A stretch of DNA of 64,000 bases from NCBI RefSeq assembly GCF_008629655.1, contig NZ_VWSG01000005.1:186001-250000 (forward strand), given 5' to 3'. Both the position numbers and the translations under genes were made by a program. The notes below the pieces were generated by a model. It saw only the letters and a program-made list of their open reading frames with translations. It did no database searches and was not told where the DNA came from. The DNA is from Paenimyroides baculatum. GTDB lineage: Bacteria > Bacteroidota > Bacteroidia > Flavobacteriales > Flavobacteriaceae. The first letter of the stretch is position 1. Every line of letters begins with the position of its first letter. Shown here piece by piece: positions 1 to 64,000 of this stretch.

Positions 1-993
1 TTAACGGCAGGTTTCTTTTTAATGTTGGCTTATTTTGGAACCGATCAGTCGCAGGTTGGTAGATATCTTTCCGGAAAAAGTATCAAAGAAACACAGATGG
101 GCTTGTTAATGAATGGAATTTTGAAAGTTCCAATGCAGTTTTTTATTCTGTTGGTTGGAGTCATGGTTTTTATCTTTTTCCATTTTTATCAGGCGCCATT
201 GCATTTTAACCCGGTAAATACATCGAAGGTTTTAAACTCTGAATATCAAGCCGAATACCGCAATTTAGAAATTGAACTGAAAGATTTATTGAACGAAAAG
301 AAAGAAGTTACACAGATTTATACCGGTCAGTTAAACCAAGGTTTCGAAAACGAAATGTTAGAAGAAAAATTGGTTACTTTAAATGAAAACGAAGTTCAGT
401 TGCGACAAAATGCCCGTGATATCATCACTAAAGTTGATAGTAAAGCCGAAACAAACGATAAAGATTATGTTTTCATTTATTTTATATTGAACTACCTGCC
501 TCATGGAATTATCGGATTTTTATTAGCGATGATTTTTTCAGCAGCCATGTCAAGTTCCGCTTCGGGATTATATGCAGTAGCATCAAGCTCTGCTATCGAT
601 ATTTACAAAACCTACAAACCCAATCAAACCGAACAACATTATTTAAAAGCTACAAAATATCTGGTTATTTTCTGGGGAATCATTTGTATCTTGGCAGCAT
701 GTGTAATTAATCTATTTGAGAATTTAATTCAATTAGTAAACATCATAGGATCTATTTTCTACGGAACCGTTCTTGGAATCTTCTTAATAGCTTTCTTTAT
801 AAAATACATAAAAGCAAAAGCAATTTTTTGGAGTGCCTTAATTACTCAAATTCTTATTATTATTGTATACTTTAAATATATTCATGAGGAAAAATTAATT
901 AGTTATATGTGGATGAACCCAATTGGTGTATTCGCTGTAATAATTCTCGCATTTATTTTACAAATAGTATTCAGCAAAAAAAATCGAACGTAA
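1..993 (+). CDS. Sodium:solute symporter (SSS family), C-terminal part
   Basis: The reading frame is open from base 1, so the N-terminus lies outside the window. The visible 330 residues contain the family-typical stretch FGTDQSQVGRYLSGKS, followed by a membrane segment, a charged soluble insert, and further hydrophobic helices including MIFSAAMSSSASGLYAVAS, typical of the SSS/SLC5 fold. The protein should be an inner-membrane sodium-coupled transporter; the substrate cannot be told. The insert (roughly residues 75-150 of the visible part) is rich in Glu, Lys and Gln and looks like a coiled coil, which is not universal in the family. The stop is followed at once by a strong terminator. Family is secure; substrate unknown. 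Confidence 0.85.
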   Translation, partial: LTAGFFLMLAYFGTDQSQVGRYLSGKSIKETQMGLLMNGILKVPMQFFILLVGVMVFIFFHFYQAPLHFNPVNTSKVLNSEYQAEYRNLEIELKDLLNEKKEVTQIYTGQLNQGFENEMLEEKLVTLNENEVQLRQNARDIITKVDSKAETNDKDYVFIYFILNYLPHGIIGFLLAMIFSAAMSSSASGLYAVASSSAIDIYKTYKPNQTEQHYLKATKYLVIFWGIICILAACVINLFENLIQLVNIIGSIFYGTVLGIFLIAFFIKYIKAKAIFWSALITQILIIIVYFKYIHEEKLISYMWMNPIGVFAVIILAFILQIVFSKKNRT

Positions 994-1008
994 TGTTCGA
1001 TTTTTTTT
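976..1008 (+). terminator. Rho-independent terminator after the symporter
   Basis: An A-run plus ATCGAAC pairs with GTTCGAT plus a T-run across a 5-base loop. The stem overlaps the symporter stop codon. It is near-symmetrical, so it can also stop minus-strand transcripts of the porin gene that ends at 1024. Confidence 0.85.
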
Positions 1009-1023
1009 GCTTTTATGTTGTAA

Positions 1024-2247
1024 TTATATCCCTATCTCAATCTGGAAACGTACATACCAGTTGTTCTTTTGATCGCCTGTATGATACTTTAAATCATCAT
1101 AAGTAACTTCTGCCTGAACTTTAAAGGCATGTTCCCAAATGTATTTTGTTACACCAAAACTGTATTGTTTTTGGTTTGGTACATTCAATTTATAAATAGC
1201 ATCATTTACGTTTTGAGTTGAAAATCGACCAATAATTTCATAATGTGTAACCGGAAAAGTATAACTTAACTGATAATCCATACCTTCACCCGCAAAAACA
1301 TATCTGGTTTCTGGTAGCCCTTCGCTGTTTTCTCCAATTGTTAACGGATTGTCTGTTGTACGGTTCATGTATGAAAACATACCTGCCCAACCGTTATATT
1401 TACCAATTGCATCAATAAAAACCGACTGTAAATTTCTGGTTTGATACAATTCTTCTCCTTGCTGACCGCGTGCTGCATTGGCATCAAAGTTTTTATGTAA
1501 AACACCCGAAACCATTACTTTTGGCGTTTCTTCGCGCTGAATATCTCCTTCAAAATAATCTCCACCTTTCTTAAAAGTTCCAAAAGGCAGTAATTCTAAT
1601 TTTCCGGTTAAAGCAACGTTGGTATCTTTTCCGCTCCAATTTCGTCCGTTACCAGACGATGCTGCTGTTTTAACGTTGTATGAAAATTTATCTTTACTTT
1701 GTTCGTAATAATTCACCTGAAATCCAAAATCACGATCAATATTAAACTGTGCATTATTTATAGATCGATCTGTTAACTGTAATGATCCCGATGAATTTAC
1801 ACGTTGACGGTTTCCAGGTAATTTGGTTTGTCCGAAAAGAAAACTCCAATGTTTGTTTGGGTTATAACTTACAACCGCATCACGAATAATGTTCAAGTTT
1901 TTTCCTTCTTCAATTTCACCAACATCTCCCGGTGCAAATGAAAGTTGTAAGGCATACTGAAATTTAGGATTTCCTACATATCCGTCTAAACGTAAACGCA
2001 ACCTTCTAATCTGTGCATCGTAATTTGATTCCTTGTCCTCATAATCATAATAAGTAACGCGGTTTTGCATTCTAAAACGAATATTCAGCTGAAACAAACT
2101 GTCTGCCGAAGTCATTCCCAATCCCTTACCATAATTGTAGTAAGGTAAAGCAGACATCTTGATTTCCTGAATCTCTTTTTTAGTATCGGTTTGACCAATC
2201 GCAGAACCAAAACTTAAGATACTTAATAGAAAAATAATCTTTTTCAT
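1024..2247 (-). CDS. Phosphate-selective porin O/P-like outer-membrane protein
   Basis: A 407-residue protein with an N-terminal signal peptide (MKKIIFLLSILSFGSAIGQ), followed by alternating aromatic/polar beta-strand sequence ending in an aromatic-rich strand. The IRRLRLRLDGYVGNPKFQYALQLSF segment is typical of Bacteroidota OprO/OprP-like porins. It should sit in the outer membrane and pass anions, perhaps phosphate; the substrate is inferred from family only. The first in-frame ATG (2271) would put eight residues before the signal peptide, so I prefer the start at 2247, behind the candidate promoter at 2269-2301. Transcribed divergently from prmA. Confidence 0.8.
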   Translation of the reverse strand: MKKIIFLLSILSFGSAIGQTDTKKEIQEIKMSALPYYNYGKGLGMTSADSLFQLNIRFRMQNRVTYYDYEDKESNYDAQIRRLRLRLDGYVGNPKFQYALQLSFAPGDVGEIEEGKNLNIIRDAVVSYNPNKHWSFLFGQTKLPGNRQRVNSSGSLQLTDRSINNAQFNIDRDFGFQVNYYEQSKDKFSYNVKTAASSGNGRNWSGKDTNVALTGKLELLPFGTFKKGGDYFEGDIQREETPKVMVSGVLHKNFDANAARGQQGEELYQTRNLQSVFIDAIGKYNGWAGMFSYMNRTTDNPLTIGENSEGLPETRYVFAGEGMDYQLSYTFPVTHYEIIGRFSTQNVNDAIYKLNVPNQKQYSFGVTKYIWEHAFKVQAEVTYDDLKYHTGDQKNNWYVRFQIEIGI

Positions 2248-2268
2248 ACGTTTTATTAAACTTTTCTG

Positions 2269-2301
2269 CAAAAGTATGAGTAATTTTGTAGCGTAATCAA
2301 A
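2269..2301 (-). promoter_or_regulatory. Bacteroidetes-type promoter for the porin
   Basis: Read on the minus strand: TTTG, 21 bases, then TACTTTTG, matching the TTTG / TAnnTTTG consensus of Bacteroidetes sigma-ABfr with a slightly long spacer. It lies just upstream of the preferred start at 2247. A plus-strand -7-like box (TAATTTTG, 2281-2288) overlaps it and may serve prmA. Confidence 0.5.
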
Positions 2302-2333
2302 AGTAATATTAAATAATCGTTAAGGAATTGTAA

Positions 2334-3176
2334 ATGGAATCTAAATACATAGCATATCATTTTAAAATAGAACCAAAAGAGCCGGGTGCAGAGATATTAT
2401 TAGCCGAATTAGGAGAATTAGCGTTCGATAGTTTTGTTGAAACCGAAGAAGGATTGTCGGCATACATTCAAGAACACGACAATACAACAGATTTATTAAA
2501 CGATGTTTATATTTTGAATAATCCAGAGTTTAAAGTTTCGTATGAAACCGAAGAGATTGAACAGGTTAACTGGAACGAAGAATGGGAAAAAAACTTTGAA
2601 CCTATTAATGTTGATGATTTGTGTTATGTACGTGCGCCTTTTCACGAAGAGAAGAATGTACAATATGAAATTGTGATCGAGCCTAAAATGAGTTTTGGAA
2701 CAGGGCACCACGAAACTACCTTTATGATGATGAAACATCTGTTGAATATAGATGTTATCGATATGGAAGTATTGGATATGGGTTGTGGAACTGCAATTTT
2801 AGCAATTTTAGCATTGATGAAAGGAGCCAAACATGCTGATGCTATTGATATTGACAATTGGTGTTATTTGAATTCTATTGAAAATGCGGAACGCAATAAT
2901 ATTACCAATATTGACGTTTATGAAGGCGATGCAGCATTATTGGCAGATAAAACAAACAAATACGACTTGGTTATTGCCAACATTAACCGTAATATTTTAC
3001 TGAATGATATGGAAGCTTACGCCAAAACATTAAAAATAGGTGGTATCATTTTATTCAGCGGTTTTTATACAGAAGATATTGATGCGATTGAAGAAGCTGC
3101 AAACCAACAAAATATGTTTTTAGATAATCAGTTAGAAAGAAATAACTGGGCGTCGTTAAAATTTATAAAAAAGTAA
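2334..3176 (+). CDS. prmA: Ribosomal protein L11 methyltransferase
   Basis: A 280-residue class I SAM-dependent methyltransferase that trimethylates ribosomal protein L11. The N-terminal third is the L11-binding region. PKMSFGTGHHETT (about 117-129) is the PrmA signature loop, VLDMGCGT (146-153) is the SAM-binding motif I, and VIANINRN (213-220) takes the place of the NPPY-type catalytic motif, as is usual for PrmA. Length fits Bacteroidota PrmA. It is followed after 3 bases by clpS, a common flavobacterial pairing, so the two are probably co-transcribed. Confidence 0.93.
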   Translation: MESKYIAYHFKIEPKEPGAEILLAELGELAFDSFVETEEGLSAYIQEHDNTTDLLNDVYILNNPEFKVSYETEEIEQVNWNEEWEKNFEPINVDDLCYVRAPFHEEKNVQYEIVIEPKMSFGTGHHETTFMMMKHLLNIDVIDMEVLDMGCGTAILAILALMKGAKHADAIDIDNWCYLNSIENAERNNITNIDVYEGDAALLADKTNKYDLVIANINRNILLNDMEAYAKTLKIGGIILFSGFYTEDIDAIEEAANQQNMFLDNQLERNNWASLKFIKK

Positions 3177-3179
3177 AAA

Positions 3180-3455
3180 ATGAGTACAAAGGAACAAATT
3201 CTAGAAGAAGTAAAAATTGAAGAACTTTTAGGTAACCAAAACACAATTGTTCTTTTTAATGATGATGTAAATACTTTTGACCACGTTATTGAAACATTGG
3301 TTAAAGTGTGCAATCATGAAGCTTTACAGGCAGAGCAATGTGCAATGCTGGTTCATTACAAAGGCAAATGCGATGTTAAATCTGGCGAAATTAACGATTT
3401 AGTACCAATGTGTTCTGCTTTGTTAGATGCCGGTTTAAGTGCCGAAATACAATAA
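3180..3455 (+). CDS. clpS: ClpS adaptor of the ClpAP-type protease
   Basis: A 91-residue protein with the ClpS core: TIVLFNDDVNTFDHVIETL forms the first strand and helix with the N-degron pocket, followed by HEALQAEQCAMLVHYKGKC and the C-terminal strand SALLDAGLSAEIQ. ClpS delivers N-end-rule substrates to the Clp ATPase. It starts 3 bases after prmA and ends at a strong terminator. Confidence 0.93.
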   Translation: MSTKEQILEEVKIEELLGNQNTIVLFNDDVNTFDHVIETLVKVCNHEALQAEQCAMLVHYKGKCDVKSGEINDLVPMCSALLDAGLSAEIQ

Positions 3456-3487
3456 AAAAATCCCGAAGTTTAAGCTTCGGGATTTTT
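3454..3487. terminator. Bidirectional terminator between clpS and the GNAT-like gene
   Basis: TCCCGAAG (3461-3468) pairs with CTTCGGGA (3475-3482), flanked by an A-run and a T-run. The symmetrical arrangement serves the convergent genes on both sides. Confidence 0.9.
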
Positions 3488-3768
3488 CATATTTTTATAC
3501 CTGCAGCTAACAATTCGCGATAGCTTGGATTTTTCTTAAAAAATGCAACAATACCAGAATTTACCGGAACAATTCGTAAACGTTTTTCTTCTGCCTGATC
3601 TAAAATTCCTTTAATAAAATCATTGATTAAAACCTCGTCCTCGCACCCATTAGGATTTAGCTTTGTTAAAAACAATTTTCGTTCTTGTATAGAATATTCA
3701 ATAATAATCAGTCTTTCACCACATCTGCACTCAAACTGTCGTAACAGTTCATTGTTTTTAAATTCCAT
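3487..3768 (-). CDS. Small GNAT-like protein (YjdJ/NATD1-type)
   Basis: A 93-residue protein. The segment ILDQAEEKRLRIVPVNSGIV followed by a KKNPSY-type motif matches the C-terminal signature of the short YjdJ-like N-acetyltransferase family, where a helix, the 'vvP' strand and a 'hPey' turn are conserved. The N-terminal half forms short strands with a basic stretch. Function in the cell is unknown; acetyl-CoA binding is inferred from family. It converges on clpS across a shared terminator. Confidence 0.6.
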   Translation of the reverse strand: MEFKNNELLRQFECRCGERLIIIEYSIQERKLFLTKLNPNGCEDEVLINDFIKGILDQAEEKRLRIVPVNSGIVAFFKKNPSYRELLAAGIKI

Positions 3769-3945
3769 ATAACATTTTTTTCTAATTTTATATATTTCAA
3801 AGGTTCTTTCGGTAAGAAATGAATTTTAATGAAAATAAAGCATTATTAAAAATTAAAATATAATTTCTTATTTATTTTGATTGCAAATTAATGAAATAGT
3901 TTTTAATAATGCAAAACAGTTATTGTAATTACAAATTTATTTTAG

Positions 3946-4599
3946 ATGAAAAACATCTACTTTATGCCCGGAATGGCTGCCAATTGTGACATTTTTGAAA
4001 ATATTAAACTCGATGATTCAAAATACAAGCTTCATTTTATTGAATGGTTTGAGCCAGAGAAAGAAGAATCACTGCAAAAATACAGCGAGCGCATTGCCCT
4101 GCAAATTACTTTAGAGAATCCTATTTTAATCGGTGTTTCGTTCGGCGGAATCATTGTGCAGGAAATCGCTAAAATTATAGCTGTAGAAAAAGTGATTATC
4201 ATATCAAGTGTAAAAGATCCATCGGAATTTCCGGTTAGGATACAATGGGCTAAAAAATGGAAACTGTATCGATTTTTTCCAACATCATATATCAATTTAA
4301 TTGAAAATGTTACAAAAAAAATAGTATCTTCAAAAAAAATCCATCAGCGTATCGATATGTACAATAGATATTTGTCTATTCGTTCGGTGAATTACCTGGA
4401 TTGGGCATTTAAATCTGTTATTTCTTGGGAAAACATAAATCCGATTGAAAACGTATATCATTTACACGGAACAAAAGATCATATTTTTCCACATAAACGA
4501 ATTAAAAATGCCGAGTTTCTTGAGAACGGAACGCATGTTATGGTACTTGTAAACGCTAAATGGATCAATAAAAAGCTATTGGAAATTTTAGAAAAATAA
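3946..4599 (+). CDS. Alpha/beta hydrolase
   Basis: A 217-residue cytoplasmic alpha/beta hydrolase. The nucleophile elbow is GVSFGG (Ser near residue 66), and the oxyanion-side loop is FMPGMAAN near the N-terminus. The other triad members are likely Asp in HGTKDHIF and His in NGTHVMV near the C-terminus. The substrate is not evident. It ends 2 bases before the transglycosylase gene, so both are probably in one operon. Confidence 0.8.
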   Translation: MKNIYFMPGMAANCDIFENIKLDDSKYKLHFIEWFEPEKEESLQKYSERIALQITLENPILIGVSFGGIIVQEIAKIIAVEKVIIISSVKDPSEFPVRIQWAKKWKLYRFFPTSYINLIENVTKKIVSSKKIHQRIDMYNRYLSIRSVNYLDWAFKSVISWENINPIENVYHLHGTKDHIFPHKRIKNAEFLENGTHVMVLVNAKWINKKLLEILEK

Positions 4600-4601
4600 A
4601 T

Positions 4602-5492
4602 ATGAAAAAGACGTATAAAAAAATTGCTTTAATTGTTGGTGTAGTTGCATTGTCGGCTGGTTTTTATCAGTTTACAACTGTCGATAAAAATGCATCTGAA
4701 ACAAACTTCTACATAAAAAATGCCGATTTCTGTGGTGAACGTGTGCCTTTGGAAATCATCGATGTAAGAGAGCGTTTAGATCGTGAAATGATGGTAAACA
4801 TTAATCTGCATTCAGCAACAAGTCTGATTATTAAAAGGGCAAACAGACATTTTGTTGATATAGAACCTATTTTAAAACGCAACGGTATTCCGAACGATTT
4901 TAAATATCTGTGTGTGATTGAAAGTGCGTTAACCAACGCCACATCTACTGCGGGTGCAAAAGGTTTTTGGCAGTTTATGCCCGAAACGGCTAAAGAATAT
5001 AATTTGGAAGTAAGCAGCACGGTTGATGAACGTTACGATGTGATTAAAGCTACCGAAGCGGCCTGTGTTTATTTAAAAAGAGCGTATGCCAAATTTGGAA
5101 GTTGGACATTGGTTGCAGCAGCTTACAACAGAGGAATTGCAGGTGTTGAACGCCAGCAGATTGCACAAGGTGTTACCGATTATTACGATTTGTATTTAAC
5201 GGAAGAAACATCGCGCTACGTTTTCAGAATTTTGGCTTTAAAGGAAATTATGACCAATGCAGATAAGTACGGTTATGTTTTTGGTAAAGATGAATTGTAT
5301 CAGCCTGTAAAAACTAAAACCGTTGCTGTAAATTCGAATATAGATGATCTGCAAAAATGGGCATTGGATCAAGGTATTAACTATAAACTTTTAAAGTTGT
5401 ACAATCCGTGGTTAATTGATACTTCGTTAATTGTTCCGCAGAATAAAACATACAATATACAGATCCCTACAGAAGGGTTTAAAAGAAAATAA
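4602..5492 (+). CDS. Lytic transglycosylase (SLT/MltD-like)
   Basis: A 296-residue exported protein that should cleave peptidoglycan between MurNAc and GlcNAc. Residues 8-24 form an N-terminal membrane or signal segment. The SLT domain (about 75-230) has the catalytic Glu107 in CVIESAL, then STAGAKGFWQFMPETA and AAAYNRG, the hallmarks of GH23 lytic transglycosylases. The last ~60 residues (DDLQKWALDQGINYKLLKLYNPWL...) resemble a LysM-type cell-wall-binding motif. It is coupled to the upstream hydrolase and ends at a strong terminator. Confidence 0.88.
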   Translation: MKKTYKKIALIVGVVALSAGFYQFTTVDKNASETNFYIKNADFCGERVPLEIIDVRERLDREMMVNINLHSATSLIIKRANRHFVDIEPILKRNGIPNDFKYLCVIESALTNATSTAGAKGFWQFMPETAKEYNLEVSSTVDERYDVIKATEAACVYLKRAYAKFGSWTLVAAAYNRGIAGVERQQIAQGVTDYYDLYLTEETSRYVFRILALKEIMTNADKYGYVFGKDELYQPVKTKTVAVNSNIDDLQKWALDQGINYKLLKLYNPWLIDTSLIVPQNKTYNIQIPTEGFKRK

Positions 5493-5494
5493 AT

Positions 5495-5535
5495 AAAAAC
5501 ATCCCAAATTCATATAGAGTTTGGGATGTTTTTTT
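5495..5535. terminator. Terminator between the transglycosylase and WG-repeat genes
   Basis: AAAAACATCCCAAA pairs with TTTGGGATGTTTTT around an 11-base loop. The symmetry suits both convergent genes. Confidence 0.88.
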
Positions 5536-6967
5536 ATTCTTGATAATCAAATTCAGCAGCGTAACTATCGGTAAGCTTTCCTTTTTGATAAAAGAAAACA
5601 GCTTCTTTAACCAGTTGTGCGCGATCGAACTTAAATTCTTTAATAATTTCGTTTTTACTAGAAATGAACCCATATTTGTTGTTCTTTTTAGCAATAAATT
5701 TATTCGATGCATAAATAGGTTCTAAATAATCGTATTCAAACGGAATAACAATTTCTCCTTGGTAATTTACAACACCATATTTATCACCTTCTTGCAATAC
5801 AAAATAATTTCGTTTAGTAATCCAAAAATGATTTTTATCGCGGAATTTGTAGTTTGAATTAATTTTTAAAGTTAATTTATCATCAATATTAAAAATCATT
5901 AATTGATTGTTCTGTTCAACTAAATAAAACGATTTGTAATATTCGTAAATTTTATATTCTTCGGGTATTATAACATTTAGTTCAGAATCATACAAGCCGC
6001 TTAAATCATTATCGTTTACAACATATAGATAATCACTCAAAAAATTCGTCATATGCTTATATTTCAAAGGCAAAATCAATTTACTTAATTTATAAAGACC
6101 ACTTATCTTATTATTTTCTACCATAAAGTAATCATTCTTAAACTGATAAATGCTTAAGAAATCTAAAGGAATAATAATCTCGTTTTTGTATGTTACAATT
6201 CCTATCTTATTGTTATTTGATACTTTTAGAAAAGTACTTATAAATTCAATCTGGTTATAATCTGATTCAAAAAGATTCATGTTTTTTAAATCACGCAGAA
6301 ACATTTTATTCGATTTTTTATTTAAAACAATTAATAAAGAATCTTTCATGTCTTTAATCTCTTCATCTTTATTAACACTATAACTAATAGCACCTTGTTT
6401 ATTCATAAGAAAATCGCCTTGACTATTTTTTAGTAAAATATAACCTGGAAAGATATCAACCAAATCGTCATAAATAAATTCAGAAATAAACTTGTGGTCT
6501 TGAGAAAAAACGGCAATTTTATTATTCTTTTGAACTAATGTAAACTCGTCATAATTTCTAATTAAATCGTAATCTAAAGATAAAATGTAGTTTCCTATTT
6601 TATCTAACATACCATATTTCTTATCTTTTTCTACAATTAAATAATCACCAGATTGGTAAACATAATCGTAAATAAATGGTGTTATTTGTTCCCCTTTATA
6701 ATTTATAAACCCTCGTAAGAACTTCTTTCCCTTTTTTACACCAGCTTCAGCTATTTCATTGCTATTTTTAATAATTGCAATATACTGAAATATAGGTTCG
6801 GTAATAAAAACACTATCTTTACTTATAAGACCACTGTTTCCGCTTTTAGTTCGATACCAAGTAACATCAGAATCCGAAAAATCAGCCATATATTCAATGT
6901 CTTTAAAAGTAACTTGCCCAAAAGATTCTAAAGTAAAAATTAAGAATAGAATGCTTATATATTTCAT
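5534..6967 (-). CDS. Exported WG-repeat protein
   Basis: A 477-residue protein starting with a signal peptide (MKYISILFLIFTLESFGQ). Most of its length is built from about ten WG-type repeats of roughly 35-50 residues, such as KYGVVNYQGEIVIPFEYDYL and KYGFISSKNEI. These repeats form beta structures in exported or surface proteins of Bacteroidota; their function is not known. I start at 6967 because the longer frame to 7009 would place 14 residues before the signal peptide and overlap a terminator. Codon use is very A/T-rich, like its surroundings. Confidence 0.75.
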   Translation of the reverse strand: MKYISILFLIFTLESFGQVTFKDIEYMADFSDSDVTWYRTKSGNSGLISKDSVFITEPIFQYIAIIKNSNEIAEAGVKKGKKFLRGFINYKGEQITPFIYDYVYQSGDYLIVEKDKKYGMLDKIGNYILSLDYDLIRNYDEFTLVQKNNKIAVFSQDHKFISEFIYDDLVDIFPGYILLKNSQGDFLMNKQGAISYSVNKDEEIKDMKDSLLIVLNKKSNKMFLRDLKNMNLFESDYNQIEFISTFLKVSNNNKIGIVTYKNEIIIPLDFLSIYQFKNDYFMVENNKISGLYKLSKLILPLKYKHMTNFLSDYLYVVNDNDLSGLYDSELNVIIPEEYKIYEYYKSFYLVEQNNQLMIFNIDDKLTLKINSNYKFRDKNHFWITKRNYFVLQEGDKYGVVNYQGEIVIPFEYDYLEPIYASNKFIAKKNNKYGFISSKNEIIKEFKFDRAQLVKEAVFFYQKGKLTDSYAAEFDYQE

Positions 6968-6993
6968 GTAAAACAACTTTTTATAAAAGTAAC

Positions 6994-7028
6994 AAAAAAA
7001 GCTGCTCAAAATTTGAACAGCTTTTTTT
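6994..7028 (-). terminator. Terminator after the TPR membrane-protein gene
   Basis: AGCTG/CAGCT and TCAAA/TTTGA form one stem with a single mismatch, flanked by an A-run and a T-run. It closes the minus-strand transcript that ends at 7043 and separates it from the WG-repeat gene. Confidence 0.75.
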
Positions 7029-7042
7029 ATATTTTAAAGAAA

Positions 7043-7606
7043 TTAAAAACCTCTTTTCTTGCTATGATTGTACCACATTGGTACTTTTTGTCCGCGTGCT
7101 TGCTTCATTTGCCCTTCAATCATTGAAATCTGCTCTTTCAACATGCCTTTGGTATCGTGTTGTTTTGCTTCGGCAATTAATTTTTGTGCTTCAGCCGGAC
7201 GGTTTTTACTCATTACAATACCAGCTAACTGTAATTTAGATACAGCCAAATCTTCTTTCTGGTTCAAACCTAAATCAATTGCTTTACGAAAATCTTTTTC
7301 TGCCTGATTTAAATTGTTTTGTGCGTTGATAATTCCATTTAAATAATGATAATATCCCTGCTGACTTTTAATCAGTGCCGTTTCCGGATTAATTTTATCT
7401 AAAATCTTTTTAGCACCGTCCATATCTTGTTTTCTAAATTTAAACAAGGTCATAATAAGCATTTCGTTCTTAAAATAAATCAGTGCAATTAACAGCACCA
7501 AAATAATCAGGAATATACCGTTACCAATATTATTTTCTGTAAACTGCCAAATTGCTGTTGCCAATAAAGCGGCTACAACTATAATTTTTATATTTTTGTT
7601 AATCAT
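7043..7606 (-). CDS. Membrane protein with TPR-like C-terminal domain
   Basis: A 187-residue protein. Two hydrophobic segments (IKIIVVAALLATAIWQF and NGIFLIILVLLIALIYF) anchor it in the inner membrane. The rest is helical with tetratricopeptide-like pairs (YYHYLNGIINAQNNLNQAEKDFRKAIDLGL). The longer frame to 7693 adds 29 residues without coding character, so I start at 7606. Its role is unknown. It lies divergently next to rpmH. Confidence 0.65.
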   Translation of the reverse strand: MINKNIKIIVVAALLATAIWQFTENNIGNGIFLIILVLLIALIYFKNEMLIMTLFKFRKQDMDGAKKILDKINPETALIKSQQGYYHYLNGIINAQNNLNQAEKDFRKAIDLGLNQKEDLAVSKLQLAGIVMSKNRPAEAQKLIAEAKQHDTKGMLKEQISMIEGQMKQARGQKVPMWYNHSKKRGF

Positions 7607-7718
7607 ATCAATTTTACGTTTAATTTTGCAAATGTAGTAAAATACTGCAAGCCACAAAACCTGTTGGCAATAATAACTGCAATTGATAACCAAAAAATAA
7701 AATAAATTTTAAAAAGAA

Positions 7719-7749
7719 TTTGCAGTTATTAAAAGGATTTGTATATTTG
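7719..7749 (+). promoter_or_regulatory. Perfect Bacteroidetes promoter for rpmH
   Basis: TTTG (7719-7722), exactly 19 bases, then TATATTTG (7742-7749). This matches the TTTG-N19-TAnnTTTG housekeeping promoter consensus of Bacteroidetes in every fixed position. Transcription should start near 7756, about 65 bases before rpmH. Confidence 0.85.
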
Positions 7750-7822
7750 CACTCGGTTTTGAAGCTACTTGCTTTCAAAGCTGAACATTCGTAAAATTTT
7801 ATAGATTTAAAGATAAGAAGCA

Positions 7823-7984
7823 ATGAGTAAGAGAACGTTTCAACCATCAAAAAGAAAAAGAAGAAACAAGCACGGTTTCATGGACAGAATGGCTAGCGCT
7901 AACGGTAGAAAAGTATTAGCACGTAGAAGAGCTAAAGGAAGACATAAGTTAACGGTTTCTAGCGAACCAAGACATAAAAAATAA
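7823..7984 (+). CDS. rpmH: 50S ribosomal protein L34
   Basis: A 53-residue, strongly basic protein beginning [13 protein letters not shown] and containing [27 protein letters not shown], the universal L34 core. The C-terminal extension ([10 protein letters not shown]) is typical of Flavobacteria. L34 is part of the 50S subunit near the exit-tunnel region. It has its own consensus promoter and a terminator 20 bases downstream. Confidence 0.97.
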
Positions 7985-8002
7985 TGATGTTTCATCATAA
8001 AT

Positions 8003-8036
8003 AAAGGCGTTACTTTAAGTGTATCGCCTTTTTTTA
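8003..8036 (+). terminator. Terminator after rpmH
   Basis: AAAGGCG (8003-8009) pairs with CGCCTTT (8025-8031) and is followed by a T-run. A smaller hairpin (ATGATG/CATCAT) lies between it and the stop codon. Confidence 0.8.
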
Positions 8037-8121
8037 TACCTTTTCGTTTTTCTCTTTTTTTAAGATGAATTTCAACTAATTATCAATAAATTTACCTAAA
8101 TAACAACACCAATTATTTACA

Positions 8122-10971
8122 ATGCCTAAAGATAATTCAATTAAAACAGTTTTAATCATTGGCTCTGGTCCAATCATCATTGGTCAGGCTTGTGAGTTTG
8201 ACTATTCAGGGTCGCAATCGGCACGTTCTTTACGTGAAGAAGGAATCAAAGTAATCTTGATCAATTCAAATCCCGCAACCATCATGACGGATCCGTCAAT
8301 GGCAGATCACGTTTATTTAAAGCCTTTAAACACCAAATCTATTGTTGAAATTTTAAAAGCACATCCGGAAATCGATGCGGTTTTACCAACAATGGGCGGA
8401 CAAACAGCTTTAAATTTATGTTTGGAAGCTGATGAAAAAGGTATCTGGCAAGATTTTGACGTGAAATTAATCGGTGTTGATATCAATGCCATTAATGTAA
8501 CCGAAGACCGCGAGCAGTTTAAACAATTGTTATCAAGAATAGATATACCATTTGCGCCTGCTAAAACAGCAACATCGTTTTTAGAAGGAAAAGAAATTGC
8601 ACAGGAATTCGGATTTCCACTAGTAATTCGTCCGTCGTTTACTTTAGGTGGAACCGGTGCGGCTTTTGTACACAGAGAAGAAGATTTTGATGGTTTATTA
8701 ACCTACGGTTTAGAAGCATCGCCAATTCACGAAGTTTTGATTGACAAAGCTTTATTGGGTTGGAAAGAATACGAATTAGAATTATTGCGCGATAAAAACG
8801 ACAACGTTGTTATTATCTGTACCATTGAAAATATGGATGCAATGGGAATTCACACTGGTGATTCTATTACTGTTGCACCCGCAATGACTTTATCAGACCG
8901 TACGTTTCAGCGTATGCGCGATATGGCAATAAAAATGATGCGTTCTATTGGTAACTTTGCCGGCGGATGTAACGTTCAGTTTGCTGTATCACCAGACGAA
9001 AAAGAAGACATCGTAGCAATTGAAATCAATCCGCGTGTATCTCGTTCATCTGCATTAGCATCAAAAGCAACGGGATATCCAATTGCTAAAATCGCTACAA
9101 AATTAGCTTTAGGTTACACATTAGACGAATTACAAAATCAAATTACAAAATCGACTTCGGCTTTATTCGAACCAACTTTAGATTACGTTATTGTAAAAAT
9201 TCCTCGTTGGAACTTTGATAAATTCGAAGGTGCAGATCGTACGTTAGGTTTACAAATGAAATCGGTTGGTGAAGTAATGGGAATTGGTCGATCTTTCCAA
9301 GAAGCCTTACAAAAAGCTACGCAGTCGTTAGAAATAAAGCGTAACGGAATTGGTGCAGATGGTAAAGGATACACTAATTACGACCAGATTTTAGATAAAT
9401 TAGAGCATGCTTCATGGGATCGCGTTTTCGTGATTTACGATGCCATTGCATTGGGAATTCCGTTAAGCACCATCCATCAGATTACAAAAATCGATATGTG
9501 GTTCTTAAAGCAGTACGAAGAAATGTATGCTTTAGAACAAGAAGTTTCTAAACACACGTTAGCTTCATTGCCTAAAGATTTGTTATTAGAAGCGAAGCAA
9601 AAAGGTTTTGCAGACCGTCAAATTGCTCACATGTTACGTTGTTTGGAAAGCGAAATTCATGCATTACGTGAGCAAATGAACATCAACCGCGTTTATAAAT
9701 TGGTTGATACGTGTGCGGCAGAATTCGTGGCTCAAACACCTTATTATTACTCAACTTTCGAAGCTGATATCGAAAAAGCAGACGGAACAACTTATTCTGC
9801 AAACGAATCTGTTCGTACAGATAAAAAGAAGATCGTTGTTTTAGGATCGGGACCAAACCGAATTGGACAAGGAATTGAATTTGATTATTCTTGTGTGCAC
9901 GGTGTTTTGGCAGCATCGGAATGTGGTTACGAAACTATCATGATTAACTGTAACCCTGAAACGGTTTCTACTGATTTTGATACGGCAGACAAATTGTACT
10001 TTGAGCCTGTTTATTGGGAACATATTTACGATATTATCCGTCACGAAAAACCAGAAGGAGTTATTGTACAATTAGGTGGACAAACCGCTTTGAAATTAGC
10101 TGAAAAGTTAGACAAATACGGAATCAATATTATTGGAACGAGCTACGAAGCTTTAGATTTAGCTGAAGATCGCGGACGTTTCTCTGAATTGTTAACCGAA
10201 TTAAATATACCGTTCCCTAAATTTGGTGTGGCTACAACTGCAGACGAAGCATCGAAGTTAGCAGACGAATTAGATTTCCCTCTTTTAGTACGTCCGTCTT
10301 ATGTATTGGGTGGTCAGGGAATGAAAATTGTAATCAACAAAAAAGAATTAGAAGAGCATGTAATTGATTTATTGAAATCGATTCCTGGTAACAAATTATT
10401 GTTAGATTACTATTTGTCTGGTGCTGTTGAAGCAGAAGCTGATGCAATTTGTGACGGTGAAAATGTTTACATCATCGGAATCATGGAGCACATTGAACCA
10501 TGTGGAGTTCACTCTGGGGATTCAAATGCAACTTTACCTCCGTTCAATTTAGGTGAATTTGTTTTACAACAGATTAAAGATCATACTAAAAAGATCGCAG
10601 TTGCTTTAAAAACTAAAGGTTTAATCAACATTCAGTTTGCAATTAAAGACGATACGGTTTATATTATCGAAGCAAATCCACGTGCATCTCGTACGGTTCC
10701 ATTCATTGCAAAAGCATACGGCGAGCCTTATGTAAACTACGCAACAAAAGTAATGTTAGGTGCAAAAGTGACCGATTTTACTTTTAATCCACATTTAAAA
10801 GGATATGCTATAAAACAACCTGTTTTCTCTTTCAACAAGTTCCCAGGTGTAAACAAAGCATTAGGACCCGAAATGAAATCAACCGGAGAAAGTATTTTGT
10901 TTATAGATAGTTTAAAAGACGATGCTTTCTACGATTTATACGCTCGCAGAAAAATGTATTTAAGTAAATAA
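8122..10971 (+). CDS. carB: Carbamoyl-phosphate synthase, large subunit
   Basis: A 949-residue cytoplasmic enzyme that makes carbamoyl phosphate for pyrimidine and arginine synthesis, using ammonia supplied by the small subunit CarA. It has two tandem ATP-grasp halves: the first opens with TVLIIGSGPIIIGQACEFDYSG and the second with KIVVLGSGPNRIGQGIEFDYS, each followed by the SFTLGG/SYVLGG glycine loops. It stops soon after the second ATP-grasp domain, so the C-terminal MGS-like allosteric domain of the E. coli enzyme (1073 aa) is absent. carA is not adjacent. Confidence 0.96.
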   Translation: MPKDNSIKTVLIIGSGPIIIGQACEFDYSGSQSARSLREEGIKVILINSNPATIMTDPSMADHVYLKPLNTKSIVEILKAHPEIDAVLPTMGGQTALNLCLEADEKGIWQDFDVKLIGVDINAINVTEDREQFKQLLSRIDIPFAPAKTATSFLEGKEIAQEFGFPLVIRPSFTLGGTGAAFVHREEDFDGLLTYGLEASPIHEVLIDKALLGWKEYELELLRDKNDNVVIICTIENMDAMGIHTGDSITVAPAMTLSDRTFQRMRDMAIKMMRSIGNFAGGCNVQFAVSPDEKEDIVAIEINPRVSRSSALASKATGYPIAKIATKLALGYTLDELQNQITKSTSALFEPTLDYVIVKIPRWNFDKFEGADRTLGLQMKSVGEVMGIGRSFQEALQKATQSLEIKRNGIGADGKGYTNYDQILDKLEHASWDRVFVIYDAIALGIPLSTIHQITKIDMWFLKQYEEMYALEQEVSKHTLASLPKDLLLEAKQKGFADRQIAHMLRCLESEIHALREQMNINRVYKLVDTCAAEFVAQTPYYYSTFEADIEKADGTTYSANESVRTDKKKIVVLGSGPNRIGQGIEFDYSCVHGVLAASECGYETIMINCNPETVSTDFDTADKLYFEPVYWEHIYDIIRHEKPEGVIVQLGGQTALKLAEKLDKYGINIIGTSYEALDLAEDRGRFSELLTELNIPFPKFGVATTADEASKLADELDFPLLVRPSYVLGGQGMKIVINKKELEEHVIDLLKSIPGNKLLLDYYLSGAVEAEADAICDGENVYIIGIMEHIEPCGVHSGDSNATLPPFNLGEFVLQQIKDHTKKIAVALKTKGLINIQFAIKDDTVYIIEANPRASRTVPFIAKAYGEPYVNYATKVMLGAKVTDFTFNPHLKGYAIKQPVFSFNKFPGVNKALGPEMKSTGESILFIDSLKDDAFYDLYARRKMYLSK

Positions 10972-10988
10972 TCTTACTTATTAGTTAT

Positions 10989-11023
10989 AAAAAAATCCGT
11001 TTCTTAATTGAAACGGATTTTTT
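10989..11023. terminator. Bidirectional terminator between carB and the SprB-repeat gene
   Basis: CCGTTTC (10997-11003) pairs with GAAACGG (11010-11016), extended by A- and T-runs on both sides. It serves the convergent genes. Confidence 0.88.
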
Positions 11024-11041
11024 GTTTTTATATATTTCCTA

Positions 11042-14000
11042 TTATTTTTTAATGATTTTGATAAATTGAGATCCTTTTGCAGTCATAACCTTAACCATGT
11101 AAGTACCAGAACTAAATCTAGAAAAATCAATAATGATAGATTTACTTTCATACTTCTGTTTGAAAACACGTTTACCGGTAACATCATAAATCTCTACATT
11201 TTCTAAAGGATCAATATAACTTATTACCAATTCGCTATCTACTGGATTTGGATAATATTTCAATTGTTCCAAATCAAGATCGTTCGTACCTAAAGTAACT
11301 CCTACTTTAACAGCCGTAGGGTAACTGTTACAAGAATTTGCATCGACAATAACTCCGTAATAAGTAGTTCCATCAACCAATAAATCCGACGCATCTAAAG
11401 CATTCATTTTATTTACAGCATCGTTATAACTTAAATACCAAACAATATTCGGCTGATTCATTACCAAATTAACAACTTTTGCCTGATAGTTAAAATTCTG
11501 AACTAAACTTCCTGTAGGAGAAGATGGTCGCGTATTTACCTGTACCTGAACGCTTGTTCTGTTAGAAATACATCCGTACGATTCTGTTGCCACATAATAA
11601 TAACCGCTCGTTAAAACATAGGTATCAGGTAGCTTTGTAGTTGTTGTTCCGTTTAAATACCATACATACTTTGTTGTTGTTGATCCTGCCAAATATAAAT
11701 CGGCAACAGTAGCACCTTCACATAATTTAAAATCGGTCATAGTTGGAGCGGTTGAAGAAACCACACGAACTGCAACTGCTATTCTTGGAGATTTACAAGG
11801 CATCATTTCCTGCTCTACATAATATGTACCGTTGAACAATTGTGTAGATGTTGTTAATGGTGTTGTGCTTTGTGCTGAATTATACCATTTTATTGATGCT
11901 CCGTTAATACCTGTTGCAACCAAATCGCCAACTGTAGCTGTACTACAAAATGCCTGCAATGTACTTGTCACCGGAATAGGTACATTGTTAGACACTACTA
12001 TTTGAACTGCTTTGCGAGCTGATTCGCATAAATTATAGTTGAATGTACTTATGTAATAAGTTCCGCTTGTTAAAACCTGAGATTGGCTTAATGGCGTTGC
12101 TGCAGTTAAACTGCTGTACCATTTTAATTGTGAACTGGTGTAACCTTCAATAGAAATATCATTAATTGTTGCAACATCACAAATTGCTAAATGACCTGTA
12201 ACAAGTTGCTGATTTGGATAAACATTTACTTTTACCGCAAATCTTGTAGTGCTTTCACATCCGTTTAATGTTTGTGACGCGTAATAAGACGATCCGTTAA
12301 CCAACGTACTTGCATTTGTTAAAAGCGTGCCGCCTACAGCTGCTGTGTACCATTTTATATTGGTTCCTGTAATTTGTAAATCGGATATTTTTGGTACAAA
12401 AGGTTCACAAAATTCCTGAACACTATAGCCTGATGGAATTGGCGTACTATTAATCACCACATTAATTCCTGTTCTTGCAAAACTTTCACAGCCATTAATA
12501 GTTTGTGATGCAAAATAATCTCCTGCTACTAATAAATCATTAGCATTTAAAGGTGTACCGGCAATAGCCGATCTATACCATTTAACATTTGTTCCACTAA
12601 CAACCAAATTACTTACGGTTGCATTATTATTAAAACAGAAAACCTGATTAACTGCTGTTGGCGTAGGAACATCGATCGGTTGAGTAATGGTTACCGTGTG
12701 AGCCAATGCACAGTTATTACTATCGGTTACAACTACTGTATAAGTACCTGCTGGAATCTGATTTAACGAAGCCGTTTTAAATCCGTTTGACCATTGATAG
12801 ATATATGGAGCTGTTCCGCCTGAAACCGTTAGAGAGATACTTCCGTCTGATAATCCGTAACAATTAACGTTTGTTTGCTGATGAGTAGCTGTTAAAATAT
12901 CAGGTTGAGTTATATCAACGGTTTCCGTAACAGTACATCCATAATCATCTGTAACTGTTAAAGTATAAGTTCCTACTCCTAAATTATTTATAGACGGATT
13001 GATCGATCCTGTTGACCAATTGTAAGTAAACGGAGCTTTACCACCAGTAACAACTGCTGTTGCACTACCATTTGATAATCCATTACAACTGATATTTTTC
13101 TTACTAAAACTTAAAGCTAAATTTGCAGTTGCAACCACAGAAACTGTTTCGTTCACTTTACATCCATTCGCATCGGTAACTGTCAAATTATAAGTTCCCG
13201 GTAACAAATTATCAGCGTTAGCAGTCGTGAAACCATTAGACCATAAATAAGTATATGGTTGTGTTCCGCCTGTAACTGTTGCTATAACCGAATTTGTTGT
13301 GGCACCATTACAACCTGTTTTTGTCTGTTTGGTTGAAACAGTTAATACAGTTGGTTCTGTAATAGTAACAGAGCTGTTTACTGTACATCCTTTTGCATCG
13401 GTTACCGTCACAGAAAAAATTCCTGGTCGTAAACCCGTATTTGTAGCAGTAGTAATGCCGTTATTCCAACTGTATGTGTAAGGCGCAGTTCCTCCTATTA
13501 CGTTCACGGTAGCTTCACCTGTATAGGTTCCGTTACAACTAACATTTTTTGAAGTAATTGTGGCTGTTAATATATTTGGTTGCGTTATTATAATTTGCTC
13601 GGTTTTTATACAGTTGTTAGCATCCTTAACTTGAACATTATAAGTACCTGCTACTAATCCCGTAATTGTTGCAGTTGTAGCATTGTTGTGTGACCACAAG
13701 TAAGTGAACGGAGCCGTTCCACCAGTAGAAGTTACTTCAATATTAGCATCATTCCCTCCATTACAGCTAACATTTTTAACTTTTAAAGTGTTTGAAATTA
13801 CTGCAGGTTCGGTAATGACTACGCTTTTGTTTGCTGTACATCCGTTTGCATCGGTTATAACAACATTGTAAGTTCCGGGTGCTAAATTGCTAATAGCTGC
13901 AGTTGTAGATCCGTTTGACCATAAATAAGTGTAAGGTGTGGTATCTCCTGAAACAACCACTGTTGCAGATCCGTTTGCCAGTCCGAAACAAGATGCTTTT

Positions 14001-15850
14001 ACGGATGTGATCGTTGCATTAACTTCGGGCACAGACAAAATAACTGTATTAGAATCTAAATGAGGCAAACAATTACTTTTTACTATAAGCTTATAACTGT
14101 AACCGTTTAAACTTCTCGTTGCATTTGTTATGGTTAATGTATTCGTAGTGACACCAGAATAAGTAGCATCATTTACTAAATCGATAAAGCCACTACCTGA
14201 ATTAACCTGCCATTGATAACCAATTGCATTTATTGCGGTTGCACTGAATGATGTTGTACCACCGATACATACCAACTTGCTTATTGGCTGAGTTGTAATA
14301 GTTGGTGTTAAAGTAACTGTAAGATTAATTGTCGCAATTTTTGAACAATCGCCAGAAACAACTAGAACATAAACCACTCCACTACCCGACAAAAATGCTG
14401 CTGGGTTTGTAATTGTATTTGTATTTTGTGCAACAGCATCAGCTTGATTTTGATAGTATTTAAAAATAATACTTGAAACAGAACTTATTTGAGATTGAAC
14501 CGAAGTAAGATCAAAAGTAGTAGTAGCCGAAGTTGAACAGATATTTATAGAAGGATTTTGAACAGAAGCTAAAGGGTTTTGATTTACAACTACTGTTTTA
14601 GAAAAAGTACAATTGTTACTATTGGTAACATTAACGGTATAACTTCCTGATGTTGTAACTGTAATATTTGGCGTTGTAGCACCTGTTGACCATACATAAG
14701 AAAGTCCGCTACCTGTACCTGACGCTGTCAATATGGTTGATCCACCATCACAAAAAGTAAGGTTACCAGCTATCTGAACATTTGGATCAACGCTTGAATT
14801 AATTGTAACACTTGCAATACTTGTACAAATTCCATTCGTATTTGTCAAAGAGTATGCTCCACCACTAACAACGGTAATTGATTGTGTAGTAGCACCGTTT
14901 GACCAAGTGTTTCCTGTTGGTATATTAGAAGTAAGTGTTGCAACATGGCCAGGACATAGGTTTGTAGAACTGGCAGTTATAGCTAAAGATATAGATTTGT
15001 CTACAAACTTAAAAGCCCCAATTTGCCTACACGAAACCGTACTACCATTTGGATCCTGATAACTAATACTATAATAATAGGTTGTTGTTGTATTAACTGT
15101 AACAGGCGAAGTTATTGGACTTGTTCCTGACAATGCATTGTTTGATGTTGTATGATAACTAACAGCAAAATTTTGATTGTTATTTAAGATCGAAGCAGAC
15201 AACGTACTAAAATCAAACAACAAGGAGTTACTACATAAATTGATTTCTCTAGGCGCAGATGTGTTGGCTCCTGCATTTCCAGGAGGTAAAAAGGGATTTG
15301 GAGCAGTTGTACTATTCAAAAAAGGATCATGCAATGTTGCGGTACCACCCCAAATTAAACTAAATGGTGCTACTCCGTTAAATCCTAACCCAACCCAGTT
15401 ATCAATAAACAAATAATAGGTTTCGCCCGCAATAACATCCATATACTTACAGAAAGGAACATTAGACCCCGGTGCACCAACTGTATTGGTATTCGTCATA
15501 TTTAAGCCGGTGTTACCATAAGTCCCTGCAGCATTACAGCGTATTGGCGTTCCAATATTAGCGCAACTTACATTAGGTCCAAAAACAGCCCAATCATAAT
15601 CTACAGCAGCAGTAGGCGAAATTACAAATGTTAAAGTTCCGCTTGTGGCAACTTGAAATTTATACCAAACAGAATTATTCTCACCACCTACAGACAAACA
15701 CCCACCTAATGATTCGTAAGTATTACCAAACCCAATTGGTGAATAATTTATATTTGAATTACCACAAATACTTAGTGCAGAACTACAATCTTGTTGTGCA
15801 TAAATTAAATGTGACAGTAAAATAAATAATAAGAATGTAATTTTTTTCAT
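11042..15850 (-). CDS. Giant T9SS-secreted protein with SprB repeats and Ig-like modules
   Basis: A 1602-residue surface protein. It starts with a signal peptide (MKKITFLLFILLSHLIYAQ) and a Cys-containing N-terminal beta domain (DCSSALSICG...). Residues about 605-1060 hold six SprB-type repeats of ~75 residues, each following the pattern 'sCnG..nG.a.v.v.GG..PYtY.WsnG' and 'GTY.v.VtDanGCt'. About six Ig-like repeats follow (pattern 'W Y..a..gtpL....l..G.YyasQt.ngCES'). It ends in a type A T9SS sorting domain (KYYPNPVDSELVISY...GTYMVKV...FIKIIKK). SprB itself is a gliding adhesin; an adhesive role here is inferred. The C-terminal third is paralogous to the 2293-aa protein at 19296. Confidence 0.9.
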   Translation of the reverse strand: MKKITFLLFILLSHLIYAQQDCSSALSICGNSNINYSPIGFGNTYESLGGCLSVGGENNSVWYKFQVATSGTLTFVISPTAAVDYDWAVFGPNVSCANIGTPIRCNAAGTYGNTGLNMTNTNTVGAPGSNVPFCKYMDVIAGETYYLFIDNWVGLGFNGVAPFSLIWGGTATLHDPFLNSTTAPNPFLPPGNAGANTSAPREINLCSNSLLFDFSTLSASILNNNQNFAVSYHTTSNNALSGTSPITSPVTVNTTTTYYYSISYQDPNGSTVSCRQIGAFKFVDKSISLAITASSTNLCPGHVATLTSNIPTGNTWSNGATTQSITVVSGGAYSLTNTNGICTSIASVTINSSVDPNVQIAGNLTFCDGGSTILTASGTGSGLSYVWSTGATTPNITVTTSGSYTVNVTNSNNCTFSKTVVVNQNPLASVQNPSINICSTSATTTFDLTSVQSQISSVSSIIFKYYQNQADAVAQNTNTITNPAAFLSGSGVVYVLVVSGDCSKIATINLTVTLTPTITTQPISKLVCIGGTTSFSATAINAIGYQWQVNSGSGFIDLVNDATYSGVTTNTLTITNATRSLNGYSYKLIVKSNCLPHLDSNTVILSVPEVNATITSVKASCFGLANGSATVVVSGDTTPYTYLWSNGSTTAAISNLAPGTYNVVITDANGCTANKSVVITEPAVISNTLKVKNVSCNGGNDANIEVTSTGGTAPFTYLWSHNNATTATITGLVAGTYNVQVKDANNCIKTEQIIITQPNILTATITSKNVSCNGTYTGEATVNVIGGTAPYTYSWNNGITTATNTGLRPGIFSVTVTDAKGCTVNSSVTITEPTVLTVSTKQTKTGCNGATTNSVIATVTGGTQPYTYLWSNGFTTANADNLLPGTYNLTVTDANGCKVNETVSVVATANLALSFSKKNISCNGLSNGSATAVVTGGKAPFTYNWSTGSINPSINNLGVGTYTLTVTDDYGCTVTETVDITQPDILTATHQQTNVNCYGLSDGSISLTVSGGTAPYIYQWSNGFKTASLNQIPAGTYTVVVTDSNNCALAHTVTITQPIDVPTPTAVNQVFCFNNNATVSNLVVSGTNVKWYRSAIAGTPLNANDLLVAGDYFASQTINGCESFARTGINVVINSTPIPSGYSVQEFCEPFVPKISDLQITGTNIKWYTAAVGGTLLTNASTLVNGSSYYASQTLNGCESTTRFAVKVNVYPNQQLVTGHLAICDVATINDISIEGYTSSQLKWYSSLTAATPLSQSQVLTSGTYYISTFNYNLCESARKAVQIVVSNNVPIPVTSTLQAFCSTATVGDLVATGINGASIKWYNSAQSTTPLTTSTQLFNGTYYVEQEMMPCKSPRIAVAVRVVSSTAPTMTDFKLCEGATVADLYLAGSTTTKYVWYLNGTTTTKLPDTYVLTSGYYYVATESYGCISNRTSVQVQVNTRPSSPTGSLVQNFNYQAKVVNLVMNQPNIVWYLSYNDAVNKMNALDASDLLVDGTTYYGVIVDANSCNSYPTAVKVGVTLGTNDLDLEQLKYYPNPVDSELVISYIDPLENVEIYDVTGKRVFKQKYESKSIIIDFSRFSSGTYMVKVMTAKGSQFIKIIKK

Positions 15851-16092
15851 ATCAGTTTACTATAAAGTACAAAATCATTTTTTTCTATTGAATTAATATT
15901 TCAACTTAATTTCTTATACTCATTGAAAATTTACCCAATTAATGATATAACGTTACAAGAATAACTTAAGTATTAGAATATTAAATATTTTTGCTAATTT
16001 TTTTTCAAATATATAATTAAAAGAAATATGGTATAACATATTATTATTTTTTAATAAAAAATGAGGTGTATAGATTGTAAAATGAGGTATAT

Positions 16093-16126
16093 AAAAAAAG
16101 AGAAAACTTAGTTTTCTCTTTTTTTA
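16093..16126 (-). terminator. Terminator after the type B T9SS-protein gene
   Basis: AGAGAAAAC pairs with GTTTTCTCT around a TTA loop, with A- and T-runs outside. It lies 14 bases past the stop at 16139 on the minus strand. Confidence 0.85.
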
Positions 16127-16138
16127 TTTTAAATATTT

Positions 16139-18691
16139 TTATTTTACTTCTCTAATTAGTTGTATATATCCCGTTTTATAAGGATTATTCAACATAAACA
16201 CAGAATAAAAATAAGTACCCGATGGTAATATTTTACCATTGTTATCCTGTCCGTGCCATTCGTTCCTATAATTAGCTTTTGTGTAAACTGCATTACCGTA
16301 TCTATTATAAATAGTAAGCTTACTTGCAAAATATTCAGACAGATCCAAATAATCGTTCTCACCGTCGCTGTTTGGAGAAATACCTTTTGGAATTTCAAAA
16401 TGCGGAAGGTTAGTATCTGAACATCCAGTACATTTTTCAACAGGATCTACAATATAAATAGAACTTATATCCACATTATTTGTAAACATTCCTTTATGAT
16501 CTTTTGGAACTTTTAATTTAACCGTATAAATAACCTCTTGTTTTACATCTAACGAATTAATTATATCTACTAAATCGCCAGTTCCAGATTTTCCGTTTCC
16601 TTCCCAAGTCATTTCGGTTGTTTGATGCGGCATTGGGTCATTGACCTCAACATTCAATGCTTTTTGTGGACCGTTATTAACAACTTTTATGGTATAGTTT
16701 AAATATTCGTCTATAAAAAACAATTCTTTACCATCTGTTTTAAAAGCATCAATATCGGCAACAAATGCATCAACAGTAGCAGAGCTTTTGTTATTTTTCA
16801 GGTCAGTATCTTCCAAAACCCCCTTAGTTGTTGCAGTATTTACATAGTCGCCAGAATTTCCAATTCTACATTCTACAACCAAGGTTTCGCTTTGATAAGG
16901 AGCTAAAGATCCGATGTTCCACAGACCTGTTACATTATTATAAGTTCCTTTTGAAACAGTAGAATTAACATAAATTAATCCTGTTGGAAGTAATTCTGTA
17001 ACAGTAGCGTTAGGTTCTGCAAAATGTGGATTTAAGTTGGTTACTGTAATTGTAAAAGTAATATCTAAATCGTCTTGGAAAGTGCGTTCTTTTATAACTT
17101 CCAAGTCAGAACAAGGTATAACCTCCACATCTAAAGCTATAGATTTACCTGATAAACCACAATCTCTTCTCACTTGAACAGTATAGGATCCTGATTCTGT
17201 TACCTGTAATGAATTTCTTGTTGTAGTTTCGTATTCAATACCATCTTTGTGCCAAACATATTCACTATAACCTGATTCTGCTTCTAAAGTTACACTACAA
17301 TCACTGTTCCTTTTTGCAAACACAGGAGGGTCTGCTGCTTCACCAAACGAAGAGAAAAATGCCGACATAGAAAAACCACCTCCTTGCTGCACCAAACTAG
17401 TTGTTAACGGCATAGCTGATGTTATTATTAAATTCGCTGGATTATTAATCTGTATATTATCAAAAGTAATCAAATAGAAACCTGTAGCCCCAATAGGCAC
17501 TCTTAAATTACCGGTTACAACTTCAATATTCTGTCCGTTTACAAAAACCGGGACCGTGTTACTTTCAATTACGCAAAATCCAAAATAAGGAAGATTACCA
17601 TTGTTATAATCTATAAATTTTTTTGTCTGGATATTTAAAGACCCTGCGCAACCGCCAATTGGTAATACAGTAGATATATCAGTTTCACAATCAACAGCAG
17701 TACCAGAATAAACAATAACTGGATTTTCGGCAGTGATTAATGACGATGAAAACAAATCTATACCATTTCCGTGATAAAATGTATAAGAATCACCAGCTAA
17801 CCCCATATTTATATTGATAGGCGCACCAGCAACAGTTCCATTTGTATTAAAGTTTTGTATTGTAATAATGGTATCGTCTTTTGTTGTTACAATTGTAGTT
17901 TGCTCTGATCCATACCCTAATTGAGTTTGTTGTAGGGTTGGTACAGTTCCTTCTCCCCTCACTACCAGATATCTGATACCCAATGACTGTACTGGAGCTA
18001 TTTGATCAAACGTCCCATCTTCTCCATTTCCACCACATGTTTGGGGTATATCGCCGTAACTACCTGTATTCATTACTACACGTTTATCAGCAGTAACTAA
18101 AGAGCCTATTGGTGCATTAAACAAATAACTCTGACCTGTGTTTAATATAATAGTAGTAGCCGGTAAGTTAACAGTTGTATTATCTTCAGTTGCCATAACC
18201 GAATACACAGGCGCGCCTGTATCTAAACCTAAAACAGAATTTCTGTAATAGCCTACCCGGAATTCCAATCCTAAACCTTCCCGACCAAAACTTACCAATG
18301 AAGCATTTCCCTTAATATTTGCAACCGAACTCCCTGCCGTATCCGACGCAATATTCCGCAAATTTACAATAACAGGATGACTAGCTTCTATTATCAAACC
18401 TTTATCATTTTCAATCAAGTTTATTGCGTTCTTTGGAGAGGTTGCAATAGCACCTGCAAAACGGTAAGACACCGGATTGTTTTCTGTAAGGGTTAAAGTG
18501 GTAATAAAAGTTCCATCACTTTTACTGATATCAACAGTAACAGTTGTATTTGGTTCAACAGTACCAATAACAATTTCATTTGCGTTGTTCCAATATTGCC
18601 AAGGTGCTGGTGCAATATAATGTTGAGTATAGTATTGAGCAAAACTATTACTGGTGCAAAACAGTATAATAAGAAAATAAAAATATTTCAT
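16139..18691 (-). CDS. T9SS protein with IgGFc-binding-like N-terminus, DUF11 repeats and gliding-type C-terminal domain
   Basis: An 850-residue secreted protein. Signal peptide MKYFYFLIILFCTSNSFAQ is followed by a ~450-residue region resembling the IgGFc-binding-protein N-terminal domain (YIAPAPWQYWNNANEIVIGT). Next come an Ig-like domain (VTLEAESGYSEYVWHKDGIEY) and two DUF11-type repeats (ITFTITVTNLNP..., LNYTIKVVNNGPQ). The C-terminus (GISPNSDGENDYLDL...GTYFYSVFML) is the gliding-motility-associated type B sorting domain. It should be exported by T9SS and kept on the surface. The longer frame to 18742 adds 17 residues before the signal peptide, so I start at 18691. Confidence 0.88.
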   Translation of the reverse strand: MKYFYFLIILFCTSNSFAQYYTQHYIAPAPWQYWNNANEIVIGTVEPNTTVTVDISKSDGTFITTLTLTENNPVSYRFAGAIATSPKNAINLIENDKGLIIEASHPVIVNLRNIASDTAGSSVANIKGNASLVSFGREGLGLEFRVGYYRNSVLGLDTGAPVYSVMATEDNTTVNLPATTIILNTGQSYLFNAPIGSLVTADKRVVMNTGSYGDIPQTCGGNGEDGTFDQIAPVQSLGIRYLVVRGEGTVPTLQQTQLGYGSEQTTIVTTKDDTIITIQNFNTNGTVAGAPININMGLAGDSYTFYHGNGIDLFSSSLITAENPVIVYSGTAVDCETDISTVLPIGGCAGSLNIQTKKFIDYNNGNLPYFGFCVIESNTVPVFVNGQNIEVVTGNLRVPIGATGFYLITFDNIQINNPANLIITSAMPLTTSLVQQGGGFSMSAFFSSFGEAADPPVFAKRNSDCSVTLEAESGYSEYVWHKDGIEYETTTRNSLQVTESGSYTVQVRRDCGLSGKSIALDVEVIPCSDLEVIKERTFQDDLDITFTITVTNLNPHFAEPNATVTELLPTGLIYVNSTVSKGTYNNVTGLWNIGSLAPYQSETLVVECRIGNSGDYVNTATTKGVLEDTDLKNNKSSATVDAFVADIDAFKTDGKELFFIDEYLNYTIKVVNNGPQKALNVEVNDPMPHQTTEMTWEGNGKSGTGDLVDIINSLDVKQEVIYTVKLKVPKDHKGMFTNNVDISSIYIVDPVEKCTGCSDTNLPHFEIPKGISPNSDGENDYLDLSEYFASKLTIYNRYGNAVYTKANYRNEWHGQDNNGKILPSGTYFYSVFMLNNPYKTGYIQLIREVK

Positions 18692-18742
18692 AAATGAACT
18701 AAATTTTAACAAATATAATATTAGTTTTAAAAAAAGTATCAA

Positions 18743-19295
18743 TTATACATATTTTTTTACTGGTAAGAATATGATGTTTAGAGACATTGTGTAATTAAGA
18801 TTTTAACTATTTCATATTAAAATCTATCAAAATTAAATAATAAAGAATTATTTCAGTACTGTAAATAAGTATGAGGTATCTTATATTTTTTCTATTAAAT
18901 AGTAATTTATGTAATTATTTAGTTAAAATAATAAACAATAAACTTGTAAAAAAGTATACAAGTAACAGTATGGTAGATGAATTATGTATGGGAGTAGAAA
19001 AAAACTATTCTAATTTCTATAAGCATTATTATATTCTACACATTTGCAGCATCTACTGATAGAACTTACTGGAATAAAAAGACAAATTTCAAACACAAGT
19101 GAAGTAAAACATTATAAATGAAATAGAATTAATTATTTCTTCTTTAAACAGATTGACTCAATTGTGATTTTTAGCATTTTTATCAACAAAAATCACCTTT
19201 TAGATGTTAAAATTCAAAACAAGAGAGCTTTAACAGAATTTTATTAAATATAATGTTGTATTTTTATGGATTATGAACAACATATAATCTAAAAA
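18743..19295. other. AT-rich intergenic region between divergent T9SS-protein genes
   Basis: About 550 bases, strongly A/T-rich. A 62-codon open frame (18871-19059) has no coding character. No clear promoter matching TTTG-N19-TAnnTTTG was seen, though both flanking large genes must be driven from here. Confidence 0.5.
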
Positions 19296-22200
19296 ATGAA
19301 AGAGAAAATCAACCTTTTTCAACGTCAAATTAGTTGGCTTCTGCCCAAAGCTTTCTTAATTTTGATGTTACTTGCGTTTAATGAAACGCATTCACAGCCC
19401 CCCTGTACAGCAATTGCAACAAATTTCAGTGAAAATTTTGACACAACACCTACTGGTGGCACAACCAACCCTTCTGTACCAACTTGTTGGAGCTACATTG
19501 ACAATATGTCTACAACAGGTTACGGATACACTGCTACTTCCGCAACAACCGTAACATCATCTCCAAATTTTTTCAGGTTTTACAGAATGTGCTCTACAGC
19601 AAATGTAAACGAAGATTTAACACTTGTATCACCCGAAACAGTTAATCTTGGTAATGGAACAAAACAATTACGCTTTTACGCCACAGGAAATTCGGCAACT
19701 GTAACAAGTATTTTAGAAGTTGTAAGCTTAAACGGAAATACATCGGCTGCAACTGCAACTGTTTTAGCCACTTTTAATATTACAGGAACATCTTATAATG
19801 AATATATTGTTCCGTTACCTGCAACAACAGACGATTATTTTGGTTTTAGAGTACCTCACAACGGATCTGCTACAACAAACTATCCCTACGCTTTTATTGA
19901 TGATGTTTTTTATGAGGATTTAGAAACTTGTTTTTTTCCTACAAATGTTACTGTTTCTGCAATTACCCAAAATACAGCTACAATATCGTGGACTGCTTCG
20001 ATAGATCCAAATGTAACAACCTATGATTACGAAGTACGCTCAAGCGGTACTCCTGGTTCTGGAACAACCGGCTTAGCAGCGTCTGGTAACACCACTGGGG
20101 TTACAGCAAACATTACAGGCTTATCTCCGTCTGCAAATTATACAGTTTATGTACGCAGTGTTTGCGGGTCTGCTTCAACAGGCAGGTGGAATCCTGTTTC
20201 CGTTTCATTTTTTACCTTGTGCGGTGTGGTTACAGGTAATTTTTATGAAGGATTTGATACCACTGCAACCGGAACTACATCAAACAACAATTTCCCAAAT
20301 TGCTGGAGTTACGTTGATGATGTAACTACCACAGGTTACGGTTATGTAAATGCAGCAAACGCACAATCGGGCAGTAATTCGTATCGTTTATATAAAACCA
20401 ATACTACAGCAAATCAAGGACAGAATTTAATTTTAATTTCGCCCGAAACATCAAATTTAGGCAGCGGTACCAAACAATTGCGTTTTTCTGTTCGTGCCGG
20501 CACAGCTACGAATGTGAACAATTTAGAGATAGTAACTGCAAACGGCGACGATGCAAACGCTACATTTACCGTGATACGAACCATAAATGTTGACTATGTA
20601 ACTTATCAAGAATATATTATTCCGTTACCTGCGACTACCGACGATTACTTTGGTTTTAGATTGGCGCATAACGGAACAACAACGCTATCTACCATTCATC
20701 TAGATGATATTTATTACGAAGATTTGTCAGACTGTTTTTTCCCTACTGCTTTAACGGTAGGTAATATAACACAGACAGGTGCCGATTTGTCTTGGACAAC
20801 ATCTGTTTCAACAAGCGTAACCAGTTATGAATACGAAGTTCGATCTTCTGGCGCACCAGGATCAGGAACTGTTGGATTAGATGCTACGGGTATAGTTACG
20901 GGTACTTCAACAACAGTAACCGGCTTATCACCTTCGCTAGAATATACAGTCTACATTCGCAGTATTTGTGGAACTACAGAAGGAATTTGGAATCCCGTTT
21001 CGCAGACTTTTAATACCTTATGTGGAGTAGTTACCGGAAATTTATATGAAAATTTCGATACAACAGCTGCAGGATCAACATCTAATGCTACGTATCCTAA
21101 TTGTTGGAGTTATATAGATGATGTTACTTCAACAGGATACGGATATGTTTTGAATAGCACTACTTATGCACAATCACCAACCCAATCGTTCAGATTGTAC
21201 AGAACAAATTCTACTACAAATGCCGCAGAAGATCTTGTTTTAATTTCGCCTGAAACAGATAATCTTGGAAACGGCACTAAACAGTTACGTTTTTCGGTTA
21301 GATCTTACTTAACAAGCTACACAAACAAATTAGAAATAATATCGATATCGGATAATACCACAACTTTAAATGCAACAGTATTAGCAACGATATATAAAGA
21401 CGACACTTCTTACCAAGAATACATTGTTCCGTTACCTGCAACAACCGATGATTATTTTGCTTTTAGAATGGCATACAACGGTGTTACCGCTGCATCATCG
21501 GTAGTAATAGACGATGTTTACTACGAAGATTTATCGCCTTGTATTTTCCCAATGAACATAAAAACAAGCGCTATTACCGGAAACACAGCAACCATATCGT
21601 GGGATGCTTCTTTAGCAACAGGTGTAACCGGTTACGAATACGAAATACGTACTTCTGGCGATGCCGGTTCCGGAGCTGTAGGTTTAAAAACAAGCGGTAC
21701 CGTTACAGGAACATCTGTAAATATTATTGGTCTAGATCCTGCTACACAATATTTTGTTTATGTTCGAAGTATTTGTGGATCAACCAATGGCATCTGGACA
21801 ACATTTCCTGTTAACTTTTACACTTTATGCGGAATAGTTACCGGAAATTTCTATGAAGGTTTTGATACTACCGAAACAGGCACTACAACAAACAATAATT
21901 TCCCTTATTGTTGGAGTTATGTTGACGAAGTAGTTTCAACAGGATATGGCTATGTAAATGCTGTAAATGCACAATCACCAAGCAATTCTTACAGAATGTA
22001 TCGTACCAATACCGTTGCTAATCAAGGTCAGAACTTAAGGTTAATTTCACCTGAAACAGATAATTTAGGAAACGGTAATTGGGTAAAACAAGTACGTTTT
22101 TCGGTAAGAGGAACTAGTACTTCTCCTCAAATCTTAGAGGTATTCACGGCGAATGGCACTACATCGGCAGCTAATTTCACTGTATTAGATACTATTATTA

Positions 22201-25200
22201 TAAACAGTACAACTTATCAAGAATATACTGTGTATCTTCCACAAACAACAGATGATTTCTTTGGCTTTAACTTACCACATAACGGTACAACTATAGCAGG
22301 AACTGTTCATATTGATGATGTTTATTATGAAAACACCCCATCATGCAAACCTGTTTTATCTAAAGATATCATCTTAAATAACGTATCTAAAAATGGAGCA
22401 GCGATTAGTTGGATAGATAACATGAACCTTAGCAGTGTTTCTTATATGGTTGAAGTACGTGAAATTGGTAATCCGGGCGATCCTGGCGCATCATTCATTG
22501 GCACAACTGCTCCTGGTGTAACAACTATAAATGCTACAGCATTAAACCCTAATACCAAATACAGCGTGTATGTAAAAGTACTATGTTCTGCTACCGATGA
22601 AAGTATCTGGACTTATGGAGAAGATTTGCAAACATTATGTGACTATCCAGATTTTGTATCTTACACTACTTCGTTGGATCTATGTGGTTCTCAAAAAGCA
22701 GTTTTAGATGCAGTATTAACAGATCAAACAGCAGAAGCAGCTTGGTACGATACCGAAAATGACATCCTTCCATTATATATAGGTCAAAATTTTGTTTCAG
22801 ACAACGATGTAACTCAAGATAGGAGTTTTTGGTTAAGAAGCAGAAAGTTAGTAACAGATTCTGATGTACAAATTGGAGACGGAACATTAACTGCAAGTGG
22901 TAACCAAACTTTTCTTTATCATTTATGGGGAGGCTATAAACATCAATATATTTTTACTGCTGCAGAGTTAAGCGCAACAGGTTTAACAGCAGGACCTATT
23001 ACAGCTCTAAAATTTGATGTAGTAACTGTTGGAACACCTAACAGAAACGACTTCAGTATTTCATTAGGAACAACCACACAAACTGCAGCTACAACAACTC
23101 ATATTGATAATAACAATTTATCACAAGTTTATAGTAATGTTTCAGAAACTTTTGCTGTAGGTATTAAAACATTTACTTTCACAACTCCATACCTATGGGA
23201 CGGCGTAAGTAATATAGTAGTACAAATTGTTTGGAGTAACCAAAACACTGGCGGTGGTAGCACCGGTGGTAGTGGTGCCTTAAGGTATCATACAACAGAT
23301 ATAAACATGAATACCTACACTTGGGCTGACAATAGAACTGCTGCTGAATTTATAAGCACACTTACTGGGAACGTTAACGGCAGTGGAGGAACATCTACCA
23401 ATAGCGGTAGACCAAATACAGTATTTGTTGGAGTTGCCGGCTGTATTTCTCCAGCTATAGAAATTCCTATTACAGTGGCACCTAAACCGGCTTTTGAACT
23501 ATCTACAGATAAAGTTATTTCTTGTGATGGTGATATTTCGTCTCCTGTAACTATTACGACTAATCTTGGAGGATACGATACTTTTGTATGGACACCAAGT
23601 ACAGGAGTTAGTGGAGATGAAGTAAATGGCTGGACATTTAACACCAATCAAGAGCAGGAATATACTTTAACAGCAAGCCAATCAAACGGAATTTGCGAGC
23701 AGATAAAAACAGTTTTGGTTATTTCAGGCGTCAAACCAGAGCCAAACCCTAATTTAGCAACTGTTCATGATGTGTGTAAAAACACCGTTACCGAACTTAA
23801 TGTATTAGAAAGTTTACCCAATAGTGCTACAATTGGTAACTTAACAACAACTACAGCTCCAACGAGCGAAGTATCGGCTTTTGTACAAAGTTCAGCGTAT
23901 TCTAAGCAGCAATACATTTACAGGGCCGCTGAATTACAAACACAAGGCTTAACAACAGCTGGATATATTACAGAGTTGGCTTTTGAAACGATAAATTCAG
24001 GATCAAGCATGACCAATGACAATTATGCTGTCAAAATGATGTTAAGCCCAAACACAACTTTTCCTGACAATAATTTTGTTGACGGAAACTTCCATACGGT
24101 ATATTCAGCTACTACACATACACATACTTTTCAGGGCGCACAAAACATTGTGTTAGATCATCCTTTTTATTGGGACGGTCAATCGAATATCATTGTACAG
24201 ATTACGCAACAAGGTACAGGTGGCGGTAACAATGCAGAATCGTACTTTACTTCGGCAACAGGTAATGTAGGTATTTATAATTCAGGCGCTACTGATGCAG
24301 ATCCTGTAAGCGGAACTACAACTACCAATCGCCTTGATTTAAAATTTAGTTTTGAACAGTCAACCGCTACATGGTCGCCAGTATCAAACTTGTACTTAGA
24401 TGCAGCTACAACAATTCCATACACCAGCGGAACAAATGCTTTAACGGTTTATAGCATATCAAGCTTAGGTGGAACAAATGTTTATACGGCATTACTTACG
24501 GCTCCGAGTGGTTGTTCAACAAGTGTAGATTATACTATTAATGTTGCAGATGTTGGAACACCAGTTGTTCAAGGTCAAACATTTTGTGAGGCGACACCTG
24601 TAACCAATGTAGTTGTAACGGGACATCAAGGAGCAACATTAGTTTTTTATAATGATGCTACAGCAACTACCCCAATCACGACTATTTCACAGACAGGTAC
24701 TTATTACGTAGAAGCAGTTTTAGGGTCATGTAAATCGGCACGTATTCCGTTTACAGCCACCATTACACCATTAGGCTTACCTACAGCAACATTTACTCAG
24801 GTAATTTGTGGTACAGGTACAATTGCTGATTTAACAGCAACAGGTATAAACGGATCGCAAATAAACTGGTATGATTCTGCGACTTCTACAACTGTTCTGC
24901 CAAGTACGCAACCTTTAGTGGATAATACTACCTATTATGCAGCACAACAATTAGGAAATTGCGAATCGGGAAGAATCGCTATATTGGTAAGTATCAACAC
25001 AACAGCACTTCCAACATTAACACCGCAAACAATTACCGTATGCGGAGATTTAACTTATGGAAGTGTCGATCTAAATCAAATAAGTGGTTCAGATCTGTTA
25101 TGGTATCCATCAGCAACATCGCAAACACCAATACCAAATACCGATGCTATTGTCAGCGGAACTTACTATGTTTCACAGAAATTAAACAATTGTGAATCGG

Positions 25201-26177
25201 GTCGTGCTCAAATAACCGTAACAAGCGCTCAAAGTAATGTTCCTGCTCCAACTGCGGGTGTTCAAAACATTTGTGGTAGTGGTACGGTAGCACAATTATC
25301 GGCAAACATTCTACCTAATGCTATCGCACTTTGGTACAGCGACGCTACATCAACCACACCATTACAACTTACAGATGTATTGGTAAACGGAACTTATTAT
25401 TTGGCTCAGCAAGAAGATAACTGTATATCACCAAAAATACCGGTTGCAGTAAGAGTAATAAGTACTGTAGCTCCAGCGGTGTCTCCATTCGTATTGTGTG
25501 AAGGTTCAACTGTGGCAGATTTAGATCTTCCCGTAACATCTGGTACATCGTACAAATGGTATATCAACAGCACATCGACTACCGAATTGCCATTAACAGA
25601 TATTTTAAACAGCGGATATTATTTTGTTGTTCGCGTTGAAAACGGTTGTGAATCTGGCAAAACACAAGTACAAGTTACCATTAACAGCAGACCCGAAGGT
25701 CCAGTAGGTGCATCGCCACAGACCTTTACAGATTATGCAGAAATAAGTAATCTGATTATGGATGAACCTAATGTGATCTGGTATATAACTTATGACGATG
25801 CAATAAACGGCATAAATCCGTTAAACCAAGATATGCCTTTGGTGGATGGAACAACCTATTATGCAGTAATTATCGGTGCAAACGGATGCCCGAGTTTACC
25901 AACACCGATTGAAACAATTATTGTTTTAGGTGTAAACGATTTTGATTTAAGCAAGTTGAAATATTACCCTAACCCAGTAAACGATTTGTTAACAATTACT
26001 TATACTGATGCAATTACAAATGTAGAAGTGTTTGATTTAAACGGACGTTTAGTAATAACCCGTAATTTTGACAATCAAACTGTTCAGTTAGATTTTAGCA
26101 ACTTAAGTTCTGGAACTTATATGCTGAATATTAAAACAAAAGAAAATAGTCAATTTGTGAAAATTGTAAGAAAATAA
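19296..26177 (+). CDS. Giant T9SS-secreted modular protein (cleaved-adhesin-like and Fn3 repeats)
   Basis: A 2293-residue surface protein. After a signal peptide (about residues 10-35) come four tandem modules of ~268 residues. Each joins a cleaved-adhesin/MAM-like beta domain ('FYEGFDTT...NCWSYVDD...LISPET.NLG.GTKQLRFSVR...YQEYIVPLPATTDDYFGFR...IDDVYYED') to a fibronectin type III domain ('TISWTAS...YEYEVRSSG...YTVYVRSICG'). Two copies of a beta domain (QYIFTAAELSATGL... and QYIYRAAELQTQGL...) separated by an Ig-like stretch follow, then several Ig-like repeats shared with the 11042-15850 protein. A type A T9SS sorting domain ends it (KYYPNPVNDLLTITY...FVKIVRK). Adhesion or substrate binding is inferred from the modules. 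Confidence 0.9.
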   Translation: MKEKINLFQRQISWLLPKAFLILMLLAFNETHSQPPCTAIATNFSENFDTTPTGGTTNPSVPTCWSYIDNMSTTGYGYTATSATTVTSSPNFFRFYRMCSTANVNEDLTLVSPETVNLGNGTKQLRFYATGNSATVTSILEVVSLNGNTSAATATVLATFNITGTSYNEYIVPLPATTDDYFGFRVPHNGSATTNYPYAFIDDVFYEDLETCFFPTNVTVSAITQNTATISWTASIDPNVTTYDYEVRSSGTPGSGTTGLAASGNTTGVTANITGLSPSANYTVYVRSVCGSASTGRWNPVSVSFFTLCGVVTGNFYEGFDTTATGTTSNNNFPNCWSYVDDVTTTGYGYVNAANAQSGSNSYRLYKTNTTANQGQNLILISPETSNLGSGTKQLRFSVRAGTATNVNNLEIVTANGDDANATFTVIRTINVDYVTYQEYIIPLPATTDDYFGFRLAHNGTTTLSTIHLDDIYYEDLSDCFFPTALTVGNITQTGADLSWTTSVSTSVTSYEYEVRSSGAPGSGTVGLDATGIVTGTSTTVTGLSPSLEYTVYIRSICGTTEGIWNPVSQTFNTLCGVVTGNLYENFDTTAAGSTSNATYPNCWSYIDDVTSTGYGYVLNSTTYAQSPTQSFRLYRTNSTTNAAEDLVLISPETDNLGNGTKQLRFSVRSYLTSYTNKLEIISISDNTTTLNATVLATIYKDDTSYQEYIVPLPATTDDYFAFRMAYNGVTAASSVVIDDVYYEDLSPCIFPMNIKTSAITGNTATISWDASLATGVTGYEYEIRTSGDAGSGAVGLKTSGTVTGTSVNIIGLDPATQYFVYVRSICGSTNGIWTTFPVNFYTLCGIVTGNFYEGFDTTETGTTTNNNFPYCWSYVDEVVSTGYGYVNAVNAQSPSNSYRMYRTNTVANQGQNLRLISPETDNLGNGNWVKQVRFSVRGTSTSPQILEVFTANGTTSAANFTVLDTIIINSTTYQEYTVYLPQTTDDFFGFNLPHNGTTIAGTVHIDDVYYENTPSCKPVLSKDIILNNVSKNGAAISWIDNMNLSSVSYMVEVREIGNPGDPGASFIGTTAPGVTTINATALNPNTKYSVYVKVLCSATDESIWTYGEDLQTLCDYPDFVSYTTSLDLCGSQKAVLDAVLTDQTAEAAWYDTENDILPLYIGQNFVSDNDVTQDRSFWLRSRKLVTDSDVQIGDGTLTASGNQTFLYHLWGGYKHQYIFTAAELSATGLTAGPITALKFDVVTVGTPNRNDFSISLGTTTQTAATTTHIDNNNLSQVYSNVSETFAVGIKTFTFTTPYLWDGVSNIVVQIVWSNQNTGGGSTGGSGALRYHTTDINMNTYTWADNRTAAEFISTLTGNVNGSGGTSTNSGRPNTVFVGVAGCISPAIEIPITVAPKPAFELSTDKVISCDGDISSPVTITTNLGGYDTFVWTPSTGVSGDEVNGWTFNTNQEQEYTLTASQSNGICEQIKTVLVISGVKPEPNPNLATVHDVCKNTVTELNVLESLPNSATIGNLTTTTAPTSEVSAFVQSSAYSKQQYIYRAAELQTQGLTTAGYITELAFETINSGSSMTNDNYAVKMMLSPNTTFPDNNFVDGNFHTVYSATTHTHTFQGAQNIVLDHPFYWDGQSNIIVQITQQGTGGGNNAESYFTSATGNVGIYNSGATDADPVSGTTTTNRLDLKFSFEQSTATWSPVSNLYLDAATTIPYTSGTNALTVYSISSLGGTNVYTALLTAPSGCSTSVDYTINVADVGTPVVQGQTFCEATPVTNVVVTGHQGATLVFYNDATATTPITTISQTGTYYVEAVLGSCKSARIPFTATITPLGLPTATFTQVICGTGTIADLTATGINGSQINWYDSATSTTVLPSTQPLVDNTTYYAAQQLGNCESGRIAILVSINTTALPTLTPQTITVCGDLTYGSVDLNQISGSDLLWYPSATSQTPIPNTDAIVSGTYYVSQKLNNCESGRAQITVTSAQSNVPAPTAGVQNICGSGTVAQLSANILPNAIALWYSDATSTTPLQLTDVLVNGTYYLAQQEDNCISPKIPVAVRVISTVAPAVSPFVLCEGSTVADLDLPVTSGTSYKWYINSTSTTELPLTDILNSGYYFVVRVENGCESGKTQVQVTINSRPEGPVGASPQTFTDYAEISNLIMDEPNVIWYITYDDAINGINPLNQDMPLVDGTTYYAVIIGANGCPSLPTPIETIIVLGVNDFDLSKLKYYPNPVNDLLTITYTDAITNVEVFDLNGRLVITRNFDNQTVQLDFSNLSSGTYMLNIKTKENSQFVKIVRK
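19419..22640 (+). repeat. Four tandem coding repeats of about 805 bp
   Basis: Inside the 2293-aa gene the motif pair 'FDTT...CWSY' plus Fn3 recurs, with later units opening near 20219, 21019 and 21826. The units differ clearly at DNA level, so the duplication is not recent. Confidence 0.85.
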
Positions 26178-26197
26178 TTTAAAATTCAGTCAAATAT

Positions 26198-26225
26198 ACA
26201 GCCGTTCTTTTGAACGGCTTTATAT
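26198..26225 (+). terminator. Terminator after the 2293-aa protein gene
   Basis: AGCCGTTC (26200-26207) pairs with GAACGGCT (26212-26219) across TTTT, followed by TTATATTTT. The T-run is interrupted. Confidence 0.7.
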
Positions 26226-26229
26226 TTTA

Positions 26230-26895
26230 ATTTAGTGCATTTCGTTTAGGAAGAGTTGAATTCATGAATTGGCAGCAAAGTACCACTTCATTTCGTACTA
26301 CAGTTTATTACCTACAACAGCAGGCGAAGTAATCATGATAACAAAAGTAAAATATAAACCATCGAATAAAAATCTTTTGTTTTTGATCTTGCTTCAGTTC
26401 AAAAATGGTTAAGCTATTCTTCTAAAGCTACCTGATCGAATATTATTCATTCGTTATCATTTTTTATAATTATTTATTCATAAAATTTTCTATTTCACTC
26501 TGCTCACCAATCATCTTAGGCTTTATTTATCAGCTCAACCTCATTTTTCTCACTAATGAAACCTTTATCCATTTTAGTAATTCATTCTATTCTCAATCAG
26601 AATATAATAAAGCTTAAAAATGGACTTTTCCGCATAGCCGAAAACAGCTTTAAGTTTGTGTTTTTTTTTACTTTTAATAATCATTATATTCTCTTTTACT
26701 TTAAATTATTTGACTTTTCAGAAGCTAATCTCAATCTACAGCTAGTAGATTCGATTCTTGTTGTTAATCTTACAGTTTTCAATCAAAAATAATATACTAT
26801 TACCATCATCTAAATCAAGGTAACTCCTGATATATTAGCAACGTTATATTTTAAACAACCACAAATTATTCGTATTCACAAATTAGAAAAATATT
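26230..26895. other. Decayed intergenic DNA with dispersed-repeat fragments
   Basis: No gene was recognised. Stretches near 26361-26405 (TCGAATAAAAATCTTTTG...) and 26590-26660 (GAATATAATAAAGC...GCATAGCCGAAAACAGCTTTAAG) resemble stretches at 43825-43870 and 44088-44165, so the same dispersed palindromic elements occur on both sides of the 27-43 kb block. A 78-codon frame at 26556-26792 is judged spurious. Confidence 0.5.
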
Positions 26896-27204
26896 ATGAT
26901 TAAAATACTACTCTTATTGATAGGATACCCCTATCAGTATGTTGATAGCTTTGTTTGGAAAAGTAATAAAATGTACCGATCATTAGTACTTAACAGAATA
27001 CTTAAACAGCAGAAAGAAATAGGTTTCAATAAAGAAGAACTGGAGAACAAATATGGACCGGCAAATAAAATATACAGTTCAGGTGCGTGTAGCTATGATG
27101 TACCCAAATTGTGACTACGTAAAAAGAAATGTGTACTTAACTTCTATTTTGACCTGGAAGATAAGGTTTTTTAAATCAGGCGAAAATACACCGTACTTTA
27201 TTAA
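26896..27204 (+). pseudogene. Inactivated paralogue of the 102-aa gene at 40249
   Basis: Aligned without gaps to the intact copy at 40249-40557, this reading frame has the same length (102 residues) and the same start (MIKILLLLIGYP). It carries two nonsense changes: TGA at codon 73 where the intact copy has TGG, and TAA at codon 93 where it has CAA. Sequence after both stops still matches (LRKKKCVLNFYFDLEDKVF, then IRRKY). The lack of indels points to fairly recent loss. It is followed by two degenerate copies of the candidate guide-RNA scaffold, as the intact gene is followed by the array. Confidence 0.85.
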
Positions 27205-27283
27205 TTCGATGATCTGCCGTTAACATGTCAACTTATGGATGACATGGAATACTACAATCCTTAAGAATAATCCGGTACAACTA

Positions 27284-27373
27284 CTAAAAAATGAAGTTTC
27301 CTCAGCATGCTTTTCACATTCAGTAAGTGTCAATGAACAACCTCGCCTTAAAGGTGTATAGGCACCCTAAAAA
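27284..27373 (-). ncRNA. Degenerate copy A of the candidate guide-RNA scaffold
   Basis: Read on the minus strand it keeps the first hairpin (AGGGTG-CCTATA-CACCTT, with one wobble pair) and a weak last hairpin (ATGT-GAAAA-GCAT). The variable segment GCTGAGGAAACTTCA and a T-run follow. The middle GTGAG/CTCAC pairing is damaged. No Cas12f-like gene lies next to it. Probably a remnant of a second locus; expression is unknown. Confidence 0.45.
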
Positions 27374-27430
27374 TATTTTTTCTAAACGTTTCACGATTCC
27401 CTAACGAACAGCTTTTACACCGTAAATTGA

Positions 27431-27520
27431 TAAAAATTCCCGATCTTTAAGTTGTATATGCTTACGCATTCAGTGAGTACAAACCACAACAGCACCTCAC
27501 GCGTGTCTAGACACCCACAA
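27431..27520 (-). ncRNA. Copy B of the candidate guide-RNA scaffold
   Basis: On the minus strand the first hairpin has changed sequence but still pairs (GTGTC-TA-GACAC). The GTGAG/CTCAC pairing is intact, and the last hairpin is ATGC-GTAA-GCAT with a GNRA loop. It is followed by the variable segment CAACTTAAAGATCGGGAA and a T-run. Changes that keep the pairing favour a functional RNA structure. Its variable segment resembles that of unit 1 at 40618-40708. Confidence 0.5.
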
Positions 27521-27705
27521 TATATTGTTTCTAAATAGTAATAGTTAAGCAATTATTGATTTAAGTCTGATACTGTACTTTAAAAAAAAACTGACAGGGT
27601 TTTAAAAGCACCTTTTAAATAATTTTGCTATATATCAAATGGTATAAGCTTACTACCTAACAAACAGCTTTTATATCTTTTAGTAAAAATATTTCCGAAC
27701 TTTTA
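27520..27705. repeat. Partial, diverged copy of the 249-bp array unit
   Basis: The stretch around 27627-27700 (GCTATATATCAAATGGTATAAGCTTACTACC...CTTTTATATCTTTTAGTAAAAATATTTCC) matches the spacer part of each unit in the array at 40639-41466, so the 27-kb locus once held a comparable array. Confidence 0.6.
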
Positions 27706-27712
27706 CAGTTGG

Positions 27713-27760
27713 TCTGTCTATCCACATCTTTTTTATCTGATGCTGTTAGTACGTGAATAT
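27713..27760 (-). pseudogene. N-terminal fragment of a DUF1737-like small protein
   Basis: The minus strand encodes IHVLTASDKKDVDRQTN, resembling the start of the frameshifted gene at 47866-48029 (HVLTASRVKDLENRP). No downstream continuation was found. Probably a gene remnant. Confidence 0.35.
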
Positions 27761-27809
27761 AGAATACTCTTGTTTTTATTTATTTAACTTCTATTCAATC
27801 TGTACGTCA

Positions 27810-30605
27810 CTATGAACCGAACTTTTTAACTTTTACCTGTTTCTGCTGTACTTCAATAATAAAATCGGCAGCGTTGGTTATTTTTCCGGATTGGATTAGC
27901 AATTGCTGTTTTGGGTTAGAACAAAATGTATTTTCAGAAAGGGAGTTGGTGTCCAACATGATTTCATAAGTTCCTGTAGGTAAGAATGCTACAAAATTAC
28001 CGTCATCATCTGTACCAATTCGTTGTACCAAACTGCCATTTTTTGTAATAGTAAATACAATGCCGCCCGCTTTTACATCGAAATTTTTCACTGTTTTTTG
28101 GTCGTAACGATATTGTATTTTTCCTTTCAACGAACCATTCTGATGTAGCGCAATATTAACATTCTGATCATAGCCGTTCATAAGGAACTCTGTTCCCTCT
28201 GCAAACCAACCATTTTGTTGAACAGACTGTATTCTATAACTGTTGAAAGGCAGGCTTCTGTATTTAATCTTTCCATCTGTATCCGATTTAAATGTTGTTC
28301 TATCAATTGTAATAAAAAAGTCAGGAGCCGGTTCATCATCTCCATCAAACACATTGTTACCGTTTTTATCATAAAAAACGAATGCAGACAAAGTGCCTTT
28401 TTTCCCCGGAGATGCTGCCTTACTGCCTAAATTCATGCTCATTCCGACTTCAATAACATACATTCCGGCATTTTGAAAAATGGTTGCCTTACTGTAATGA
28501 AACCAGGAAGAATTCAGATAAACGCGGTATTTATCTGTTGGCAGATACTGCACATTCACAAAAGCCGAAGGCGTTTCCCCCGAGATAAAATCGTTAAGAT
28601 ACGCTGCCCCGCCCCTTACAAGCAATTTATTCGACATAAACTTATGATCACTTGCAAGTGATAGCGTCAATCGGTTAAAATCACTCTGTTTTTTCTCCAT
28701 TAACAACAGTGAAGAATATTCTGACAGAAAGTAACTACCGTGCTGATATGTTGCTGTGGCATTAAAACCTTTATAACTGTAGATGGAATTCACCTTTAGT
28801 TGCGGAAAAAGCTTTGCAGCATCAGACATTTTTACCAAACCTTCTTCAATTCCCAACATCACAGAATGCTTTTGATTGCTGCTTAACCAGTTAAAATTTT
28901 GGGTTACACGAAAAGCCTCCATCGACAAAAAACCATTGGGAACAATCCATGAGAAAGCATTCCCCGTCTCTTTATAATACTGCATCCCAAAAGCACTCCC
29001 CACCGATTTCAGCCTAGGAAGCGATATGCCCGTATCTATCCTAAAACCAGTAGTTTTCATATTAAGACTGTAGGTGTACGATTCCGGTGCAAAATCAGAA
29101 TAAAAAATATTTGCATATACCATACGATCCCTTTTCAGGGTTTTCATAAAATTCTGCTGTAACTGAATCACTCCTCTGCGGTTTCCCGGAAAGTAGCTGC
29201 TGCTTACATAATAATTTCCAGACAAGCGTACATCTTTAACCAAACCGTTATACTGTGTTTCCAAAGCGTAAGAAGGCTGGTTTTTATTTACTATTACATA
29301 ATTACTGAATGCCCCATGCGCCTTTAACCTTATGTTCCAGTCATTATTTATCTGCTTAACATTCTCGACACCTACTACATGATGCGATGCCTTTTCTAAT
29401 TTATCTTCTTTAAAAACATAGTTGAAACTTTTCTGATTAGAAGGATTATTTGCTCCAAAAGTTCCCAATGCATACATACCGTATCCCCTTTTAAGAAAAG
29501 CATCTTTTTGAGTAAGGTTAAAATTTTCATCAATAAATCCCAGTTGAATGCGGTTATTCTGTGTTTTATCTGCAGTATCAAACTGAACACCGCGACCAAA
29601 CAACGGAACTTCCAACTGCTGACTGATGTTTCCTATCTTAACCTGATGGGTATCCAAACGATAGGCAAGATAGGTGTTGCTTACCAGCGGTTCATTCTGA
29701 CTGTTTGGCATATAGATATTTCCGCTAACCGACAAGTATCCCGCAGGCAAATCTATATCGCCCGATCCCATCAACTGATACACACCCGAATCTTTTCCGC
29801 TGTTACGGTAGCTTGCCGTTACATTGTTTTTCTGATAGTATTGATTATACGCCAAACTGTTGATGTCTTCGTAACGCTTTACGGAAGATACATTCTGTAC
29901 ATTTATGGATAGACTTCCGAATAATATTTTCTCTGTCCCCCTCATTGCCGCTACGTTCACTGAAAACTGTGATTTGTCCAGCAGCGATTTAGGTACCCAG
30001 AACTTAAAATTGAATATTGAATCTTTACGAACGTCAATAACTGCAGTTTGTTCAAAAAAACTTTCTTCACCGGTAAGATCCGGAATATTGAATACCACAA
30101 AAACCTGTTGGGATCTGTTGCCCAGATTGGTTACGTTTACTTTTATAGAAAGAGAGTCGTTTGTATTGGTTAGGAAGACCGTAGGAGCAACTGCCTGCAG
30201 GAGCATTGCGTCATCCACTTCTACCTGCTGCGTAATACTTTTTTTTAGTATCGATTCTTTTTTATTATTCAAAAGATCTATTAAAATATCTGTAGTTCCG
30301 GCCGTAGCACCTTTCCCTCTAATAACTTTTAAGGGTACAAATTTATGTTCACCCGGTTTTAATTCCACCAGAATTTCCGAACCCGAAATACTTTTGAAAC
30401 CCTCAGGAGTTGTTATCTGCAATATTCCGTTAAAACTGCTTTCCAAAGTGTTTTTTAATTCTACCGTAAGATCCAATAAATTCTGATGGCCTGTTGTAGC
30501 ATTTGTTTCCACATTCATTTCCATGCCAGCCTGTGCCTGTACCTCATAGCAAGTTACAGTACAGCAAAAAACAAGCAGCAATTTTAAGAAAAACGAACGA
30601 AACAT
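27810..30605 (-). CDS. Usher-like outer-membrane beta-barrel protein of a fimbrial cluster
   Basis: A 931-residue protein with a signal peptide (MFRSFFLKLLLVFCCTVTCYEVQAQ). Residues ~26-270 form beta-rich domains resembling NPCBM/NEW-type or COG1470 modules (LTVELKNTLESSFNGILQI). About 280-740 is alternating strand sequence of outer-membrane barrel type. Then comes an SdrD-B-like segment (VFYDKNGNNVFDGDDEPAP) and a second carboxypeptidase-regulatory-like beta domain. Next to a PapD-like chaperone and pilin-like genes it most probably acts as the outer-membrane assembly platform (usher analogue). It is not a classical FimD by motif; the role is inferred from architecture and context. Confidence 0.65.
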   Translation of the reverse strand: MFRSFFLKLLLVFCCTVTCYEVQAQAGMEMNVETNATTGHQNLLDLTVELKNTLESSFNGILQITTPEGFKSISGSEILVELKPGEHKFVPLKVIRGKGATAGTTDILIDLLNNKKESILKKSITQQVEVDDAMLLQAVAPTVFLTNTNDSLSIKVNVTNLGNRSQQVFVVFNIPDLTGEESFFEQTAVIDVRKDSIFNFKFWVPKSLLDKSQFSVNVAAMRGTEKILFGSLSINVQNVSSVKRYEDINSLAYNQYYQKNNVTASYRNSGKDSGVYQLMGSGDIDLPAGYLSVSGNIYMPNSQNEPLVSNTYLAYRLDTHQVKIGNISQQLEVPLFGRGVQFDTADKTQNNRIQLGFIDENFNLTQKDAFLKRGYGMYALGTFGANNPSNQKSFNYVFKEDKLEKASHHVVGVENVKQINNDWNIRLKAHGAFSNYVIVNKNQPSYALETQYNGLVKDVRLSGNYYVSSSYFPGNRRGVIQLQQNFMKTLKRDRMVYANIFYSDFAPESYTYSLNMKTTGFRIDTGISLPRLKSVGSAFGMQYYKETGNAFSWIVPNGFLSMEAFRVTQNFNWLSSNQKHSVMLGIEEGLVKMSDAAKLFPQLKVNSIYSYKGFNATATYQHGSYFLSEYSSLLLMEKKQSDFNRLTLSLASDHKFMSNKLLVRGGAAYLNDFISGETPSAFVNVQYLPTDKYRVYLNSSWFHYSKATIFQNAGMYVIEVGMSMNLGSKAASPGKKGTLSAFVFYDKNGNNVFDGDDEPAPDFFITIDRTTFKSDTDGKIKYRSLPFNSYRIQSVQQNGWFAEGTEFLMNGYDQNVNIALHQNGSLKGKIQYRYDQKTVKNFDVKAGGIVFTITKNGSLVQRIGTDDDGNFVAFLPTGTYEIMLDTNSLSENTFCSNPKQQLLIQSGKITNAADFIIEVQQKQVKVKKFGS

Positions 30606-30618
30606 TTAATTGTAGTGG

Positions 30619-31641
30619 TTACTGTGGAACAATCTCGTACTGCAATGTAGTAGTGTACTGTTCCGGTTTTGCATTTATAAGATTTGCATCATTTACTTTA
30701 GTAGCATAAACTATATCAAAATAAACCTGTGCACTCTGAGTTGATGGTCCCGATGCTATCTTCTGCGCATTTGCAGACAATGCTACCGGAAATACTGAAG
30801 CCTGATTTGTAGAAACAGGTATAAGTGAAAGATTTACAGTATTTAAAGGCAGAGTATTACCCGTTGCAGATGTAAAATTCGGCTGCAATGCCGTTACCTT
30901 CAACTGATAATTTGTATTAGCCGATACCATTAATCCGTTGGAATATTTCACGTTGACACCTTGCAGGTAATCCTGTTTAGTTTTAAGTTCTAATAAACCA
31001 TTCACTGCATTTGAAGCTACCTTAATAGCCAACTGGTTAGCAGGTGTTTGCGGACTTCCACTTAATGTTGCAATCTGCAGCGTGTAGTAACGCTCCTGCA
31101 GACCCCGTAGCTGGTTTTTATTATCGTAAAATCTAAATTCAAGAATCATTGTGAATTGCGACCAGGTTGTGAATTGTGAAAGATAGGCTCCTCCTTCAAC
31201 TTTTAGATCGAACGGGATATGAAAATTGTAATACGGGTTTCCACCCCCCGCAATGTTGAACAAGCCAGCCTGCGACTGCGGCACCAAAAAAACCTCCTGC
31301 CCTTGCTGCAGAAAACTCTGTAATGGCATCCCTATCTGGGTGATCGTTGGTATGGCAGAACCGTTTAACTGACCGTATGTTGTGGTTGGTAACAGACTTA
31401 TTTTATCGGCAGGAAAGATTTGATTTCCGTTGGAAATAGCTTGTTTCACACGTACCGATACTCGCCACGTAGGCAGGTTCAGGTTACCGTTTCCATCTAA
31501 CCAAACTTTATAGGCATTACTTTTTACAATACCATTGTAAGAATCAATACTCGCATAATTGTTGCTGTCAACATTTAAATTCTGCGCTTTCGCAGTATTA
31601 ACCAGCAAAACGAAACAAATAAAAAGAAAACACTTAGTCAT
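30619..31641 (-). CDS. Probable minor subunit or tip protein of the fimbrial cluster
   Basis: A 340-residue exported protein (signal peptide MTKCFLFICFVLLVNTAKAQ), beta-rich throughout. It ends TTLQYEIVPQ, much like the C-terminal strands of the two pilin-like proteins (TTVTYTIYAK and YTVLYTIVSQ), which suggests the same assembly pathway. It lies between the usher-like and chaperone-like genes and overlaps the latter by 8 bases, so translation is probably coupled. Its size suggests an adhesin or tip subunit; this is inference. Confidence 0.55.
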   Translation of the reverse strand: MTKCFLFICFVLLVNTAKAQNLNVDSNNYASIDSYNGIVKSNAYKVWLDGNGNLNLPTWRVSVRVKQAISNGNQIFPADKISLLPTTTYGQLNGSAIPTITQIGMPLQSFLQQGQEVFLVPQSQAGLFNIAGGGNPYYNFHIPFDLKVEGGAYLSQFTTWSQFTMILEFRFYDNKNQLRGLQERYYTLQIATLSGSPQTPANQLAIKVASNAVNGLLELKTKQDYLQGVNVKYSNGLMVSANTNYQLKVTALQPNFTSATGNTLPLNTVNLSLIPVSTNQASVFPVALSANAQKIASGPSTQSAQVYFDIVYATKVNDANLINAKPEQYTTTLQYEIVPQ

Positions 31642-32431
31642 TGGTAAAAGATAATTCTCCCATTTCTATGGTATTTTCGTCGCCGTAATCAATAAGAATA
31701 TTTGCCGTGTATTTTCCTTTTTCCAAATTTTCAGGCAAAGAAATCAGCATTTTACGTTTGTCTGCCGGCATGGTGTAGAACACAATATGATCTAATACCG
31801 TTTTTTTTCCAGTAGCTGTGTTTAACAATTCGGGATATACGATACCGTCTGCCCAAATATTTCCGTTATTAGAAAAATAAAGTACTACGTGATTCGATTT
31901 TTTATCGAACAGAATATTTTCAATTTCCAGCTTGCGGTTTTGTATTTCGCTTGTACGGTGAAACAGTTTTATACCAGAGCGTATGCTTACTTTTATATTA
32001 GCTCCTTTACTATCCACATCATCTACAGGATTCATCTGCGTAACATACAGCATAGCGGTATGTGCAGAAAGATTACCTTGAAATGTGTTGGGTACCGTTA
32101 TGTTTACCTCCACCTCTTTGTTTTCACCGGGTTTCAATGAAAAATAGCTATCTTCTTTACTAATATTTACCCAACCGGCACATGATGTTTCCAAACTGTC
32201 TGCAGGATACATCATGTTTTCACCCATTTCACTGTACTGCCAGTCGCCCGTACTTAACGCCAGATTCATTACGTGGGTTGCGCTTACATTTGTAACCGTG
32301 ACCTTTTGTCGGCTGCTTTTACCGGCATCCGATTCAAAATAAAGACGCGGAGGCGATACCGAAACACCGGTTTGTGCCAACATACTGGAGCCCCAACATA
32401 AAGCAATTAAAAATACCGCAAATCCTTTCAT
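31634..32431 (-). CDS. PapD-like periplasmic chaperone
   Basis: A 265-residue exported protein. After the signal peptide (MKGFAVFLIALCWGSSMLAQ) the segment VSVSPPRLYFESDAGKSSRQKVTVTNVSA has the layout of the first Ig-like domain of pilus chaperones. Two beta domains follow, the second with LEIENILFDKKSNHVVLYFSNNGNI. Such chaperones bind subunits in the periplasm and hand them to the usher. The longer frame to 32479 puts 16 residues before the signal peptide, so I start at 32431. Confidence 0.75.
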   Translation of the reverse strand: MKGFAVFLIALCWGSSMLAQTGVSVSPPRLYFESDAGKSSRQKVTVTNVSATHVMNLALSTGDWQYSEMGENMMYPADSLETSCAGWVNISKEDSYFSLKPGENKEVEVNITVPNTFQGNLSAHTAMLYVTQMNPVDDVDSKGANIKVSIRSGIKLFHRTSEIQNRKLEIENILFDKKSNHVVLYFSNNGNIWADGIVYPELLNTATGKKTVLDHIVFYTMPADKRKMLISLPENLEKGKYTANILIDYGDENTIEMGELSFTND

Positions 32432-32506
32432 CACTACAAAGTTTATATTTAAAAAAAGTGCTACAGATGATTGCAGCACTTTGATAAAATAATTATTTTA
32501 ATACTG

Positions 32507-33052
32507 TTATTTAGCGTATATTGTATAAGTTACAGTAGTAGTAAATGTTGTAGCTGTACTGCTTGCCACATATTTGTCAAGATATGCGTCATTACCTGCT
32601 GCTTTATATTCAATATCAATATTTTTATCTCTAGCCCCTTTTGTAGAAGAAACAATGATACCGTCTGTAGCCGACAATTCAACATTTTGCTTATAATCAG
32701 CATCTGTTAAAGCATCCTGAGTTCCCTGAGTTGCAATAATTTTTATGGTTGACGCAGCAATATTTCCATTGCTTCCAGCAGTACCCTGATTGATTAATTC
32801 GGATCCGCCTGATTTTACTTTAACCTCAAATCCACCAGTACTGAATATATTCAAGTGGTTTGCCTGTTTAGAAGACACACCGTCTTTATAATGATCTTTC
32901 GTTGTATAATCAATATTAACTGTTTTTTGTTGTGAATTAACCACTAAAGTCTGGATAGGATTTAATCGTACATTTAAAGTTGCGTTGTCTGTTTGTGCTT
33001 CTGCTGCGATTCCAATTAGCATCATTAAAGATGCAATTACTACTTTTTTCAT
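32507..33052 (-). CDS. Pilin-like subunit 1
   Basis: A 181-residue exported protein (MKKVVIASLMMLIGIAAEAQ). The mature part is a beta-rich domain with NVRLNPIQTLVVNSQQKTVNIDY near the start and TTVTYTIYAK at the end, and it closely parallels subunit 2 (NVNLYPIQTLLVNTAQKEVNLEY). It resembles DUF4402-type Bacteroidota subunits. Being the gene furthest upstream in the chaperone/usher group and small, it may be the major subunit. I start at 33052, at the signal peptide. Confidence 0.65.
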   Translation of the reverse strand: MKKVVIASLMMLIGIAAEAQTDNATLNVRLNPIQTLVVNSQQKTVNIDYTTKDHYKDGVSSKQANHLNIFSTGGFEVKVKSGGSELINQGTAGSNGNIAASTIKIIATQGTQDALTDADYKQNVELSATDGIIVSSTKGARDKNIDIEYKAAGNDAYLDKYVASSTATTFTTTVTYTIYAK

Positions 33053-33103
33053 TTTTTTGTTAGTTTTTCCTTTGTTGCTTATGAACTTTTTAGTATATTT
33101 GAT

Positions 33104-33132
33104 TTTACAACTTTTACCCCCCCTGTTGTAAA
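33104..33132. promoter_or_regulatory. Inverted repeat upstream of pilin-like subunit 1
   Basis: TTTACAAC (33104-33111) and GTTGTAAA (33125-33132) form a perfect 8-bp inverted repeat around 13 bases that include a run of seven C. It lies about 50-80 bases before the start at 33052, in a good place for an operator; the AraC-type protein at 34151 is the obvious candidate ligand. Confidence 0.5.
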
Positions 33133-33485
33133 TCGGATACAAAAGTACCTTATAGCATGTTTATGCTACTTATCAAAATATACTTAAAACTTGTAGTTTT
33201 TTACAAAGCAGCTTTTATACAAAAAAATTAATCGACTTTCATATCATTACTCAAAACCTGCTCAATGTTAAAGGGATAAAGTTTATAATGAATCAAATAT
33301 ATTTTAGAGTTGCATTCTTGAAGTAAAATCGTATTGTGCACCTTTGGATTGAAATTTTCATACAAGCTTGAACGGAAGAAAATTTTGAGAAATTATTTTT
33401 GGTGTAAAATTTCTAACCGGTTTTAAAATTATTCCAATTTAAAATGTATAATACTAGTTGTATATACTTATGTGTGTTATAGACT
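33133..33485. other. Intergenic region between the two pilin-like genes
   Basis: About 350 A/T-rich bases. I see no gene and no clear terminator for pilin 2. The size suggests that pilin 1 and the genes after it have their own promoter. Confidence 0.4.
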
Positions 33486-34004
33486 TTATTGAGAAACGAT
33501 GGTATACAATACCGTATAAGTATGGTTTGCAGGTGTATTGTTTTTAGTAAGTCCAACAAGGGCATCATTCCCTGCACCTTTATAACTGATGTTTACATTT
33601 TTATCAATAGCACCTTTAGTTGCAGAAATTATAGGCTGTTCTATTTCCGAGATATTTTTACCTGTGTACATAACATGTGACTGCTCCAAGGGTTTAGATC
33701 CTGACGATGGCATTATGATGATATTACTTAACATGTCCTTATCAATTGCAGCAGTTACTGCACTTACTTTCACCTGAAATCCGCCGGTACTGTATATTAT
33801 TAAATGGTCTTGCTGTTCAGATACTACTCCATTGCGGTAGTCTTCACGGGTATTGTATTCAAGATTCACTTCTTTTTGTGCCGTATTAACCAATAATGTC
33901 TGGATCGGATATAAATTCACATTCAAAGTAACACTGTTCTGTGCGTATAGTTCAAATGATAAAAATCCAAATAAAAATGCAGTCATTATAATTCTTAAAA
34001 ACAT
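33486..34004 (-). CDS. Pilin-like subunit 2
   Basis: A 172-residue exported protein (signal peptide within MFLRIIMTAFLFGFLSFELYAQ). It is clearly paralogous to pilin-like subunit 1: NVNLYPIQTLLVNTAQKEVNLEYNTREDYRNGVVS parallels NVRLNPIQTLVVNSQQKTVNIDYTTKDHYKDGVSS, and both have STGGF[QE]VKV and the ISATKGAIDKNVNISYKGAGNDA-type segment. It lies between the AraC-type regulator and subunit 1, all on the same strand. Confidence 0.65.
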   Translation of the reverse strand: MFLRIIMTAFLFGFLSFELYAQNSVTLNVNLYPIQTLLVNTAQKEVNLEYNTREDYRNGVVSEQQDHLIIYSTGGFQVKVSAVTAAIDKDMLSNIIIMPSSGSKPLEQSHVMYTGKNISEIEQPIISATKGAIDKNVNISYKGAGNDALVGLTKNNTPANHTYTVLYTIVSQ

Positions 34005-34150
34005 ACGCCCGTAATTTAGCAGGTTTTATATTCACTGATCTAAATATACAAAATTGTTTTGGAAAAAAATATAACTATTCCTATTTCTTTACATCAAAAT
34101 AACGTGTAAGTGCATGTTTTTAATATTGTTTATGCAGTGCTAACAGAAAT

Positions 34151-35017
34151 TTAACCTGCATGCCTAATCATCCGCGGATTTTTAGCGGTATGTTTTTTTA
34201 TGAATGTACTAAAGTTTGCCTCGTCATTAAAACCAAGCTGATAGGCGACTTCAGAAACGGTAAAATTGGAATGCTTCAGCATACGGATACCTTCGCTAAC
34301 CACTTTATCTATGATTACCTGCTTGGCAGTGCGGCCAAGAACAGACTCTGTCATTTCACTTAACCTGCGGGGGGTAACAAACAGCAGTTGTGCATAAAAG
34401 CTCACATGTTTTTCAATCTGGTAATGTTTTTGCAAAAGTACTCTGAATCTGTTTACAATATCAATAAAAGTAAATTTTCGAACATCATTCTGCTCTTCGT
34501 ACGCTTTTTCATCCACACAAAAGAGACCATCCAACAGCAGTGCTTCCACACAATTGTGCGCCACCGAAATATACAATCCATTATTCTGTTTGGTTTTGTA
34601 TAGATTAAGTCGGTTAATTATCAATTTCACTACTTCATCAATAGGAATTGAAGCTTGAGTAACGACAACTTGAGAAGATTTATCAAAAAAAAGATCGGAA
34701 TTAAGGACTAATGAATCTTTAGCAGATTTTTCAAAAAAAGACGCCGAAAAGGTCAATGCATAAATACTACCTTTTTGAGAAGCCTCTTCACAAAAGACCA
34801 TATTTTTGGAAGGTCCTATAAAAACAAGACTACCTCTTTTAATTTCGCACCCAATTCCATCAATTGTGACAGCTGTATTCTGTATAACAATCAATATACA
34901 ATAATAATCCATTGTACTAAATGACCTACTACCGTTATTCCTCTGGATAAAATAATCCATTGAATTTGCACTGAACCCATTAATACTAAGTTCATCAGTT
35001 ATCTTATACATATACAA
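34151..35017 (-). CDS. AraC-family transcriptional regulator
   Basis: A 288-residue protein with an N-terminal cupin-like sensing part and a C-terminal double helix-turn-helix (about 190-285). The second HTH is diagnostic: SNFTVSEVAYQLGFNDEANFSTFIKKHTAKNPRMIR. The first HTH is around HVSFYAQLLFVTPRRLSEM. It lies directly upstream of the fimbrial genes on the same strand, so it probably controls them, perhaps through the inverted repeat at 33104. The start could also be the Met two codons later. Confidence 0.85.
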   Translation of the reverse strand: MYMYKITDELSINGFSANSMDYFIQRNNGSRSFSTMDYYCILIVIQNTAVTIDGIGCEIKRGSLVFIGPSKNMVFCEEASQKGSIYALTFSASFFEKSAKDSLVLNSDLFFDKSSQVVVTQASIPIDEVVKLIINRLNLYKTKQNNGLYISVAHNCVEALLLDGLFCVDEKAYEEQNDVRKFTFIDIVNRFRVLLQKHYQIEKHVSFYAQLLFVTPRRLSEMTESVLGRTAKQVIIDKVVSEGIRMLKHSNFTVSEVAYQLGFNDEANFSTFIKKHTAKNPRMIRHAG

Positions 35018-35535
35018 TTACAAATTTGCATAAAAAGTTAATTCTTTAAATATCTTCACAACAATTATGGGTTTAAATATAGTGTAATTCCTGTACTACT
35101 GCAACATTTTAATTTTTTTTACCAAATCTTAACAATAAAATAATTTTTTAAGAATCACCTCAGGTACTGCTGCCAAAATTTTAACAATTTGGTTTTAAAA
35201 CCTTTCTTTTTATTAGGTTACACCAATACTATTTTACATAGTTACTTCTAAATTTTTATCAGATTAAAAAAGTCTGGAATTGCTTGCAAACTAAAGCTAA
35301 ATAAAATAACTCATCAAAACATTCAATATCTTCAAAAACGCTCACAATAACATCGTCTAAAATTAAAATTCGATTAGAAATTAAAATAATTTCTATCTCA
35401 TCTTAAAACTACAATCAACACTAAAAAAACCTACAACCGTGTAGCATCATGCGATAATATTTTTTTATTTTTACAATAATCAAATAGTTCAAGTAGCTAT
35501 TAAGATTAGTGAAACCCCGTAAGGAAAAGCTTTAT
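35018..35535. other. Intergenic region between the regulator and the exporter operon
   Basis: About 500 bases, very A/T-rich, lying between divergently transcribed genes. No ORF of substance and no clear promoter consensus were found by eye. Confidence 0.5.
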
Positions 35536-37206
35536 ATGGCAAAAAATACACAGACAGAATTTAACAGCAGAAAACTGTTTACCTATATAACAAAAGAGAA
35601 AAAAGATGTAGCTAGTATTTATATCTATGCTATTTTAAGCGGTTTGGTACAATTAAGCATACCTTTGGGCATACAGGCAATTGTAAGTTATGTAATGGGT
35701 GCCACTATGGTAACCTCTCTTTATATTTTAATTGGTTTTGTTGTGTTCGGAACTTTTTTGGCGGGATTTTTCCGTATTCGTGTGATGCAGATCATCGAAA
35801 AAATTCAACAGAAACTATTTGTTGAATATTCTTTGGCATTTGCCGAGAAACTGCCAAAGACCAATCTGGCAACAACCAAAAAATACTATCTGCCCGAATT
35901 GGTCAATCGTTTTTTTGATGTACCGAACCTGCAAAAAGGTATTTCTAAAATATTGCTCGAAATTCCTACTGCCTTAATACAAATCGTATTCGGAATTATA
36001 TTATTATCGTTCTATCACCCGTGGTTTCTGGTTTTCGGAGCGTTGGTATTTATCCTTGTCATCGCTATTTTCAAATTTACCTCTAATTCGGGTATCGAAT
36101 CAAGCTTGAAAGAAAGCGATAAAAAATACGAAGTGGCATCTTGGTTAGAAGACATTGCCGGATCGGTAAAAACATTCAAGATCAATTCTAAAAGCGATAC
36201 GCATCTAAAAGGAACAGACAACCGGGTGTTAGCATACCTTACACATCGTACCAGCCACTTCAAAGTACTGCTATTGCAATATTGGACCATTGTGCTTTTT
36301 AAGGTACTTATTACACTGCTAATGCTTTCTATTGGCACCTACCTGCTTATCAATCAAGAGCTGAATATTGGAGCTTTCGTTGCAGCAGAAATTGTTGTGT
36401 TAACAATACTTACCGCCGTTGAAAAACTGATTAAAAGTTTGGAAAGTTATTATGATGTCATTACATCACTAACCAAGTTGAGTAAAGTAACCGAATTGCA
36501 TGAAGAGAACGATTCCAACATTGAAATTCCTGACAGTAAAGATGGTATGGAAATTATTTTTAAAGATGTAAGCATTCATTTTAAAGATCAGAAACCTATT
36601 ATCAACAACATTAATTTTGAAATACCCAAAAACAGCCTAACCGTTATAAAAGGTTATCTGGGATCGGGCAAATCGTTACTTTTGAACATGATGGCTGGTT
36701 TTTACGAACCTACCAGCGGAACTATTTTATTTGATAAAGTGCCGTTAAGCAACATAAACAAAGCTACTTTCAGGGAACAAACCGGTATTTATCTGGAAGA
36801 CATGCACATTATTAAAGGCACACTTTTAGGCAATATTACGCTTGATAAAGAAAATTATCAAACACAAGATGTATTGAATTTAGCCGAAGAATGGGGTATC
36901 GAAGATTTTTCGAGTCAGTTTACCCAAGGATTATTAACCCAGTTAAGCGATACCGATACCGAACTTTCTTTCAGCTCCCGAAAAAAAATACTACTGTTAC
37001 GTGCTATGTTAGGTAAAAAACGACTGTTGTTACTGGAAGATCCTGTTGACGGTATGGATCAAGATTTTGCAGAGAAAATGACTGCTTATCTAAAAAAGAT
37101 CAAATCGCAAACAACCATTGTAATTGTTTCAGAAAAGGAAGAATTAGTAAATGCGGCAGACCATATTTTTTCTGTACAAAACGGCAGCGTCATCCATATT
37201 AAATAA
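35536..37206 (+). CDS. ABC transporter (membrane plus ATP-binding domain) with a degenerate nucleotide-binding domain
   Basis: A 556-residue half-transporter of the HlyB/PrtD layout without a peptidase domain. Membrane helices span about 20-300 and the ATP-binding domain 335-550. Walker A is present (GYLGSGKS, near 377). The rest is altered: the LSGGQ signature reads LSFSS, Walker B reads LLLLEDP (Glu and Asp swapped against the usual LDE), and the switch His is replaced (IVIVSEKEE). ATP may be bound but turned over slowly. Followed by HlyD- and TolC-type genes. The frame extends to a GTG at 35509, but the ATG at 35536, preceded by AAGGAAAAG, is the better start. Confidence 0.82.
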   Translation: MAKNTQTEFNSRKLFTYITKEKKDVASIYIYAILSGLVQLSIPLGIQAIVSYVMGATMVTSLYILIGFVVFGTFLAGFFRIRVMQIIEKIQQKLFVEYSLAFAEKLPKTNLATTKKYYLPELVNRFFDVPNLQKGISKILLEIPTALIQIVFGIILLSFYHPWFLVFGALVFILVIAIFKFTSNSGIESSLKESDKKYEVASWLEDIAGSVKTFKINSKSDTHLKGTDNRVLAYLTHRTSHFKVLLLQYWTIVLFKVLITLLMLSIGTYLLINQELNIGAFVAAEIVVLTILTAVEKLIKSLESYYDVITSLTKLSKVTELHEENDSNIEIPDSKDGMEIIFKDVSIHFKDQKPIINNINFEIPKNSLTVIKGYLGSGKSLLLNMMAGFYEPTSGTILFDKVPLSNINKATFREQTGIYLEDMHIIKGTLLGNITLDKENYQTQDVLNLAEEWGIEDFSSQFTQGLLTQLSDTDTELSFSSRKKILLLRAMLGKKRLLLLEDPVDGMDQDFAEKMTAYLKKIKSQTTIVIVSEKEELVNAADHIFSVQNGSVIHIK

Positions 37207-37224
37207 ATTAAAGAAACAACATCG

Positions 37225-38529
37225 ATGAAACCAAAATCGTTTGAAAATATATACCATGTTCACAGAAATTCACGAGTAAAAAGGTGGTTCTATATTATTA
37301 TGGCACTCGCTATTATTACCCTTTTTCTGCCGTGGACTCAAAATATAAAAACTACGGGCACAGTAACCACGCTTTATCAGGAACAACGTCCGCAACTGCT
37401 TAATTCGCCAATTCCCGGTAGAATTACCAAATGGCATGTAAAAAACGGAGACTTCGTTAAAAAAGGCGATACCATACTGCAATTATCCGAAATTAAGGAA
37501 GATTATATGGATCCCTTACTTATTTCTCGAACATCGGATCAGGTTGAGGCAAAAAAAGGCGTGCGTGATTTTTACGAAGCCAAAATCGGAACTACCGATG
37601 CCCAGCTTGATGCACTGAACAGTTCCCGTGAACTGAAACTGCAGCAGTTAAAAGTAAAAATACAGCAGCTGAACAACAAACTGGCTGCCGAAGAAGCCGA
37701 ATTAAAAGCAGCAAACAACGAAATGAACCTTTCGGCAGACCAATACGAACGCCAGCAAAAAATGTACGATGAAGGCTTGGTATCACTTACGCAATTCCAA
37801 CAACGCAGTGTATCGTATCAAAATGCGCTAGCCAAGAAAACCGCTGCCGAAAACAAACTGGCACAAACGCGTCAGGAAGTTATCACCGTAAACATTGAAC
37901 AAAATGCCACCGTGCAGGATTATACCGAAAAACTGAGTAAAATTCAAGGCGAGCGTTTTACAAGCATGGGGCAGATTGAAAGCAGTTCGGGGGAAATTGC
38001 CAAACTAGAAAATCAAATGTCGAACTATAAAATTCGTCAGGGATTGTATTTTGTTTTGGCATCGCAAGACGGTCAGATCGTTCAACTAACCAAATCGGGT
38101 ATCGGCGAAATACTGAAAGACGGCGAAAGCATCGGATCAATCGTTCCGTTGAATGTTGATTATGCCGTTGAAATTTACATAAAACCGGTAGATCTACCTT
38201 TAGTAAAACCCGGGCAACGTGTGATGTGTATTTTTGACGGTTTTCCTGCAATCGTATTTTCGGGATGGCCCAACACAAGTTACGGAGTCTTTGCAGGTAA
38301 AGTAATTGCCGTTGAAAGCAACATAACCACTAACGGACTTTTCAAGGCACTGGTTGTTGAAGAGAAAGGTAAAAAACCATGGCCGCCTCAAATAAAAATG
38401 GGTGCCGGTGTTCAGGGAATCGCTATTTTAAACGATGTGCCGATCTGGTACGAACTGTGGCGAAACATCAATGGTTTCCCTGCTGATTATTATACCGTGA
38501 AAACCGATAAATCTACCCAGAAGAAATGA
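37225..38529 (+). CDS. HlyD-type membrane fusion protein
   Basis: A 434-residue periplasmic adaptor. A short cytoplasmic N-terminus is followed by one membrane helix (RWFYIIMALAIITLFLPW), then a biotinyl-lipoyl half (PIPGRITKWHVKNGDFVKKGDTILQLSE). A long coiled-coil hairpin follows (about 120-260), then the second lipoyl half (LASQDGQIVQLTKSGIGEILKDGESIG) and a beta-barrel. It should link the inner-membrane ABC protein to the outer-membrane TolC-like channel. It starts 18 bases after the ABC gene and overlaps the next gene by 4 bases. Confidence 0.88.
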   Translation: MKPKSFENIYHVHRNSRVKRWFYIIMALAIITLFLPWTQNIKTTGTVTTLYQEQRPQLLNSPIPGRITKWHVKNGDFVKKGDTILQLSEIKEDYMDPLLISRTSDQVEAKKGVRDFYEAKIGTTDAQLDALNSSRELKLQQLKVKIQQLNNKLAAEEAELKAANNEMNLSADQYERQQKMYDEGLVSLTQFQQRSVSYQNALAKKTAAENKLAQTRQEVITVNIEQNATVQDYTEKLSKIQGERFTSMGQIESSSGEIAKLENQMSNYKIRQGLYFVLASQDGQIVQLTKSGIGEILKDGESIGSIVPLNVDYAVEIYIKPVDLPLVKPGQRVMCIFDGFPAIVFSGWPNTSYGVFAGKVIAVESNITTNGLFKALVVEEKGKKPWPPQIKMGAGVQGIAILNDVPIWYELWRNINGFPADYYTVKTDKSTQKK

Positions 38530-39932
38530 TAAAGTTCAGCAATATCGTTTTTACCTTACTAATGTTTGTTAGCATTGCCGGTTTTGGGCAGGATACATTG
38601 CGCATGAGCCACAAAGAATTTATTTCTATTGTTAAGAGTTATCATCCGCTGGCTTACAACTACCGTTTGCAGAATCAGATTGCCGAAGCTGAAATTCAAA
38701 AAGCCCGCGGAAATTTTGATCCGTTGGTTGATGCCAAAAACGGTTCTAAAACAATAGACGGAACAGAATATTACAAGCAGACCAATGTGGGTTTGGAAAT
38801 TCCTACCTGGTACGGTATCGAACTAAACGGAAGTTACAACTACATTAACGGACAAAAACTAAACAATAGCGATACCAGAGGCGGTCTGTATCAGTTTGGT
38901 GTAACGGTTCCATTGGCAAAAAACCTTTTATACGATACACGTCGGGCATTGTTAGATCAGGCAAAATCTGCTTTGCAAATGACACAGGCAGAACAGAAAT
39001 TGCTCACGAATGAACTATTGCTTAATGCTGATAATGCCTATTGGAACTGGGTGCGATTATACGAAAATTATCTATTACAAAGTCGCACCGTTTCTATAAA
39101 CGAAGAACGTCTGATTCTTACCAAAAAAACCTACGAATATGGCGAACGTGCAGCCATTGACACTACCGAAGTGGTTTCGCAACTGCAGAGTTACGAAGTA
39201 GAAAAGCAGGATGCTTACCTTAAATTTGTAAAGGCAACACAAGAACTTTCGCTTTATTTATGGACAGAAAACCAGCAACCTTATGACGTGGAACAACTGA
39301 TAATTCCATCGCAAAAAATAACACAGGCAGAATCGTATGAAAATTACGGTATGTTGCTTGCATTAATCGATCAACGGGATATTAACCGCCATGCTGCATT
39401 GCAATATTATCAACAGAAATTCAATATTCTGGAAAGTCAGCGCAGGCTGAAGCGACAGAGTTTGCTGCCAAAATTAGATTTTACCTATAACTTTTTCAAC
39501 AAAGAAAGTTACGAAACCGAACTGCTGCCCCTTTTTGAAAACAATTACCAGTACGGTTTAAAGCTCGAAATTCCTATATTTTTAAGACAGGCACGCGCCG
39601 ATTATCAGATTGCCAAATATAAAATTGAACAAAACCAGTTTGATGCCGAATACAAACAGCAGGAACTGAATGCAAAAATCACGGCATATAAAAATGAGGT
39701 TATAAGTTATCAGTTGCAAATAAGCCTGATGCAAAACAACATTGAAAACTATAAACGCTTGTTAAGTGCTGAAGAAATAAGGTTCAGCAACGGTGAAAGT
39801 TCTCTTTTTTTAATAAATACCCGTGAAAATAAATTATTAGAAGCAGAACAAAAGCTGTTAGACCTTCGGTTGAAATTCATTAACAGCTACAACCAGTTAA
39901 AATGGTTTAACGAAAATTTTGAAGGTAAATAA
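38526..39932 (+). CDS. TolC-family outer-membrane efflux protein
   Basis: A 468-residue protein with a signal peptide (about residues 1-21, ending SIAGFGQ) and two long helical repeats typical of TolC, each with Asn/Gln/Ala-rich heptads (ALDQAKSALQMTQAEQKLL-type and the closing ENKLLEAEQKLLDLRLKFINSYNQL). The start ATG overlaps the HlyD stop (ATGA), indicating translational coupling. It completes the ABC-HlyD-TolC exporter. No cargo gene is visible; the fimbrial proteins have their own pathway. Confidence 0.88.
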   Translation: MIKFSNIVFTLLMFVSIAGFGQDTLRMSHKEFISIVKSYHPLAYNYRLQNQIAEAEIQKARGNFDPLVDAKNGSKTIDGTEYYKQTNVGLEIPTWYGIELNGSYNYINGQKLNNSDTRGGLYQFGVTVPLAKNLLYDTRRALLDQAKSALQMTQAEQKLLTNELLLNADNAYWNWVRLYENYLLQSRTVSINEERLILTKKTYEYGERAAIDTTEVVSQLQSYEVEKQDAYLKFVKATQELSLYLWTENQQPYDVEQLIIPSQKITQAESYENYGMLLALIDQRDINRHAALQYYQQKFNILESQRRLKRQSLLPKLDFTYNFFNKESYETELLPLFENNYQYGLKLEIPIFLRQARADYQIAKYKIEQNQFDAEYKQQELNAKITAYKNEVISYQLQISLMQNNIENYKRLLSAEEIRFSNGESSLFLINTRENKLLEAEQKLLDLRLKFINSYNQLKWFNENFEGK

Positions 39933-40248
39933 TAAGGATTGTACTTTTTAAAATAAATATTATTAGTTATTGATTGATATTAGGTTTGGCATAGGTTTAA
40001 AATACAAAAAAGTAAAATAGTACATTAGAGATTTCCCGGCAGATCAAATTGACGAATCGCGTCATTTTTAATGGGTATGATATTTATATATGGCTACAAG
40101 TGTAAATGGGTACGTATAAAAATGGATGTAAACCATAGTGAGATTTACTTTTTTAATATTTTTATAAAAAAATCACTAATTTTAAATATAAAATAAAAAA
40201 TTATTAGAATTTAACTTAAATTTACAATATAATTTTTAGATATTTTTT
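39933..40248. other. Intergenic region after the exporter operon
   Basis: About 315 bases, A/T-rich, with no gene or hairpin terminator recognised. Confidence 0.4.
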
Positions 40249-40557
40249 ATGATTAAAATACTACTTTTATTGATAGGCTACCCCTATAAGGATGTTGATA
40301 GCTTTGTCTGGCAAAATAATAAAATGTACCGGTCTTTAGTACTTAACAAAATACTTAAACAGAAGAAAGAAATAGGTTTTAGTAAAAAAGAACTTGAGAA
40401 CAAATACGGACCTGCAAATACCATATACAATTCAGGTGCATGGAGCTATGATGTGCCCAAATTGTGGCTAAGAAAAAAGAAATGCGTACTTAACTTCTAT
40501 TTTGACTTGGAAGATAAGGTTTTTCAAATAAGGCGAAAATACCGCGTGCGTTATTAA
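40249..40557 (+). CDS. Conserved small protein next to the guide-RNA array
   Basis: A 102-residue basic protein of unknown function. It begins with a short hydrophobic stretch (MIKILLLLIGYPY) and has a C-terminal part (KELENKYGPANTIYNSGAWSYDVPKL, then CVLNFYFDLEDKVFQIRRKYR) whose layout recalls the BamE/SmpA fold: a 'lGpP' turn, a Trp-Tyr strand, then an 'l.f.Fd.d.kV' strand. That likeness is weak. A full-length paralogue with two stop codons lies at 26896. Both copies sit beside scaffold repeats, so the gene seems to travel with them. It runs towards the array, whose RNAs would be read from the other strand. Confidence 0.6.
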   Translation: MIKILLLLIGYPYKDVDSFVWQNNKMYRSLVLNKILKQKKEIGFSKKELENKYGPANTIYNSGAWSYDVPKLWLRKKKCVLNFYFDLEDKVFQIRRKYRVRY

Positions 40558-40617
40558 TTCTATGATCTACGCTTACCATTTCGACAACTTAGCTGAATAA
40601 CCAATCCACCTTTTGAT

Positions 40618-40708
40618 ACAAATAACTATCTTAAAGTTGTATATGCCTACTACATTCCGCGAATGTTAACCAACAACCGTACCTTACGGGTGTACAGGCA
40701 CCCTCAAT
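40618..40708 (-). ncRNA. Candidate guide RNA 1 (outermost, diverged)
   Basis: On the minus strand: first hairpin GGGTG-CCTGTA-CACCC, a damaged middle pairing, a weak last hairpin (ATGT...GCAT), then the variable segment CAACTTTAAGATAGTTA. No clear T-run follows. This is the most diverged of the four tandem copies and the furthest from the Cas12f-like gene. Its variable segment shares CAACTT-AAGAT with copy B at 27431. Confidence 0.45.
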
Positions 40709-40866
40709 ATATTTTATTAAAAACATCACTTAAACAATTCTTGAACAATTTTTTTTATTTTACTTTTACAAAACGGCGTCAAGATCTTAAAGCACAATTA
40801 AAATTATTTAGCTACATATCAAATTGTAATATGCTTAGTACCTGAAAAACATCTTTTATATCTTAG

Positions 40867-40957
40867 TAAAAAATTTTTCGGTTCAGCTATATATGCTTGC
40901 ACATTCAGTGAGTGTTAACCAACAACCTCACCATACGGGTGTATAGGCACCCTCAAT
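40867..40957 (-). ncRNA. Candidate guide RNA 2
   Basis: Minus strand: GGGTG-CCTATA-CACCC hairpin, GTGAG/CTCAC pairing, and ATGT-GCAA-GCAT hairpin with a GNRA loop. The variable segment TAGCTGAACCGAAAA and a T-run follow. The structured part matches units 3 and 4 almost exactly. Confidence 0.65.
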
Positions 40958-41116
40958 ATATTGTATTAAAAACATCACTTATACAATTCTTGAACAATTT
41001 TTTATAATTTACTTTTACAAAATGGTCAGTAGATCTTAAAGTACAATTAAAATTATTTAGCTACATATCAAATGGTAATATGCTTAGTACCCGACAAACA
41101 TCTTTTATATCTTAGT

Positions 41117-41206
41117 AGAAAAATTTTCGGTTTCGCTATATATGCTTGCACATTCAGTGAGTGTTAACCAACAACCTCGCCTTACGGGTGTATAGGCACC
41201 CTCAAT
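41117..41206 (-). ncRNA. Candidate guide RNA 3
   Basis: Same layout as unit 2, with ATGT-GCAA-GCAT as last hairpin and one mismatch in the middle pairing (GCGAG/CTCAC). The variable segment is TAGCGAAACCGAAAA, followed by a T-run. Confidence 0.65.
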
Positions 41207-41365
41207 ATATTTTATTAAAAACATCATTTAAGCAATTCTTGAACAATTTTTTGTATATTACTTTTACAAAAACGGCCAGAAGATCTTTAAGCACAAGTAA
41301 AATTATTTAGCTACATATCAAATTGTAATATGCTTAGTACCTGAAAAACATCTTTTATATCTTAG

Positions 41366-41456
41366 TAAAAAATCTTTCGGTTTTGCTATATATGCTTTCG
41401 CATTCAGTGAGTGTTAACCAACAACCTCACCTTACGGGTGTATAGGCACCCTCAAT
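41366..41456 (-). ncRNA. Candidate guide RNA 4, directly after the Cas12f-like gene
   Basis: Begins about 10 bases after the stop codon at 41467. Minus strand: hairpin 41436-41451 (GGGTG/CACCC), pairing 41407-41411 with 41426-41430 (GTGAG/CTCAC), and hairpin 41392-41403 (ATGC-GAAA-GCAT, GNRA loop). The variable segment TAGCAAAACCGAAAGA and a T-run follow. A structured RNA placed just past the effector gene, ending in a variable segment, is the arrangement known for TnpB omega RNAs and Cas12f guides. It could be processed from the sigma-dCas12f mRNA. Confidence 0.7.
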
Positions 41457-41466
41457 ATTTTGTTTA

Positions 41467-42564
41467 TCAGGCAGTAATCAATTCAATACCCGCCTTTTCA
41501 GCTTTATATTTTATCTTGCTCATCAGGTCGTAATAACTCCAGTTACGCAACACGAACTGTTCTTCTTTAGCTATTTCCGAATTTTGCTGCATATCCATCA
41601 ATACCAGCGTCGCTGCCTGGTGTTTTACACAAAAATCAACCAGCCTCCGGCTGTACTCATGCAACCGGCTGGCTATATAATTACTTTCCAAACTTTTAAA
41701 CCTATCAAGTGCCTTTAATTTTCGTTCCTTTCCTTTACCACCCCTACAATAGGTAACTGCTGCCTTGGTTCGGCTGTGTGCTGCCTGTATTGCCAGCCTT
41801 CGGTGTAAAAACTCTTCCTTATTACCAATCATCAAACTGTTCCTGCCTATGCGTACAAAAATGGGATGTTCTAATGACAATGAAGCTTCTGCTACTACAG
41901 CGGGTTTCAGGCGGTGCTTTTCTTTAGGTATTTCAAAAACCGGCATCCAGAAGATTTTCCCTTTTTCAAGCTTCATTCTTGAGGAGCAAAGTTTAACCTT
42001 CCCGTCAACCACCTGTTGTAATAATGCGTGCTTGTCTGTAAAATCCCTACCCAGATAAGTTTTAAACGGAAGCGAGAACAAAAGGAAACAAAATGCCTTT
42101 TTCTCCTCGTTATACTGCAGCCGTTTAATGCCTGGCACGCCGAAAAGGAACCCCTTGTCGGGTTTGAAATTATCTAAAGATCGCTTACCTGTAACATATT
42201 CTATATAGTATCTATTGAACTTTTTGATCAGCTCATTATTAAGTGAATTAAATATATTGGTAGGTATTTCCCCTTTAAAACGGTTACTAAGCATTCTGTA
42301 GGTACTACTGATGTGTGAACATTTAAGCATGCCGTTTGGATCTTTCTTTTCATCTGCCAACTTATACTTAACACCTTCAGACAGGTATAAAAAATCTTTA
42401 ATCATCGACTGCACATACAGGTGGCTCATGATAAGGTTTGCTGAACGCATGCACCTGTCCTGCCAAGTATATAATTTGTGCCAAACTTCTTTTTTTTCCT
42501 CAGCTGTTGGCAGATCAATGGTTATCTGTATTTTCCGGGCTAGTTTCATGGTTTCCTTACTCAT
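41467..42564 (-). CDS. Nuclease-dead Cas12f/TnpB-like RNA-guided protein (dCas12f)
   Basis: A 365-residue protein. The N-terminal half (EVWHKLYTWQDRCMRSANLI, KYKLADEKKDPNGMLKCSHISSTYRML) is the helical recognition part of Bacteroidota Cas12f relatives. The C-terminal half has the RuvC-like core: GKGKERKLKALDRFKSLESN (about 277-295), LHEYSRRLVDFCVKHQAATL, and NWSYYDLMSKIKYKAEKAGI. The expected RuvC-I Asp falls on Ser in VAEASLSLEHPI (near 228), the RuvC-II Glu on Met in LVLMDMQ (near 323), and the protein ends before RuvC-III and the zinc finger. It should bind RNA and DNA but not cut. The start at 42564 lies 10 bases after the sigma stop; the longer frame to 42696 would overlap the sigma gene and lacks family likeness. 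Confidence 0.85.
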   Translation of the reverse strand: MSKETMKLARKIQITIDLPTAEEKKEVWHKLYTWQDRCMRSANLIMSHLYVQSMIKDFLYLSEGVKYKLADEKKDPNGMLKCSHISSTYRMLSNRFKGEIPTNIFNSLNNELIKKFNRYYIEYVTGKRSLDNFKPDKGFLFGVPGIKRLQYNEEKKAFCFLLFSLPFKTYLGRDFTDKHALLQQVVDGKVKLCSSRMKLEKGKIFWMPVFEIPKEKHRLKPAVVAEASLSLEHPIFVRIGRNSLMIGNKEEFLHRRLAIQAAHSRTKAAVTYCRGGKGKERKLKALDRFKSLESNYIASRLHEYSRRLVDFCVKHQAATLVLMDMQQNSEIAKEEQFVLRNWSYYDLMSKIKYKAEKAGIELITA

Positions 42565-42574
42565 AATAACAAAT

Positions 42575-43342
42575 TTAAAGTGATTGTATTTTATGCTGCT
42601 GCGCAAACTTATATGCTGCCATAAATTCTTCGTGCACCTGCGTTTGGGAAAGGTTGAGTTGTTCGGCGATGGCTGCAAATGAAAATTTCTTTTCACAGCG
42701 CAGCTTTAAAACCTGTGACTGCCTTTCGCTCACAGCGTTCTGCTCCAATTCTGGGTTAAACTTCTTTTCGTTCCTGTTTCTTACAGCAACTATTTTTTTT
42801 ATATCTTCAATTGCCCTATTTACCTCGTCTACCGTTTGTCTGGTATTTTTTCCCATCACCTGCGCAATTTGTTTATATCTGAAACCATATTTCAGGCAAA
42901 GATTGATAAGTTGCCTTCGTTCCGGCTTAATGAGCGGCAGTACGTTGGTTATCAAATCGAACAATTTTTGTTGCGATTCCTGATACTTCAGGTTTTCAAT
43001 TCCATCCGCGGGATCGTAACCTGCAAGATAGTTCTGAAAATTTTCATAGCTTTCCAAGGAATTTACCGTTCTAAAAAATTTATTTCTTGGTTTGTAATAA
43101 TGCGACAAACAGGATCTTTTCATAACATATTGCAAGAAAAACAGTATATGCATTGGGTCTTGTATTTTTTCGCGACAATCCCATAACCTTAAAAAAGTAT
43201 CCTGTACCAGGTTTTCCACCTCATACTCATCATCTATTATTCTTTTACCCAACCAAAAGATTCTTCTGCTGTATTGGGCATGAATTTTTTCTAATGCAGC
43301 AGGGTCGCCTTTTTTTAATAATTCAAAGTTTTGTTGTGGCAT
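42575..43342 (-). CDS. ECF-type sigma factor encoded with dCas12f
   Basis: A 255-residue sigma-70-family protein. Region 2 spans about 17-82 (IHAQYSRRIFWLGKRIIDDEYEVENLVQDTFLRLWDCREKI), the core-polymerase-binding part. Two helix-turn-helix segments of region-4 type follow: one at ~130-183 (LIKPERRQLINLCLKYGFRYKQIAQVMGKN) and a second at ~204-248 (SERQSQVLKLRCEKKFSFAAIAEQLNLSQTQVHEEF). ECF factors normally have one. No anti-sigma gene lies next to it. The dCas12f gene starts 10 bases downstream on the same strand, so the two are surely co-expressed and probably partners in RNA-guided transcription. Confidence 0.85.
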   Translation of the reverse strand: MPQQNFELLKKGDPAALEKIHAQYSRRIFWLGKRIIDDEYEVENLVQDTFLRLWDCREKIQDPMHILFFLQYVMKRSCLSHYYKPRNKFFRTVNSLESYENFQNYLAGYDPADGIENLKYQESQQKLFDLITNVLPLIKPERRQLINLCLKYGFRYKQIAQVMGKNTRQTVDEVNRAIEDIKKIVAVRNRNEKKFNPELEQNAVSERQSQVLKLRCEKKFSFAAIAEQLNLSQTQVHEEFMAAYKFAQQHKIQSL

Positions 43343-43379
43343 AATAGTGGGGTTTTATATTATACAAGTTGTGTTTCCT

Positions 43380-43412
43380 CTCCTGCAAGGTTTTATAAAC
43401 CTTGTAGGTTTA
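43380..43412. repeat. Dispersed palindrome upstream of the sigma factor
   Basis: CCTGCAAGGTTT and AAACCTTGTAGG form a near-perfect inverted repeat. Similar palindromes occur between genes in many Flavobacteriaceae. It lies about 40-70 bases upstream of the sigma-factor start. Confidence 0.6.
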
Positions 43413-43452
43413 TTTTTTTAGATTTCTACTTTTACTGCACTCCTTTTTTAAA

Positions 43453-43513
43453 TCAAAAATCCAATAGATCTATCCGCACTGTCATGCTGCACTCCGATGC
43501 AGCATCGCGTCCA
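43453..43513. repeat. Dispersed palindromic repeat, copy 1
   Basis: AATCCAATAGATCTATCCGCACTGTCATGCTG is shared with copy 2 at 44004. Here it ends in ATGCTGCA/TGCAGCAT, a perfect 8-bp inverted repeat. Confidence 0.8.
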
Positions 43514-44003
43514 ATTTTTAATTTCTATTGTTCATTTTATCTTGATTATTCATGCTATCACATTTTAAGTATAGGAATTCATGAACCTAAAGGTTTCAAA
43601 ACGAACCAAAAATTACTCAGTGATATTATTATGCTTTAGTGTTCGTGAATCTGCGAGCAAAGTCATTTAGACTATAATAACAAATTCATGTGCTCTTGAT
43701 TTCAAGACTCTATAAAAAAGTCTACTCTTCATATTTTTCCACTAAACAAAATAATACTCGTTTCACTTCAAATGCAAACGACAGTGCAGCATTCATGAGA
43801 ACAAAAACAAAATAGAAACGCTCGAATAAAAGTCTTTTTTTTTAATCTTGCCTCATCCTTAAAACGGTCAATTTAAATTTTGAATACTATAGAATCGAAA
43901 CGTCAATTTGTTCCCCGATTCTTTTACGCATTCCTCAATTAATTGACACTCGTTTTACTGATAATGGCGCTTTAATTCTCGAAACTAAACCATTTCATTG
44001 GTA

Positions 44004-44062
44004 ATCAAAATCCAATAGATCTATCCGCACTGTCATGCTGAACTAGTTTCAGCATCACATCC
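44004..44062. repeat. Dispersed palindromic repeat, copy 2
   Basis: Same leader as copy 1, ending in TGCTGAA-CTAGT-TTCAGCA. Confidence 0.8.
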
Positions 44063-44087
44063 TATCTTTATATCACTTTCAGCTTCG

Positions 44088-44165
44088 GAATATAATAAAG
44101 CCAAAGCTTAAATGAGGCTTCTCCACATAGCCCAAAAAAAGCTTTGGGTTTATGTGTTTTATTCT
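44088..44165. repeat. Dispersed element with CCAAAGCTT/AAGCTTTGG arms
   Basis: GAATATAATAAAGCCAAAGCTT ... CATAGCCC...AAGCTTTGGGTTTATGTG. A related copy lies at 26590-26665. Confidence 0.6.
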
Positions 44166-44461
44166 CTTTTTTCAGAGCTTCGGCACACAACGCTCCCGGT
44201 TTTTAACTACTTCAATCAACTAACTATATTAATATTTATCTATTATGGTTTGGAAGCTGTTATGTGCTTTGCTCTACTTACAGGGCTAACTTTTTGTATA
44301 TTGTAATTGTTTTTTAGCTGTAAGATTTATCTTCTTATATTTTGCTTTTTTATATTGCTTCATATCATTATAATTTTCTGTTTAGGTTGTCATTTTGAAC
44401 TAAGTGAAAGATCTCTTCTGATTTCAATCCCTATTGATCGTAATTCATAGAACTATTTTCC

Positions 44462-44545
44462 AGTCAAAAATCGAATAAAGCTATACATCCGGTCATGCTG
44501 CACTTCCACTAAAGCGAGACAAGCCATGCAGCATCGCATCCTAAC
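44462..44545. repeat. Dispersed palindromic repeat, copy 3
   Basis: A diverged leader (AATCGAATAAAGCTATACATCCGGTCATGCTG) is followed by ATGCTGCA...TGCAGCAT arms with a longer loop than in copies 1 and 2. Confidence 0.6.
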
Positions 44546-44571
44546 ATATCTCCACCTTGTCATCTTGATTT

Positions 44572-45549
44572 CTATGACAAAAGCAAGCTATTTTTATATA
44601 TAGTTTGATTTTTAATTAGTGCATAAATACGATGAATAATCTTGTTCCTAACATCGTTTAAAACTGACATTTTATTTTTTCCTTCTTCCACTTTACGATG
44701 ATAATAAATAGCTAAGTCATTTTTTAATCGAATGGCGCTCATTGCTGCTAAGTGTAATAATTTTTTTAAGTCTTTGTCTGCCATGGACGAAACTTTTGGT
44801 TTTCTCCTTATAGAAGTTCCAGACTGAAAATCAAATGGAGCTATTCCTGCATAACAAGCCATTTGCCTTGGACTATTAATATTTGTAAAGCCATCTGTTT
44901 TTATCAGCATATTAAATGCTAAAACTTTTCCTACTCCTGGTATAGATCGTATTCTATCATAATGATTATTAAGTTCTTCATCTTTAAAAATTAATTGATA
45001 TATTTTGTTTTCTATTTCACTAATTTGCTTGGTTAGTACATCTATGAGCTTAGTGTTTAATCGTAAAATACCTTTATCAATACTTGAACTTAAAAATAGT
45101 TCATCTTGTGATTGAGCTAATAATCCTGCACGTATTTTAACTCTATGCTTTCTTTCTGCATTTAATAATTTAATTTTTTCAATGGCATGAGAATTTGGTT
45201 TCCATTGCTGAAGATCCATATAGTTTTTTGATAAAAATAAAGCGATGCGTTCACTGTCAACTTTATCGTTCTTCCCTCTAACTAGCCCTATACTTCTTTT
45301 CAAATGAAAAGGATTGATCACATAAATAGCATAAGAATAATGCATCAGTACTCTGTAAAGAATAGCATTAAATCTACCTGTGTTTTCCATTCCAATTATA
45401 ATCTCGTGTTTCTTGTTAAGCTTTCTAAAAAACGCTTTGATTGCTTCTTCGGTATTAAGAATGTTTTCATAATGATTAGATCCATTGTCTTGAATGCAGA
45501 TATCTAATGTTAATTTACTCACATCAATACCAATAACTATTTTTTCCAT
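44572..45549 (-). mobile_element. IS110-family transposase
   Basis: A 325-residue DEDD transposase of the IS110 family. The N-terminal RuvC-like domain starts with IGIDVSKLTLDICIQD, has the conserved Glu in GMENTGRF and the later Asp in GKNDKVDSERIALFL. The C-terminal domain has IRSIPGVGKVLAFNML and the GIAPFDFQSGTSIRRKPKVS segment with the catalytic Ser. Length is typical and the frame is intact. IS110 elements lack normal inverted repeats, so exact ends could not be set. The noncoding DNA upstream of the gene (45550-45725) is where a bridge RNA would be expected. Confidence 0.9.
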
Positions 45550-45725
45550 AAATTTGAATTTTAATCAGAAAAGACACTTATCAATAACTCGATTCCTTAA
45601 TAATGGGTTTTAAGCCCGAATTTCTATTTGAGAATTTGATAAGATAGAGTAGAGTCTTAATCAAGATTTGAGATTAATAAAGCTCTGAAAGTAGGATAGT
45701 GTACTCAAACTCTATTCTCTTCTTT
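45550..45725 (-). other. Upstream noncoding end of the IS110 element, possible bridge-RNA region
   Basis: About 175 noncoding bases upstream of the transposase, with a small GGGCTT..AACCC-type hairpin near 45604-45617 and several TAGAGT-like direct repeats. Position matches the bridge-RNA region of IS110-type elements; no structure was confirmed. Confidence 0.3.
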
Positions 45726-46775
45726 TTTCTACAATTTAATATTTTTTAAATCTAAAGGAATCCAGTGGAAGATCTCTTTCGATTCTCAATATCCATTGTC
45801 CGTAATTCTAACTTTTCGGTTTTCCTGTACTTTTCATGCACGAAAAGTACCAAAAGTGCTTTTATTGCGGTCAAGCTTTTAACGGTCAAAATCTTGTTTG
45901 TTGCCTAGTCCATCGGAACGATCGCTCCGCGACCCGATGTTCCTTAACGCCAACTTCACCGTTTTGACGCTCGTTTAAATCTTAATACCGCTTGGTACAT
46001 AGTCCATCTCTGTTATCAATTAAAATCCTCTTGTTGAACAATTGGGGATTTTAAAGCGACATTATTTTTTCAGCGAGTGTCAACTCTTTGAATAAAAGGT
46101 ATAGATCAAATACGACCCAAGGGAGCGAAATCGCAGATTCATGAATACCATATCATTAAATAAGCGATATTGAATAATATTTGATTGCCTTTTCGAAAAG
46201 TTTGTTGACCGTTGAAAAAATAGAGTCTTGATCTTTTGTAACTTTTGTATCAAGACAAAAGTTAGGTAAAGAGTTTTAAAAACTAATTTTCTTCAATTTG
46301 TGAATCTGGTTTCAATGAACTCAATCTCAAAGAACAAATTGTATTTATCGTTTAAAAAGCATTCTTGCAAACGGTGTTTTCGCCGTTTTTTTTTTTATTT
46401 GTTATTTTTAACTGTTTTACTTCTTAAACACAGTAATTTTCACTTTTTTAAATTTTCCGTATTTTGTGCCTAAACTCCAATATTTAGAATAAGCCACTAT
46501 TTTTTACGAAAATGTAATTCATGAGCTATCAATACTGTATCCATACAGTATCTACCTAGTATTCCCACTGTTGAGATTTAGAAAATTTTTCGGTTGACCC
46601 GTCCTAAAATAACTATACATATTTTTAATTAAATCCTGTTATAGTTATACACCTATTAATCTTATTAATAGTTCAACGATTAGACGATTAAACAAATAAA
46701 CAATTCAACAAATCTCGTCCCGACCCTCGGGATCCACGATTAAACAACTAACGATTAAACGATTAAACAAATAGT
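45726..46775. other. Intergenic DNA with dispersed repeats and short tandem motifs
   Basis: No gene recognised. It contains hairpin-rich stretches (TACTTTTCATGCACGAAAAGTA near 45829-45850; ATCTTTTG...AGACAAAAG near 46229-46262), a possible insertion-sequence end (GACCCGTCCTAAAATAACTATAC near 46594, with AACTATA/TATAGTT arms), a TCCCGA-CCC-TCGGGA palindrome near 46718, and repeated ACGATTAAAC motifs (46675-46770). Confidence 0.45.
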
Positions 46776-46777
46776 AA

Positions 46778-46985
46778 TTAGTGCCTGTACACAGCACCAT
46801 AACCGGCAAAAGGTTGAGTAAAAAGCAAAAAAGGCGTGAAAACTCAACAATATCCGAACAGAGGTACTGGTATACCGGGGAACAGATAAGTGAGCTCACG
46901 CCATGGTCGTGAGCTAATCTACTTATCATCTCGTTCCTTAAAATTACCAGTTTTCTGTTCGAGACTCTAAGCAATAGCTTAATAT
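46778..46985. ncRNA. Candidate structured RNA or long imperfect inverted repeat
   Basis: A 107-base imperfect hairpin (46855-46961) has five helices in register: CGAACAGA/TCTGTTCG, ACTGGTA/TACCAGT, GGAAC/GTTCC, GATAAGT/ACTTATC, AGCTCACG/CGTGAGCT, closed by a 7-base loop. That is 35 paired bases. Two smaller hairpins flank it on one side (GTTGAGT/ACTCAAC at 46813-46848; GTGC/GCAC near 46781-46798). It is far richer in G+C than its surroundings. The rod shape recalls 6S-type RNA; a miniature mobile element is the other option. Strand and identity are unknown. Confidence 0.45.
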
Positions 46986-47060
46986 TTTCTATATAAAGTA
47001 TTGCAAATTTACAGTTAATAATTAACTATAAAAATCAAATGTAAACATTAATATTATAAT

Positions 47061-47098
47061 TGACAAATATGTCAATGATTATTTTGTCATAAATGTCA
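47061..47098 (+). promoter_or_regulatory. Operator-like TGTCA sites before the XRE gene
   Basis: TGACAAATATGTCA (47061-47074) is a perfect inverted repeat, followed by further TGTCA half-sites at 47085 and 47094. They end 11 bases before the XRE start codon, so self-repression by the encoded protein is likely. Confidence 0.6.
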
Positions 47099-47108
47099 TA
47101 TTTACCTA

Positions 47109-47390
47109 ATGGAAAATTCTAATGATAAATATTTTATAGCATTATCCGCTCAATTAAAAAACATAATGGAGCAGAAAAATATTGAAGTAGTTGATTTGGC
47201 TGCTGCTGCTAACATAGATAGAAAACAGATTTACAGATTTATTAATAGCGAAAATGTTCCCAAAATAACAACGCTTATACGTATAATATTAGCTTTAGGA
47301 TTGGAACCTAAACTTTTTTTTGATTTTACATTTGATTTTAAAAGTTATTCGCAAGAACAGAACATCGAAAAAATAAAACCGAAGGAATAA
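47109..47390 (+). CDS. XRE-family helix-turn-helix protein
   Basis: A 93-residue protein. Residues about 10-70 form a Cro/C1-type HTH (LKNIMEQKNIEVVDLAAAANIDRKQIYRFINSENVPKITTLIRIILALGLE), followed by a charged tail. Probably a DNA-binding repressor that controls itself through the TGTCA sites directly upstream. No toxin or phage gene adjoins it now; flanking DNA is decayed. It may be what remains of a toxin-antitoxin or mobile-element module. Confidence 0.8.
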   Translation: MENSNDKYFIALSAQLKNIMEQKNIEVVDLAAAANIDRKQIYRFINSENVPKITTLIRIILALGLEPKLFFDFTFDFKSYSQEQNIEKIKPKE

Positions 47391-47833
47391 TATTTAAGTT
47401 ATATAATATCTGCACAGTTTTAATACAACTTGTGTATAATACATTAATTGTTAAAGGTATGATTTTGCTTTTTAGTGTATCAATTTTGAATAAGTGATGT
47501 AAAAGAAAATTACAGCTTTTCTGAATAATCTACCAATATTCTCAATGTGTATGACATTTCTAAGGTTATTTTTGTCCTATTTGCATAACAAAATTCAATC
47601 TAAAATGCTACAGCTTCCTCATACGTTAAGCTGCTAGGCAAATAGAATTCAATAACCGATAAATAGCTGTTATCCCGTTTATATTACAGTTGAATACGAG
47701 ATTGAAAAATTCACTTTTCAAGTAAAACCAAATAAATATATGCGCTGTTTATTATACTGGAAGTAAAGCTAAACAAATTTTACAATGTACTTGCTTTCTT
47801 GTGCGATATCTTATGAAGCGAAGCATTACAGTG
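47391..47833. other. Intergenic remnant DNA
   Basis: About 440 bases without an intact gene. The plus strand near 47686-47765 reads ITVEYEIEKFTFQVKPNKY..., a coding-like fragment I do not recognise. Otherwise nothing seen. Confidence 0.35.
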
Positions 47834-47862
47834 AATAAAAAAACAGGCTGTGCAGCCTATTT
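47834..47862 (-). terminator. Terminator after the DUF1737-like pseudogene
   Basis: AGGCT-GCAC-AGCCT on the minus strand, followed by a run of seven T. Confidence 0.65.
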
Positions 47863-47865
47863 GAA

Positions 47866-48029
47866 TTATACTTTTTTAATTTCCTGATAAAATACGGTTG
47901 TTGAACTGTCTATAGTAGGAATTTCGATTGTTGACAATGTGCCTTTAAGCTGCCAACCATCTTGTAGTGCTTTTTTGGTCTGTTTTCAAGGTCTTTTACC
48001 CTTGATGCTGTTAGCACGTGACATTCCAT
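47866..48029 (-). pseudogene. Frameshifted DUF1737-like small protein
   Basis: The minus strand encodes MECHVLTASRVKDLENRPKK and then, in another frame, KALQDGWQLKGTLSTI...TTVFYQEIKKV. Joined, these give the layout of DUF1737-type proteins (Y.vlta..v.dLE..v...l.dGWqL.G......FYQ.i.k). The shift lies in an A-rich tract near 47965-47975. A terminator follows. A fragment of a related gene lies at 27713. Confidence 0.55.
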
Positions 48030-48191
48030 GGAATTATTTTATTTGTTGTTATTTCAAAAATATAAAAATATCTGTAAATCAAAAAACTACACTTTATAAT
48101 TAACAAATTTTAAACATTTAATAATGAGTAATTAATTGCAAAAGCAGATATTTGATAAATTACAAATTAAATTATTTTGTTTTCCGAATAT

Positions 48192-49061
48192 TTAAGAAAT
48201 ACTAATTGACCACGATGCTGACCAACTTTCTTTTGGTTTAAGTGTGTTGATACCTGTTTTGTTTTCCAGTTGCTGATCGTGAGAATCAAAATCTGCTACA
48301 CCAGCCCAAGGTTCCAAACAGATAAAACCAGAATCCTTCATTGTCCAAATACCAAAATAAGGAAAGTTTTCAAATTCAAAACTCAAAATATTTTTGTCAG
48401 TGTTATTCAATAAAGTTACTTTGTCAGATTTCATATCCAACAGTACTAGCGCATCATTTTCGAATAATTCATAATTTAATTGAATTTTTTGGTTAGTTAA
48501 TGTAATAGTATTTTTATCTGTAGTTAGTAATCCATCTTTCAAACAGGTTGCTTTGAACTCATTATCCTTATTGAATAATAATGAATAGTCAAAGAAATCA
48601 TCAGCGTTACTACCAACTTTAAATGCCGGATGCGCACCAACTGAAAAATACATGGTTTCAACATCTGATAAATTTTTAACCTTATATTCAACCTGTAAAG
48701 TATTATCCTTTAACGTATAGATAATTTCCAATCGAAACAAAAAAGGATATACCTCTATTGTTTCCTTAGATGATTCTAAAGAGAAAATTAATTGAGAATC
48801 GGAAAATTCTTGTAATTTAAAATTGTAATCCCTTGCAAAACCATGTCGAGGCAGTTTATATTTTTTTTTATCATAAATATAAATACCATTTTTTAAGGTG
48901 CCCACAATAGGAAACAACACCGGGCTTGACTTACCCCAAAATTCTGGATCTGCCTGCCACAGTAATTCTTCTTGATTAGGTTTATTAAATACAGATTTTA
49001 GTTCTGCACCTTTAGAATCAACAGCAATCTTTATATTTTCGTTTTCTAAGTGATGTATCAT
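48192..49061 (-). CDS. Aldose 1-epimerase family protein (galactose mutarotase-like)
   Basis: A 289-residue beta-sandwich protein interconverting sugar anomers. The two conserved His motifs are present: LPRHGFARD (near 75) and GAHPAFKV (near 145). The C-terminal GFICLEPWAGVADF motif carries the catalytic Glu. The family includes YeaD-type hexose-6-phosphate epimerases as well as mutarotases, so the substrate is open. It lies just past the polysaccharide operon but is separated from it by a terminator. Confidence 0.85.
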   Translation of the reverse strand: MIHHLENENIKIAVDSKGAELKSVFNKPNQEELLWQADPEFWGKSSPVLFPIVGTLKNGIYIYDKKKYKLPRHGFARDYNFKLQEFSDSQLIFSLESSKETIEVYPFLFRLEIIYTLKDNTLQVEYKVKNLSDVETMYFSVGAHPAFKVGSNADDFFDYSLLFNKDNEFKATCLKDGLLTTDKNTITLTNQKIQLNYELFENDALVLLDMKSDKVTLLNNTDKNILSFEFENFPYFGIWTMKDSGFICLEPWAGVADFDSHDQQLENKTGINTLKPKESWSASWSISIS

Positions 49062-49403
49062 CTTTTTTGAATCTATGTGTTGTATAGTGTAAAATGTATA
49101 TTGTAGTGGTTGATTTGTTGAACCGTTGATTTGTTACATGCCATTAACACTTTCAAAGGGAATATTTGTGGGTAATACAAAAAACGACCGAAGTATTTTC
49201 GGTCGTTTTAATCTATTTTGTAAATACTTCTTTAATTTTTAAAGCAATACGCTCGCGCTCTTCATTATACCTTGACTTTTTAACCACAGATAATATTGAT
49301 TTACATAGATTTGCTTTTCAGTGTACAATAATACAATCTACAAAATACATATAAAACCTAAAATCATAAAGGTTATAACTTTAGACCTTATAAAATTTGA
49401 CTT
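49062..49403. other. Intergenic region between the polysaccharide operon and the epimerase gene
   Basis: About 340 bases. Contains the terminator at 49181-49209; nothing else recognised. Confidence 0.5.
49181..49209 (-). terminator. Terminator of the polysaccharide operon
   Basis: AAAACGACCGAA pairs with TTCGGTCGTTTT around a 5-base loop. It lies about 200 bases past the last gene of the minus-strand operon. Confidence 0.8.
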
Positions 49404-49955
49404 TCACTTCGCTACCCTATCACCCTGACCTTTACCTCCTACTGTTGCAAAAATATATTTAAAGTAATCTGCCATCGTAAGACTTTGCAACATCTCAGCA
49501 TCTTTAATAGCCAATTCCTTAGGAGTTGACATATCAATTTCGTTGATCTGTGCCAATCCGGTAATCCCCGGAACTACATTATAAACGCCACGGCTGTCAC
49601 GCTCTTCGATCAGTTCTGTTTGGTTAAATAAATTAGGACGTGGGCCTACTAAACTCATATCCCCTAACACCACATTAATTAATTGCGGTAATTCGTCCAA
49701 TTTTGATTTACGCAGAAAACTCCCAAACTTGGTAATTTCAGCCGTATTGGCCAAATGAGTGGCAACAGATTGTGCCTTTACATTCATTGTCCTAAACTTA
49801 TACAGCGTAAAAGGCTTTTTGTTTTTACCTACACGCTGTTGCTTGAATATAGGTGAACCGGTGTCGAACAAGCCTATAACATACAACACCAACATTATTG
49901 GTGATAAAAACAATACTCCGAAGAATGAAAACAAGAAATCGAACAATCTGATCAT
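49404..49955 (-). CDS. Initiating sugar transferase (PglC/WcaJ-type phosphoglycosyl transferase)
   Basis: A 183-residue monotopic membrane enzyme that transfers a sugar phosphate to undecaprenyl phosphate, the first step of polysaccharide assembly. A single N-terminal membrane segment (FDFLFSFFGVLFLSPIMLVLYVI) is followed by the catalytic core: PIFKQQRVGKNKKPFTLYKFRTM, FLRKSKLDELPQLINVVLGDMSLVGPRP and PGITGLAQI. Length matches the short PglC-like form. It is the last gene of the operon and probably uses a nucleotide sugar made by the upstream epimerases. Confidence 0.92.
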   Translation of the reverse strand: MIRLFDFLFSFFGVLFLSPIMLVLYVIGLFDTGSPIFKQQRVGKNKKPFTLYKFRTMNVKAQSVATHLANTAEITKFGSFLRKSKLDELPQLINVVLGDMSLVGPRPNLFNQTELIEERDSRGVYNVVPGITGLAQINEIDMSTPKELAIKDAEMLQSLTMADYFKYIFATVGGKGQGDRVAK

Positions 49956-50015
49956 AATTATTTTTTAAAACTTTTAATGGTTTTTATCAAACCTCCTTCA
50001 GCAGACAAAGGTAAA

Positions 50016-50912
50016 TTATTTAATTTTATAATTCTCTAAAACATTTAATGGTTGCCAACCCAATTCTATCTTGGCTTTATTATTCGAAAAAGTAAGCGAT
50101 TCTGTAATTTTTTTAAGCTTCAACGAATTTATCGGAGCTTTTGAACCTAACAGATCACCCACCAATGCCATAACTTTAGCTATAAAATAGGGAATTGATT
50201 TAGGTAGATTTTTATCTAATTGTTTAGCGATAATAGTTTCTAATTGTCTAAAAGATGGCTGTATATCATCGCAAACGTTGTAAACTCCCCCTTTTTCTAC
50301 TAATAAAGGAATTAAAGTAGAAATATCTTGTACCATTAATACACTTTTGCGTGCAGTACCTCCTCCAATTGAAAGATATTTACCTGTTTTTATACCATTA
50401 ACCATTGCGCCTAAGTTTCCCGGAGCGTTTGGCCCGGCAATTAAAGAAGGACGAATAATTCCTAATTTTACATTATTTTTGGCACACCAGGTGGTTAAGT
50501 ATTGCTCAGCCTGTATCTTACTTAGTGCATAAGGGGTTTTCCCTTGTAAAGGATAATCTTCTGAAATATCATCTCCAAAATCTACACCATAAACCGCTAC
50601 CGTACTAACAAATATAAATGCCTGAGGAATTCCTGATTGTTCTAGTGCGGTACATAAATTAACTGTTCCCTGATAGTTCACATCAAAAAAAACTTTATCT
50701 TCCCCTTGAGAATTAGGAATACTATGCGCTTTACCAGCTGCATGGAAAACAATATCAAATGTTTCTGTAAGTTCTGGAATTTCTGTAGACAAATCTGTTT
50801 TAAAATCATCAACTTCAGTTAACCCCATTGTCTTGACTTCGTATTTCTTTTCTAATAACGGTTTAACATTCTGACCCAAAAAACCAGATGCACCTGTGAA
50901 GAGTAGTTTCAT
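50016..50912 (-). CDS. NAD-dependent epimerase/dehydratase (SDR, WbpV/WcaG-like)
   Basis: A 298-residue extended short-chain dehydrogenase. It has the Rossmann motif GASGFLGQ at residues ~7-14 and the active-site YALSKIQ (Tyr-x3-Lys). In comparable O-antigen loci such enzymes sit between the glycosyltransferase and the initiating transferase and provide its 4-epimerised or 4-reduced acetamido sugar. The reaction is inferred from place and family. Confidence 0.8.
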   Translation of the reverse strand: MKLLFTGASGFLGQNVKPLLEKKYEVKTMGLTEVDDFKTDLSTEIPELTETFDIVFHAAGKAHSIPNSQGEDKVFFDVNYQGTVNLCTALEQSGIPQAFIFVSTVAVYGVDFGDDISEDYPLQGKTPYALSKIQAEQYLTTWCAKNNVKLGIIRPSLIAGPNAPGNLGAMVNGIKTGKYLSIGGGTARKSVLMVQDISTLIPLLVEKGGVYNVCDDIQPSFRQLETIIAKQLDKNLPKSIPYFIAKVMALVGDLLGSKAPINSLKLKKITESLTFSNNKAKIELGWQPLNVLENYKIK

Positions 50913-50917
50913 TGAGA

Positions 50918-52096
50918 TTATTTATTTATAACGGTAAAAAATTGATTTTTTATTATGGATGAGTTGAACTTGTTTATAGCTAACTCTTGATTTTTAATTC
51001 TAAATTCATTTATATCAGACGACTTTATATTAGTCAAAAAAGTTGTAAGTTGAGCTTTTTCTTCCCAATTAAAGGACCATCCACAATTATTCTCTCTAAT
51101 CATTAAATCTATCTCTGAACTTGAATCACCAATATATAATATTGGTTTTCCAGATTTTAATATATTGTAACTTTTTGATGGTACACCTAAACCATACATT
51201 CCTTTGGCTAGCGTTACTAATGAAATGTCGAATGCATTTAAAAAATATGATTGTTCATTTCGAGGTTTATTACCAAGAAAATATATATTGTCCTTATCAC
51301 CGTATTTTTCTTTTAAAAATTTCATCATTGCGCCGTCACCTACTGCAACAAAAACTAATTTATTATCACTAACCTTAGTGAAAGACTCCAAAAAATCATC
51401 TAATCCTTGAACCCTCCCAATATTTCCTGCAAATCCAATAACAACTTTTTTATCTAAATTTGGTATACCTAAATAGTCCGATCGATTAAAGTCAGGTGAA
51501 ATTAAATCCTCATCATACCAATTAGGGATTATGTTAATAGAAGAATCTGATACTCCCTTTTGTACTAGTAATTGCTTCATATCTTCACCTAAAACAATCA
51601 ATTTATCTGCTTTTCGGTAAGACCAATCAAAAACTAACTTGATTAATTTGTAACTAATACTCTTTTCACTCTTAAGACCTGCAGGAATTGTGTTTTCTGG
51701 AAATACATCATGAACCAATAAATTATATTCAAATTTTTTAAATACTCGTATTACGGCTATAAAAAAAATTATTAAAAAAGGGTTTGTTACTACTAAAACT
51801 TTTTCTCCCTTTTTAACATTTTTTAGTAATTCAAATGCTAATAAAAAGCTACTGCCGACTGCTCCTTTAATTCTACTAAAAAAACTATTTTTATCAACAT
51901 TGCCAACTTTTTTTCTAATAACATTATACTCTAATTTTTCTACATTTTCAGTTATATTGCCATCATATCTTATGTTAGTTGTAATTACTGAAACTCTATA
52001 TGAGTTTACCAAATAATTCGCAATCTCTGTCATAATATATGCAGTAGAAGTTTTATTTGGATAAAATAGTTCAGATAAAATATATAGGTTTTTCAT
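50918..52096 (-). CDS. Glycosyltransferase family 4 (WbuB-like)
   Basis: A 392-residue GT-B glycosyltransferase. The N-terminal domain has LSELFYPNKTSTAYIMTEIANYLV, the C-terminal domain VVIGFAGNIGRVQGLDDFLE and a GVPSKSYNILKSGKPILY sugar-nucleotide site, as in WbuB/WbpT-type enzymes usually found with the FucNAc genes. It probably adds FucNAc. The start at 52096 is 5 bases past the previous stop; the longer frame to 52120 would overlap that gene. Confidence 0.85.
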   Translation of the reverse strand: MKNLYILSELFYPNKTSTAYIMTEIANYLVNSYRVSVITTNIRYDGNITENVEKLEYNVIRKKVGNVDKNSFFSRIKGAVGSSFLLAFELLKNVKKGEKVLVVTNPFLIIFFIAVIRVFKKFEYNLLVHDVFPENTIPAGLKSEKSISYKLIKLVFDWSYRKADKLIVLGEDMKQLLVQKGVSDSSINIIPNWYDEDLISPDFNRSDYLGIPNLDKKVVIGFAGNIGRVQGLDDFLESFTKVSDNKLVFVAVGDGAMMKFLKEKYGDKDNIYFLGNKPRNEQSYFLNAFDISLVTLAKGMYGLGVPSKSYNILKSGKPILYIGDSSSEIDLMIRENNCGWSFNWEEKAQLTTFLTNIKSSDINEFRIKNQELAINKFNSSIIKNQFFTVINK

Positions 52097-52101
52097 CTTT
52101 A

Positions 52102-53241
52102 CTAAATGTCTTCCGACCAAACAGTCCTTTTAATATAATCTGTGTAAGAAATAATAATTCTTACTACTTTTTGTGAAACATTTGGCATAGAATAATCTGC
52201 CACCGGTCTAAAATTTCTTTCTGTACCCACATTTTGTTGTAAAACTTGAGTTAAACCTTGCAAAATGCGTTCAGGAGACAAACCAACCATCATTACAGAT
52301 GCTTCTTCCATTGCTTCTGGTCTTTCATGAGCTTGGCGAATATTTAATGCTCTAAAATTTAGTATCGAAGATTCTTCTGAAATTGTACCTGAATCTGATA
52401 AAACCGCATACGATCTTTTTTGCAATGCATTGTAATCATGAAAACCTAATGGTTTTAAAAATTGAATTTCCGGACGCATCTCAATCTGCATTTTATCGAT
52501 CATGTTTTTTGTACGAGGATGTGTTGATACAATGATTGGATATTGGTACTTTTCTGCAATTGCATTCAAAGAAGCCATTAAACCTCTGAAATTCTTTTCA
52601 GAATTAATATTTTCTTCTCTGTGCGATGAAACAACAAAGAATTCACCTTCTTCTAAATTCAATTTACTTAAAACATCAGAAGCTTCAATTTGAGGTAAAT
52701 AATGATTCAAAACTTCAAACATTGGCGAACCTGTTTTAATGATTCTATCAGCAGGAAGTCCTTCTCGCAACAAATATTCTCTTGCAATATCTGAATAAGT
52801 CAGATTAATATCTGAAGTATGATCTACAATTTTACGGTTGGTTTCTTCTGGAACACGCTGATCGAAACATCTGTTACCAGCTTCCATATGGAAAATAGGA
52901 ATATGTCTTTTCTTTGCAGGAATGGCACATAGACATGAATTCGTATCACCTAAAACCAAAAAAGCATCAGGTTTTAATTCTTCCAACAAAGGATCTATTT
53001 TTATTAAAATATTTCCTACTGTTTCTGTAGCTGTTTTTCCTGCAGCTTCCAAGAAATAATCTGGTTTACGAAGTCCTAAATCCTCAAAAAATATTTGGTT
53101 TAACTCGTAATCATAATTTTGCCCGGTATGAACAATGATATGTTCTACTGCTTCAGAAGCATCTAAAGCATCTAAAACTCTTGATAATCTTATAATTTCT
53201 GGACGGGTTCCTACAACCGTCATGACTTTTAGTTTTTTCAT
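52102..53241 (-). CDS. capG: UDP-N-acetylglucosamine 2-epimerase, FnlC/CapG type
   Basis: A 379-residue non-hydrolysing 2-epimerase. VVGTRPEIIRLSRVLDAL opens the family fold; VLGDTNSCLCAIPAKKRHIPIFHMEAGNRCFDQRVPEETNRKI and VVSSHREENI hold the active-site residues. With the CapE- and CapF-type enzymes upstream it should make UDP-N-acetyl-L-fucosamine, catalysing the last step. A small unrelated gene (53302) separates it from capF. Confidence 0.88.
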   Translation of the reverse strand: MKKLKVMTVVGTRPEIIRLSRVLDALDASEAVEHIIVHTGQNYDYELNQIFFEDLGLRKPDYFLEAAGKTATETVGNILIKIDPLLEELKPDAFLVLGDTNSCLCAIPAKKRHIPIFHMEAGNRCFDQRVPEETNRKIVDHTSDINLTYSDIAREYLLREGLPADRIIKTGSPMFEVLNHYLPQIEASDVLSKLNLEEGEFFVVSSHREENINSEKNFRGLMASLNAIAEKYQYPIIVSTHPRTKNMIDKMQIEMRPEIQFLKPLGFHDYNALQKRSYAVLSDSGTISEESSILNFRALNIRQAHERPEAMEEASVMMVGLSPERILQGLTQVLQQNVGTERNFRPVADYSMPNVSQKVVRIIISYTDYIKRTVWSEDI

Positions 53242-53301
53242 GTCTTAATTTTATCGCGCAAAGGTTTAAAGTTTTAGGGCAAAGGTTTAAAGTAAAATAA
53301 T

Positions 53302-53646
53302 TTACTGCTTAACTTTCAACAAAATTGCACCAAATATATTTTTTAACTCTTTACTCTCTTGTATTAATTTATTTAAATTTTCTGAATCATAACCGACAGC
53401 TGCAATTAAACGTAACCAATAATTTGATTCTCTGGCTTCTCGAAGCACAATTCTAATTTTATTATTAAAGTCTGCTTTAGAAGAAGCACCTTGAGACTCT
53501 TCGTAATTAGCACCCACCGAAGTTGCCGATTTAATCAATCGGTATTTAATAATCTTCAGTTCCTCGTTAGAAGGCAAAGTTCTAAGAAATAAAACAATAT
53601 TCACACTAAAATCAAAAGTTCTACCCAATAAACTATTTTCTTTCAT
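53302..53646 (-). CDS. Four-helix bundle protein (23S rRNA intervening-sequence-type family)
   Basis: A 114-residue all-helical protein with the S23/four-helix signature: FDFSVNIVLFLRTLP, YRLIKSATSVGANYEESQGASSKADFNNKIRIVLREARESNYWLRL. Members are common in Bacteroidota and often appear as stand-alone insertions; function unknown. Here it interrupts the CapE-F-G set, with low-complexity CTTTTGAC-type DNA on one side and a repeated CAAAGGTTTAAAGT on the other, which suggests late insertion. Confidence 0.85.
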   Translation of the reverse strand: MKENSLLGRTFDFSVNIVLFLRTLPSNEELKIIKYRLIKSATSVGANYEESQGASSKADFNNKIRIVLREARESNYWLRLIAAVGYDSENLNKLIQESKELKNIFGAILLKVKQ

Positions 53647-53712
53647 AACTTTATCCTTTTTACTTTCGAATCTTGACTTTTCCTTTTGACTTTTTACCTT
53701 TTGACTTCTTTT

Positions 53713-54831
53713 TTATACCTCCAAGAAATAAGTGTCAGCATTTTCAGGATTAAAAGCTTCGTTGATCCAGAAAATGGTATATAATTCTTCTTCACCTATA
53801 TTTTTTATATTGTGTGTATACCAAATCGGCATATCTACATAAGCTGGTTCCGTTCCATCTAAATAAAAATCCAATACTTCGTCTGTATCAATTTTTCTTA
53901 ACTGAATTAAAGCTTTTCCTTTAATCACTGCAAATCTTTCTATCTTTCTTGAATGATAATGATTTCCTCTTGTAATTCCCGGAACGGTTGTTGAGAATGA
54001 ACATTGACCGCCAATTCCCAGACGAATTACCTCTACAAAAGCTCCACGAGGATCTGTATGCTGAGTGAATTTTACAGGGAAATGCGTTTTATAATCGATA
54101 TATGATCTATAGGTATTAAACAAATTATGTTCAAATGTATTAGTGATAACCGGAATTTCTCCGCCGTCGAAATATTTCGATTTGTAATCATTCAGCAATG
54201 ACAATACTTCTGATACTTTCTTGGTTGCAGTAAATGGTATCTCGTAAAAATAATTACTTGCTTCAGACTGAATTTGATCTATTATTTCCTGAACCAATTC
54301 ACCTACATAAATTAAATTTACTTCTCCATCGTTGTCTATATGAGGAACTTCTCCATGTGTTAATTTATGGCAAAAAGTTGCTATGAAAGAGTTATAATTT
54401 GGTTGTCCGAATGATCCGAAAACATTTGGAATGATCAATCCAGTAAATTTTCCGGCCGATTTTTCTGCCCAATTAATTAGTAATTCTCTTCCCTCTTTTT
54501 TAGATTTTCCATATAGATTATCTCTTTCTTCTTGTGAAGAAGAAGAAAACAAAACATGCGCTTTAGAGTTTGTGTTATCTAAAGACTTAATCAATTTATT
54601 TACCAACTCAATGTTGGTATTGTAAATAACTTCAGGATCTGGATGACGATTCATTGCAGCCAAATGGACAATCACATCACATTTTGACACAAAATCATTC
54701 ATTAACTCTTCGTTCTGAAAGTATTCTATATTAAATTCAATACGTTCATAAAGATCCGGATTTAACCCCAACGTATTATATAAATGCTTCCCAACGAAAC
54801 CGTCTTGACCTGTAATACCTATTTTTTTCAT
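53713..54831 (-). CDS. capF: Bifunctional reductase CapF/FnlB for UDP-L-FucNAc synthesis
   Basis: A 372-residue two-domain enzyme. The N-terminal SDR domain (GITGQDGFVGKHLYN; YGKSKKEG as Tyr-x3-Lys) reduces the 4-keto sugar with NADPH. The C-terminal cupin (about 250-372; HTDPRGAFVEVIRLG, GITRGNHYHSRKIERFAVIKGKA) epimerises at C3. This is the CapF layout. Its start overlaps the previous stop by 4 bases (ATGA). Confidence 0.9.
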   Translation of the reverse strand: MKKIGITGQDGFVGKHLYNTLGLNPDLYERIEFNIEYFQNEELMNDFVSKCDVIVHLAAMNRHPDPEVIYNTNIELVNKLIKSLDNTNSKAHVLFSSSSQEERDNLYGKSKKEGRELLINWAEKSAGKFTGLIIPNVFGSFGQPNYNSFIATFCHKLTHGEVPHIDNDGEVNLIYVGELVQEIIDQIQSEASNYFYEIPFTATKKVSEVLSLLNDYKSKYFDGGEIPVITNTFEHNLFNTYRSYIDYKTHFPVKFTQHTDPRGAFVEVIRLGIGGQCSFSTTVPGITRGNHYHSRKIERFAVIKGKALIQLRKIDTDEVLDFYLDGTEPAYVDMPIWYTHNIKNIGEEELYTIFWINEAFNPENADTYFLEV

Positions 54832-55241
54832 AAAGCTTTTTTAAAATAATCTATTGAGAATCTGTATTCATCATTAATTTCACCCAAGTTGAAATCAGCT
54901 AAAACAAGTAATTTACTATCCTCTTCTTTTGCTTGAATCGCTGTAATACAGCCTGATGGAATATGCAGGTAAGTTAAAACATCATTCTTTAGAAGATATT
55001 TCTGAATTGTTAAATCTTTTGAAGGGTTTTCAAAATCATCAACCTCAATAACAGAAATCTCAAAACTTCCTTGCATACAAGCGAACCACCGCTGCTCGAC
55101 TTTATGTCCCTGCCAACCACGAATAAAATTGTTTGATAAATTTTCAATGGTATATATTCTTTTAACTTGAGACGCATCAAATTCATTATTGAATGTAATT
55201 ATACCTCTCTCGTCCTGATGTTTCTTTCCTTCTAACAGCAT
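54828..55241 (-). CDS. Cupin-type sugar epimerase/isomerase (WxcM/FdtA-like)
   Basis: A 137-residue single-domain cupin. DERGIITFNNEFDASQVKRIYTIENLSNNFIRGWQGHKVEQRWF matches the family of WxcM/FdtA-type ketoisomerases and RmlC-like sugar epimerases. It is placed between the CapE- and CapF-type genes and is translationally coupled to capF, so it probably acts on a FucNAc pathway intermediate or tunes the sugar product. Confidence 0.78.
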   Translation of the reverse strand: MLLEGKKHQDERGIITFNNEFDASQVKRIYTIENLSNNFIRGWQGHKVEQRWFACMQGSFEISVIEVDDFENPSKDLTIQKYLLKNDVLTYLHIPSGCITAIQAKEEDSKLLVLADFNLGEINDEYRFSIDYFKKAL

Positions 55242-55291
55242 TAATCTCTTTAATTTGACCTTTTTACTTTTGACCTTTGCCTTTTACTAGA

Positions 55292-56326
55292 TTAATAAGG
55301 ATATTGCATTACGTCTTCTCCAAAAACTTCTTTGCGGATTAAAGGTAATGTTGAAATTAAATTCTTTAAACCTTCAACACCTTGCTGCTCTGTATTATGC
55401 GAATGATAGTCTTCAATTACTGCAATCTCTTCTTCTCCTTCAGAAAAATATTGAGCGTAGTTCAAATCACGGTTGTCTGCAGGTACACGGTAAAAATCCC
55501 CCATATCTTCAGCCTTCGCCATTTCCTCACGAGTACAAAGAGTTTCGTATAATTTCTCGCCGTGACGTGTTCCGATTACCTTTACAGGAACTTCTTTACC
55601 TGTTAATTCGATTAACGCTTTCGCCAAATCGCCAATGCTTCCTGCTGGTGCTTTGTTTACAAATAAATCTCCAGGGTTTGCATGTTCAAAAGCAAACAAA
55701 ACCAAATCTACAGCGTCTTCCAACGACATAAAAAAGCGTGACATATTTGGATCGGTTATTGTAATTGGTTCTCCCTTTTGAATTTGATTTAAAAACAATG
55801 GAATCACTGATCCACGAGATGCCATTACATTTCCGTAGCGAGTAAGACAAACTACAGTATCTGTAAGATTTCTTGATTCTGCAACCGCTACTTTTTCCAT
55901 CATGGCTTTTGAAATTCCCATAGCATTGATTGGATAAGCAGCTTTGTCGGTTGACAAACAAATTACTTTTTGTACTTTATTTGCTGCTGCTGCACGAATG
56001 ACGTTTTGTGTTCCTTCTACATTTGTTTTTACCGCCTGCATTGGGAAAAATTCACAAGATGGTACTTGCTTTAAAGCAGCAGCATGAAAAATATAATCTA
56101 CTCCTCTAGTTGCTGGTTCTACACTTGAAAAGTCACGCACATCACCAATATAATATTTTATTTTATCGTTTTTATACAAGTTTCTCATGTCGTCCTGCTT
56201 TTTCTCGTCACGAGAAAAAATGCGGATTTCTTTGAAATGGTCTGTTTGTAAAAAACGGTTTAATACTGCTGTTCCGAATGAACCTGTACCGCCAGTGATT
56301 AAAAGGGTTTTATTTTGAATTTTCAT
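55292..56326 (-). CDS. capE: UDP-GlcNAc 4,6-dehydratase/5-epimerase CapE/FnlA
   Basis: A 344-residue SDR enzyme starting the UDP-L-FucNAc pathway from UDP-GlcNAc. It has GGTGSFGTAVLNRFL (NAD-binding), the loop AALKQVPSCEFFPMQAVKTNVEGTQN, and MGISKAMMEKV, where Met replaces the usual catalytic Tyr of Tyr-x3-Lys; this Met form is characteristic of the CapE/FlaA1 family. It starts 3 bases after the asparagine-synthase-like gene. Confidence 0.92.
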   Translation of the reverse strand: MKIQNKTLLITGGTGSFGTAVLNRFLQTDHFKEIRIFSRDEKKQDDMRNLYKNDKIKYYIGDVRDFSSVEPATRGVDYIFHAAALKQVPSCEFFPMQAVKTNVEGTQNVIRAAAANKVQKVICLSTDKAAYPINAMGISKAMMEKVAVAESRNLTDTVVCLTRYGNVMASRGSVIPLFLNQIQKGEPITITDPNMSRFFMSLEDAVDLVLFAFEHANPGDLFVNKAPAGSIGDLAKALIELTGKEVPVKVIGTRHGEKLYETLCTREEMAKAEDMGDFYRVPADNRDLNYAQYFSEGEEEIAVIEDYHSHNTEQQGVEGLKNLISTLPLIRKEVFGEDVMQYPY

Positions 56327-56328
56327 AA

Positions 56329-58146
56329 CTAATCTTCAATTTTCATATTATACATTTTTTCCCATACGGCAATATTATACAATCTCCACTCTAAATCTCT
56401 ATCTTTTATTATCTTAAAATCTTTTTTTACCAATTTTCTAATAATCGTTGACTTATTAATTGTATTTATAATTTCCATTGATTCAGGCCACCACTCTTGT
56501 ATAGGCGCATTAAATCCTATTTTTCTTCTATTGTAAGTAATGCTGTTGGGTAAATAATTTTCCAAATTCCTTCTTAATAAATATTTTGACCAACCATCTT
56601 GTATTTTGAAATTGTTGTTTATTGACAAACATGTTTCTACAAAGTTATAATCTAAAAATGGTAACCTTGACTCTATCCCATGCTGCATAGCGTTTTTATC
56701 TTCCCATTTAAGAAGCTCTGGAAGCTGACACCAAAATATCTCATTTTTATGAAGTTCAAAGGTGTTTTTATATGATTGTGTTAAATCTTTTATTTTGGAG
56801 AAATCTAATTTATCTTTATAAATCTTCTTAAGAAATTTAGCTCGATTAAGAAGAAAAATTTTACGTATGATAAACGTAGAATAATAAAAATAAATTTTAA
56901 TTGCTTCTATTGCTGAAATATCATAATGACTTTTAACATTACGCAAAAATTTAATTTTTTTCATTAATCCATTCCTGCGTAAATAAGTAGCTGCATACCG
57001 ACTATATCCTAATAAAATTTCATCTGCGCCCTGACCATCTAACAAAACTTTTGTTCCTAGAGATCTTGCTTCTTTCATTAAAAATTTTTGCATGTATATT
57101 GATGGACCCCCGAAAGGTTCTTCAATAGAATAAATAACATCGTCTAGTGAATCTTTAAACTCTTCAATTGATGGAATTACGATATCATGGTTTACACCAA
57201 GTGTACTGGCAATTATTTTTGCCGCAGATGATTCATCTTCTTCTTTATTTAAGGACCCAACGGTAATGGCTGTGAAAGTATCTTTACCATCCACATTTTC
57301 TATATTTTTTTTTGCCATTGCTACCATATAAGAACTATCTAATCCACCGCTTAAAGCAGAAGCTATTTTAACATCGGAACGAAGTCTTAATTTTATAGAT
57401 TTTTCAAATTCATTATGGAATAGTTTTATTGAATCATCTAAATTTAATATGCTTATTTCTTTTTTAAATTTTAAATCATAATATCTATAAATTGAATACT
57501 CACCCATTTTCAAATCATAGATTAAATTGTGTGATCCAGGAAGCTTTAAAATTTTCTCAAAAAAGGTTTCTTCTGAAATATCTGAAATATTAATAATTAA
57601 GTATTGTAATAGAACTTTAGTATTAACTTTGTTAATGGGCTGTATTTCTAAAATAGGTTTAATTTCAGATGAGAATATAAATTTTTTTTCATCTGAATAA
57701 TAATAAAATGGCTTTATGCCAAAACGGTCTCTGGAGCAAAACACTATATTTTTTACTTTATCTAAAATAGCAAATGCCCACATTCCATTGAATTTATTTA
57801 CACAATCTTCGCCCCAACAATCGTAAGATGCAATTAACACCTCTGTATCTGACTGCATTTTGAATTTATAACCTAATTTTATCAATTCTTCACGAATTTC
57901 AATATGATTATATATTGCTCCGTTAAAGATTAAAATATACTTTTCTTCAAAGTAAAAGGGTTGATCGGCTGCTGAACTAACATCAATAATAGAAAGTCTT
58001 CTGTGTGCTAAACCTACATTTTGATCAATATGAAAGCCTTCGGCATCTGGTCCACGATGCTTGATCTTGTCTGCCATCTTTTTTAGTGCAGAAATCTGTA
58101 TTTCAATTTTACTATCTTTATTGATTATTCCAGCAATTCCACACAT
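56329..58146 (-). CDS. asnB: Asparagine synthase-like amidotransferase (glutamine-hydrolysing)
   Basis: A 605-residue enzyme. The N-terminal class II glutaminase begins with the catalytic Cys2 (MCGIAGI), with RGPDAEG and NGAIYNH motifs. The C-terminal half is the ATP-pyrophosphatase synthetase domain (SALSGGLDSSYMVAM; LLDGQGADEILLGYSRY). In polysaccharide loci such proteins often amidate uronic-acid sugars rather than aspartate; its place here supports that but does not prove it. Adjoins hisF with no gap. Confidence 0.9.
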   Translation of the reverse strand: MCGIAGIINKDSKIEIQISALKKMADKIKHRGPDAEGFHIDQNVGLAHRRLSIIDVSSAADQPFYFEEKYILIFNGAIYNHIEIREELIKLGYKFKMQSDTEVLIASYDCWGEDCVNKFNGMWAFAILDKVKNIVFCSRDRFGIKPFYYYSDEKKFIFSSEIKPILEIQPINKVNTKVLLQYLIINISDISEETFFEKILKLPGSHNLIYDLKMGEYSIYRYYDLKFKKEISILNLDDSIKLFHNEFEKSIKLRLRSDVKIASALSGGLDSSYMVAMAKKNIENVDGKDTFTAITVGSLNKEEDESSAAKIIASTLGVNHDIVIPSIEEFKDSLDDVIYSIEEPFGGPSIYMQKFLMKEARSLGTKVLLDGQGADEILLGYSRYAATYLRRNGLMKKIKFLRNVKSHYDISAIEAIKIYFYYSTFIIRKIFLLNRAKFLKKIYKDKLDFSKIKDLTQSYKNTFELHKNEIFWCQLPELLKWEDKNAMQHGIESRLPFLDYNFVETCLSINNNFKIQDGWSKYLLRRNLENYLPNSITYNRRKIGFNAPIQEWWPESMEIINTINKSTIIRKLVKKDFKIIKDRDLEWRLYNIAVWEKMYNMKIED

Positions 58147-58926
58147 CTAAGACAAATTATAGTATTTCTGCAAAAGTTGTTTTTTTTCATCAAAATTTGG
58201 GTAATTAATTAATACCCCTTTTAATTTACCTTTGTAAACAAATAAACTTCCGGCTGCTGCACCAATAATACCAAATTGTTCAACCAATTTGCCAATGTCA
58301 TCCAAATTCCCAACACCTCCCAATACAGTTAAAGGTAGTGTAGTAGCTTTACGTGCCTTTTCTACTAATGATAAATCATATCCTTTCATCATACCATCTT
58401 CATCAATGTTATTAATAACAATTTCGCCTGCACCCAATTCTTGAAAATGGGTTATTAATTCAAAAGGGTTCTTCCCAATACTTTTTTTACCATTATGAGT
58501 GTATACATCATATCCACCGAAAAGTTTCTTCTTTACGTCTAAAACTATAACTACAGACTGTGCACCTACTTTATCTGCTAAATCTGTTATAAGTTTAGGA
58601 TTAGTAAAAGCGACTGAACTTAATGCAATTTTTTCAACACCTAAAGAAAAAATTTTTTGTGCTTCTTCAACTTTCGTAATTCCTCCGCCATAACATAAAG
58701 GCATTCTACATTCCTCTGCTAGATTTTCAATAAGTTTTAAGTTTGGACCTTTACCGTTAACTGTAGCAGAAATATCAAAAACAGCCAATTCATCAACTTC
58801 TTTTTCATTAAAAATCCTTACAGCATTCATAGGATCGCCTAAATAGCGTGGTTCTTTAAACTTGGTTGTTTTAACTAATCCGTTGTCTTTAATTAAAAGA
58901 CTTGCAATTATACGAGGTCTTAACAT
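58147..58926 (-). CDS. hisF: HisF-like cyclase of the sugar-amidination set
   Basis: A 259-residue TIM-barrel protein of the HisF family (RIIASLLIKDNGLVKTTKF at the start, MPLCYGGGITKVEEAQKIFSLGVEKI in the middle). In this setting (with HisH and a WbpG-type protein, not other his genes) it corresponds to the WbpI/HisF2-like subunit that helps pass ammonia to an acetamido sugar. It overlaps the HisH gene by 7 bases. Confidence 0.88.
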   Translation of the reverse strand: MLRPRIIASLLIKDNGLVKTTKFKEPRYLGDPMNAVRIFNEKEVDELAVFDISATVNGKGPNLKLIENLAEECRMPLCYGGGITKVEEAQKIFSLGVEKIALSSVAFTNPKLITDLADKVGAQSVVIVLDVKKKLFGGYDVYTHNGKKSIGKNPFELITHFQELGAGEIVINNIDEDGMMKGYDLSLVEKARKATTLPLTVLGGVGNLDDIGKLVEQFGIIGAAAGSLFVYKGKLKGVLINYPNFDEKKQLLQKYYNLS

Positions 58927-59543
58927 AGTTCAGCGAAATTTTTCAATAATTGAATTCCATATTTATGGCTCTTTTCTGGATGAAACTGAATACCATAAAT
59001 ATTTTGATTGTTTGCCGCACAAGTAAAACTATTACCATAATTAGTGGTTGCTATTGCATTCTCTTGGTTATGACAAACAAAATAGTATGAGTGTAAGAAA
59101 TAAAATTGAGCATTACTCTCTAAGCCGGAAAGAATAGGAGAATTTTTTAATGCTGCAACATCATTCCAGCCCATATGTGGTAATGGTAACTTTGCTTGAC
59201 CTAACATAAGGTTAGAATCAAATTTTTTAACTTCTGCATCAATCCAGCCTAAACCTGACAATATTCCTTCATCGCTTCTATTTGCCATCATTTGCATTCC
59301 CACACATATCCCTACAACTGGCACCTTTTCATTGATGACCATTTGATTTACTTTTTCTACCATTCCAGAATCTTGGAAACGTGTCATTGCATAATCAAAA
59401 TGTCCTACACCTGGCAAAATTAATTTAGTTACATCTGTAAGTTCACTTTCTGAACTTACCACTTTAATAGGAATATTAAGTTGCCTGTAAATATTTTTAA
59501 ATGCACTTATATTTCCCACTCCATAGTTAATAATACCAACCAT
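58920..59543 (-). CDS. hisH: HisH-like glutaminase of the sugar-amidination set
   Basis: A 207-residue class I glutamine amidotransferase. The nucleophile is Cys in VVGICVGMQMM, and the His-x-Glu pair appears in GIQFHPEKSHKYG. It supplies ammonia to the WbpG/HisF partners. It overlaps its neighbours on both sides (7 bases with hisF, 1 base with the WbpG-type gene), a sign of tight coupling. Confidence 0.92.
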   Translation of the reverse strand: MVGIINYGVGNISAFKNIYRQLNIPIKVVSSESELTDVTKLILPGVGHFDYAMTRFQDSGMVEKVNQMVINEKVPVVGICVGMQMMANRSDEGILSGLGWIDAEVKKFDSNLMLGQAKLPLPHMGWNDVAALKNSPILSGLESNAQFYFLHSYYFVCHNQENAIATTNYGNSFTCAANNQNIYGIQFHPEKSHKYGIQLLKNFAELC

Positions 59544-60688
59544 TATTTGAATGCTCTTTTCTCCAAACCTAACAATTGCATTACCTTTGTGCCTAACTGT
59601 ATTAGTTTGTGATTGTTTTTATAATCTTCGAATGTTTTATTTGGACCATTGAAGTATGACCATAATTCTTCTGTTGTAAAATCTAATTTTTTAGCAACAT
59701 ATTCAAATTCTTTCATTAATTCATCTTCAGGAAGTTCAGGACGTGATATTCTGTCTAAAACTTGATCGCGATCCGCCTGTCCTGTAAGAATTAAACTAGA
59801 TAAGTGATTTTTTCTTTTGTCATAGCCAAATTTTCTTGGTAACCAAAATGATTCATAGAATCTTGTAAACCTTGACTCGTGATGTTTATGTTGATATCCT
59901 TGCCAACCATACAAATCTTTTAACAATTGCTCAGCCTCTTTCTTTATAAAGGGTATTGAATCTAAAGGTTTAACAACTCTTACTCCATTAAGTAGTCTAT
60001 ATTGAATTTTGTATTTAAAGATATCACATCGTGGAAAAGTTTCAAATTTTCTTTCACCAAATTTATTGTGAATATCGTTTACATATTTCATATCTGTTTG
60101 ATAGTAAGCTCCCCATGCTAAAGGTTCACGAACACATTCAGTAGAATAATTACCACCTGTAATAATGTATTTATGACCATGCTTTGCTGCATAATTATAC
60201 AATGATGAGAAGAAAACTAAATCCTGTGGGGTATCAATATCTGGAACCTGTGACTTTATGAAAGATCTTTGTAAATCTTTCATTTCTTCCCAGTTTACAA
60301 CTTCTGTATACAAATCTACTCCCAAGCCGTCCATTAATTTTTGGATATTGCTTGTAGAAATATCTGAATTCCATCCTGCATCAACATGGAAAAACAAAGG
60401 TCTTAATCCAAATTCTTTTACGGCAACGTGGGCTAAATAACTACTGTCTAATCCGCCACTAATACCGATCATACAGTCGTAATCTTTATTTTTACCTTCT
60501 TCTTTAATTTTATTAACAACTTTCATAATTTCTGCACGACCTCTCTCATCGGTATGCCAATTAGGAAGTATATTATCATAATAGTTATGACAATAATCAC
60601 ACATACCTTTATCATCAAAGATTATTGTGGGATCTGTGCTATCCATAACACAGTTTACACATACTTGAATATTTGTATCTTGTTTCAT
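59543..60688 (-). CDS. N-acetyl-sugar amidotransferase (WbpG/PseA/LegX-like)
   Basis: A 381-residue ATP-pyrophosphatase enzyme. The N-terminus has a zinc-binding pair (VCVNCVMD and CDYCHNYY). The ATP loop is GISGGLDSSYLAHVA. With HisH and HisF it should convert an acetamido group on a nucleotide sugar into acetamidino, as in Pseudomonas O-antigen and legionaminic-acid pathways. A possible product is the acetamidino form of FucNAc, since FucNAc enzymes are in the same operon; this is inference. Confidence 0.9.
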   Translation of the reverse strand: MKQDTNIQVCVNCVMDSTDPTIIFDDKGMCDYCHNYYDNILPNWHTDERGRAEIMKVVNKIKEEGKNKDYDCMIGISGGLDSSYLAHVAVKEFGLRPLFFHVDAGWNSDISTSNIQKLMDGLGVDLYTEVVNWEEMKDLQRSFIKSQVPDIDTPQDLVFFSSLYNYAAKHGHKYIITGGNYSTECVREPLAWGAYYQTDMKYVNDIHNKFGERKFETFPRCDIFKYKIQYRLLNGVRVVKPLDSIPFIKKEAEQLLKDLYGWQGYQHKHHESRFTRFYESFWLPRKFGYDKRKNHLSSLILTGQADRDQVLDRISRPELPEDELMKEFEYVAKKLDFTTEELWSYFNGPNKTFEDYKNNHKLIQLGTKVMQLLGLEKRAFK

Positions 60689-60790
60689 TTAATTGAATCT
60701 TAAAATTATCTATATTTATATTGGATTACATTACAAAAATAAAACCTTTCTTCAAAATAACGTAATATTACGAAATTACGTTAATAGAAA
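60689..60790 (-). promoter_or_regulatory. Possible internal promoter region of the polysaccharide operon
   Basis: A 100-base gap, the largest in this part of the operon, holding the perfect palindrome CGTAATATTACG and a -7-like TATTTTTG on the minus strand. No good -33 box was found at the right distance. Confidence 0.3.
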
Positions 60791-62017
60791 TTAACCTTTT
60801 ATCTTTATTTCGCTAATTTGCTTATATAAGGAAATATATCTGTCAAAACAGTTATTTTTATTAAAATTTTCATCAATTCTCCTAATACAATTTTCTGAAT
60901 ATTTTTCTTTCCCATTATCCAATACAGTTTTTATTGCATTAACTAAAGATATTTCATCTCCTTTAGCAACAATTAAACCGGTAGTATCACTAATTGGTTC
61001 TACACTTCCACCTGTCTTAAAAGTTATAACTGGCGTACCACAGGCCATAGCTTCCAAATTAGTTGTTGGAAAAGAATCTTCAAATGTTGGGTTTACAAAA
61101 ACATCAGCAGTTGAATATAATTCCACTAATTCGTTTAAATTAGTTGTTCTTTCAATTCCTAAAATATTTTTAGGTAAATTACTTATCTGTTTAGCAGATA
61201 AACCAACTAATACTACTTTCTCATTTTCTCCTAATTGATTACTAATATTACAAAAAATCTGAAGACCTTTCTTTTCTGTCCAAGGACTAGCTACCCCAAG
61301 AATTATTTTTTTATTTTCTAAATTATATTTTATTCTAAAATTATTTAGTTCTTTAGGTTTGAATATCGTAGTATCAACTCCATTTTGAATTACATCACAA
61401 GGAAGATGAGATAGAAAAGATTGTTCAACCTGACTTTTAATCCAGTGAGAAACAGCAACAATATGTATATTTTTAACGCCTGTAAACAACTCTCTTTTTA
61501 CTTTAAAATTTTGAAATGAATTATCTACAAAACTTTGAGGGTATTCATTTAATTGGGGGCACTTATTACAATGCGATTTCCATTTTTCACATCCTACAAA
61601 ATCATAATGTGCACAGTGACCAGTAAAAGACCAGCAATCATGAAATGTCCAAACAATGGGCTTATTTCGATTTTTTAAATAATTAAATAATATTTCGATA
61701 TTTATATAATAGCCATGTAAATGATGAAGATGAATAATATCTGGATTTACACTGTCAACATACTCAATTAAACTTTTAGTTGCATCCTTTGAGGCAAAAC
61801 CATGCTTATCAGTAAGCCTTGTGTAAATACCATGGACTATTAAATCTTTTTTATTACCAATGCGATAAGATTTTGATTTACTCTCTCTTGCTTCTCTGCC
61901 ATAAGCTATATAACTTTCCCATCCTTCTGTTATAATCAAATCACCTATTTGTTCTGAAATCCGTCCTACAGAACCGACATTCAATTCACTACTTATTTGC
62001 AGGATTTTTAAATTCAT
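60791..62017 (-). CDS. Glycosyltransferase family 4 (WcaC-like)
   Basis: A 408-residue GT-B glycosyltransferase. The N-terminal domain has ILQISSELNVGSVGRISEQIG, IHLHHLHGYYINI and the WTFHDCWSFTGHCAHYDFVGCEKWKSHCNKCPQ block with clustered Cys typical of WcaC-type enzymes. The C-terminal donor site is NPTFEDSFPTTNLEAMACGTPVI. It should add one sugar to the growing repeat unit on the cytoplasmic side; the sugar is not known. Confidence 0.88.
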   Translation of the reverse strand: MNLKILQISSELNVGSVGRISEQIGDLIITEGWESYIAYGREARESKSKSYRIGNKKDLIVHGIYTRLTDKHGFASKDATKSLIEYVDSVNPDIIHLHHLHGYYINIEILFNYLKNRNKPIVWTFHDCWSFTGHCAHYDFVGCEKWKSHCNKCPQLNEYPQSFVDNSFQNFKVKRELFTGVKNIHIVAVSHWIKSQVEQSFLSHLPCDVIQNGVDTTIFKPKELNNFRIKYNLENKKIILGVASPWTEKKGLQIFCNISNQLGENEKVVLVGLSAKQISNLPKNILGIERTTNLNELVELYSTADVFVNPTFEDSFPTTNLEAMACGTPVITFKTGGSVEPISDTTGLIVAKGDEISLVNAIKTVLDNGKEKYSENCIRRIDENFNKNNCFDRYISLYKQISEIKIKG

Positions 62018-62022
62018 TTTAA

Positions 62023-63222
62023 TTATTTAGAATAAAAACGTTTATACTCTTCAATCATAACATTCGTGAATTTTTGTGCAATTGGTATGTAGTCATAGTT
62101 TTTCAAAATATTTTCCCTTGCATTTAATCTATACAATTCAAATTCATCAGGATTCATTGTTACAAATTCGATAATTTTTGATCGAAAGTCTTCAATGTTA
62201 CTATCCTTAAAAATTAATCCTTTTTTATGAGACGCCCTTTCTACATTTATTTCATTTTCTTCAAGAATAACAGGTAATGAACATGATTGTACTTCAAAAT
62301 AACTCATACTGCATTGTCTGGGAAACACAGCAATATCAGCTAATTTGTAGAACTTTTCTAAGTCAGAATATGTTTGAGTTGGAAAACGACTGATTAAATT
62401 TTCAGATTTGCTAAGGATAGTATCAACTTCACGCCCATATTCATTATCTGATGTGGTACTAACAATTACAAATCTTAATTTTGTATTTAATGGTAAATCA
62501 AATTTCTTCTCAATTGCTTTAGCTAGAAAGGTGCCCCCTTTATGAATATCTAATTTTCCAGCATATAGTACAATGAATTCATCATCGCTAAAACCTAACT
62601 CTTTTCTGTAATTATGCTTATGCTCAATATTAGCCTTAAAATAATCTGTATCTGTTCCAAAAGATAACAAATGGGTTTTTTCCAAAGGTATCGCAAAATG
62701 TTTCTCAACAAAATCTGAATCAACAACTCTAATCAAAGGAATTTCATTTTTAAGAATGATTGGAGTAATAAACTTTCTAAAGAATTTTCTAAAATAATTA
62801 CTAAATTTGTTTTTAGAAGCCATTTCCAACATGTGACAATCAAGTACAAATGGCATATTCATACTTTTGTATGACATTAATAATTTCATACCCGTTAGTG
62901 TATCTTCACCATGAATGAATAATACATCTGGATTAAGACTTTTGATGAATTTATGCAAACCTGTTTTAAAAATAGCTCTACTACTATACCATGTATAAGT
63001 TGGATATCTTAAAATTTTCACCCCAGTTTCTTTAAAATATTTTTCATCTTTTTCAAGAATATTATCCTTACCAAAAAAACTTACCAAAAAATCTGGAACA
63101 TTATCAAGTTCGGAAGTTACAATTATAACTTCGTGACCTTGTTTGACCTGCAATCTTCCAAGAAGGTTTAACTGATATCCTGCATTTGGGTGTACAAAAT
63201 CTTCTACGTGAACAAATCTCAT
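62023..63222 (-). CDS. Glycosyltransferase family 4
   Basis: A 399-residue GT-B glycosyltransferase. FVHVEDFVHPNAGYQLNLLGRLQVKQGHEVIIVTSE is the N-terminal acceptor-side motif; VLYAGKLDIHKGGTFLAKAIE and FPRQCSMSYFEVQSCSLPVI mark the donor side. It starts at the stop of the upstream epimerase gene (1-base overlap) and precedes the next glycosyltransferase by 5 bases. Substrates unknown. Confidence 0.82.
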   Translation of the reverse strand: MRFVHVEDFVHPNAGYQLNLLGRLQVKQGHEVIIVTSELDNVPDFLVSFFGKDNILEKDEKYFKETGVKILRYPTYTWYSSRAIFKTGLHKFIKSLNPDVLFIHGEDTLTGMKLLMSYKSMNMPFVLDCHMLEMASKNKFSNYFRKFFRKFITPIILKNEIPLIRVVDSDFVEKHFAIPLEKTHLLSFGTDTDYFKANIEHKHNYRKELGFSDDEFIVLYAGKLDIHKGGTFLAKAIEKKFDLPLNTKLRFVIVSTTSDNEYGREVDTILSKSENLISRFPTQTYSDLEKFYKLADIAVFPRQCSMSYFEVQSCSLPVILEENEINVERASHKKGLIFKDSNIEDFRSKIIEFVTMNPDEFELYRLNARENILKNYDYIPIAQKFTNVMIEEYKRFYSK

Positions 63223-64000
63223 TATAATTCTTTTTTTAATATTTTCACAATTTTACTAGCTGTATTGCCATCACCATAAATATCTTTACTAAAGAATCCT
63301 TCAAAGCTCATTAATTTTTTATAATTTTCTATTATAGCTTCTTCATTTATAGGGGAAAGGATATTATAGCCATTTTCGACTAATTCTATCCATTCTGTTT
63401 GATCTCTAAGAGTTAGACATAACTTCTGGAAAAAATAAGCTTCCTTTTGTAGACCACCACTATCAGTAATGACTGATACTGCATTTTTAATTAATTCAAG
63501 CATTTCCAAATATCCTTGAGGCTCAATGAAAACAATATTTGAATATTTTTCACTGAAATTCACGTCAGTTGTTGCCAAAATATTCTTTGTTCTTGGATGT
63601 ATTGGCAAAACAACCTTTGTATCTGATCCTCCTAAATTATTCAAACTATCGAATATAATCTCCAATTTCTCAGGTATTGTATTTTCAGCTCTGTGAATAG
63701 TTGACAAAATGTACTTCTCAGGTACAGACTCAATTTTTTTAGAAGGAAATTTAGAATAATAAAGTGCCGAATCAAACATTATGTCACCTACCACTTCAAC
63801 TTTTTTATCCATTGAGAGATAACCTTCAATTTCAAGATTTTTAACTGCAGCATTTGATGGACAAAATAAAACATCTGAAATTCTATCCGTTAAAATTCTA
63901 TTAACTTCCTCTGGCATTTTCATATTAAAAGATCTCAATCCTGCCTCTACATGCGCCAATTTGATATGCAATTTCGAGGCAACCAGTGCTCCTGCAAGCG
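63222..64000 (-). CDS. UDP-N-acetylglucosamine 2-epimerase (WecB-like), partial
   Basis: The frame is open to the window edge, so the N-terminus is missing; about 259 residues are visible. KLAHVEAGLRSFN...MPEEVNRILTDRISDVLF and STIHRAENT carry the active-site residues of the non-hydrolysing 2-epimerases, and ITDSGGLQKEAYF the nucleotide site. It would make a ManNAc-type sugar and is a second such enzyme besides CapG, so the polymer probably holds more than one 2-epimerised sugar. Confidence 0.88.
   Translation of the reverse strand, partial: LAGALVASKLHIKLAHVEAGLRSFNMKMPEEVNRILTDRISDVLFCPSNAAVKNLEIEGYLSMDKKVEVVGDIMFDSALYYSKFPSKKIESVPEKYILSTIHRAENTIPEKLEIIFDSLNNLGGSDTKVVLPIHPRTKNILATTDVNFSEKYSNIVFIEPQGYLEMLELIKNAVSVITDSGGLQKEAYFFQKLCLTLRDQTEWIELVENGYNILSPINEEAIIENYKKLMSFEGFFSKDIYGDGNTASKIVKILKKEL

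Follow-up and report, generated by a model that had tools for sequence, protein, structure and literature searches.

A sigma–dCas12f operon with four guide-RNA units in Paenimyroides baculatum and its possible wiring into a family of attenuator-like leaders

The DNA analysed here (the window) is a stretch of 64,000 nt from Paenimyroides baculatum, contig NZ_VWSG01000005.1, positions 186,001 to 250,000. All coordinates are those of the window. The operon comprises two genes:

42575..43342, minus strand: gene for an ECF sigma factor, 255 aa (Pfam; match to PDB chain 9n9q_C)
41467..42564, minus strand: gene for dCas12f, 365 aa, predicted nuclease-dead, with the ATG at 42564 and the stop at 41467 (match to PDB chain 9n9c_A)

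The initial annotation had described a sigma gene followed after 10 bases by a Cas12f-like gene, and this is the arrangement found, with both genes on the minus strand. Both reading frames are intact. The sigma protein consists of region 2 and two region-4-like stretches, with Pfam matches to Sigma70_r2 (3e-7) and Sigma70_r4_2 (2e-9), and its residues 4–253 match chain 9n9q_C, named ‘RpoE’, in the PDB search (E = 2e-82). The Pfam scan of dCas12f gave no match; the NCBIfam model guided_TnpB matches it at 2.5e-14, yet under the model cut-off. In the PDB its residues 1–363 of 365 match 9n9c_A, ‘Nuclease-deactivated Cas12f’ (E = 1e-160), and further entries with a matching chain are 9n9m, 9n9o and 9n9q. 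The homology search that the initial annotation proposed for the two proteins thus finds both as chains of 9n9q, near full length.

The description of the Cas12f-like protein as nuclease-dead is supported by alignment with active Cas12f, where the RuvC catalytic residues are gone. The sequence GVDLG of RuvC-I is aligned to EASLS in the window protein, the RuvC-II glutamate is replaced, and the C-terminus stops where the active proteins run on. Assignment as an active Cas12f or TnpB nuclease was rejected, the intact RuvC catalytic residues being absent. In the predicted model of dCas12f the N-terminal half is poor (mean pLDDT 55), and the comparison of folds is that of the RuvC half alone; the best solved matches listed for it are 9n9m and 9n9c, titled as dCas12f–gRNA complexes. 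The solved 9n9q-type dCas12f–sigmaE system is one that we take to start transcription.

The genome contains four sigma–dCas12f operons with four full-length dCas12f genes, located in the window and at the sister loci C1, C23 and C30. In the family a dCas12f match is present in 23 of 397 genomes, and is full-length in 17. The protein search gives 995 homologues at E ≤ 0.001 (120 of the 995 listed). In 26/26 loci the gene immediately upstream of dCas12f encodes a sigma factor; these loci are made up of 20 from relatives, the four own copies, L009 and L010. The aligned end of sigma is separated from the start of dCas12f by 7–34 bases in 25 of the 26, and by 159 in L133. In L133 a guide-RNA scaffold sits between the two genes.

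A guide-RNA array had been proposed directly behind dCas12f. It is real, and has four units, while two decayed copies of the scaffold lie elsewhere in the window:

41385..41453, minus strand: gRNA scaffold U4, closest to dCas12f; guide from 41384 (scaffold model R2)
41135..41203, minus strand: gRNA scaffold U3; guide from 41134 (scaffold model R2)
40886..40954, minus strand: gRNA scaffold U2; guide from 40885 (scaffold model R2)
40636..40705, minus strand: gRNA scaffold U1; guide from 40635, unlike those of U2–U4 (scaffold model R2)
27451..27516, minus strand: decayed gRNA scaffold (a) (scaffold model R2)
27307..27368, minus strand: decayed gRNA scaffold (b) (scaffold model R2)

Within the array a 249-nt unit occurs three times and its conserved 61-nt part four times, with a spacing of 249–250 nt. 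The scaffold folds as three hairpins in an alignment of 31 sequences, with the consensus GAGGGTG..TACACCC..AAGGTGAGG..CACTCACT.AATGC....GCATATACAAC. It is longer than the most obvious repeat, its 3′ end being ...GCATATATAGC or ...GCATATACAAC and not ...GAATG. Its limits were set from a Myroides MAG (L009), Paenimyroides ummariense and the other copies in the same genome; dCas12f of the former two is 98% and 72% identical to the window copy, respectively. By comparison with the loci of relatives the guide begins directly after the scaffold end ...CATATACAAC or ...ATAGC. An early register, with the guide starting after GAATG, found only chance places and was moved on the evidence of L009, L010 and three sister copies; searches in that register, array included, gave 14 places against 7 in the reversed-pattern control, 91 against 127 and 2 against 1, and the two best places outside the array resemble coding sequence.

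The guides of U2, U3 and U4 are near-identical (..AACCGAAA.ATTTTT..), and that of U1 differs. CRISPR arrays have repeats of ~24–40 nt between unrelated spacers, with adaptation genes close by. A CRISPR array was rejected here: the units measure 249–250 nt with a 70-nt scaffold, and three guides are near-identical. No adaptation genes are present among the 15 neighbouring proteins scanned. The four array scaffolds score 71–88 bits with the scaffold covariance model, which has 11 hits across the genome, one of them at E = 0.09, all located beside a dCas12f copy or at 27.3–27.5 kb of the window. When the model was applied to 40 further genomes it found the scaffold in 16/16 with dCas12f, as expected because each of these helped to build it, and in 0/24 without dCas12f.

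The guides of relatives point to the region upstream of their own operons. In 10 of the 20 relatives’ loci a guide matches a site in the 400 nt that precede the sigma gene at 13–16 of 16 bases (L134–L140, L142, L143 and L147, from nine genomes, with L140 and L142 near-identical and in one genome); at the other 10 no guide comes up to 13/16 near the sigma gene. The scores of the ten best guides are reached in control windows once only (1/74, for L147), and by shuffled guides at 1/200 at most. When the loci were scanned over their full length on either strand, nine of the ten were recovered, each on the operon strand, with L143 falling under the cut. The match takes in the guide from its first base after the scaffold, is ~14–17 bases long and occurs in several genera; the guide carried by one flavobacterial relative reads GCGTGGGCTC... 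At nine of the ten loci the site lies inside one conserved, covarying leader. That of L147 falls within another leader, one that has a GCCTTCCC..GGGAAGGC hairpin.

Leaders in front of SusC genes of the same genome are matched by guides as well. The guide of G094 matches L241 at 16/16, and those of G322, G125 and G370 match L237, L243 and L244, respectively, at 15/16, in the last case above the score at its own operon (13/16). The guide of G063 matches the leader L211 at 15/16; this leader is on a short contig and has none but short frames behind it. One guide of G144 has the odd run GCGTGACAT in common with the SusC leader L249 of its genome; over 16 bases 11 match at L249 and 12 at its own operon. 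In a fixed register 13 or 14 of 14 bases are reached in 8/16 genomes. Equal scores are obtained with the leaders of 2–8 of 15 other genomes (15/15 for G162), and co-evolution genome by genome is therefore not discernible.

A copy of the conserved leader is present in the window, with the following parts:

46838..46967, minus strand: conserved structured attenuator-like leader (model R1)
47004..47011, minus strand: candidate −7 box TAAATTTG of the leader (sequence)
46886..46901, minus strand, preceded by G at 46902: putative switch arm, in the place of the relatives’ guide-matched site (alignment)
46827..46845, minus strand: predicted terminator 3′ arm GAGTTTTCACGCC with U-run (alignment, fold)

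This copy scores 127 bits (E = 3e-35) with R1, a model that it helped to build, and folds at −51 kcal/mol. It lies 3.5 kb upstream of the operon, with an IS110 element and repeats in between. The leader is ~165 nt long and is found upstream of sigma in 19 of the 26 loci (16 of 20 relatives, L009, L010 and the window); it was not found at C1, C23 and C30 of the same genome, nor in cis at L147, L149, L150 and L152. Rfam gave no match at the gathering score for the window, seven relatives’ loci and the L136 leader, and identification of the leader as 6S RNA was rejected for want of an Rfam match.

Across the family the leader is carried by 64 of 397 genomes. It is present in 17/17 genomes with full-length dCas12f and in 47 of the other 380, a co-occurrence favoured by the building of the model from dCas12f-linked leaders; three of the 17 (G063, G100 and G301) lack it at their dCas12f loci and gave nothing to the model. 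No dCas12f match of any length is found in 45 of the 64, and the leader therefore serves a purpose independent of dCas12f. Counting leaders with a frame no more than 1.5 kb away gives 62 leader–gene pairs, in which some leaders appear twice through overlapping stretches. The main frame is 900–1030 aa in 31 of these, and the five large frames scanned are all of SusC type (Plug, CarbopepD_reg_2). Sigma–dCas12f operons make up nine of the 62; in the remainder the leader stands before a member of a family of ~111-aa proteins or before some other gene. The model located ten more leaders, each with a frame of 994–1021 aa behind it, judged by length only, and three of these leaders are in two same-genus genomes without dCas12f. 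The same genome as the window contains a leader at C12, 3.9 kb upstream of a SusC–SusD pair, and a diverged leader at C26 (17.5 bits, E = 0.015), which lies 2.8 kb upstream of a further such pair. The literature search returned, among the matches listed, no description of the leader as a guide target or as a cis-regulatory RNA. Structured 5′ cis-regulatory RNAs are described for flavobacteria in the accessible text of PMC9723704, some without an Rfam match; its section 19, within that text, mentions no SusC leader of this kind.

Consensus folding of 18 leader copies gives 30 pairs, of which 10 are changed on both sides. The guide-matched arm GGCGTGGGCTC has two alternative partners. With the upstream arm it forms the apical helix, paired in 547 of 553 cells with 11 double changes over 79 leaders; with GAGTTCCACGCC it forms the terminator helix, for which 774 of 790 cells are paired and 26 double changes are seen in the same 79. 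Neither value is reached in 2000 permutations, which ignore the relatedness of the leaders. A U-run follows the terminator arm in 78/79. One arm with two alternative partners, a U-run and compensatory changes together suggest, from the sequences, that the leader is an attenuator. In the full leader of the window the upstream pairing is more stable than the terminator pairing. Guide-matched sites of dCas12f–sigmaE follow a 5′-G rule. The base preceding the site is G in 79/79 leaders; it need not be a targeting motif, because the same G belongs to the terminator stem.

Guided starts by dCas12f–sigmaE occur ~46 bp downstream of the site, at a fixed distance and independent of promoter boxes. The terminator 3′ arm begins 53–58 nt after guide base 1. 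The median fold of the 79 leaders is −30.8 kcal/mol from the switch arm and −0.9 kcal/mol from +46; 18 of them retain a fold of −3 kcal/mol or lower even from +46. A TAnnTTTG box is present within 110 nt around the leader start in 73/79 leaders, compared with 102 of 1580 control windows, and 69 boxes are at −36 to −32. This sequence is given as the flavobacterial sigma-A −7 box in the accessible text of PMC9723704.

The initial annotation had read the locus as an RNA-guided transcription system, and this reading is upheld by the near full-length homology to one solved complex together with the adjacency of sigma in all 26 loci. Nuclease-dead Cas12f proteins with sigma-E in Bacteroidota have recently been reported, as we understand it, to recruit RNA polymerase to guide-matched sites. 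In the proposed mechanism the guide RNA would place dCas12f on DNA, and the sigma bound to dCas12f would bring RNA polymerase, leading to transcription that starts downstream. The leader would be the attenuator and its switch arm the target of the guide. A start ~46 bp downstream of the site would give a transcript that lacks the switch arm, and would therefore be blind to the attenuator. The system could in this way adjust its own expression along with that of nutrient-uptake operons, using guided starts that bypass the signal of the leader. The locus is, with good confidence, an operon of the dCas12f–sigmaE family with four guide-RNA units that probably acts through guided starts via sigma, which would bypass the leader attenuator. 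That dCas12f–sigmaE is wired into the attenuator-leader family (SusC genes and its own operon), drives itself, and does so through an undescribed cis-regulatory RNA is a reading to which we lean on a narrow balance; its odds are slightly lowered, since the stem also accounts for the G preceding the site. If true, a positive feedback loop would be coupled with a nutrient-uptake regulon.

The guides of the window and its sister loci were compared with the same genome. Two further features bear on this:

44572..45549, minus strand: IS110-family transposase gene between leader and operon (Pfam)
46582..46597, minus strand: candidate target of the U2 guide, 15/16 with 5′-G (guide match); start of a dispersed repeat

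The window’s guides have no match in the leaders of the window, C12 and C26 (at most 5/14). Genome-wide, with up to 3 mismatches, the U2–U4 pattern is found at 36 + 41 places compared with 34 + 23 for the reversed-pattern control, a moderate excess (77 against 57, three of the 77 being the array itself). Seven of the U2–U4 places were inspected; five are inside open frames or adjoin them, and the other two belong to intergenic repeats. The U1 guide is found at 15 + 13 places (28), fewer than the 23 + 21 (44) of its control. Guides of sister loci give 2 + 2 against 2 + 3 (C23b) and 1 + 1 against 1 + 0 (C30), and the scan for the guides of C1, C23a and 27.4 kb covered the window and three sister loci. 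The U2 site is the sole match of an array guide at 15/16 or better with 5′-G in the window outside the array, and 100 shuffled guides give a mean of 0.00 at 15/16 and 0.04 at 14/16 with G. The match at 46597 is nevertheless kept as a candidate on which no conclusion is based, since it came out of a comparison of nine guides and coincides with the start of a dispersed repeat.

This ACCGAAAA repeat has nine matches in the genome, of which the four longest are upstream of two sigma–dCas12f and two SusC/D operons. It was rejected as a second target, as its alignment scores with the array units go beyond those of 100 shuffles in no more than a few of 36 pairs, and a G precedes the site in the window copy only. 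The second guide of C23 agrees with the SusC/D leader of C26 in 9 of its first 10 bases (10/14) in the same register; the comparison was of nine guides with three leaders, and 0 of 63,990 10-mers of the window (plus strand) are as good. The claim that the guides choose the genes stands in part: it agrees with the guide-matched sites in relatives, but the window’s four guides have no convincing target.

These guides raise the question of whether the window copy is a relic, its leader parted from the operon by IS110 and repeats and its guides drifted, so that only sister copies such as C23 would act. The alignment to L009, which lacks IS110, has a gap corresponding to extra DNA at ~45769–44399, and with IS110 between leader and operon the window copy may therefore be partly disconnected. 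The array guides without a clear target, the two decayed scaffolds at 27.3–27.5 kb and the 9/10 fit of the second C23 guide to the C26 SusC/D leader agree with such decay. Both frames are intact, however, dCas12f of L009 is 98% identical, and the four scaffolds retain scores of 71–88 bits. Decay of the window copy is accordingly unlikely, though a serious candidate.

The guide could alternatively act on RNA, pairing with the leader transcript to shift the choice between terminator and antiterminator; the system would then be a trans-acting control of the attenuator, and not a starter of transcription at sites. Since the guide reads like the switch arm, it could pair with both partners of that arm, and the leader is both structured and present without dCas12f. 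Yet sigma would then be superfluous, and both proteins correspond to chains of one solved complex. The sites are also on the operon strand with G before them, as DNA targeting needs, though the stem may explain the G. Action on the leader RNA is improbable in our estimation. It is very improbable that the leader-matching guides are pieces of leader captured by chance copying and unused as guides: conservation of the leader without dCas12f would be in keeping with this, but the match sets in with the first guide base after the scaffold, over ~14–17 bases and in several genera, and one G144 guide shares GCGTGACAT with L249, though at 11/16 there and 12/16 at its own operon. Least probable is repression, in which dCas12f and its guides would block polymerase coming from the −7 box of the leader and sigma would have another task; the target does lie between the candidate promoter and the gene, and RNA-guided repressors of the TldR kind exist (PMC13418256, accessible text), but a sigma gene is beside dCas12f in 26/26 loci and both proteins match one complex.

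The preferred reading is that of guided starts via sigma that bypass the leader. To our knowledge, the targets of natural dCas12f–sigmaE guides, and the reason for them, are an open question. To this known kind of system the present analysis would add a leader family addressed by many natural guides, located before SusC-type genes and before the system itself. This would provide a regulon open to direct test, a feedback loop and a mechanistic rationale for why these sites are chosen, and one genome offers four natural operon copies with different guides.

The dCas12f–sigmaE complexes (PDB 9n9c, 9n9m, 9n9o and 9n9q) contain near full-length homologues of both window proteins; unlike them, the window locus has four tandem 249-nt guide units, in a genome with four operon copies. 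Active Cas12f (9nzo, 9nzr, 8hr5 and 7wju) has the sequence and fold of the RuvC half in common with window dCas12f, where in contrast the RuvC-I aspartate and RuvC-II glutamate have been lost, along with the C-terminal part. We know of no dedicated sigma factor for TldR. Like window dCas12f, TldR is a nuclease-dead RNA-guided regulator; according to the accessible text of PMC13418256 TldR proteins derive from TnpB, while the window family instead has an adjacent sigma gene in 26/26 loci. The flavobacterial 5′ cis-regulatory RNAs in the corresponding text of PMC9723704 are structured leaders with a TAnnTTTG −7 box, as is the leader of the window with its candidate −7 box.

The window contains the following features, two of them between the conserved leader and the sigma-dCas12f operon:

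46597-46370, dispersed intergenic repeat, starting with ACCGAAAAATTTTC
44399-45769, IS110-family insertion, lying within the leader-to-operon interval
11042-26177, three genes for very large surface proteins, whose C-terminal domains are of the T9SS type

The insertion is absent from the corresponding locus of a Myroides MAG (L009). Further copies of the ACCGAAAAATTTTC repeat are found in the same genome (C23, C26, C12, C3 and C2). The four longest of all copies, the window's included in the comparison, are located upstream of sigma-dCas12f or SusC/D operons. Others adjoin transposase-like and HTH genes. One of the three surface-protein genes contains SprB repeats.

The region 26900-27516 was compared with 40249-40705. 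A small gene encoding 102 aa flanks the main guide-RNA array, and an apparent second version, judged by eye, adjoins the two decayed scaffolds. By the same visual comparison the 26900-27516 region looks like a duplicated array and gene that has since degraded.

Among the relatives, the leader is also found upstream of proteins of ~111-123 aa without known function in two genomes, G019 and G248 (L214, L218, L238, L240 and L242). At three loci (L147, L149 and L152) a leader of a second type precedes the sigma gene, with the hairpin GCCTTCCC..GGGAAGGC; this leader is matched at 12-13 of 16 positions by all three L147 guides. Genome G094 has three operons, and in one of these a guide-RNA scaffold separates the sigma gene from dCas12f (L133:9372-9435). 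Genome G329 has scaffold copies (L286 and L292) on contigs that gave no match to dCas12f; these are possibly stand-alone guides acting in trans.
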